From a virus: a stretch of 30,647 nt of DNA. Within the stretch, counting starts at the first letter, position 1, and each line of letters starts with the position of its first letter. Location of the stretch: positions 1 through 30,647 of the IMG/VR virus record IMGVR_UViG_3300032285_000995; one strand, given 5' to 3'. Positions 1-30,647 of this stretch are shown piece after piece. A program made the position numbers and the translations under genes. The notes beneath the pieces were generated by a model. It was given only the letters and a program-made list of their open reading frames with translations, was not told the DNA's origin and made no database searches.

Positions 1-386
1 AGACCAGCTTGGATTGCACCGAACGGAGTCCTAGAACCTGTCTTGTAGTCCACGATAACGAGGTCTTCCCCTACCTTGTATATCGCATCAACTACCATGC
101 GTACTGGTGTACCCCCGAAGAATACATCAGCAGCCCATTCAATTCCAGGACGTCCGTCGGGCATTGTTGCGATCTGCCAACCAGATTGTTTGTACCAGTT
201 ATGGTACGCCTCAACCTGCTTGAGCCCATCGCTCTGCCAAAAGGGCAGATCTTCCCCATCAGGACGTAAGGTGGTCTTACGTCCTGCAGTCTTCCACTCC
301 GAGGAGGGAATGCCTGTCTTCTGTTCTGTCTCCAGAACGGCGTCATTAAATACTTCCGCCCACTTAGTTGTCAAATCGATAGTCAT
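1..386 (-). CDS. RecB/Cas4-like PD-(D/E)XK nuclease, C-terminal catalytic part (runs off the left edge)
   Basis: Read from ATG 386, this frame stays open to the window edge and carries the PD-(D/E)XK core. An acidic residue sits in VVDAIYK, followed one strand later by VIVDYKTG (D-x-K plus the usual TG), and 'TPF' comes after it. The upstream part (WAEVFNDAVLE, WKTAGRKT, VEAYHNWY) fits the helical middle of phage RecB-like/Cas4-family exonucleases used in DNA recombination or repair. The family's N-terminal signature is missing here and is found instead in the separate ORF at 560-757. The frame is closed upstream by TAG at 408-410, so this piece cannot be a simple in-frame continuation. The start is weak: only GGA lies about 6 nt upstream. 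It overlaps the zinc-ribbon gene end by 23 nt, so it may be translated by coupling. Family assignment is confident; whether the enzyme works is not known. Confidence 0.75.
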   Translation of the reverse strand, partial: MTIDLTTKWAEVFNDAVLETEQKTGIPSSEWKTAGRKTTLRPDGEDLPFWQSDGLKQVEAYHNWYKQSGWQIATMPDGRPGIEWAADVFFGGTPVRMVVDAIYKVGEDLVIVDYKTGSRTPFGAIQAG

Positions 387-594
387 CGGGGTTCCAATCT
401 GGGTGATCTACTGGGGTTGGTGCTGTCATTGGTGAGCCACACTGGGCGCAGAAAGAATCTAAGAACCACATAACTAACTCGTAGTCTGAGAACACTGCTC
501 TGATAACTTGGACGTTACTTCCGCAATTGATACACTCATTGCTTGGTACGCCACGTTGATCAATCCCCTGTGGATTGCTGTCGGTAGAGCTCAT
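364..594 (-). CDS. Small zinc-ribbon protein embedded in the split nuclease gene
   Basis: This is a 76-aa protein with two CxxC knuckles, CINCGS near residue 22 and CAQCGSPM near residue 50, separated by about 27 residues. This is the layout of a four-Cys zinc ribbon, followed by an acidic tail (DHPDWNPDDYRFDN). Small proteins of this look, with FxDYE..WFLD between the knuckles, recur in actinobacterial and aquatic phages as far as I recall, but without an assigned role. The start ATG lies 35 nt inside the N-terminal nuclease fragment and the stop lies 23 nt inside the catalytic fragment, so all three reading frames are used in series. The Cys spacing makes it very likely to be a real gene. 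DNA or protein binding is inference from the fold. Confidence 0.7.
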   Translation of the reverse strand: MSSTDSNPQGIDQRGVPSNECINCGSNVQVIRAVFSDYELVMWFLDSFCAQCGSPMTAPTPVDHPDWNPDDYRFDN

Positions 595-757
595 GGTTTA
601 ACCACTCCAACATTGAATGGACGGCGGAACCAGCAGCCAGATAGACGGCTGGCTTTTCTGGAACCATAGCTACCTTACTCAGATAATACTTCTGAGGACA
701 GGACTGCCAGGTAGATAACTGGCTAAAAGATCGATGCGGAGGAAGTTCATTTATCAT
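560..757 (-). CDS. RecB/Cas4-like nuclease, N-terminal fragment
   Basis: This 65-aa ORF starts at ATG 757 (an in-frame TTG lies at 763). It holds the N-terminal signature of phage RecB/Cas4-type nucleases: SFSQLSTWQSCPQKYYL followed by AAGSAVHSMLEWLNHEL. The Cys of the SCP motif is the first iron-sulfur-type Cys in Cas4/AddB relatives. A TGA at 560-562 stops it well before the catalytic D-x-K motif, which lies in another frame at 1-386. In intact relatives the GSAVH helix leads almost directly into the region that here begins near residue 4 of the downstream piece. The gene therefore looks split rather than truncated at its end. Whether the two halves assemble, or the gene is dead, cannot be decided from the sequence. 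Confidence 0.65.
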   Translation of the reverse strand: MINELPPHRSFSQLSTWQSCPQKYYLSKVAMVPEKPAVYLAAGSAVHSMLEWLNHELYRQQSTGD

Positions 758-759
758 AA

Positions 760-781
760 CCAAAGGTTACCAAAGGTAACC
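760..781. promoter_or_regulatory. Palindrome with direct repeat just upstream of the nuclease fragment
   Basis: GGTTACC (765-771), AAA, GGTAACC (775-781) is a perfect 7-bp inverted repeat. It is interlaced with a direct repeat of CCAAAGG at 760-766 and 770-776. It ends a few bases before the ATG at 757, where an operator or a translation-blocking hairpin would lie. No good Shine-Dalgarno is visible between it and the start. A TATACT -10-like hexamer lies upstream at 825-830 on the minus strand, without a matching -35. The regulatory role is inference. Confidence 0.35.
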
Positions 782-854
782 AAGTAATGTGGGTAGCGAC
801 ACACCGTGCATTTTTACCAAGGATAGTATAGGGTTGAGGGGTGGTGGGCGGGAT

Positions 855-872
855 GGGCTGCTTAGGCAGCCC
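855..872. other. Perfect 7-bp hairpin in the gap between terminator and nuclease
   Basis: GGGCTGC (855-861), loop TTAG, GCAGCCC (866-872). It lies in the gene-free stretch 764-936, downstream of the leftward terminator, in a very G-rich context on the plus strand (836-852). No U-tract follows in either direction, so it is a structured element of unknown role rather than a clear terminator. Confidence 0.3.
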
Positions 873-888
873 TATGAAAAGACTAGGT

Positions 889-926
889 AAAATAAAAAAA
901 GAGGGGGATGATTTCTCATCCCCCTC
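889..926 (-). terminator. Rho-independent terminator of the leftward late operon
   Basis: The stem 901-911 pairs perfectly with 916-926 over 11 bp, around a 4-nt loop. The plus-strand A-tract at 889-900 reads as a U-tract after the stem on the minus strand. It sits about 10 bp past the stop of the last structural gene (937), so it closes the late transcript before the nuclease region. Confidence 0.85.
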
Positions 927-936
927 TCTTCTCGCC

Positions 937-1158
937 CTACCATTCAGGTGGAGCAACTGCGAGCGCATCTAGCGTGGCTTGATTGATGCACCCGACTGCT
1001 GGGATACCGATGCGATGCTGCAACCCTCGAAGCACTTCAGCTAGGGGAGCATCAAGCAGGTCATCGCCAGCAACATTAAGAGCCACACGTACTTGTGTGA
1101 CCAGTTCTGATCTTTGGTCTGGTGAAACTATCGTGATTAATTTATTGGTATCGACCAT
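937..1158 (-). CDS. Small protein with a peptidoglycan-binding-like helical motif
   Basis: This 73-aa protein is the last gene of the late operon. Its TAATG start overlaps the stop of the tail gene upstream. The C-terminal half (VLRGLQHRIGIPAVGCINQATLDALAV) has the LQ...G....G.I...T..AL pattern of the peptidoglycan_binding_1 three-helix fold, which in phages often accompanies lytic enzymes. It is only about one such repeat long, the match is by eye, and the family assignment is tentative. The position right after the lysis and tail genes fits a wall-binding or virion role. The strong terminator at 889-926 follows directly. Confidence 0.6.
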   Translation of the reverse strand: MVDTNKLITIVSPDQRSELVTQVRVALNVAGDDLLDAPLAEVLRGLQHRIGIPAVGCINQATLDALAVAPPEW

Positions 1159-3113
1159 TAAACAATTGCTTCTTCATGGTCAATCGTCTGTAGTTGCAAA
1201 GTAACTATTCCTCCGAAGCCCCTCGCAAAAGTTGGAGGTGCAGCTTGCTCGTATTGGATAGCTCTAATAACACAGATTCTTTCTTCTCCTGTAGAGAAGT
1301 CTTGAAAGAGAACCGCGCCACCATTCTGTTCAATAGTCTCAAGGTATTTGAGACGGTCATATGGTTTAGATGTTCTGGATACACCGTTTGAATCTCTTTC
1401 ATCTTCGTAGCAAAGCAATGGAATTGTTATTGTTCTTGAACGTAATGGTGCTGGTAACCCACGCAAAGTCCACTGCTCAATAACTGGTCCACTAGTTTTT
1501 GTGGTTCCACCAGCGTTGAGCTGGTAAGTAATTTCAAAGTGATCTGATGGTTGCAGTGTTGCAGTTAGATAAATTTCTGATGTCATGCCAATAGGAACTC
1601 GGTCAATAACCAAGTTGTTTCCTTCTTGGTCTGTCAAGGTAAAGCCAATAGACCCATCTGGGTTAGCTGTCTTATCTAAAATAGAACGAAGTGCCAGTGA
1701 CACTGGTTGTTTCTTCTCACTAGTTCCGAATCGAATCCATCCAGACTTTAAGTATCCCGATGTGGCAAGTTGTGTTGCATTCTCAACCCATAGCCCAGTA
1801 GCAGATGTAATAATTTTTCTACCTGTGCTTCCAACAAAAGCTACACCTGTTGGCAAGCTGTTATCGATTGACAAGTCAGATGCATAGGCATAGCCAGTTG
1901 CAGTTGATGTATACCCATAAGTAGAAAGAAGGGTTGTTCCTAAATCAATACGCCATAAACCAGTAGTGTTATCTCTTTGAAGGTCACGTGTTGCGTAGAT
2001 GTATGAATCGTTAAACGCTACATCCTTAACATTACCTTCGACATTTAAAGCACCATAGGTAAAAGAGATTCCATCTGATCCAATGTTACCGATGCGAACA
2101 CCTTCACTTGTTGCAAGAACTACATACTCATTTAGATAAGAACGTATTTGATTAAGCGTTTCTCCACGTGGAAGTTCAGCAATAATGTATGGGTCATCAA
2201 GACCAGCAAGTAATGAACCAGGTGTTAATGTATAAGCCTGAACTCTTGATACAGCACCAAGTGTATATGCTACAACAATAGCACCAGGAAATGAAGCAAT
2301 AGAATTAAATACTAAATCTGTAGTTGCGTAAGTCCATGCAATGTTTGAGTTGGCAACATTTTTTGGAACACCAGCTGGATTACGATCAAGTTCAAGAACT
2401 TTCATCATGTCAGTTGCTGCAGTTGTCTTAACGCATGCTATAATTCTATCTTTAATATATGCAATAGCTTGCACTGTCCAAGTAGTTGTACTTGAATTCC
2501 AGTATTTAGTAACAACAAGTGATTCAGTAACTTCATAAATGCCATTGCTTGCACCAACAAGTGCTTGACCACCATCGGTTGTAAGTACATGTGGTATTAC
2601 ACCACTACCAAGAGATACTGATGCTGTTGTATTTGTTGCACCATTATAAAAATAAACCAAATTGTTACTAATATAAAATGTACCATTGGTTGAAGTTTGT
2701 GGGCTTGAAGTACTGTATGAGTTAGAGAAATGATCAGTCTTTGGGAGGAGTTTGAACTCGCCTAGTGTCCAAGGGTCAACGTTGTTAGACTCATAATAAC
2801 GATATAGATCGCTTGAGTCTGCATCATAGTAACGCTCGCCTTCACCATGATGCCATGATGTAGCACCACGTAGCCACCAGTTAGATAAAGAGTTTTCACC
2901 AGCAGATGATGCCTGGTCAATACGTTCCTTCTGGTAAGTCGTTGTTAAGCGACTGATACGATTGTTATCTGAAGCAGCCGAGATCCAAGGTGTATTACCG
3001 ATTGCATAATCGGCAGCAAAATCCTGACGCTCATAACGAACAAGAGCTGTAGGAATACTTGCGCTAATAGCAATAGGCAGATCGCCTTTAAGATATTTGT
3101 TTGTCGTTGCCAC
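1158..3113 (-). CDS. Large beta-structured minor tail / nozzle-like protein
   Basis: This 651-aa protein starts at GTG 3113 with AGGGGTG about 6 nt upstream. The N-terminal 110 residues are rich in Trp and Tyr (NNWWLRGATSWHHGEG-like and YRYYESNNVDPWTLGEF stretches). They are followed by repeated short beta-strand blocks with hydrophobic-Gly-Asp turns (VLTTDGGQALVGASNGIYEV, YVVLATSEGVRIGNIG, IYATRDL, GLWRIDLG), as expected of a beta-propeller. The C-terminal part has the immunoglobulin-like look of tail distal regions and ends in a short domain (TGEERICVIRAIQYEQ). Phage minor tail proteins and podoviral nozzle proteins both contain such propellers. With no long-tail genes nearby, a tail-tip or nozzle role is my preferred reading. 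A tail role is fairly sure; the exact part is not. Confidence 0.6.
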   Translation of the reverse strand: MATTNKYLKGDLPIAISASIPTALVRYERQDFAADYAIGNTPWISAASDNNRISRLTTTYQKERIDQASSAGENSLSNWWLRGATSWHHGEGERYYDADSSDLYRYYESNNVDPWTLGEFKLLPKTDHFSNSYSTSSPQTSTNGTFYISNNLVYFYNGATNTTASVSLGSGVIPHVLTTDGGQALVGASNGIYEVTESLVVTKYWNSSTTTWTVQAIAYIKDRIIACVKTTAATDMMKVLELDRNPAGVPKNVANSNIAWTYATTDLVFNSIASFPGAIVVAYTLGAVSRVQAYTLTPGSLLAGLDDPYIIAELPRGETLNQIRSYLNEYVVLATSEGVRIGNIGSDGISFTYGALNVEGNVKDVAFNDSYIYATRDLQRDNTTGLWRIDLGTTLLSTYGYTSTATGYAYASDLSIDNSLPTGVAFVGSTGRKIITSATGLWVENATQLATSGYLKSGWIRFGTSEKKQPVSLALRSILDKTANPDGSIGFTLTDQEGNNLVIDRVPIGMTSEIYLTATLQPSDHFEITYQLNAGGTTKTSGPVIEQWTLRGLPAPLRSRTITIPLLCYEDERDSNGVSRTSKPYDRLKYLETIEQNGGAVLFQDFSTGEERICVIRAIQYEQAAPPTFARGFGGIVTLQLQTIDHEEAIV

Positions 3114-3126
3114 GCAACACCCCTAA

Positions 3127-3624
3127 CTAATCTTTGAACTTAGGTGAACCAAACCCAACGATAAATGTTGGGAGCTTCTTTTTATTGTCTTTCTTGTAAC
3201 TACGTGTGCGTTCGCACACTTCGCCACCATTTGCTTGACTGCCCTTGGCTTTCTTTTCTGGGCTGGTGTTTCCTTCAATGGTTGTTACTGTTCCATCACC
3301 ATTATCTTTAATGACAATGCCAACGTGTTCCACTGGTGCTCCACCTTCGACAAAGTCAAAAAAGACTATGTCGCCTGGCTTTGGCTTAGATGTTGCAGCA
3401 TTGCTCCATTGACCAATGCCCTTGAATCCTTCGACACCGCCAGGCGTCCAAACACAGTTAGGAATTTTTAAACCAACCTGAGCAGCGCACCACATAACAA
3501 ATGATCCGCACCATGGCTGACCATTGTGCTTAGTAAAAGCACCATACTTGGTAAGGTTGTTACCTTCTTCGATTGTACCTAGTTCAGTCTTTGCGACTTC
3601 TAGAAACTTTTCTCTTTGGCTCAT
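3127..3624 (-). CDS. Endolysin with CHAP (NlpC/P60-like) cysteine peptidase/amidase domain
   Basis: In this 165-aa protein a CHAP domain fills nearly the whole length. The catalytic Cys is C39 in QPWCGSFVMW, the His is H100 in EHVGIV, and the polar partner is E117 or N119 in TIEGNT. PKPGDIVFF is the usual strand before the His. Such enzymes cut peptidoglycan peptide or amide bonds at lysis. No separate cell-wall-binding domain is present, though the basic C-terminus (KKDNKKKLP) could help binding. The start ATG 3624 has GGGGAATC just upstream and overlaps the preceding membrane-protein gene by 41 nt. Two holin-like genes immediately upstream complete a lysis cassette. The protein could instead be a virion-associated lysin, but the cassette argues for the endolysin. 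Confidence 0.85.
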   Translation of the reverse strand: MSQREKFLEVAKTELGTIEEGNNLTKYGAFTKHNGQPWCGSFVMWCAAQVGLKIPNCVWTPGGVEGFKGIGQWSNAATSKPKPGDIVFFDFVEGGAPVEHVGIVIKDNGDGTVTTIEGNTSPEKKAKGSQANGGEVCERTRSYKKDNKKKLPTFIVGFGSPKFKD

Positions 3625-3817
3625 GATTCCCCGCTACGATTGTGAATAGTTCATCCACTCGTCGTTCTAAACGATCGAGTGAATCTCTCATGCTTGATCC
3701 CGAATTCGGTTTAAGTTCAGTGAGGTAGTGCTTTACTAACCAACGAACAGAGCCAGCAAAGCTGGCGACTATTGTGGTGGTCGCAACAGCGATCCCAGCC
3801 CATTCGTTGGTGCTCAT
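3584..3817 (-). CDS. One-helix membrane protein with coiled coil, holin-like
   Basis: This 77-aa protein has one hydrophobic segment at residues 5-27 (WAGIAVATTTIVASFAG), then a charged heptad-like region (SMRDSLDRLERRVDELFTIV) and a basic tail (KRKVSRSRKD). This build is common among phage holin or antiholin partners in actinophages. It overlaps the 60-aa membrane gene upstream at TAATG and the endolysin downstream by 41 nt, so the three are probably translated together. The assignment rests on topology and context, not on recognised homology. Confidence 0.6.
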   Translation of the reverse strand: MSTNEWAGIAVATTTIVASFAGSVRWLVKHYLTELKPNSGSSMRDSLDRLERRVDELFTIVAGNHEPKRKVSRSRKD

Positions 3818-3999
3818 TACTTTTTAATTCCGAAGTCGTGCGCTGATGAATCAAGATACTTAAGAGCAGGACCAGCAAAGCCAGCTACCGCTGCCATTGC
3901 AAGTGTCTTAAGATCTGTCACGCCAGATAGGTATAGTGCTAGTGCAGCAGCTGCTGCAGCACGGAACCAAGATAAAGCTACTGCCTTGAATGCGTTCAT
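3817..3999 (-). CDS. Holin-like small membrane protein
   Basis: This 60-aa protein has two Ala-rich hydrophobic segments, about residues 8-27 (WFRAAAAAALALYLSG) and 31-47 (LKTLAMAAVAGFAGPAL), joined by a short loop, and a Lys C-terminus. This is the size and topology of a small two-helix holin (r1t-like). The start ATG 3999 has a strong AAGGAGA Shine-Dalgarno 6 nt upstream. It is the first gene of the lysis cassette holin - coiled-coil membrane protein - CHAP endolysin. Confidence 0.65.
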   Translation of the reverse strand: MNAFKAVALSWFRAAAAAALALYLSGVTDLKTLAMAAVAGFAGPALKYLDSSAHDFGIKK

Positions 4000-4009
4000 T
4001 TAATTCTCC

Positions 4010-4183
4010 TTAGTTTGCTGGTGCTGTAAATACGCCATCAGAGTAAGACCAACCCTCTGATACATCTGCATTGTCGGTAACATCTAGACGAGCATCTGAA
4101 TTTAAGAAAGAATCTGAAAGAGATTCATCTGTATTCAAAACAAGTCCAACGATTCCGTCTTTAATGAATGCAATTTTTTTCAT
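4010..4183 (-). CDS. Small tail-associated protein (57 aa)
   Basis: This short gene starts at ATG 4183 behind a strong AAGGAGGAA Shine-Dalgarno and ends at TAA 4010-4012. The product begins MKKIAFIKDGIVGLVLNTDE and ends WSYSDGVFTAPAN. The pattern of an opening 'MKKIAFI.dG.V..V.' and a closing 'GW.y.dG.FtaP' is common in small phage proteins encoded beside tail fibres, some of them linked with fibre assembly. It lies between the glycine-rich tail genes and the lysis cassette, which fits. The function is inferred from this pattern only. Confidence 0.65.
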   Translation of the reverse strand: MKKIAFIKDGIVGLVLNTDESLSDSFLNSDARLDVTDNADVSEGWSYSDGVFTAPAN

Positions 4184-4192
4184 ATTTCCTCC

Positions 4193-4542
4193 TTAGATCA
4201 CTGTCTCTGTAATTCCGCCGTAGTTTTGACCGACGTTTGTTGATGGGAATGAGCGATTAGTACCCCAGATAATTCGGACTCCGCCGTTTCCGCCTGCTCC
4301 AGATTGGTTTGGTGCAGTTGAACCATCGTTAGTTCCACCACCACCACCACCGCGAAGACCACCGTTACCAGCTGGCTGATACTGTGAACTGCTTGAATTG
4401 TCACCTGTGTTACCGCCATAATAAATGGCAAGCCACCAAGAGCCACATCAAAGGCATTACCGTTTAAATCATAGTATGTGGAAAGGCGACCAGATAAATC
4501 AATTATCGTGCGCTCGGTAATATCGGGACTGCGTGATACCAC
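4193..4542 (-). pseudogene. Glycine-rich tail (fibre tip) gene with an apparent -1 frameshift
   Basis: From ATG 4542 one frame reads MVSRSPDITERTIIDLSGR and continues to about NAFDV (near 4440). The same frame then runs on as an implausible Val/Gln-rich tail to TGA 4198. A second frame, closed by TGA just upstream of the junction, reads GSWWLAIYYGGNTGDNSSS, then GGLRGGGGGGTNDG, GGNGGVRIIWG and RSFPSTNVGQ, ending at TAA 4193-4195. The second frame carries the typical glycine-rich C-terminus of phage tail-fibre tips, so the real product needs a -1 shift near GATGTGGCTCT. One extra G there would join FDV to GSWWLA. This could be a one-base homopolymer error, a recent mutation or programmed slippage. 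The upstream spacer holds AAGGAGTCAT before the start, so initiation looks intact. Confidence 0.6.
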
Positions 4543-4570
4543 TATGACTCCTTATGATAGAAATAATAAA

Positions 4571-4619
4571 TGAGCAGTTTAAACACATGCTCAGGTGTTA
4601 GTAAATAATTAGTAAATAA
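4571..4619. other. Short hairpin and tandem 11-bp repeat between two tail genes
   Basis: TGAGCA (4571-4576) pairs with TGCTCA (4588-4593) around an 11-nt AT-rich loop. On the minus strand an AT-rich run follows, so it could be a weak terminator. Next to it TTAGTAAATAA occurs twice in tandem (4598-4608 and 4609-4619), right after the stop of the 124-aa gene at 4625. These mark the only AT-rich spacer in the tail cluster. The role is unknown. Confidence 0.3.
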
Positions 4620-4624
4620 TTATT

Positions 4625-4999
4625 TTATGCGCCTTGAATATTTGCTAAATCCCAGCGTTCAAAATTTTCGTTCCAAATGTAACCTTGTCCATCTGTAGGA
4701 TAAGCAACAGGTGGTTCCCAAGACAATGTTTCCTTGTTTAATGTCCATGATTTCCATTGCTTAATTGGAATAAAAACATCTTCTACAGGGTCATAAGTTC
4801 CACCAACTTGTGCATAGTTACCTCTTAGTGGAGTCCCACCAAAAAGGTGTTTATTTCCTAAAGTATTAAAGGAAGTTTTAATCCATTTGTTATCGCTTAA
4901 AGACTTCATAAATGCTTCGCCTTCATCTGGAGAATCATTATCTCCTACAAGAACTTGAAGCACTATATTATTTGAATCTACTTCTGCCCAATGTGACAT
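4625..4999 (-). CDS. Tail-fibre-associated virion protein, cyanophage-like
   Basis: This 124-aa protein begins MSHWAEVDSNNIVLQVLVGD and holds WIKTSFNT, FGGTPLRGNYA, VGGTYDPVEDVFIPIKQW and WEPPVAYPTDGQGYIWNE. This string of motifs is, from memory, that of a protein very common in cyanophages and pelagiphages, usually annotated as a structural or tail-fibre-associated protein. The start ATG 4999 has AAAGGATA about 9 nt upstream. It lies between the large glycine-rich adhesin and the broken glycine-rich gene, consistent with a fibre-tip role. The family match is confident; the biochemical role is not known to me. Confidence 0.75.
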   Translation of the reverse strand: MSHWAEVDSNNIVLQVLVGDNDSPDEGEAFMKSLSDNKWIKTSFNTLGNKHLFGGTPLRGNYAQVGGTYDPVEDVFIPIKQWKSWTLNKETLSWEPPVAYPTDGQGYIWNENFERWDLANIQGA

Positions 5000-5016
5000 A
5001 TAATTTATCCTTTATA

Positions 5017-6822
5017 TTATGTGTAGTAATAAATAACAACAACGCCAGAACCACCTGCACCACTAGCATAAGCGCTGTCACCTGATGAACCACCTGCACC
5101 ACCAGTATTTCCAGTTCCAGGATTACCGTTAGTTCCTGCACCAGCACCACGGCTACTTTGAGTTCCATTACTATTATAAACAGTTCCAGCAGAACCGCCA
5201 CCGTATGCACTACCACTAAGCGTTGAAGTAAACGCCACACCACCAGCACCACCAGAACCAGAGTAATTTCCACCTACACCACCAGCACCACCACCGCCAC
5301 CGCCAATACCACCAGCACTGTGAGTTTGCCCATTTCCAGAACCGCCACCATTACCATTACCAGAAGAACCACCGTTTAAAGTGCTGTCTGCTGAGCCACC
5401 AGGTTGACCACCATTTTGGGTGTTACCAAAAGCAGATGAAGCAGAACCCGCTCCGCCAAAAGTATAAAAACTAGAAGTATTTGAACCGCCACCGCCAACG
5501 GTTATTGTGTAAGCCGTACTAGGGGCTAATGTTATTGATGTGTAATCAGCAGCACCACCTCCACCAGAACCACCTGCACCAGCGCCCGATGAACCACCAG
5601 CACCACCACCAACAATCACAGCCTTTGCACTTGAAACAACACTAGATGGTGTTGTAAAAGTTCCTGATGAAGTAAATGTTGATGTATTTTGAGTTGCTGC
5701 TGCAATCGAAATTGTTTGTGAAACAGAAGTTCCACCATAGGTATCTGAAACAGTTACTGTTGCGGTGTAAGTTCCAGAATATCCACTAGGCGTTCCGCTA
5801 ATAACTCCAGAAGAAGCGTTAATTGTTAACCCACTTGGCAAACCAGATGCAGCATAAGAAAGTGAACCATTGCCTGTTGCTGTAACAGTAAAACTGTAAG
5901 CAATTCCATTAATATATTTACTAGCAGTTGAACTTGAAGTAATTATAGGTCTAGAAACAAAGAAAGTAGTTATATTGGTTGTATTATTACCAGAATCAGT
6001 AACGGCAAATGTTACGCTTCCGCTTCCTGCAGCAGATGGCGTTCCACTTACAACTGTTGTTGTTGAGTTTAAAGTAAGACCTGTAGGTAAAGTACCTGAA
6101 ATAACTGATGCAGAAAAAGTATTTCCAGCATCAGAATCTGTTGCCACGGTAAATGAAGTAGCAGTTCCAACTGTATAATTTGAATTAGAACTTAATGCAG
6201 AAACTGGTGCCGAACCAGCGTTAATTGGACTGTAAACATTTGCATTTGAACCAGTAGGGTTTGTAATACCTGGGTTAGTTAAAGTTAATGTATATGGTGC
6301 ATATCCTGAGGGAAATGTACCTGGTCTACCAACAGTAATACTTGTTGCACTTGTATATGTAATACTTGCTGTATATGTTGTGCTTGTACCAGCAGATGTA
6401 AATACACCTGTAATTCCTGATGCAAAATTGCCACCTGTAACAACAGTAGTGCTTGATGCATTAGGTAAACTTGTTGTTGATAATGATGTAATATACGGAC
6501 CAGCGGTGGTTTCTGCAGTTTCTGCAGATGAAGTGTAAGTTTGCTTGTATGAAAATGAAAGCAAATCTCCAGTTTGTCCACCAAGAATAACCATTTTATT
6601 AAAACCTTTAGATGCGGTTAATGACTTGGTAGCGGTATATCCAGCAGAACTTGCATCTGCATTGTAAATATAAATATCTAATGAAGTATCACCAGCAGCA
6701 GATGTAATACTATAACCACCAGCAGAGTATTCTTTAGTAAATGTTATTACAGTATATGCACCAGTAAGAGCAACATTAAAATCATTTGCTCCTCCAGCAA
6801 CGGCTAATTTAGATACAGACAT
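5017..6822 (-). CDS. Modular tail adhesin: TIG-like, two Ig-like (He_PIG) domains and a glycine-rich tip
   Basis: This is a 601-aa protein. Residues 1-105 form an N-terminal attachment domain. Residues 108-198 resemble an IPT/TIG fold (ITSLSTTSLP, VVTGGNF, NPGITNPTGSN). Residues about 205-290 and 292-374 are two putative Ig (He_PIG-type) repeats with the hallmark LPTGLTLNSTT..VSGTPS and LPSGLTINASSGVISGTPS. Residues 382-601 are a Gly/Ser-rich domain starting FTSSGTFTTPSS and ending SGVVVIYYYT, as in phage fibre tips. Such proteins bind cell-surface sugars or receptors. The start overlaps the upstream stop at TAATG. Domain calls are by pattern; host recognition is inference from domain type and position. 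Confidence 0.75.
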   Translation of the reverse strand: MSVSKLAVAGGANDFNVALTGAYTVITFTKEYSAGGYSITSAAGDTSLDIYIYNADASSAGYTATKSLTASKGFNKMVILGGQTGDLLSFSYKQTYTSSAETAETTAGPYITSLSTTSLPNASSTTVVTGGNFASGITGVFTSAGTSTTYTASITYTSATSITVGRPGTFPSGYAPYTLTLTNPGITNPTGSNANVYSPINAGSAPVSALSSNSNYTVGTATSFTVATDSDAGNTFSASVISGTLPTGLTLNSTTTVVSGTPSAAGSGSVTFAVTDSGNNTTNITTFFVSRPIITSSSTASKYINGIAYSFTVTATGNGSLSYAASGLPSGLTINASSGVISGTPSGYSGTYTATVTVSDTYGGTSVSQTISIAAATQNTSTFTSSGTFTTPSSVVSSAKAVIVGGGAGGSSGAGAGGSGGGGAADYTSITLAPSTAYTITVGGGGSNTSSFYTFGGAGSASSAFGNTQNGGQPGGSADSTLNGGSSGNGNGGGSGNGQTHSAGGIGGGGGGAGGVGGNYSGSGGAGGVAFTSTLSGSAYGGGSAGTVYNSNGTQSSRGAGAGTNGNPGTGNTGGAGGSSGDSAYASGAGGSGVVVIYYYT

Positions 6823-7151
6823 TAGGCAATCTCACTTCCAAAAGCGTTAAAGGATAATGAACCAGTATTAGCATAAACGGTAATTACATCCGCAGCACCA
6901 AGAGTTGCTCCAACTGTAATAAAAGTTGTATCATTTCCAGCAACTTTTGCATCATATGCAATGTAATGTTCATTTGATAATGTTGCACCAGCGGGGCGAA
7001 TAGCAATACGAAAAAGCAATTCTCCTCCAGTTCGGTTACATACAGAAATAGTAGATACTACTGTCTGTGTGCTTGCTGGCACTGTATACAGTGTTGTTGC
7101 AGTTGCTGCTGAGGGATTTTGCTGCCCCAGCACTTTATATGTCGTTGCCAT
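6822..7151 (-). CDS. Small beta-rich virion / fibre-associated protein
   Basis: This 109-aa protein begins MATTYKVLGQQNPSA and contains LYTVPAS, STISVCNRTGGELLFRIAI, HYIAYDAKVAGNDTT and VITVYANTGSLSFNAFGSEI. From memory this matches a widespread family in aquatic phage tail-fibre regions, annotated only as structural or hypothetical. It is all beta by pattern, with no membrane segment. The start ATG 7151 follows GGGAGCATAAACA, and the next gene overlaps its stop. A role as a fibre collar or decoration protein is a guess from its place between two fibre genes. Confidence 0.7.
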   Translation of the reverse strand: MATTYKVLGQQNPSAATATTLYTVPASTQTVVSTISVCNRTGGELLFRIAIRPAGATLSNEHYIAYDAKVAGNDTTFITVGATLGAADVITVYANTGSLSFNAFGSEIA

Positions 7152-7154
7152 TGT

Positions 7155-9374
7155 TTATGCTCCCATCAGCATCATGATTTGTGGTGCAGCATCCACTGTC
7201 ACCCAAGATGGAGCTGTTCCATCTGTTGTTAAAAACTTTCCAGCATTGCCACTTTGTGGTGGAAGCGATGCTGTAAATTCAGACCAAACAATGTTGGTAG
7301 TTCCGACAGTAATTGATCCAACTGCAGAAGCATTAACATATGTCTTGCCAATATTTAATGTTCCAGCTTGAACAAATACGATATCTCCGTTAGCTATTTC
7401 ACCAGCTGGGTTATTATCGTTATCGGTAGCACGAGTCAATACCCATGGTGTAGATACGCTTCCATTATTTGTAAGTGTATAAATACCATTTTGTGCTTGA
7501 TTTGTTTGGTTCTTAATAAGAACACGACCGCCAACAGATACCGTTGCACCATCAAGTGTATTAAATGCACGATTAGTATCTGCAGTTAATGTTGCCCCAA
7601 CTCCACCAGTTCCATTGCTATATGTAGTTGCAAGGTTTGTTGTAGATGCTGCAATAACTGGTGCATGGAAATTGATTGCTGTTGTCACTGCGTCAACATA
7701 TTGCTTGGTTGCAAGACCAAGTGCTGTAGTAGGATCAGCCGTTGCTGATCCACCACTAAGAGTTAAACCAGTGATTGTTCCGTATGTTGTACCAGAAGCG
7801 ATTGTAGTTGAACCAATAGTCGGTGCTGAGTAAGACGTTGTAGAAGAAATAGCATTCCATGTAGAACCACTCCATGCGTACATGGTGTTAAGATTGCTAT
7901 TCCAATATGTAGCACCAACAAGCAATACTCCACCATAGTTATCTACAGTTGGAGCAGAAGTCTTAGACCCAAGATATCGATTATCATATGCTGTATATGT
8001 TGTGGCAGCGGATGATGCCGATGTCTGTGCTGAGGTTGCAGATGTTGCTGCATAAGATGCAGAGGTTGCTGCTGATGTGGCTGATGTTGCTGCTTGAGCA
8101 GCAGATGTTACAGCCGTTGCTGCACTAGATGTTGCAACTGATGCGCTTGTTAATGCAATTGATGCTGATGTTGCAGACGCAGTTGCTGATGCAGCAGCAG
8201 ATGAAGCTGATGTAGCAGCAGAAGTTTGGCTAGTCAAAGCACTAGTTGCACTGGTAGCAGCTTGTGCTGCACTAGTAGTTGCTGTTGCTGCCGATGAAAT
8301 TGCTGTTGCTGCTGAAGTTACTGCTGTCGCTGCACTTGATATTGCAGTTGCTGCAGATGTTGTAGCGGTAGCAGCACTGGCTGCTGCTGCTGTAGCACTG
8401 TTGGCTGCACTAGTGGCTGATGTTGCTGCGGATGCTGCAGAGGTTGCTGCAGCGGTTACGCTTGCTGCCATTGTAGAAGCCGATGTAGCAGCACTTGCTG
8501 CGCTAGTTGCTGCTGAAGCAGCAGAAGTTGAAGCAGCTGACGCAGAGTTAGTTGCGGTAGTTGCAAAACCAGAGATTGTCGCCACTGATGCTGCAGCAGT
8601 TGTTGCCGAGTTTGCAGCTGATGTTGCACTAGTTGCTGCAGAACTTTGACTTGTTAACGCCGAGCTTGCACTAGTAGCAGCAGAGGTCTGTGATGTTAAT
8701 GCTGAACTTGCACTTGTCGCTGCTGATGTTTGTGATGTCAATGCAGATGATGCAGATGTGGCTGCTGATGTTTGACTTGTTAAAGCAGATGATGCGCTAG
8801 TAGCTGCAGATGTCTGACTGGTAAGAGCAGATGCAGCTGAAGTAGCAGCCGAAGCTGCTGAAGTAGATGCTGCTGTAGCAGAACCAAGAATTGAATCTAC
8901 GTAGTTCTTTGGTGCAGCAGATGAGTCAACCATTCCAGCACTAGACAAACCAGTAATAACTGGTGAACCGCTAATGATTGGAGATGTAAGAGTCTTTGAT
9001 GTAAGTGTCTGTGATCCACCAGTACCAACGATATCTCCAGTGACACCGTGTGCTGATGTTGACGCCTCATGTGAACGAGATTCCGCAAAGTCACGAGCAG
9101 ATACACCATGCTCTACAAGAGCACCGATAGCGTGAGCCTTGGCTCCAGAACCATCTACACCACGAGTACCGATTGTGTATGAGGTTCCAACAAGACCAGT
9201 GATCTCAATGACTTCTTCATTCGCTGTATCCTTTTCAAGAATAAGTGTGAAGGGGTATTGAGTAGGCAAATTAGCTGCAGCTGCTAGCTGAAGGCTAGTT
9301 GCTGATGACGATATAGGGCTAGCAAGCGTTGTCTTTGCTGCTGTCGAACTATAGTAGCGTGATATTGTTGGCAT
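7155..9374 (-). CDS. Long tail fibre with Ala/Ser/Thr heptad-repeat shaft
   Basis: This is a 739-aa protein. Residues 1-120 form a beta-rich head (SSATSLQLAAAANLP, FTLILEKDTANEEVIEITG, GTRGVDGSGAKAHAIGALVEHG, ending SAHGVTGD). Such heads occur in phage fibres that attach to the virion. Residues about 165-480 are almost only Ala, Ser and Thr, with a 14-residue unit (SALTSQTSAATSAS) repeated. Ala at every third to fourth position suits a trimeric coiled-coil shaft, as in T7-like fibres. Residues about 480-739 are a globular beta region (HAPVIAASTTNLATTY, GGRVLIKNQTNQAQNGIYTL, FLTTDGTAPSWVTVD). The start ATG 9374 has AGAGGTAA just upstream, only 2 nt after the adaptor gene. Confidence 0.75.
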   Translation of the reverse strand: MPTISRYYSSTAAKTTLASPISSSATSLQLAAAANLPTQYPFTLILEKDTANEEVIEITGLVGTSYTIGTRGVDGSGAKAHAIGALVEHGVSARDFAESRSHEASTSAHGVTGDIVGTGGSQTLTSKTLTSPIISGSPVITGLSSAGMVDSSAAPKNYVDSILGSATAASTSAASAATSAASALTSQTSAATSASSALTSQTSAATSASSALTSQTSAATSASSALTSQTSAATSASSALTSQSSAATSATSAANSATTAAASVATISGFATTATNSASAASTSAASAATSAASAATSASTMAASVTAAATSAASAATSATSAANSATAAAASAATATTSAATAISSAATAVTSAATAISSAATATTSAAQAATSATSALTSQTSAATSASSAAASATASATSASIALTSASVATSSAATAVTSAAQAATSATSAATSASYAATSATSAQTSASSAATTYTAYDNRYLGSKTSAPTVDNYGGVLLVGATYWNSNLNTMYAWSGSTWNAISSTTSYSAPTIGSTTIASGTTYGTITGLTLSGGSATADPTTALGLATKQYVDAVTTAINFHAPVIAASTTNLATTYSNGTGGVGATLTADTNRAFNTLDGATVSVGGRVLIKNQTNQAQNGIYTLTNNGSVSTPWVLTRATDNDNNPAGEIANGDIVFVQAGTLNIGKTYVNASAVGSITVGTTNIVWSEFTASLPPQSGNAGKFLTTDGTAPSWVTVDAAPQIMMLMGA
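8640..8830 (-). repeat. 42-bp tandem repeats inside the fibre gene
   Basis: Four or five degenerate copies of a 42-bp unit encode SALTSQTSAATSAS, with the last copy changed to SQSS and SAT. They keep the reading frame and two heptads per unit, so copy-number changes would lengthen or shorten the shaft without breaking the gene. Third-codon positions differ between copies, so the repeat is not a very recent expansion. Confidence 0.6.
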
Positions 9375-9376
9375 AG

Positions 9377-10270
9377 TTACCTCTGATACTGGATAGTGTT
9401 AAGGAAGTTGGCTTGTTGCTTTGCAATTTCTTCTGAAAGACGAACTGTGTAAAGCTGGAAAATATATTTAGCTGCGTTAGTTGATGCACCAGCAGCAACT
9501 GGTTGGTCAAGAGCATCTGCAGATACAGAGGTAGCAGTTACCTTACCTGGATCAACAGTAGATAGAAGTCTCCACATTGCACCAAGACGTACGACATCTT
9601 CGCATGATGCTGGTAGTCCACTATCGATCAATAGTTCTTCATCTGTAAGTTCAGTTGGATAACGTGTGTACTGCACACGTACTGGCTTGCCAGGCATTGG
9701 TGCTTCGTTAAGAATAATTGCTGACTTTGTTTCACCGTTATATAAATAGTTACGGTCAAGACGCCAGCGTTTAATTAATCCCCACACCTTTGTAGAGTCT
9801 GGGAATTCCCAAGATACTCCAGTAATATTTACTACATCATCTGGGAGTACGTATGCGTACTGGCTACCAGTAAATGTAAATGTATAATTTTCTAATACAG
9901 GGAAGAGCATTCCCTTGATTGTGTCGTTGATTGCACGACGTACTTGGTCACGTGGGAACAGTGGGTTGTTACGAACTAGCGATCCAGTTGGGTGGCTAGT
10001 TGCACCGCTTGAACGCCATCCACGACCAACTGGGTTTGACCCAGTTCCGAGAACGGACAATGTTCCGTTAGTTGCGTTAGCACCCTTGACGTAGATTAAC
10101 TCATCATCAATCTCAACCATGCCACGGTTAACCATCTTGGCATCGTCTACAAGAATTGTTAAATCATTTTCATCAATAGTGCTAAGTGTTACGGTTACAG
10201 ATTCCTGGTTGCGTACGTATGAACCGATCTCAGCAATCGTCTGGTCTACCAGATTGGTTAATGCTGTCAT
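9377..10270 (-). CDS. Head-tail adaptor / connector protein
   Basis: This 297-aa protein begins with a helix (TNLVDQTIAEIGSYVRNQ), then a beta-rich part with a capsid- or connector-like VEIDDELIYVKG...TGSNPVGRGWRSS segment. A helix follows (RDQVRRAINDTIKGMLFPVL), then a beta domain (YAYVLPDDVVNITGV) and a helical end (SEEIAKQQANFLNTI). Length, fold pattern and place directly downstream of the capsid block fit the adaptor that docks to the portal in short-tailed phages (the tail-tubular-A/gp11 position). There is no recognised signature motif, so the call is by context. It overlaps the preceding small gene by 4 nt. Confidence 0.55.
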   Translation of the reverse strand: MTALTNLVDQTIAEIGSYVRNQESVTVTLSTIDENDLTILVDDAKMVNRGMVEIDDELIYVKGANATNGTLSVLGTGSNPVGRGWRSSGATSHPTGSLVRNNPLFPRDQVRRAINDTIKGMLFPVLENYTFTFTGSQYAYVLPDDVVNITGVSWEFPDSTKVWGLIKRWRLDRNYLYNGETKSAIILNEAPMPGKPVRVQYTRYPTELTDEELLIDSGLPASCEDVVRLGAMWRLLSTVDPGKVTATSVSADALDQPVAAGASTNAAKYIFQLYTVRLSEEIAKQQANFLNTIQYQR

Positions 10271-10509
10271 GCCTGAACCGCCTTTCCTACTTTGTCAGAA
10301 AGCCTTACTGCTTGCTGAATGTCTGCCATCTTTGTCGAACGTGGCTGAATGCCTTGCTTACGTGCTTCTCGATAAGCGTTCAACTCATTGCCATTCTTTT
10401 TAAGAGTGGCAGCAATGGTTGCGTTGCCAACACTTAGGTTGGCATCTCTTGCACACTCGCCCCAGTTAGCGTGGTCTTGGGTGGGGCAACCTGATCGACA
10501 GTTACTCAT
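10267..10509 (-). CDS. Small Cys-containing phage protein of unknown function
   Basis: This 80-aa protein starts at ATG 10509, overlapping the stop of the gene upstream. The N-terminus carries CRSGCPTQDHANWGECARD, with three Cys spaced 4 and 12 apart, possibly a metal site. The rest is helical and basic (ELNAYREARKQGIQPRSTKM). Similar small proteins with C..GC.TQDH and YREAR.QGIQP occur in many phage structural regions, as far as I recall, without a known role. A longer reading from 10560 has no support: its extra residues overlap the upstream gene in another frame. Confidence 0.7.
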   Translation of the reverse strand: MSNCRSGCPTQDHANWGECARDANLSVGNATIAATLKKNGNELNAYREARKQGIQPRSTKMADIQQAVRLSDKVGKAVQA

Positions 10510-10756
10510 TGAAAATATAATCTCCATAACCAGCAGCAGTAAGTTCGGCAGCTTCTGCATCGGTTATGACGTTGTCATAACCTCCACGAAGAACCCTTTG
10601 ATATGTAGCGAGATCGCTATTTTGTGGAACCATAATGGTTGACCACGCTCCGTCTTTCTTTACAACTGTCTTGCCAACTGGATAAGAAACAAACCATAGG
10701 TCGTGTGGTCGACCAATCTTGTACCTATAAGTAGGTCCACGAAATATCTTTGACAT
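10502..10756 (-). CDS. Hypothetical structural-region protein (84 aa)
   Basis: The preferred start is ATG 10756, which shares TAATG with the stop of the upstream gene. An in-frame ATG at 10762 would add two residues. The product is beta-rich at the front (FRGPTYRYKIGRPHDLWFVSY, WSTIMVPQNSD) and helical at the end (ITDAEAAELTAAGYGDYI). No family is recognised with certainty. Its place between the capsid and adaptor genes suggests a minor virion or assembly protein. Confidence 0.6.
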   Translation of the reverse strand: MSKIFRGPTYRYKIGRPHDLWFVSYPVGKTVVKKDGAWSTIMVPQNSDLATYQRVLRGGYDNVITDAEAAELTAAGYGDYIFNE

Positions 10757-11031
10757 TACCATTTAACCTTGTCTGCCCAGTAGGCTGCTGACATCACACC
10801 TTTTGCAATGTTCTTTGCGTGACGCGCTTTAAAAGATTGACGACGTTGACGATACGCTTTGGTTTCGCCAGCTTTCTTTGGTGAACCCGATACGCCCTGT
10901 TGTCCAAAACGAATAGTCTTTACTTGTGAACCAGATTTGGCGACAACAACATGAGACTTTGTTGGATGAGAAGGTGTTGCTTTTGGTTGATTAAAACCAG
11001 TAACGCCAGCCCTCTTAAGGCGTGGATCCAT
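10756..11031 (-). CDS. Conserved basic phage protein (structural region)
   Basis: This 91-aa, strongly basic protein contains RLKRAGVTGFNQPK, TPSHPTKSHVVVAKSG, VKTIRFGQQGVSGSPKK and, at the end, ARHAKNIAKGVMSAAYWADK. From memory this arrangement is shared by a family spread through marine and freshwater short-tailed phages and T4-like cyanophages, with no assigned activity. The start follows the previous stop and the stop overlaps the next start. The positive charge suggests nucleic-acid contact; that is inference only. Confidence 0.75.
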   Translation of the reverse strand: MDPRLKRAGVTGFNQPKATPSHPTKSHVVVAKSGSQVKTIRFGQQGVSGSPKKAGETKAYRQRRQSFKARHAKNIAKGVMSAAYWADKVKW

Positions 11032-11184
11032 TTACTTGCCTTTCTTTTTAGCCTTGCCTGCTTCGCTTAGCGCGATAGCAATAGCTTGCTTACGAGACTT
11101 AACAGCTGGTCCCTTCTTGGAACCAGAATGTAATGATCCAGCTTTAAACTCTTTCATTACTTTGTTTACTTTATTGACAGCCAT
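11032..11184 (-). CDS. DUF6496-like small basic protein (50 aa)
   Basis: This short gene lies directly between two genes: its ATG 11184 follows the previous stop and its TAA abuts the next ATG. The product reads MAVNKVNKVMKEFKAGSLHS followed by GSKKGPAVKSRKQAIAIAL and a Lys-rich end. The K.VMKEFK.G.LHSGSK.GP.V..RKQAIAIALSEA pattern is, from memory, that of DUF6496, found in many phages and bacteria. The function is unknown. Confidence 0.75.
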   Translation of the reverse strand: MAVNKVNKVMKEFKAGSLHSGSKKGPAVKSRKQAIAIALSEAGKAKKKGK

Positions 11185-11355
11185 TTACTTCTTCTTTGCT
11201 GTCTTCTTTTTGAACATCATTTCTTTGTGTGCCTTTGACTTACCAGCAACAACATCCTTGATGCCCATCTTGTCTTCTTTAGCTGCCATCTTCTTGCCTT
11301 CGCCTTTTTCGTGCTTCTTCATTGCAGCCATTGACGCGTACTTCTCTAGTGCCAT
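11185..11355 (-). CDS. Small Lys/Met-rich basic protein (56 aa)
   Basis: ATG 11355 has AAAGGGG about 8 nt upstream, so this is the first gene after the capsid-gene hairpin. The product starts MALEKYASMAAMKKHEKGEG and continues with KKMAAKEDKMGIKDVV, ending KKKTAKKK; about a third of residues are Lys. It is followed without a gap by the DUF6496-like gene. No family is recognised. It could bind packaged DNA or the capsid interior. Confidence 0.65.
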   Translation of the reverse strand: MALEKYASMAAMKKHEKGEGKKMAAKEDKMGIKDVVAGKSKAHKEMMFKKKTAKKK

Positions 11356-11394
11356 TGTGTTACCCCTTTAATAGTTGGATTGACCTACGTGTAG

Positions 11395-11420
11395 AGAGGG
11401 GCGGTTGCCCGCCCCCCTCT
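11395..11420 (-). terminator. GC-rich hairpin after the capsid gene
   Basis: AGAGGGGCGG (11395-11404) pairs with a CCG...CCCCTCT arm (11409-11420) with two unpaired C. It begins 7 bp past the stop of the major capsid gene and lies before the next ribosome-binding site. No U-tract follows, so it more likely lowers read-through or protects the abundant capsid mRNA end than terminates fully. Confidence 0.5.
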
Positions 11421-11426
11421 GCCAAA

Positions 11427-12401
11427 TTAAGACGCGATGCTTGACTTGGATGTGATTACGTAACGTGCTTCTGGACGGAAGATGTTCCATCCAAGAAGTC
11501 CCTTCCAGCCCGCTGGGCGGAAGCGCATCAACTTATCTGTAACAGGACCGATAACAGTCTTTGGCTCGTAAGAGACAGCCTCGATAAGAGCCTGCTTTCC
11601 AAGAAGAACTGTCTTGTAGATCTTGTTAGCACCTGTACCTGAGAGTGACTCAGCACGTGGTGTTTCGATGTAGCGAACCTGATCGTAGATACCGATCTCG
11701 CCAACCCACTGTGAACCTACGCCAGCTTCTGTGTAGGTGTGTGGTTGCTGCCAAACAGCAGAACCGTTTGAAGATGCTTCTGAACGAATATCGTATGAAA
11801 CATCTGGGTGGATTAGTGCGGTGTAGAAACCACCGTCACGTGGCTGCACTGATGCGCCACGAAGCTTCGCAACACCCTTACGAGCAAGAGCTGCTGTTAG
11901 GTATGGTGCTGTTGTTGATGCAGATACATCCTGTCCGTTGACGGTTGATTCGTCAGCTGAAGTTGTACCTGTGAAACGACCAGTTGCAAGACCAGTCAAT
12001 GTCTGCCATGCAAGTGAATCCAGTGAGTCACGCATGTTGAATGACAACATGTCTGCAACTGCTGGATCGATTGCTGATAGAGATTCCAAAGCAAGGCGTT
12101 CAGTTGTGATTACTGAGTTACCGTATTCGTTAACTGTAACTTGAACCTTGTTTGTGTTGTTTAGTGTTACTGCATCTGGATCCGCAGTCTGTGTCAATGC
12201 TGTTGTAGCACGAGACAAATCTGTGTAGACCTGGAATACAACAGTGTTACCTGGGTTTGTTACATCGACAGGACGCTTGTCCGCAAACTTGCGGAACATT
12301 GGTTCTGAACGAAGGTTAAACTCAATGTACTTGTCATACGCCGTCTGGATCAAGTTCGACATCGTTGATGTCGTTGTTGATGTTACTGGTGTAGTAGGCA
12401 T
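11427..12401 (-). CDS. Major capsid protein (HK97-fold, N4-gp56-like)
   Basis: This 324-aa protein starts at ATG 12401 with AGAAGGAAA just upstream. Features are an opening Ser/Thr arm (residues 1-14), a helix with YDKYIEFNLRSEPMF, PGNTVVFQVYTDLS, a long E-loop-like stretch, VTVNEYGNSVITTERL, the spine-helix region ALARKGVAKLRGA, YTALIHPDVSYDIR, and the P-domain end KTVLLGKQALIEAVSYEPK with WKGLLGWNIFRPEARYVI. The 'VTVNEYG' and 'IHPD' motifs and the length match N4-gp56-type major capsid proteins. It is preceded by a coiled-coil scaffold gene and followed by a hairpin, as usual for a highly expressed capsid gene. No protease gene is seen nearby, and I see no clear sign of a delta domain. Confidence 0.85.
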   Translation of the reverse strand: MPTTPVTSTTTSTMSNLIQTAYDKYIEFNLRSEPMFRKFADKRPVDVTNPGNTVVFQVYTDLSRATTALTQTADPDAVTLNNTNKVQVTVNEYGNSVITTERLALESLSAIDPAVADMLSFNMRDSLDSLAWQTLTGLATGRFTGTTSADESTVNGQDVSASTTAPYLTAALARKGVAKLRGASVQPRDGGFYTALIHPDVSYDIRSEASSNGSAVWQQPHTYTEAGVGSQWVGEIGIYDQVRYIETPRAESLSGTGANKIYKTVLLGKQALIEAVSYEPKTVIGPVTDKLMRFRPAGWKGLLGWNIFRPEARYVITSKSSIAS

Positions 12402-12432
12402 GATTTCCTTCTATTAGGGTTGATGTGGACGA

Positions 12433-12894
12433 TCAGCCACGAAGTAGGTTTGCAAGATCCTCTGGTGAAGAAGCGTTAGCAATTCTGCTAGCCAAATCTG
12501 CACCGACGAAAGGATCTATTCCGCCTGATTCGAAGTCTGAAATTTGCTCATGTAGTTGAGCGTCAGCGTCGATCTGTGCCGACCCTGAATCATCAACGGC
12601 AGATATGCCAAAGGCATCGCCGTATTCGTTTAACCATTCAGCCACCGCATCTTCGTCAGCTTCGACGTCTGATGGAATAAACTTAGCGATCTTTGGATTG
12701 AGTCCGTATCCTTCAAGGATTTCTCCGATTGAAGCCTCGTGACTATATGTTTGGAACTCCGCAATCATTTGATCTCTTTCCTTGAGTTCCTTGGAAAGAA
12801 CACTTACCTGCTTGCGTAGTTTCTTGAGTAAGTCAGTACCGCTTTCGAATTCATCGTTATCGTCTTCGAAGTCGTACTCTGTGTATTCTGCCAT
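12433..12894 (-). CDS. Scaffolding protein
   Basis: This 153-aa, very acidic protein has a clear coiled coil at residues 22-48 (LLKKLRKQVSVLSKELKERD), a helical middle and Asp/Glu-rich stretches, ending in SPEDLANLLRG. Size, charge, coiled coil and place just before the major capsid gene are typical of phage scaffolds that guide procapsid assembly. The start ATG 12894 has TAGGGAG about 8 nt upstream. The 140-bp gap before it (12895-13034) holds short weak hairpins (AACCC/GGGTT, CTGGT/ACCAG). It is the longest gap between 27.8 kb and the left terminator, so it may carry an internal promoter, though I see no convincing -35/-10 pair. Confidence 0.75.
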   Translation of the reverse strand: MAEYTEYDFEDDNDEFESGTDLLKKLRKQVSVLSKELKERDQMIAEFQTYSHEASIGEILEGYGLNPKIAKFIPSDVEADEDAVAEWLNEYGDAFGISAVDDSGSAQIDADAQLHEQISDFESGGIDPFVGADLASRIANASSPEDLANLLRG

Positions 12895-13034
12895 TGCTTT
12901 TTCTCCCTATTAGTAGTTAACCCTCATCGGGTTTGCACCACGCTCAATCCCTGGTAGGGGAACCAGTTCATGGATGTAGTGACTATCAGACTTATACACG
13001 TCACCAGGGCTGACCGATCTGGGACGGAGATTAG

Positions 13035-14678
13035 TTATACGTCAGACTTTTGCTTACGTCCCTTAAGCAGAGACGTATTGCTAATTGCTGACTGTTGCTT
13101 GAAGCGAGCGCGTTCTTGCGATGCAAGCTTTCTTGTATTAAGTGCTACGTCAGTTCCACCTGCAAGACCTAGTTGCTCACGAGCAAGATCTTGTTCTCCA
13201 GCAGTTTGACCAGCAAGACCAAGAAGTCTTGAGTAATCGCCACGATCTCTTGCAGCAGATTGGAATGCTTGTTCAGCACTGCCTGCTTTACCTGACTTAT
13301 AGATCTCTTCGGCAAATGCTTTATCAGCCATACCGCCAGCATTAAGTGAACCGCCTGCACGTTGTGCAGCACCACCGATTTCAGCAGAACCGTAAATTTC
13401 TTTAGCTTGTTCTGTTGTGTACTTGAATCGAGAATCAACAAGGTTGAATGCTTTCTCACTATCAAGCAGGTATGCCGTTAGATCTGATGTAGTCCAACCG
13501 TAGTAGTTCTTAAGTGCATCTACTGTTGCCTGGTCTGCATTCTGCAAAGCTTGCTTTGCAATATTGACACGGCTAGTTAATTCACTTGCACTAATGCTAT
13601 TTGAAATAAGCTTTGTGAAATCATCTTGGTTGTCATAGAAACCAGTAGGCAAACCTGCCTCGGTCATGATGTCGCGATATGTCTGCTCTGTTTGAATATA
13701 CTCATAAGGAGTAAGGAGCTTGTCGCCAGGACGACCTTCACCGTTAGCCATACGCTTGCGGATCTCTTCATTAGCAGCAAAGCGTTGCTTATAAGCATCG
13801 CTTGTGTAGACACTGTTGAGAATTTGCTGGTCGGTAGGCATAATGTTTTCTTGATATACCTTATCGATGGTGTCGCTTAGTGACTTAATAAAGTTAGCAC
13901 CAAGACCAGTATTCTCAAACATCTTCATTACTGAATCTTTAGCACCAAAGTCTGTATATGAATCAATGACTTTGCCTTGAGATCCATCTGACATAACTTC
14001 AACTGTCTCAACGACACCACCAGTTTTACGTACAGTCTTAACGCCAATAGCCTTTGGCTTAGCAGCTTCCGCTGCTGCGTTAGCTGTCATGCTTGCGATT
14101 TGATCAGTTAGTCTTTTGATCTCTTCTTGGATAGCAGTAGTCGCTGCAGTTTCTGCACCTTTACCACCAGCACCAGGACTTAGATTTGGATTTGTGAATA
14201 GATCAGTTCCAGAAGCATCTTTATTTGTGTTGGTGTTTGTATTGGTATTTGTGTCCGTATTGGTGTTAGTGCTTGTATTAATATTTGTATTAGTACTGGT
14301 ATCAGTAGTATCTACATTATTATCAACAGTTGTATTGTTCTCACCAAGAATTTTTCCATCTGAACCAGAAACATCTGGCTCCGAAGTCCCAGTATCAAAT
14401 GGTGTTGTGACTGTTGTATTATCGTTTGTTGCAGTATAAGTAGTTGATTGCCTATTATCTTGAGCAAGCTTAGCCATGCTAAGTTCTTCACCGACACGCC
14501 AGTTACCTGGTGATTGCTTCTGCATAGCCTGAAGGCTTGCAACCTCCTTGGCTAAAGCAGCGTCGCTTAGCGCATCATATCCAGTAGCAGCTGGCGCGGT
14601 TGCGCGTTCTGCTGCTTTAAAACTTGCAAGTGCATCTGAAAGACTAGTAGCTGAGCCACCACCTGTATAATCGTACAT
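13035..14678 (-). CDS. Putative internal virion (ejection) protein with Asn/Thr repeat linker
   Basis: This is a 547-aa protein. Residues 1-80 are helical (ALASFKAAERA, ALAKEVASLQAMQ). Residues 114-153 form a striking Asn/Thr repeat linker. Residues 160-547 are mostly helical, with EEIKRLTDQIASMTANAAA as a coiled coil, MFENTGLGANFIKSL, NSVYTSDAYKQRFAANEEIR, LTPYEYIQTEQTYRDIM and a Gly/Ala-rich end (GSLNAGGMADKAFAEEIY). I recognise no catalytic motif. The position next to a LysM protein and a 1663-aa protein, before the scaffold, fits an internal-core or ejection protein. That is inference from context and composition. Confidence 0.5.
   Translation of the reverse strand: MYDYTGGGSATSLSDALASFKAAERATAPAATGYDALSDAALAKEVASLQAMQKQSPGNWRVGEELSMAKLAQDNRQSTTYTATNDNTTVTTPFDTGTSEPDVSGSDGKILGENNTTVDNNVDTTDTSTNTNINTSTNTNTDTNTNTNTNTNKDASGTDLFTNPNLSPGAGGKGAETAATTAIQEEIKRLTDQIASMTANAAAEAAKPKAIGVKTVRKTGGVVETVEVMSDGSQGKVIDSYTDFGAKDSVMKMFENTGLGANFIKSLSDTIDKVYQENIMPTDQQILNSVYTSDAYKQRFAANEEIRKRMANGEGRPGDKLLTPYEYIQTEQTYRDIMTEAGLPTGFYDNQDDFTKLISNSISASELTSRVNIAKQALQNADQATVDALKNYYGWTTSDLTAYLLDSEKAFNLVDSRFKYTTEQAKEIYGSAEIGGAAQRAGGSLNAGGMADKAFAEEIYKSGKAGSAEQAFQSAARDRGDYSRLLGLAGQTAGEQDLAREQLGLAGGTDVALNTRKLASQERARFKQQSAISNTSLLKGRKQKSDV
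14220..14340 (-). repeat. Low-complexity Asn/Thr coding repeat
   Basis: About 40 codons alternate Asn and Thr (TNTN units) with occasional Ser and Asp, inside the 547-aa gene. The DNA is an imperfect tandem of 6-bp units (AAYACN on the coding strand), so slippage can change its length in frame. As protein it would be a flexible linker. Confidence 0.6.
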
Positions 14679-14681
14679 GCG

Positions 14682-16052
14682 TTACCCCAAGAATCCGAAG
14701 TCTTTGAGAATAGATGAGGCAACCCTCGTCTTTTCTTCTTTGGCATTTTGTGTCATGTCCCACTTATCGCTACGACGTGCCATCTTCTTAGCATCGTATA
14801 AGTTAATTGGACGAACATTTCCTTTTTCATCTGTCTGGTTTAGCACCTGCTGAACAGTTGAATCATTGAGATCAACTTGGTTAACATTCATTTCCCATGT
14901 ATCAGCAATAGCACTTAACCAAGGATCAGCTGCTTGACGCAGTGTTTGACCTTGATCAATAAGGTTTGAAAGACCAGGAGCAAATGACTTTGCTCTCTTC
15001 TGTAGTTGATTATCTACATCTTCTGGGTTTAATGTTCCAGCGGTAAGACCCTTCATGCTGTTCTCAAACCAACTAGTAAACCCATCATTAGACATAGTCT
15101 GTGGGAAGCCGTAATCCCATGCTTGCTTATATAAACTTGAAGCTAATGTAGAAAGACTTCCGCTAAGGTTTGTGTATACAACCTTCTGGTCTGTATTAAT
15201 AGCACCAGTATGTGTGAAGTCAATTGCTGAAGCCATAAGACCCTGTAGGTATTTAGCATCATATGAAACAACCTTGCCGTCTTTAATAACAGATTGCTGC
15301 ATCATTTGCTCTGCGTATTTAATTGCATCTTGCGCTGTAATCTTTAAACCAGCAGCAGAAAACTTACTAACAATAGAGCTGGCATTTGCTTGCAAGTCTG
15401 CAGCAAATTGTCCTGGGTTTGTCTCACGAGCAAACTCATACTGACGCTGCTTATCTGTTTGATCACGCCACCAAGAAGATTCCTTAATGACCTGTTCTTG
15501 TAGGTAAGGGTCTGTAATCATTGGTTGACCATTAGCACCAAGGATGCGCTCTAGCGCAGCCTTAAGTGATGGGTTGTTTGCAATGATTGCTGCAGCAATA
15601 CCATATTGCTTTGCAAGTTGAGCCAAAGAAAAAGTATCTTTAGTTTGTGGAGTAGATGTACTTAGACCAGATGAATCTGGTACTTGTGAACCAGGTGCTA
15701 CATATGGAGTTCCATCATTGTATGGATTTCCATCCCCATTTGTATCCAAAGGATTTGTCGGAGTACTTGGATTAGTAGGGTTAGTAGGATTAGTTGGGTT
15801 AGTTGTTGTATCGGCTGGCTTATATACCTGACCAGCGATGGTCATTGGCTGGCTAAATGTAGTTGATGATGTCTTAGCTGTAGACTTTGCTGGAGTTAAA
15901 TTAATCTTTGTGCCAGAAAATATTGTGCTTCCACCGTTGTACTTTGGATTGGTGGTAAGAGTTGGGTTAGCTTTCTTCAAAGCAGAAACAGTTGTGTTGT
16001 TAGCCTTAGCAATAGAACTTAGGGTGTCACCCTTTTTAACAATGTATGCCAT
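14682..16052 (-). CDS. Internal virion protein with N-terminal LysM domain
   Basis: This is a 456-aa protein. Residues 1-52 form a LysM domain (YIVKKGDTLSSIAKANNTTV, ANPTL, KYNGGSTIFSGTKINL), the peptidoglycan-binding fold. A Thr/Pro linker (residues ~90-115, NPTNPTNPTNPSTPTNP) follows, with an Asp/Asn-rich stretch (DTNGDGNPYNDG) that looks calcium-loop-like. The remaining ~310 residues are helical (LAQLAKQYGIAAAIIANNP, ITAQDAIKYAEQMM, SLSTLASSLYKQAW). It starts at TAATG overlapping the gene upstream. A wall-binding domain on a protein in the ejection block suggests it contacts the cell wall during DNA entry. LysM is clear; the rest is inference. Confidence 0.7.
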   Translation of the reverse strand: MAYIVKKGDTLSSIAKANNTTVSALKKANPTLTTNPKYNGGSTIFSGTKINLTPAKSTAKTSSTTFSQPMTIAGQVYKPADTTTNPTNPTNPTNPSTPTNPLDTNGDGNPYNDGTPYVAPGSQVPDSSGLSTSTPQTKDTFSLAQLAKQYGIAAAIIANNPSLKAALERILGANGQPMITDPYLQEQVIKESSWWRDQTDKQRQYEFARETNPGQFAADLQANASSIVSKFSAAGLKITAQDAIKYAEQMMQQSVIKDGKVVSYDAKYLQGLMASAIDFTHTGAINTDQKVVYTNLSGSLSTLASSLYKQAWDYGFPQTMSNDGFTSWFENSMKGLTAGTLNPEDVDNQLQKRAKSFAPGLSNLIDQGQTLRQAADPWLSAIADTWEMNVNQVDLNDSTVQQVLNQTDEKGNVRPINLYDAKKMARRSDKWDMTQNAKEEKTRVASSILKDFGFLG

Positions 16053-16945
16053 TACTGTACTACCTTGCCAATCGCTGTACGATCAGGTCCGATAAGACCG
16101 TCAACTATCTTTAAGAAATCTTTTGCAGCAAATGACTCTGCGTAGTCTGGAAGACTGCGAGCAAAGTTCTGTGCAAATAATTCTGGGTCAAAGCCAGTGG
16201 TTGATACAGCAGATGTATTACTTACATCTGCTGCTGTAGTTCCCTTGCCACCAACAGGTGTGGCTTTGCCAGCAACCGTTGTAGTGGTTGAGTTATAAGT
16301 AGCTGGTTCCAATTTAGCTTTTGCATTAGCAGCCTTAAGGTATGCTGCTGTTTCAGCAGAAGAGGCTTCACGACCAAGCTCGCTCTTTATCTTCTTGTTA
16401 ATAGTATTGCCAGCATCAGATGCGCTGTACTGTGTAACAGTAGATGTATTGCTTACGCTTGTTCCGTACTTAGATGCAGTTGCAGCTGACGCATAGTCAG
16501 ATGGTTGCATCAATGAGAAGTAATCTGTTGGATTGCTTGAAGCATTAGATCCTAAAGACTGTGTCCAATCAACAGCATCATTCCATGCTGACTGCCATTT
16601 CTTTTCTGGAATACCAAGTTTAATTAAATTGCCAGTAATTTCCTTATACAAAGCGGGATTGTTAGTCTTAAGAAATTTAAACCAAGACTTTGCTTCATCT
16701 GGTGAAGCACCGCGTTGAACTCCAGGAAGTTGAATAGTTGAAATAGTTGGATTAAACGATGGGTTTGGATCTGAAGTAGACTTGCTTGTTGTTTTAGAAG
16801 AAGTCTTAGATGTAGAAGTTGCCTTTGGCTTAGGTGTTACTGTTGGCTTAGGAGTTACCTTTGGCTTAACAGTTGGCTTAGGTGTTGGCTTTGGAGCTGT
16901 TGTCGCCTTTGGTTTTGGCGTTGTTGTTGGTTTAGGTGAAGCCAT
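16052..16945 (-). CDS. Putative virion protein with Pro/Lys/Thr-repeat N-terminus
   Basis: This 297-aa protein is read from ATG 16945, which overlaps the previous stop at TAATG. A start at 16996 would add 17 residues that only translate the end of the large gene in another frame. Residues 4-50 are a TPKPK / PKPT repeat. Then comes a Ser/Thr/Lys linker (TSKTSSKTTSKST) and a helical domain (DEAKSWFKFLKTNNPALYKE, WQSAWNDAVDWTQSLG) ending AKDFLKIVDGLIGPDRTA. The basic proline-rich arm could bind DNA or span the wall. Neighbours are the ejection-type proteins. No family is recognised. Confidence 0.55.
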   Translation of the reverse strand: MASPKPTTTPKPKATTAPKPTPKPTVKPKVTPKPTVTPKPKATSTSKTSSKTTSKSTSDPNPSFNPTISTIQLPGVQRGASPDEAKSWFKFLKTNNPALYKEITGNLIKLGIPEKKWQSAWNDAVDWTQSLGSNASSNPTDYFSLMQPSDYASAATASKYGTSVSNTSTVTQYSASDAGNTINKKIKSELGREASSAETAAYLKAANAKAKLEPATYNSTTTTVAGKATPVGGKGTTAADVSNTSAVSTTGFDPELFAQNFARSLPDYAESFAAKDFLKIVDGLIGPDRTAIGKVVQ

Positions 16946-19900
16946 TATCCAACTACCTTTCCTGTATCTAACTCGGGCATCGCTTGATCCAACCAACGTT
17001 TAGCAAATGCTCCGAACTCATCAGATGCATACTGCACATAGTTGTAATGGAATTGAGAGAACTGAGCCTTAAGGTCGTATTGACGCTGAGGGCTGTTCAT
17101 ATTTGTGTTATATAAGTCGTAGAACTTTTGAGCTTGTGAAGCCCAGTAGGCAATCTCTTGCCACTTGACGCCCTGCTTATCAGCATGAGCTCTCCACTTT
17201 GGATCATTTGCAATCTGAATGATTGCTGGCAATGTCTGCTTTTCAAAGTCTTTACGAGCACCATTGCGATCAGTTTCCCATCCTGGGAACTGATCAATGA
17301 TTGCATTTGTCATTCTTTCAACTTCATCCGCAATACCAGTTGTTTTGTAGCGAACTTCTGATGTTGACTTAATGCCATATTGATACATCATTGAGTCACG
17401 CCAGTTAGCTACTTTATTCCAGTCAGCCCAACCACGACGCGCTTCGACTTCTTGACGAAGTTCAATGTCTGTCTTCTTGGTTGTAAGTGGTGTCAAAGAT
17501 CCTGGATAGTTAAGACTCTTATAGATTGCTGCAATCTCAGTTGAATAATCAGTTGCAATATCTCCGTATCCAGCAGATAACATCTGTGCATACTTAGGAT
17601 TAGATCGACCAAGCTTTGTAAGAATCTCTGGGTTGTTACGAAGCATCTTGATGTCATCGTATGTTGCTGCAACACCAGCAATATTTTTTTGGTTTGAACC
17701 AATCAAAGCAATAGAGTCAATACCCCACTCAGCAGCCATTTGCTGCTCAGCCTTGTTGTAATCTCCGCCGTTTTCTTTAAGAAGCATGGCGTAATACTCT
17801 GTAGCTGCACGAGTTACTGGATCAAATGTAGTTGCAATTGGTGCAAAGAACTGAGTCACAGCACGGATGAATGACATATTGCCAGCAGCTTTGGCTGCCA
17901 TCTCCATAGTTGGAGGTTCTCCAATACGTCCTTCACGATCCCATTGTGAGTATGCAACTCGGAAGTTTGTAAAGACTTCATCAACAAATCGATCGCTTTT
18001 GCCTACGCCAATTGCATCAAGCACTTGCTTGATACCAGGAAGCATCTTGCCAGAATCAACTAAAGACTGAAGATAGCTAGGAACAACTGTATTCTTTACA
18101 GTTTCAATTAAGTTCTTTCCTTCAGTTGGATATCCACCATAAAGAATACTGTTGGTATAAACATCATCACCAAAGAAGTTGCGTAAGTTCTTAGAAATAT
18201 CTTCACCATGCATAGACCATAGTCCGCCTGGCAAAGAGAATCCATTCTTAACTACTTCTGAAATTCCAACAGTTCCAAACCAAGACACGCTTGGATCAGC
18301 AACCATGAACTCCATCTGCTTTGGATTCCACTTAAGACCACCACCGCGCTTATCAGTGTAGGGAAGTAACGCATCCTTTGCCCAACCTGGAAGGTTGTTT
18401 CCAAAAGGAATTGGGTACTTAATGCTTACTTGTGTTCCAGCTGGGACATCAGCCATGCTGCTGTATGTGTTGCCATCTTTATCCTCGTAGGGATTAAAAT
18501 TAGCAAGACCATTAGCTACGCTGTTATACCAATAAGCATTCATTGGGTTTTTAGCCATAAGTCGCAAAGCAACTGCCTGGCTATTAAAGAAAGCAAGTGG
18601 GAAGCTCATTGCATAACGCGCTGCGTACATACCATTGGTAAGGCGACGTGATGAATAAAGCGTTTGTTCCACACGTGTCAACGCATTTCGGTATGCGATC
18701 TGACGTAGTTGATTATTGACAACTGCGTCGGTTACATCCATGCCAGAACGTTGTGCTGCGTTAATTAAAGTCTTTAACTCATCTCGAGTATAAGATAAGA
18801 ACATTGGGTTGCGAACCATACGAGTTTCGGTCGCAGATAGAATCTTCCATCCTGCATCAAGAACTCCAGTTACTCCAGCAACTGCACGTTCGTACTTATT
18901 AAGATCATTAAGATTGATGTTTGGTCCATCAATTGTTTCAGGAAGATCTGGACGATTCTTGAGAAGTGTTTCTACTTCCTGTACGGTTACTGGACGCTCA
19001 AGAATTACATCACGTAATTCTTGGCTTGGATACATGGAGCGAAGTTTGTCTCCTGTTTGTGCAATCCATGCAGAGTATTCGTCTTGGCTTAACTCATGAC
19101 CAGCACGAGATGACATACGACGACGATATTCTTTTCCAGCATCCCCAGTGTATAACCACTTAAGAACAGATTGATCTGACTCACCGCGCATGATCATGCC
19201 TAGTGGCATGTCAAGTTCGTTACGAATCTGTCGGTTAGCAATATGAGCCAATGCGTTCCAATAAGGCTTGCCTTCTGAACGACGAATGGTTACAAATCGT
19301 GAACCTTCTGCACGAAGACGACGACCATACTCAGACTGCATAGCAGTGCTATAGAAGTTCTGGGCTGAATCAACTTCAGACATGTATGCATTTGCACCAC
19401 GGATGTTTGGATCAGCAAGACCAGCAATCTTATATTCTTTACCGTTAACTGTAATTGTTTCGGCATCTTGACCAAGGTGTTTGCGCTGAGCAAGCTTTCC
19501 TTGATAGATGGCACTGTCTTTAATCTTAGCTCGGTGCTTTTCGATTACAGTTGAAATACCCTGCACTCGCTCACCTGTACGTGCAAGCTGATTCTCTGCC
19601 TCATAAAAAAGTTTTTGTGCTTCATAAAGAGCATAATCTGCTTGGTGCATTGCAGCTTCTGCGGAAGCTTTAGCTGAACCGCTAGCTTTTTGAGCTGCTG
19701 CTGCAGCCTTAGCCTGTGTATTGCGAGCTGCTTGCCAAGCTTTCTCAGCTTGGTCAAAAGTCTTTTGTGCATCTTCCCACGGAAGAATTGCTTTATTAAG
19801 ATCTGCTCCAAGAATATCCATCTGCTTCATGATGTCTTTTTCTGCACGACGTGCAGCTGCACCAGCAGTACCAGGAACGTATCGCTTTAGCGATTCGTTG

Positions 19901-21936
19901 CGTAGTGATTGATTATGGATAATGTTCTTTACACCTGGAACTGCATTACCGATAAGTTCTGTAGATTCCATAGCCATAGAACCACGAGCAAATGGATCAA
20001 CCATTGAGTTCTTAGGAATGTATGCAAAACGAAGCAAGTTCAAGTTATTAAACACCATGTTGGCTGTATCTAAGAATGAACCTACGCCCATGGCAGCTTG
20101 AGAAAGTTTTGCCATGTTGAGATCTTCTCTTGCAATTGGTGATACACCCTTAGCAAGACGATCTACGTTTCGAATAACTTCATTCTCAAGGCGACCAAAG
20201 TCAAGCATTGGAACTGTCTGTGCTTCATTAGATACAGACCAGAAGTTAGATACGTTCAGTACACCATCTTCATCAGGGATCAAACCATTCTTAACAGCGT
20301 ACTGTTGAAGAGTCTGACGACGTTGAGAAGTTCCTACGTGCCAGCGTGTAATCTGGTCAACGGCTTCTTTTGATGTACGAATGTCACCAACGGCTGACAC
20401 CTTGTAGTGATTAGCCATGTATGTCATGACATTCTTTTCAATGTTGGCTAATGCAATGGCACGTTGTGTGTCATCTTGTGCAGCCATAAACTTTTCTACT
20501 TGGTCGCGCTTGAACTTCATACCTTCTGGTGTACGAAGCATGCGTAAGCGGTTCAAATCTGATAGAAGATCAGAAGAAGCTTCGAACTTACGTGGGTTTG
20601 AAATATTAATATGACCTTGTGGTCGACCTGATCCAGCCCATGAAATTAATCTGACGGCACGATCGTACGCTTCTGACTGGTAGACCTGAGTCTTCCAACC
20701 TTCTCCACCATCTTTGCCAAATAACTTTACATCTCCATACTTTGCTTGCAAAGCAAGCTTCTTTTTCTGAAGACCAATGTTTTCTAGCGCACCAAAACGT
20801 CCAGGCTGGTAACTTTCTACCACACCGCTTGTAACCTTTGACTTAAAATCGTCAAGTGCTGCAGCAAATTTAGGATCCGATGCTTTCTTTCCATCAATGA
20901 TTGCTTGATAACGCGCAGTCATATTTGGCTCAAGAGTATCTAGGTGAATCTTTGACCAATCATCAATTGGATCAAACTTATTAATACCATAATTATCAAG
21001 ATGGTCAGCAACTAATGGCTTTGATTTAAATAAAGCATCAAATGCCTGAGCATCTCCACGTTCAGCCTTAAGATAATTTGCTACGTCAGCATGATTATCA
21101 AGACGAGAAAGGATTGTTGCTGTACGACCAGGGTTAGATGTCTCAGAAACCAAAGGATTGCTAGCAAGCTTGGTTAGATTTGTCTCTTTAACAGCATCGT
21201 CAATCAGGACTGCAAGTCCTGACGGTGCTGGAGTACCATCTTTAGCTTCTGCCCATGCAACAGCCTCGTCAGCCTTAGCTTTAAAGGTGTTCATGTCTTT
21301 GATTGTGACGATCTTCTTTGCGCCTACAACTTTTGTTGTTGCAGCTTTGGTTGCAGAACCTACGCCCTTAGTTCCAAGCGCAGCAATTGCTAGATCAGTA
21401 CCGCCTGATGCAATGATTCCAGTCCATTCATCACGGAATGCTTTGTTTCTTTGCACATCATCAAAGATGTCAAAGTTCTTATCAGCAAACTTTGGTGTGA
21501 TTTGATCTGGAAGAAAGCCAAGACCTTGACCAACAGTTGTTGCAACTGCTTGACCCATTGAAATCTTCTTGGCTTGTTCTTTTGCAAACTTAAAACTCTT
21601 AGCAACTCCACTAATGCCTTCATGTGGGTGCTGTTTCATTGCTTCTACGGTAAGAACGCCAGTAGATATACCTTGAGTAACAGGTTGAATAACGCGCTTG
21701 TTAAGGTTTTCCATTACGCGTAACGCTGGATTCAAAAAGAATCCAGTTACAGAGTTCTTTTGACCCGCCTTTATAGCACCTGCTACTTTAGGAACAATAG
21801 CTTTTTCAATGCCACCAACTTTGTCGTTAGCAAATGTTTGCTTCTGAAAGTTTTCTACCTTGCTAAAGGTAGGTCCTGGTGCTGTCTGTGAAATTTGGCT
21901 GTTCCATACAGACCAATCAAGCTTGTTGTCCGCCAT
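16945..21936 (-). CDS. Giant internal virion (ejection) protein, 1663 aa
   Basis: This is the largest gene of the window. The sequence is almost all helical. Early parts carry FLNPALRVMENLNKRVIQPV, and GLGFLPDQITPKFADKNFD. A long coiled coil with Ala/Lys/Gln lies near residues 740-815 (AKAAAAAQKASGSAKASAEA). At about 1050-1200 lie NPMFLSYTRDELKTLINAAQ and YAMSFPLAFFNSQAVALRLM, the RNP-F and FP-aFF-A-a-R blocks I know from very large phage core or polyvalent proteins. No lytic transglycosylase or nuclease motif was found by eye. In T7-like phages, proteins of similar length are ejected and form a trans-envelope channel. That role is inferred here from size, helicity and place. A minicluster of small genes precedes it, with GGAGG 9 nt before the ATG. 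Confidence 0.65.
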   Translation of the reverse strand: MADNKLDWSVWNSQISQTAPGPTFSKVENFQKQTFANDKVGGIEKAIVPKVAGAIKAGQKNSVTGFFLNPALRVMENLNKRVIQPVTQGISTGVLTVEAMKQHPHEGISGVAKSFKFAKEQAKKISMGQAVATTVGQGLGFLPDQITPKFADKNFDIFDDVQRNKAFRDEWTGIIASGGTDLAIAALGTKGVGSATKAATTKVVGAKKIVTIKDMNTFKAKADEAVAWAEAKDGTPAPSGLAVLIDDAVKETNLTKLASNPLVSETSNPGRTATILSRLDNHADVANYLKAERGDAQAFDALFKSKPLVADHLDNYGINKFDPIDDWSKIHLDTLEPNMTARYQAIIDGKKASDPKFAAALDDFKSKVTSGVVESYQPGRFGALENIGLQKKKLALQAKYGDVKLFGKDGGEGWKTQVYQSEAYDRAVRLISWAGSGRPQGHINISNPRKFEASSDLLSDLNRLRMLRTPEGMKFKRDQVEKFMAAQDDTQRAIALANIEKNVMTYMANHYKVSAVGDIRTSKEAVDQITRWHVGTSQRRQTLQQYAVKNGLIPDEDGVLNVSNFWSVSNEAQTVPMLDFGRLENEVIRNVDRLAKGVSPIAREDLNMAKLSQAAMGVGSFLDTANMVFNNLNLLRFAYIPKNSMVDPFARGSMAMESTELIGNAVPGVKNIIHNQSLRNESLKRYVPGTAGAAARRAEKDIMKQMDILGADLNKAILPWEDAQKTFDQAEKAWQAARNTQAKAAAAAQKASGSAKASAEAAMHQADYALYEAQKLFYEAENQLARTGERVQGISTVIEKHRAKIKDSAIYQGKLAQRKHLGQDAETITVNGKEYKIAGLADPNIRGANAYMSEVDSAQNFYSTAMQSEYGRRLRAEGSRFVTIRRSEGKPYWNALAHIANRQIRNELDMPLGMIMRGESDQSVLKWLYTGDAGKEYRRRMSSRAGHELSQDEYSAWIAQTGDKLRSMYPSQELRDVILERPVTVQEVETLLKNRPDLPETIDGPNINLNDLNKYERAVAGVTGVLDAGWKILSATETRMVRNPMFLSYTRDELKTLINAAQRSGMDVTDAVVNNQLRQIAYRNALTRVEQTLYSSRRLTNGMYAARYAMSFPLAFFNSQAVALRLMAKNPMNAYWYNSVANGLANFNPYEDKDGNTYSSMADVPAGTQVSIKYPIPFGNNLPGWAKDALLPYTDKRGGGLKWNPKQMEFMVADPSVSWFGTVGISEVVKNGFSLPGGLWSMHGEDISKNLRNFFGDDVYTNSILYGGYPTEGKNLIETVKNTVVPSYLQSLVDSGKMLPGIKQVLDAIGVGKSDRFVDEVFTNFRVAYSQWDREGRIGEPPTMEMAAKAAGNMSFIRAVTQFFAPIATTFDPVTRAATEYYAMLLKENGGDYNKAEQQMAAEWGIDSIALIGSNQKNIAGVAATYDDIKMLRNNPEILTKLGRSNPKYAQMLSAGYGDIATDYSTEIAAIYKSLNYPGSLTPLTTKKTDIELRQEVEARRGWADWNKVANWRDSMMYQYGIKSTSEVRYKTTGIADEVERMTNAIIDQFPGWETDRNGARKDFEKQTLPAIIQIANDPKWRAHADKQGVKWQEIAYWASQAQKFYDLYNTNMNSPQRQYDLKAQFSQFHYNYVQYASDEFGAFAKRWLDQAMPELDTGKVVG

Positions 21937-22090
21937 TTGGTGCAGCCTCCTCTCGAGTCGTCAACTCCTGTAGTAATGAAATACGATCAGCGTCGGACTC
22001 GAAAGGTAATCGGGCTAAATCCCAAGCAACTGGAGCCATATCGAATCCCAAGAATTCGAGATTTTGCTCGAACTTCTTAAGAACTTTCAT
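21917..22090 (-). CDS. Small acidic protein ahead of the giant ejection protein (57 aa)
   Basis: ATG 22090 overlaps the stop of the upstream gene (ATGA). The TGA at 21917-21919 lies 20 nt inside the giant gene, and this ORF contains the giant gene's GGAGG ribosome-binding site. The product begins MKVLKKFEQNLEFLGFDMAP, then PVAWDLARLPFESDADR and QELTTREEAAPNGG. No family is recognised. It could be an assembly partner of the large protein. Coupling on both sides supports a real gene. Confidence 0.6.
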   Translation of the reverse strand: MKVLKKFEQNLEFLGFDMAPVAWDLARLPFESDADRISLLQELTTREEAAPNGGQQA

Positions 22091-22506
22091 TCAGTCTGAC
22101 TCCGTAGGTAGTTAACAAATGCTTTCATAGTTCCACTTGATTGTGGAGAATCCGCGAATTGCGCCATTAATGGCATGTATTTAGCAATAGTAGAAAGATC
22201 TTGCAATTGAACATCAATTGGGCTTTGCATTCCAAGGATGTCTCGACCTGGTCCTGGACCAGCGTCGACACCAGCAGTTACTGGTTCATTAGGACGTCCT
22301 GTTGGCGCACTTAATGGAACGACGTTAGCCATTGGATTAGGTGTTTTAGCCATTGGTGCTGCAGCTTCTTGCTGCATAAATTGCTGTTGCTCACCATAAG
22401 CAGGGTTAGGCAAACGCTTTATCCCCTGCTTTGGTGGAAGGTCAGTACGCTTAGTCAGCTTACCTGGTCCAGCAACCGCTCCAGGGTTTGGTTGCATCAT
22501 TGACAT
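22087..22506 (-). CDS. Pro/Gln-rich hypothetical virion-region protein
   Basis: This 139-aa protein has a disordered, Pro/Gly/Gln/Met-rich front (QPNPGAVAGPGKLTKR, PAYGEQQQFMQQEAAAP) and a short helical end (LQDLSTIAKYMPLMAQFADS). The start ATG 22506 follows ATAGGTAAC and lies 7 nt after the LysM-gene stop. No domain is recognised. It may be a small core or portal-associated protein, judged only from its neighbours. Confidence 0.6.
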   Translation of the reverse strand: MSMMQPNPGAVAGPGKLTKRTDLPPKQGIKRLPNPAYGEQQQFMQQEAAAPMAKTPNPMANVVPLSAPTGRPNEPVTAGVDAGPGPGRDILGMQSPIDVQLQDLSTIAKYMPLMAQFADSPQSSGTMKAFVNYLRSQTE

Positions 22507-22513
22507 AAGTTAC

Positions 22514-24004
22514 CTATTTCTTAATTGTAGGGATCTTGACCTTTGTTCCTGACCAGATCATGTTGCCTTGCTTGTACTTGGCATTCTTTTTAAAGATTGG
22601 GTTTGCTGTGTGGATGTCATCAAGAGTTACACCCGCTGCCTTTGCGATACCTGAAAGAGTATCGCCCTTGGTTACACTGTATGTAGAACCTTGAGCTGGC
22701 TTAGATGTTGTACCACCTGCTGCAATATTAATATTTGCTTTAGATGATGACATATGCGATGGTGCAATAACCTTCTTGCCAGAAGCATTTGTTGATGTTG
22801 CTGGCTTAACTGTTGGCTTTGCAGTAGTTGCTGCCTTATCTTTCTTAGCTTGCAACTTAGCAATCTTTGCGTTGAGTTCATCCATACGCTCACGACGTGT
22901 CTTACCAACAAGACCAAATGTTGCAAGAGATGCAAGGTTTGCTGCATCGCCCTTCATTGCAGAGATTGGGTTCTTGTTGCTTCCCATGTTCTTATACTTA
23001 GGAGCTTGACCCTTAAGAGCAGCGTACTTATTCTCAAGACGCTGAATCTCTTTAAAGTCTTTTTCGGTTGAACCTTTAACTGCAGATACGGCTTCTGCTG
23101 CAAGTGATGTTACTACAGCACCCTTAGCAAACTTCTTTGTTCTTCCAAACTTCTTTACCTTATCGGCAACTGAAGCAACTGGCTTTGCTTCAACACGAGT
23201 TGATGCAACTTCTCCAGCTTTTGGACGCACAGCAACTTCCTTAGATGTTGAAGGTGCATTGGTGCGTGTTGATTGAACATACTTAGGCTTTGATACTTCA
23301 ACTGCCTTTGATGTAGGTTCTTTAAACAACTTTGGGTTAGCTGACTTAGCAGCCTCTGCTGGTGTCTTTCCCGCATCACGTGCTGCTTTGTATGCTGAAG
23401 GCTTTTCTGCTGGCTTGCCAGCAGCTTTTTCTTGAGCAAACAAAGCCTTGTTCATTGCAGACTTTGGCTTTACGCCTTGCTTGATAAGTTCATCGTAACG
23501 AGCCTTACCAGCAGCATTAAGTTCTTTACCTGCTGCGTATCCTTTAGTTGCAGGCTTGGCAGCTGGTTTTGCAGCTGGCTTCGCAGCAGTCTTTGCTGCC
23601 GTTGGTTTTGATGCGGCTTTCTTGACTGCTTTCGCAGGAGCAGCTTTCGGTGCAGACTTTGGTGTTGATGGTGTAGCACCTTTCTCTGGTGGATATAGAC
23701 CTTCTTCTCGCATCTGAGCTCTAAACTTTTCACGAGCTTGGCGACCTTCACGGTCAAATCTTTCTGCTGCAGTCTCTGTTGGCTTGCCAACGTTAATTGA
23801 CTTACCGTCTGGACCAGTAATGACTCCAGCACGTGATTCTTTAGATACCTCACGGAGAACTTGCTTATCTTCAGCAGTTAACTTACCTGTGATGTCCTTA
23901 CGACGTGCCTGAACCTTACCGCTAAACGCTGCCTTAGCATCAGCCTTGGCAGCCGAACGAGCCTGCTTAAACTTCTTTGGAGCTTTTGGTTTCTTGGCTG
24001 CCAT
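22514..24004 (-). CDS. Lys/Ala-rich (histone H1-like) protein with C-terminal LysM
   Basis: This is a 496-aa, very basic protein. Residues 1-60 are Lys/Ala-rich (KKPKAPKKFKQARSAAKADA). Residues 105-150 hold an H1-like Pro/Ala/Lys repeat (AAKPAAKPAAKPATKG). The middle has coiled-coil segments (EIQRLENKYAALKG, LNAKIAKLQAKKDKA). Residues about 440-496 are a LysM domain (YSVTKGDTLSGIAKAAGV, ANPIF, KYKQGNMIWSGTKVKI) closely alike to that of the 14682-16052 protein. A protein that could bind DNA at one end and peptidoglycan at the other fits a packaged, ejected virion protein; that function is inference. The start ATG has AAGGATAA just upstream. Confidence 0.7.
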   Translation of the reverse strand: MAAKKPKAPKKFKQARSAAKADAKAAFSGKVQARRKDITGKLTAEDKQVLREVSKESRAGVITGPDGKSINVGKPTETAAERFDREGRQAREKFRAQMREEGLYPPEKGATPSTPKSAPKAAPAKAVKKAASKPTAAKTAAKPAAKPAAKPATKGYAAGKELNAAGKARYDELIKQGVKPKSAMNKALFAQEKAAGKPAEKPSAYKAARDAGKTPAEAAKSANPKLFKEPTSKAVEVSKPKYVQSTRTNAPSTSKEVAVRPKAGEVASTRVEAKPVASVADKVKKFGRTKKFAKGAVVTSLAAEAVSAVKGSTEKDFKEIQRLENKYAALKGQAPKYKNMGSNKNPISAMKGDAANLASLATFGLVGKTRRERMDELNAKIAKLQAKKDKAATTAKPTVKPATSTNASGKKVIAPSHMSSSKANINIAAGGTTSKPAQGSTYSVTKGDTLSGIAKAAGVTLDDIHTANPIFKKNAKYKQGNMIWSGTKVKIPTIKK

Positions 24005-24013
24005 GGTTATCCT

Positions 24014-24169
24014 TTACTTAAGCTTGTTCTTGTTGCCCTTAATACCTTTTACGATAATGCCCTGCTTGACGTTTCCTGCGCCCATTGCCTTACCGCCAGG
24101 CTTACCCTTTGGTGTTACAGTTGTTGCGCCCATGATTGCCTTAGCTGGCTTTCCTTGCTTTCCGAACAT
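24014..24169 (-). CDS. Small Gly/Lys-rich basic protein (51 aa)
   Basis: ATG 24169 has a strong AAGGAGAAAC Shine-Dalgarno and lies just after the portal stop. The product begins MFGKQGKPAKAIMGATTVTP and continues KGKPGGKAMGAGNVKQ and IIVKGIKGNKN, with repeated GK pairs and no acidic residue. It is probably a DNA- or capsid-binding small virion protein, like the basic proteins near the capsid gene. No family is recognised. Confidence 0.6.
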   Translation of the reverse strand: MFGKQGKPAKAIMGATTVTPKGKPGGKAMGAGNVKQGIIVKGIKGNKNKLK

Positions 24170-24178
24170 TGTTTCTCC

Positions 24179-25954
24179 TTATGCTGGGATCTGGCGAGTT
24201 ACTCTCGCCGATAGATTGGGGTTACCGCCACCTGTTAGACCAGCAAGAAGTTCTTGCATAGGAGGTCTACCCTGTGGCATTTGTGGTGCTTGTCCACCAC
24301 CCATAGGTGGTTCACCTGGCATGCCAGGCATTTCAGACTCTGGTGCTTGTGCGCCAGGTGCTGGTGTGGGTGCTGGTTTTGGCTTGAACGCATTACTAAC
24401 TGCATCCTCGAGCGGTACGCCCTTCTTGCGATCGTTAATAACGCTAGCCATCTTTTCAACAACTTGCATCGGATCTTGACCTTGCGAAACCATTTGTGGA
24501 ATCGCAGCAGCAAGTTGAGACACAGAAGCCTTAAGGCTGTCACGCATCTCTTCGATGTCAATTGCCCGCTCTTCTTCTCCAGCGTTGAGCGAAATTGGAA
24601 GGTTGCGACGTAGCATGCCACGTGAAATTAACTTATCTCCACGAGCTTGTAAGCCCCATACCAAAGCACGGTTTGGATCTAGCCCCGCCATTAATCCGTA
24701 TTCAACAGTAACACCGTAGTTACCATTGATGTCTGAAGATGGTTTGTACTTTAACTTGTAAGGTACGCCATTGGCAGTAGCTGAAACTTCTCTAGTTAAT
24801 TCAGGGAAGTAAATTTCGTCAGTTGCGTAGCAAAGAGAAACAACCTGACCGATTGCTTCACCAAGAATAGATTGCGAAATTTTAACTTGTGAGTCATACC
24901 CAGCCATCAAAGCCTTTACGCCTTGACCTGTAACTACTGAGCCTTCCGCTTGTCCCGCACGTGCTTGAGGGAAGCGTGTTCCAAGTTTCATTTCATCTGC
25001 TAGAACATTGTTCTCTGCAAATGCAAACTGTGGTACGTCGAGATTTACACGACGAATCTTTTCAGGAGAGTTCGAACGAATGACACTATCAGGACCGACG
25101 GTAAGCTGAGTAACGTCAGTAGGCAATGCCAAAGGAGCTTCAACAGATTTTTGAACAGCTTCCATCGTAAGGAGCGCAAGACGCGCTTTCGCTGCGTAGA
25201 CTGGTAGTACATCGTCGAATTGTCCCCGTTGTTCACCATCCAGTGAAGGACGGAAAGCAATCGCAACTGGTACTTTACCGAGCTTGTTGGGTGTTTGTGC
25301 AAGTACTGCTCCATTGCGTTCTGGTAAAAAGAGAATGGTTTTATCTTTATCAATCCAACGAACTACCTGAAGTAGTGAGTTGCTATCGGTGCGTTGACCG
25401 AATGTAGATGTCTGAAGGATTTGATCTGCTACTTCAGGGAAGCTAGCAGCAAGATCGCCAGCCTTACGATGGTATAGACGAGCGTAGGTGTTTACAACAC
25501 CGAAGCGATCAATATCAAAATAAGCACCCATTGAATTCTCAACATGGATGTGTGGTCTTTTATCTTTAAAGTTTGGTTCGACACGTAGTGGGACGAAACC
25601 GTAAGTGATCAACTGATCTGCGCCACGCAGAAGCTCCGTACCAAGACGTGAAGCAGCGACATAGTAGTTAGCTATCTTCGTACGCTTGTCTGCCTTAGTA
25701 CGCTGGTTATCATCTAGTGATGAATCGCCAGCAGCTGTAATGGTAGGAAGAACGCCAATCTGCTCAGAGAGATCTCGAGCAACAACGTCGATGAGGTTAG
25801 CAATGATTGGTCGAGACCAAACACCTTCTGGAAATAGACCAGGAAAGACTTGCTCGGCTGCTCCCGCTCTTACAAGCGAAACCTCGCGCATGCGCTTATC
25901 GCGCTCGGCATTACGGACTTTTAAAGCCTCAAATGCTGTTACTAGTTCTTTCAT
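24179..25954 (-). CDS. Portal protein
   Basis: This is a protein of about 591 aa directly after TerL, the usual place. It has an N-terminal helix (ALKVRNAERDKRMREVS), RPIIANLIDVVARDLSEQIG, a wing with AASRLGTELLRGADQLITYG and a strand FVPLRVEPNF. It continues with YAAKARLALLTMEAVQKSV and the clip/crown-side segments QARAGQAEGSVVTGQGVKAL and QSILGEAIGQVVSLC. The C-terminus is Pro/Met-rich. Portals form the 12-subunit ring through which DNA is packaged. The start ATG 25954 is 5 nt past the terminase stop. A GTG at 25963 would overlap that stop and add three residues. There is no fused protease or MuF domain. Confidence 0.8.
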   Translation of the reverse strand: MKELVTAFEALKVRNAERDKRMREVSLVRAGAAEQVFPGLFPEGVWSRPIIANLIDVVARDLSEQIGVLPTITAAGDSSLDDNQRTKADKRTKIANYYVAASRLGTELLRGADQLITYGFVPLRVEPNFKDKRPHIHVENSMGAYFDIDRFGVVNTYARLYHRKAGDLAASFPEVADQILQTSTFGQRTDSNSLLQVVRWIDKDKTILFLPERNGAVLAQTPNKLGKVPVAIAFRPSLDGEQRGQFDDVLPVYAAKARLALLTMEAVQKSVEAPLALPTDVTQLTVGPDSVIRSNSPEKIRRVNLDVPQFAFAENNVLADEMKLGTRFPQARAGQAEGSVVTGQGVKALMAGYDSQVKISQSILGEAIGQVVSLCYATDEIYFPELTREVSATANGVPYKLKYKPSSDINGNYGVTVEYGLMAGLDPNRALVWGLQARGDKLISRGMLRRNLPISLNAGEEERAIDIEEMRDSLKASVSQLAAAIPQMVSQGQDPMQVVEKMASVINDRKKGVPLEDAVSNAFKPKPAPTPAPGAQAPESEMPGMPGEPPMGGGQAPQMPQGRPPMQELLAGLTGGGNPNLSARVTRQIPA

Positions 25955-25959
25955 TAATA

Positions 25960-27852
25960 TCACAATCTCACAGTTTGCTGAGCTGCAGCAAGGTCATCTA
26001 GGTTGATGATGTAACGACTTTCAATATCTCCACGTGGTGTGTATTGATTATTGAGGAAGTTAGTCATATTGGACGATGTCATGAGAGTCTCACGAGCTAC
26101 GATCTCGCAGAACCAGAGAGCCATTACGGCGTCCATCTTTAACTGCTTGCCTTGCTTACCTGGTTGCCAGGTTACAAGTTGCTCGATAAGTTTCTTGACA
26201 TGCTCGTTCTTTGAAGAATCTGGCAATTCGATTAAGTTATCGCCAGCATGTTTGTAATTGTTCATAACTCCATCACGTTTAGTAACAGAGCCAAACAACG
26301 GTGCGAGTGAGGCTACGCCAAACTCGGGGTCTTGCTTATTGTTTCCTGTGTAATGAGGTCTGTAGTTAATACCTCTGGTTGACAGGAAGTTACGAATTTC
26401 TTCGTCTTGAGTTAAGAAAAGCTGAAAGGCATTGCTTTCTACAATAACCGTTTGAGGCTTGTAGGCATCTGTCCATTCCTTGATAAGAGAGCGAATAGCT
26501 GCAGGTGTAGGAGCCGTCATGATGTGAACATCCATGATGTAGCGTTTATGTGTCCTGCGGTCTATTGCATAAGCGACAGCTGCTGTGTCTCCTGACATAG
26601 CTGGGTCGATACCAATAACCTTAAAGAAGTTCTGAGGGCTATCAGGATGACCTGCTGCGCCTGCAATCAAAGCACCCGACTTTCTCATTCCGTTAACCGC
26701 GCCTCTGACGCACATCGGGTCGAAGATTGCATTCTCCGCAATATCGAGGTTCTGGTAAACCAAAGACCACTTAGATGGTCCAGCCTCGTTTCGGACCGCC
26801 GTTAGACGCGGTCCAGTCCATCGATCAAACAACCCATTCTCGTCGGGTACGTCAGTATCCGTGAGTGGTTCGGTTGTTTTCTCCCAAAGGGTTTTCCAAT
26901 CCTTTGGATCGTCAGCGTACTCAAGCACTGCTGGCATGGACAAATATGACCAAGGCAATATGCCGTCGGTGTAATGCTGTGGGTTGCGGAGCTCTTTATA
27001 TAAGTCAGTTGCTGCAACGCGAGTACCAACGACAAGAAGCTGCCCTCCGCCTGGTGGTAGACGGCTGGCAACTTCTTGGCGAATCCATTCTTGTTGCTTA
27101 GCCCATTCATTGGCGTTAGACAACGTCACTACGTCGTCTAGCACAATGAGGTCTGCACGGTTTCCGTACACTTGCCCACCCATACCGATCGCTTCGATCG
27201 TAGGGTCTTTGGCGTCTGAATCTCTGGTGTCTCCACCGAGGTAAACTTTGTTTGCCGACCACTGGTCAGCTGTGGCTTTGTAGCCATCTACAGGACCAAA
27301 AGCTGCCTGTAGGTCTGCATACCGAGGATGCGTCAAGCGTTGCTTGATCGCATACAAAAACTTCTTAGCTTGCTCTTGCGTCTTGGAAATAACCATGACG
27401 TTGATGTTGGGATTCTTCACAATGCGGTAGGTCACATAGTTAATTGTGATCGTCATTGTCTTGGCGTGGTTAGGTGGTACGTTTACCAAGAGGCGGGATA
27501 AACCCGCCGACCCTTTCTCGTAGACCATTGACTCATGGAGCCAGGATGGTTCTCTACCTTCCAACATATCCACCACATTCATCATGTGGGGTGGGACTAC
27601 AGTACCAAGGTACTTGGCTGAGAAATCACCAAAGTCTGATAGATTAGACCGAGCGTCTGTAGCAAGGTCTTTAGTTCTAAACCGAGCATTATCAACCATG
27701 GCTGAGAATCCTTGGACGTCTCGGCGACTGGTGTCATACCAGGAGCGAGACCTACCAATAACGACCAGCGCGTCAGCGATGGTGCGTCCTTGTCTTACCA
27801 GATCAATAAGTTCTTTACGAGCTTCCTCTGGTGTCAGATTACGTTGGCTCAA
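25960..27852 (-). CDS. terL: Terminase large subunit with TerS-like N-terminal HTH
   Basis: This 630-aa protein is read from TTG 27852, which has GGAGG four bases upstream. An in-frame ATG at 27936 would add 28 residues of low-grade sequence and lies inside a hairpin loop. Numbering from the TTG: residues 4-57 form a small-terminase-like HTH (EEARKELIDLVRQGRTIADA, RSRSWYDTSRRDVQGFSAMV). The Walker A-like NVPPNHAKT is at 124-132, and Walker B LIVLDDVV with catalytic acids at 235-242, followed by the coupling GTRVAATDL. The RNase H-type nuclease has Asp in GIDPAMSGD (~416), Glu in VIVESN (~472) and Asp in KMDAVMALWF (~574). It packages DNA into the procapsid through the portal. No separate small terminase is visible in the window. 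Confidence 0.9.
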   Translation of the reverse strand: MSQRNLTPEEARKELIDLVRQGRTIADALVVIGRSRSWYDTSRRDVQGFSAMVDNARFRTKDLATDARSNLSDFGDFSAKYLGTVVPPHMMNVVDMLEGREPSWLHESMVYEKGSAGLSRLLVNVPPNHAKTMTITINYVTYRIVKNPNINVMVISKTQEQAKKFLYAIKQRLTHPRYADLQAAFGPVDGYKATADQWSANKVYLGGDTRDSDAKDPTIEAIGMGGQVYGNRADLIVLDDVVTLSNANEWAKQQEWIRQEVASRLPPGGGQLLVVGTRVAATDLYKELRNPQHYTDGILPWSYLSMPAVLEYADDPKDWKTLWEKTTEPLTDTDVPDENGLFDRWTGPRLTAVRNEAGPSKWSLVYQNLDIAENAIFDPMCVRGAVNGMRKSGALIAGAAGHPDSPQNFFKVIGIDPAMSGDTAAVAYAIDRRTHKRYIMDVHIMTAPTPAAIRSLIKEWTDAYKPQTVIVESNAFQLFLTQDEEIRNFLSTRGINYRPHYTGNNKQDPEFGVASLAPLFGSVTKRDGVMNNYKHAGDNLIELPDSSKNEHVKKLIEQLVTWQPGKQGKQLKMDAVMALWFCEIVARETLMTSSNMTNFLNNQYTPRGDIESRYIINLDDLAAAQQTVRL

Positions 27853-27927
27853 TCTTCCTCCAGGGGTTGTAGGGGTACACCAGTATTTAAATAGAGGTAT
27901 CCCCGCGAAGCTTATATAACCATCATT

Positions 27928-27946
27928 AGCGGGCATTAAGCCCGCT
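27928..27946. repeat. Perfect 7-bp inverted repeat over the upstream terminase ATG
   Basis: AGCGGGC (27928-27934), loop ATTAA, GCCCGCT (27940-27946). The ATG at 27936 (27934-27936 on the minus strand) lies at the loop and stem edge. A hairpin in the mRNA would hide this codon. This supports use of the downstream TTG with its GGAGG site, or marks an operator of the late promoter. Confidence 0.5.
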
Positions 27947-28103
27947 TTTAAAGGCTCATTAACATTCGCCTTATACTTATATAGGGGTCTAGAGCGTCGG
28001 CGTGTTTCAAGGGCTTTTGGTAAAAATCTTTTATTAGCTATAGCAAATTAACTATAAGTGCTGGTCAGCCACTGTTTCTGGTGAAAATTATTTTGGTGAT
28101 AGT

Positions 28104-28140
28104 GGGGGGCGGAGGGGGGGTGGGGCTAAACATGGTGGGG
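28104..28140 (+). other. G-rich tract with possible G-quadruplex
   Basis: Runs of G at 28104-28109, 28114-28120, 28122-28125 and 28137-28140 give four G-tracts of four or more, separated by short loops. On the minus strand this is a C-rich leader just past the two terminators. It may form a quadruplex on the plus strand. No gene or known phage site is recognised here. Confidence 0.35.
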
Positions 28141-28161
28141 GTCGCACAGGGCTGACGACAC

Positions 28162-28188
28162 AAAAAAAGGGCAGGGTTTCCCCCGCCC
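28162..28188 (-). terminator. Rho-independent terminator, leftward, GAAA tetraloop
   Basis: On the minus strand GGGC, a G-U pair, GGG, loop GAAA, CCC, then GCCC make a compact stem, followed by seven U (28162-28168 on the plus strand are A). It lies downstream of the terminator at 28219-28251, as a second stop for the short leftward transcript, before the late promoter zone. Confidence 0.8.
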
Positions 28189-28218
28189 GCGCCCGCGCAT
28201 AATGCGTCTGGGCATGGC

Positions 28219-28251
28219 AAAACCCCCGCAACTCTCACCTGAGCGCGGGGG
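28219..28251 (-). terminator. Rho-independent terminator after the 88-aa gene
   Basis: CCCCCGC (28223-28229) pairs perfectly with GCGGGGG (28245-28251), with a 15-nt loop that can itself fold through CTCA/TGAG. Minus-strand reading gives UUUU from 28222 to 28219. It follows the stop of the 28266-28532 gene by about 14 bp. Confidence 0.75.
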
Positions 28252-28265
28252 CTTGCTGAACTATC

Positions 28266-28532
28266 TTATAGCGAAATCCTCTTCATAACTACGCGGAGCG
28301 TGGAGCCCACGATAGCGAACTCAACCACGCCACGATTCTCTACGCGGTCGAACACGATACCTACGCGACCCTTACCTAGTGGAACTAGGTCACCAAGCGC
28401 AGCCTCGCGCAAGGGAACCAACTCACAGTCAGGCACGTGATTCAGGCTAGGCACGTTGTAAAACGCTTTCACCTCTTGCACCTCTGCCTGTAGGTCTACG
28501 AGTAAATCATCCTTCGTCCATGCTGTAATCAT
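28266..28532 (-). CDS. Hypothetical protein (88 aa) before tandem terminators
   Basis: ATG 28532 lies at an ATGA overlap with the Cys-rich ORF upstream, with AAAGGAAAG about 7 nt before it. The product has an amphipathic front (MITAWTKDDLLVDLQAEVQE), LVPLREAALGDLVPLGKGR and a beta-type end (RGVVEFAIVGSTLRVVMKRI). No family is recognised. It is the last gene of a short leftward transcript, divergent from the plus-strand early operon, and stops just before two terminators. Regulator or anti-host functions would fit such a position but nothing in the sequence shows one. Confidence 0.6.
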   Translation of the reverse strand: MITAWTKDDLLVDLQAEVQEVKAFYNVPSLNHVPDCELVPLREAALGDLVPLGKGRVGIVFDRVENRGVVEFAIVGSTLRVVMKRISL

Positions 28533-28813
28533 CTTGCTTTCCTTTCGTTCAAGCCGAGACCACCTCGACCGACAAGGAGAATCATCTCATACCTCGAGCC
28601 GAATGTCAAATCTGAGCGTGTTTTCTCGGTATGTCTGCAGACCTTGAGCCTGCAGGTACGGCATGCCCTGTCTGCCCCTGTGTGTGGCGTGTATGCCCTA
28701 TAGCGGGCATCACGCATGGGCTGTGTGCTGGTGTTACGCACGTCGCAGATGGGCAAATCGCAGCTCGCGCATGATCCGCGCAGGTTACGCGCCTGTCTTT
28801 TCTTTGATAACAA
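28529..28813 (-). CDS. Cys-rich small protein with two matching C-x2-C-x4-C sites (tentative)
   Basis: This 94-aa reading starts at TTG 28813. A longer reading to ATG 28933 would overlap the start of the divergent gene. The middle carries SCASCDLPIC and, 29 residues on, ACRTCRLKVCRH: two C-x2-C-x4-C units with a following His, which suggests bound zinc. The stop overlaps the next start at ATGA, as for a coupled gene. The Arg-rich composition and lack of a good start weaken the case. The other frame in the region (28606-28878) also shows Cys but lacks this spacing and the coupling. Confidence 0.45.
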   Translation of the reverse strand: MLSKKRQARNLRGSCASCDLPICDVRNTSTQPMRDARYRAYTPHTGADRACRTCRLKVCRHTEKTRSDLTFGSRYEMILLVGRGGLGLNERKAR

Positions 28814-28827
28814 ATCGAAGATTTGTT
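28809..28827. promoter_or_regulatory. Perfect 8-bp inverted repeat between divergent transcripts
   Basis: AACAAATC (28809-28816), GAA, GATTTGTT (28820-28827). It lies about 50 bp before the start of the rightward operon (ATG 28877), overlaps the likely start of the leftward ORF, and is bracketed by TTGATA (28804-28809) and TGAATA (28829-28834). It is a good candidate operator for a repressor controlling both directions; the binding protein is unknown. Confidence 0.45.
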
Positions 28828-28876
28828 TTGAATAAGGGTCGGCAAAATCTGTCGGCAATGGACGAAAGGAAACACC

Positions 28877-29122
28877 ATGAGAACAGTTGAAACTAAGACA
28901 CTGACAGCCGTTGTAAAGAACGGAGTCGTTCATGTGTCGAAGCCAGATGACAAGCGCATCTTTGCCAAGGTGCGAATCACTACCAACACCGCTAAATCTT
29001 CAAAGAAGATTGAGCAGATTCTAGCAGCCTTCAAGGCATACCCAAACTTCGCGCTCATCTCGAGCGAGATTGCAAAGGTTGAGCCAAAGGCTTACCTCAC
29101 AGTGAAAGGAAGTGTCGCGTAA
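28877..29122 (+). CDS. Hypothetical early protein (81 aa)
   Basis: This is the first gene of the rightward block. ATG 28877 has GAAAGGAAAC about 6 nt upstream. The product is basic, with a beta-type start (VETKTLTAVVKNGVVHVSK) and KSSKKIEQILAAFKAYPNF, then ISSEIAKVEPKAYLTVKG. No domain is recognised. Its stop overlaps the next start (TAATG). Its place at a divergent promoter suggests early expression. Confidence 0.7.
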   Translation: MRTVETKTLTAVVKNGVVHVSKPDDKRIFAKVRITTNTAKSSKKIEQILAAFKAYPNFALISSEIAKVEPKAYLTVKGSVA

Positions 29123-29283
29123 TGTACCTAGATACAGGAACGCTAATCGCAATCATGATTGCGCTAACCACATCAACTACGTTGATGATTACCACAGTCT
29201 TGCAGAATGCAAGGTTGACAAAAGACAAGGAGTATTGGTATTACCAATACACAGAACTCAAGCACTACGTCGAGTACGAGTAA
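29122..29283 (+). CDS. Small one-helix membrane protein (53 aa)
   Basis: ATG 29122 overlaps the preceding stop, and TAA is at 29281-29283. A hydrophobic helix at residues about 7-27 (TLIAIMIALTTSTTLMITTV) is followed by a polar, Tyr- and Lys-rich tail (KDKEYWYYQYTELKHYVEY). It is a likely inner-membrane protein with an outer or inner tail. Host takeover or exclusion roles are only a guess. It ends just before a hairpin and a terminator. Confidence 0.65.
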   Translation: MYLDTGTLIAIMIALTTSTTLMITTVLQNARLTKDKEYWYYQYTELKHYVEYE

Positions 29284-29295
29284 CGCTTCATAGAT

Positions 29296-29315
29296 AGCAC
29301 ATCTTTAGATGTGCT
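29296..29315 (+). other. Hairpin before the early terminator
   Basis: AGCACATC (29296-29303), loop TTTA, GATGTGCT (29308-29315) is a perfect 8-bp stem. No U-tract follows directly. It lies 12 bp after the stop at 29283 and just before the stronger terminator, so it may protect the mRNA end or back up termination. Confidence 0.45.
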
Positions 29316-29323
29316 TATTAAGG

Positions 29324-29352
29324 GGGGACGGCAAATCGCTGTCCCCTCTTTT
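29324..29352 (+). terminator. Rho-independent terminator in the rightward block
   Basis: GGGGACGGC (29324-29332) pairs with GCTGTCCCC (29338-29346), with one G-U pair and loop AAATC, then TCTTTT. It separates the first two early genes from the next group, which starts with its own AAGGAGAA site. Confidence 0.75.
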
Positions 29353-29375
29353 GTCGTTTCGGAAGGAGAAACACA

Positions 29376-29552
29376 ATGGATTACAAAGTAAAACTTAACT
29401 GGCAAGAAGATGAGTTCGCGTCTCGCGGAACAACCTACTTCGTAGAGTTCCTCAAGATGGATGACACCTCGCTCGGAGAGGTGGACGGCAACTCATGGCA
29501 AGAAGTATTCACCAAAGCGGTGGATTACCTGCAAGAGATAGGGGAAATCTAA
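29376..29552 (+). CDS. Hypothetical small acidic protein (58 aa)
   Basis: ATG 29376 has a strong GGAAGGAGAA Shine-Dalgarno, and the stop at 29550-29552 overlaps the next ATG. The product begins MDYKVKLNWQEDEFASRGTT, has YFVEFLKMDD and ends WQEVFTKAVDYLQEIGEI. No family is recognised. The spacing, start signal and coupling support a real gene. Confidence 0.7.
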   Translation: MDYKVKLNWQEDEFASRGTTYFVEFLKMDDTSLGEVDGNSWQEVFTKAVDYLQEIGEI

Positions 29553-29914
29553 TGGGAGCACGAATCAACTATGTCTTTAAGACATACGACACAGAAAAAT
29601 CACACGTCACGCTCTACTCACACTGGGGCGAGACTAACTGGCGAGATGACTTGGCTCTGGCTTTAGATAAAGCCAAGCCACGTTGGGATGATGCAAGTTA
29701 TGGTGTACGCATCACGATCTCGCATCTGATTGGTGACCAATGGCAATCAGAGACAGGCTTCGGCTTGTTCACCAGCGTAGACGGCGAAGAGTTAGGTGAC
29801 TTCACTGTCGTCGTTGATTTTACAAATCAAACAGTCAATGATACAGGCAACGAACATTCGTTCGGCTCATTCATTGAGTACCAATCGGAAGTAAAGGAGT
29901 ATCACAATGCCTAA
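29552..29914 (+). CDS. Hypothetical early protein (120 aa)
   Basis: The start ATG 29552 overlaps the preceding stop (TAATG). A start at 29495 would translate the previous gene in another frame and is rejected. The product is MGARINYVFKTYDTEKSHVT, VTLYSHWGETNWRDDLALAL, then YGVRITISHLIGDQWQSETG and FTSVDGEELGDFTVVVDFTN. The N-terminal GARI.Y.F...... SHW pattern is familiar from small phage proteins of unknown role. No catalytic motif is seen. It overlaps the Api92-like gene by 8 nt. Confidence 0.7.
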   Translation: MGARINYVFKTYDTEKSHVTLYSHWGETNWRDDLALALDKAKPRWDDASYGVRITISHLIGDQWQSETGFGLFTSVDGEELGDFTVVVDFTNQTVNDTGNEHSFGSFIEYQSEVKEYHNA

Positions 29915-30554
29915 CTGGGTGTATAACGGCTTGACAATCGACGCGGAACCAGAGGTTCTCGCTCAGATTAAGACACAGTTATCTCTGCCATACGAGACTA
30001 AGCATCTCGACTGGCGCACCAATGAACTCAAGATTGAAAAGGTTGAACAACCTTTCTCATTCTGGAACATCATCAAGCCCACCGACCTTGATGCTTACTA
30101 CGACAACCCAGTAACACACGACCAAGACGGACGTGACCACTGGTACAACTGGAACATCCGCAACTGGGGCGTGAAGTGGGAAGCCAAGTTCGGAGATGAG
30201 AATCATGATGAAGATGGCAAAACCCTGTGCTATACGTTCGAGACAGCATGGGGTGTTCCTCACTCAGCACTGTTCGAACTCTCACGCCAGTATCCAACAG
30301 CCACACTCGAGCTTGAGTACGAAGAGGAATCTGGTTGGGGTGGATGCATTGTCTTCACCAATGGTGAAGCCGACGAGACAGAAGAGTACGACAACAAGTG
30401 CCGAGACTGTGATGCCTTGAACACACTCGAATGGTGCGAGACATGCGAGAACGAACTCTGTTCTTCATGCAATAACACAAGTGAAGCAGACGAAGACACA
30501 CTCAAAGAGTGTGAAGACCACAAACATCTAGTAAAGGAGACAGCAAATGGGTAG
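29907..30554 (+). CDS. Api92-like (DUF1281-type) protein with C-terminal zinc ribbon
   Basis: This is a 215-aa protein. The front MPNWVYNGLTIDAEPEV and the block FSFWNIIKPTDLDAYY, YNWNIRNWGVKWEAKFGD, with WGVPHSALFELSRQYP and GGCIVFTNGEA, match the layout of phage Api92-like proteins with a ferredoxin-like fold. The tail adds a Cys-rich unit (CRDCDALNTLEWCETCEN, ELCSSCNN) of C-x2-C spacing, not part of the usual Api92 core as I know it, which should bind zinc. The start has AAAGGAGTATC. The stop overlaps the next ATG. The function of the family is not known to me. Confidence 0.8.
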   Translation: MPNWVYNGLTIDAEPEVLAQIKTQLSLPYETKHLDWRTNELKIEKVEQPFSFWNIIKPTDLDAYYDNPVTHDQDGRDHWYNWNIRNWGVKWEAKFGDENHDEDGKTLCYTFETAWGVPHSALFELSRQYPTATLELEYEEESGWGGCIVFTNGEADETEEYDNKCRDCDALNTLEWCETCENELCSSCNNTSEADEDTLKECEDHKHLVKETANG

Positions 30555-30647
30555 CAATCTAGCGCACGACTTAGTGGAGAATGTCGTTGACATTCGCCAG
30601 TCAGTAGCAATTCAGTTACGCAGTAATCACTATCCGCCAGTGCCACT
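30547..30647 (+). CDS. Hypothetical protein, partial at the right edge
   Basis: ATG 30547 overlaps the preceding stop by 8 nt and has AAAGGAGACAGC in front. The visible part is MGSNLAHDLVENVVDIRQSV, then AIQLRSNHYPPVP. NHYPPVP in the phage early region recalls a small family of unknown function. The rest lies beyond the window. Confidence 0.55.
   Translation, partial: MGSNLAHDLVENVVDIRQSVAIQLRSNHYPPVP

Follow-up and report, generated by a model that had tools for sequence, protein, structure and literature searches.

We lean, with some confidence, towards the reading that LysM domains target the DNA-delivery proteins of a short-tailed phage to peptidoglycan, at a site where relatives carry a cutting enzyme; the place of these proteins in the virion and their binding to the wall are both putative. 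The window, meaning the whole stretch of 30,647 nucleotides that was analysed (IMG/VR record IMGVR_UViG_3300032285_000995), contained the following features:

3127..3624 (−), endolysin-like hydrolase without LysM (PHROG endolysin families; partial NLPC_P60 match, 23.9 bits)
11427..12401 (−), major capsid protein, phrog_1357 (Pfam/PHROG)
12433..12894 (−), acidic protein of 153 aa and pI 4.05 that precedes the capsid gene (PHROG; composition)
13035..14678 (−), P547, phrog_8424, no LysM here (Pfam; PHROG)
14682..16052 (−), P456 gene, 456 aa (ORF)
14685..15662 (−), helical body of P456 (aa 131–456), phrog_6654 (PHROG match; Streptomyces phage matches; helical in AF2)
15636..15884 (−), P456 linker (aa 57–139), T/N/P-rich and disordered (pLDDT <50 over most of it)
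15897..16049 (−), LysM at the N-terminus of P456 (aa 2–52), extended subtype (Pfam LysM; AF2)
16052..16996 (−), basic 314-aa homolog of Manuel gp11, coded between the giant and P456 (homology; composition)
16945..21936 (−), giant, 1663 aa, phrog_10618, homolog of Manuel gp10 (PHROG; profile comparison)
22087..22506 (−), 139-aa protein, phrog_8200, flanked by P496 and the giant, in the place of Manuel gp08 (PHROG; gene order)
22514..24004 (−), P496 gene, 496 aa (ORF)
22529..22687 (−), LysM at the C-terminus of P496 (aa 440–492), extended subtype (Pfam LysM; kept in orthologs)
24179..25963 (−), portal protein, phrog_104 (PHROG)
25960..27936 (−), terminase large subunit (Pfam/PHROG)

Both LysM domains exceeded the curated cut-off of the Pfam LysM profile (PF01476, 20.9 bits), with aa 3–33 of P456 scoring 42 bits (E 9.1e-11) and aa 442–492 of P496 scoring 29.7 bits (E 6.3e-7). 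One domain therefore opens the 456-aa protein and the other closes the 496-aa protein, as the original prediction had it, and the motif it gave for both (KGDTLS.IAKA / ANP / KY..G..I.SGTK) was found in both translations. Aligned by BLASTP as a single comparison, the two were identical at 25 of 50 positions (E 2e-15). A six-frame scan of the whole record detected these two LysM and no third. Since P456 and P496 hold the only two LysM of the window, we rejected the idea that LysM is part of the endolysin here; the PHROG rows labelled 'endolysin' for the proteins of this block cover the LysM part.

Structure models were made of P456 and of aa 820–1663 of the giant. The P456 LysM was modelled confidently by AF2 (pLDDT about 95) with the beta-alpha-alpha-beta fold, and the insert of the extended subtype (..NPKYNGG..) precedes its last strand. 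Its closest matches were LysMs that bind wall or glycan (4uz2, Z 8.6; 7r1l, with GlcNAc3, Z 8.4 and rmsd 1.0 over 46), and the baseplate LysMs of phiCD508 (Z 7.3), the Streptomyces CIS (6.8), A-1(L) (5.3), and P2 gpX (5.1) lay further away. Z values less than 1 apart were treated as tied, and the fold argument for glycan binding is therefore modest.

The two LysM proteins had been described as flanking the 1663-aa ORF, which they do, though not directly, as the 139-aa and 314-aa ORFs intervene. The giant was 20% identical to Manuel gp10 (hhalign probability 94.7), and its size and place make it a candidate ejection protein. Pfam and PHROGs identified no LysM or recognised enzyme domain in it, and no PDB sequence matched it under E 0.3. 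Its model was weak (pLDDT 62.4), with a best Foldseek E of 0.49 and no ejection protein matched. Foldseek found no PDB match for the P456 body, searched within the whole P456 model, and with that search and the weak giant model no sequence or fold match to T7 gp14/gp15/gp16 was obtained. A weak aligner row that paired 50 residues of the P456 model with the PhiM1 ejectosome at Z 4.3 was set aside. The 153-aa protein may be scaffold-like, judging by its place and charge.

LysM was kept in 53/53 nr95 orthologs of P496, from loci for which one of the six search patterns was a LysM peptide and in a set that, like all nr95 sets here, omits short ORFs and ORFs cut by contig ends. This universal retention, despite the divergence of the protein as a whole (only 32–69% identical to the P496 of the window across 36 relatives), was counted in favour of wall anchoring. 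The related loci numbered 43, several loci sharing contigs, and tblastn found no P496 in 50,697 phage records. P496 is very basic (pI 10.3, net +65), with K/A/P-rich linkers and a weakly hydrophobic stretch at aa 292–310, and its strong positive charge suggests packing beside DNA.

The P456 body (phrog_6654, E 4.9e-26) is common to gp12/gp13 of the Beephvirinae, and a homolog is already in UniProt, as BFVD entry A0A1B0XTU1 (465 aa) is 55% identical to P456. Its N-terminal slot holds a LysM, an enzyme, a basic/proline-rich tail, or nothing among relatives, and changed at least 11 times. LysM was missing from P456 in 14/55 non-Streptomyces nr95 orthologs. P547 is a third LysM site, with LysM present in 41/70 relatives and absent in 29/70, and in 9/75 distinct pairs neither P456 nor P547 carried one. 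Given how often it is absent, LysM is non-essential at these two sites.

The original prediction had taken the two domains as closely similar copies of one duplicated module, which holds only in a deep sense. LysM identity was 48–50% between sites, below the mean of 60–63% inside one site across phages, and 157 LysM rows sorted by site, not by genome, on a tree of 54 columns with many open forks (all trees were 'quick'). The P496 site accounted for 1 change on this tree vs. 37.4 in shuffles. Between P496 and P456, identity was 44.4 within a genome vs. 43.0 between genomes, and for the other two site pairs the within-genome value was the lower one. A recent duplication within this genome or lineage would agree with the 50% identity and the insert common to both LysM; we rejected it as very improbable because the domains cluster by site and within-genome identity is hardly higher.

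The window phage is a freshwater phage whose hosts are probably actinobacteria. WhiB is a mark of actinophages (PMC10202952), and in records hand-chosen among the loci that P456, P496, or LysM queries had retrieved, it was present in 16/18 of the window phage's group, the 2 misses being fragments. In 21 freshwater records chosen in the same way, LysM was found in 21/21 (1–3 each, in open frames of 310–567 aa) and in none of the 129–176-aa frames found by NlpC or SLT profiles. No relative was confirmed among cellular genome contigs with the giant (33 pattern stretches) or by LysM alignment (20), with one or two short patterns each; such short-pattern scans are weak evidence of absence, and WhiB was consequently used for the host.

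The Beephvirinae (Manuel, Treat, FlowerPower, Abafar), which are phages of Streptomyces, share with the window the series TerL, portal, 139-aa protein, giant, gp11, P456-type, P547-type, 153-aa type, and capsid, the P456 body and giant among others being homologous. In contrast to the single LysM-bearing copy of the window, they have the P456 body twice, behind an NlpC/P60 peptidase and behind a transglycosylase domain. The NlpC/P60 head was detected in Manuel gp12 (E 2.6e-29) and in both Streptomyces records, and an SLT transglycosylase head exceeded the cut-off in both. No LysM was found in these 2 records, and tblastn found no P496 in the group. The structural block is thus homologous and in the same order, the armed tandem P456 copies are missing, and given its single LysM-bearing P456, the window phage was treated as a relative of the Beephvirinae and not filed as a member. 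Abafar, one Manuelvirus, is a podovirus by EM in the portion consulted of PMC11536984, and by extension the window phage's group looks short-tailed. The Streptomyces homologs of P456 are called minor tail protein, by annotation rather than by test.

A wall-acting role is supported because in Streptomyces phages the N-terminal slot of the P456 body is taken by peptidoglycan hydrolase domains; these enzyme heads, a comparative observation, are the strongest functional clue. They suggest that the phages dock on the bacterial wall during DNA delivery. On this reading, a short-tailed actinobacteriophage would make P496 and P456 as late structural proteins, from genes that lie with the giant between portal and capsid, and the LysM modules of the two would be peptidoglycan-binding heads on flexible linkers. 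Presumably carried in or on the virion, the two proteins would exit with or ahead of the DNA on infection. The LysM heads may then grip the glycan strands of the host wall and anchor the delivery complex, and other parts would open a path while DNA passes, in this putative order of events. The wall-anchored ejection apparatus predicted originally gains from the real LysM on two proteins of the portal-to-capsid block, the hydrolases in the P456 slot of Streptomyces phages, and the podovirus Abafar, and loses the duplication within the lineage. More tentatively, the delivery apparatus of the freshwater group might have traded peptidoglycan cutting for gripping, with the enzyme heads of soil relatives giving way to extended phage-type LysM on up to three proteins that dock on the host wall. 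Our literature search found no paper combining LysM with an ejectosome and no freshwater actinophage paper containing LysM.

Two alternatives weigh most. In the first, LysM could be a structural plug between virion proteins that never touches peptidoglycan, as in contractile-tail baseplates. LysMs of Mu gp43 and A-1(L) gp16 are built into the baseplate in the excerpts consulted of PMC10966104 and PMC11915804, baseplate LysMs of phages and injection systems were among our fold matches, and the strict retention at P496 could mean a fixed contact. However, such a baseplate is unexpected because the group looks short-tailed, and the tolerance of the P456 slot for such varied contents, or none, is easier to reconcile with a targeting head than with a packed part. 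In the model, the stretch after the P456 LysM is also a disordered linker, and the fold is nearest, if only slightly, to glycan-binding LysMs. We consider the plug unlikely.

In the second, LysM, which is usually found together with hydrolases, could be the substrate-binding arm of an unrecognised wall-cutting enzyme in the P456 body, the giant, or the 314-aa protein, in a complex that cuts as well as binds. This agrees with wall docking on binding and differs on cutting. Cutting domains do occupy the same slot in relatives, and of the matches that the two window LysM had in named phages, 1/2 and 12/13 were annotated as endolysins or wall hydrolases. We regard it as doubtful, as Pfam and PHROGs identified no enzyme domain in P456, P496, P547, the giant, or the 314-aa and 139-aa proteins; the P456 body having no PDB match points weakly the same way. 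That P496 and P456 are non-virion late proteins acting at the wall in lysis or assembly would suit a domain common in endolysins, but their genes lie between portal and capsid in the packaging and structural block, a separate endolysin-like gene is present, and the minor tail annotation of the Streptomyces homologs disagrees; we judge this quite improbable.

Wall docking by LysM would be analogous to the T7 gp14/gp15/gp16 ejectosome, in which a short-tailed phage likewise couples a domain that acts on the wall to a protein of DNA delivery. In the parts consulted of a review (PMC8954989), the hydrolase domain is described as able to pass from one ejection protein to another. T7 differs in having a hydrolase where the window has a binding module, the host here is likely Gram-positive, and no sequence or fold link was found. 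The tape measure of mycobacteriophage TM4, as described in the portion consulted of PMC1796659, is likewise a long protein of the delivery type in an actinobacteriophage, carries a motif that acts on the wall, and helps DNA entry; TM4 is long-tailed, and its motif is a peptidoglycan hydrolase rather than LysM and sits on one protein. The structural LysMs that contractile-tail phages carry (Mu gp43, A-1(L) gp16, T4 gp53, P2 gpX) share the fold and lie on virion proteins, as those of the window probably do, but are embedded in the baseplate, whereas those of the window are terminal, behind or before linkers, carry the insert, and belong to a group that looks short-tailed. The same extended LysM, with the KY..G..I.SGT insert, was found near the C-terminus of tape-measure proteins in other aquatic phages (L083, L129, L119), which differ in carrier protein and tail type; WhiB was present in 2/6 tested non-group records with such a tape-measure LysM, from the same hand-chosen records. 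By analogy, the tape-measure proteins of long tails may be the first-in counterpart of P456 and P496.

To our knowledge, the DNA passage of short-tailed phages through the actinobacterial wall has been little studied. The parts consulted of the ejection-protein review concern mainly phages of Gram-negative bacteria and describe phi29-like phages as being without such proteins (PMC8954989). One protein body with a peptidase, transglycosylase, LysM, or no head forms a natural series and a ready-made comparison for whether cutting or binding is needed at the wall step. The phages in question have relatives that grow on laboratory strains of Streptomyces.

The 30,647-base virus record encodes, on one strand, a block of genes in the following order:

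terminase
portal
P496, a 496-aa protein with a C-terminal LysM domain
139-aa protein
giant, a 1663-aa protein
314-aa protein
P456, a 456-aa protein with an N-terminal LysM domain
P547, a 547-aa protein
acidic 153-aa protein
capsid protein

Pfam bore out the LysM domains predicted at the start of P456 and the end of P496. The gene order agrees with the original prediction that these proteins flank the giant, with the 139-aa protein intervening on the P496 side and the 314-aa protein on the P456 side. P547 of the window carried no LysM. A tail fibre-like 739-aa protein (7155-9374) contained a long series of near-repeats (ATSASSALTSQTS and variants).

Viral-contig protein searches returned 19 loci for P456, 43 for P496, 80 for the P456 family, and at least 79 for LysM alone. 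When members were scanned singly with Pfam, LysM was found in 18 of 26 P456, 12 of 25 P547, and 37 of 37 P496 proteins. Using custom LysM profiles on a larger set of complete ORFs (<95% identity), the counts were 41/59, 41/70, and 53/53, respectively, with none in 36 giants or 57 members of the 314-aa family. LysM therefore has three sites: P496, where it is constant, and P456 and P547, where it varies. Among 75 distinct P456/P547 pairs, LysM was on both proteins in 39, on P456 alone in 21, on P547 alone in six, and on neither in nine. In a distant branch (L099, L108, L111, L121, L122, L143), the P456-type protein lacked LysM and P547 carried one at aa 12-63. The P456 orthologs of L036, L050, L202, and L205 had a basic, proline-rich, disordered-looking N-terminus in place of LysM. 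One 82,688-base contig (L013/L162/L214) carried the P456 block twice, along with a pair of WhiB genes and a total of five LysM domains; it probably joins the genomes of two distinct phages.

WhiB, which PMC10202952 presents as a mark of actinophages, was present in 18 of 24 records tested (16/18 of the window's group, 2/6 of others); the two misses in the group were fragments of 16.8 and 10.8 kb. Because the group carries WhiB and its nearest named relatives are Streptomyces phages, an actinobacterial host is likely. Nanopelagicales as the host order is a guess from GC content and the usual habitat of such contigs.

The two window LysMs were identical at 25 of 50 positions and shared an insert of ~6 residues ahead of the last strand, relative to the SafA LysM (PDB 7r1l). 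This similarity supports the proposal of one duplicated module, which fails as a recent event: recent duplication was rejected, as LysMs sorted by site and within-genome identity was about that between genomes. Specifically, mean identity within versus between genomes was 44.4 and 43.0 for P496-P456 (20 genomes; a value this high arose in 82 of 2000 permutations), 42.4 and 44.0 for P496-P547 (12 genomes), and 47.7 and 49.3 for P456-P547 (34 genomes), all below the same-site means of 60-63. On a tree of 157 LysM rows, site changes numbered one for P496 (support 64), four for P456, and eight for P547, with shuffles giving ~36-37. The nearest rows to the window LysMs were same-site domains elsewhere (L208 for P456, L024 for P496). 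These comparisons are consistent with either an ancient split or separate filling of the sites from a common pool. Short-form LysMs at P456 clustered with ordinary LysMs of other phage proteins, which suggests replacement within the slot.

The N-terminal slot of P456 also holds enzymes. Streptomyces phages Manuel and Treat (Beephvirinae) share the window's gene order and encode a tandem pair of P456-type proteins, paralogs of one body (L003 12627-15235; L004 12240-14854). In both phages the first has an NlpC/P60 head and the second an SLT head; scans of the two records found no LysM. Superposition of the P456 model on that predicted for the minor tail protein of phage FlowerPower gave a TM of 0.56 over 330 columns. 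Head states (extended LysM with the insert, short LysM, none, enzyme) required at least 11 changes on a body-only tree; LysM on P547 required 12, nine of them forced by well-supported branches. In the freshwater set (window plus 20 records), LysM was found in 21/21, NlpC-type matches in 4/21, and SLT-type matches in 6/21 (one of the six above cut-off). These enzyme matches all lay in separate 129-176-aa open frames, none in the P456 protein.

Given the domains, their conservation, the exchange of heads, and the modelled fold of one LysM observed here, we propose that P456, P496, and the giant would make or feed a delivery path. P496, with a pI of 10.2-10.7 in 53/53 members, would be packed with DNA, and LysM heads carried on linkers would bind glycan. 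In the P456 model, the insert forms a short extra helix (residues 36-41) and the linker behind the LysM is disordered. The LysM could instead be structural, as in contractile tails, where that role is well documented; this precedent, together with the dispensability of LysM at two of three sites, counts against the proposed mechanism. By fold, the P456 LysM model lay modestly closer to LysMs that bind glycan (Z 8.6-8.4, rmsd 0.8-1.0) than to those of baseplates (Z 7.3-5.1, rmsd 1.8-3.3).

Other aquatic phages carry the extended LysM as well, in the C-terminal part of long proteins (L083, L129, L119, L093, L120). Among five long LysM proteins, PHROGs gave clear tape-measure matches for L083 and L129, a weaker one for L119, a weak one for L130, and none for L093. 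The extended LysM was also present in 275-340-aa proteins, several adjoining a long tail protein. The LysM alignment had no confirmed relative among 84,980 bacterial and archaeal species (one genome each; 20 pattern stretches). By tblastn against 50,697 phage records, the window LysMs matched two and 13 records at 43-51% identity, of which one and 12, respectively, were annotated as endolysin or wall hydrolase; none of three inspected named-phage proteins among these matches had the full insert.

Delivery proteins with wall-acting domains are already described for T7 gp16 (PMC8954989) and the TM4 tape measure (PMC1796659), as are virion proteins with LysM and domain mosaicism with LysM in endolysins (PMC10684548). 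The portions of the literature searched contained no report of LysM on an ejection-type block of short-tailed actinobacteriophages.
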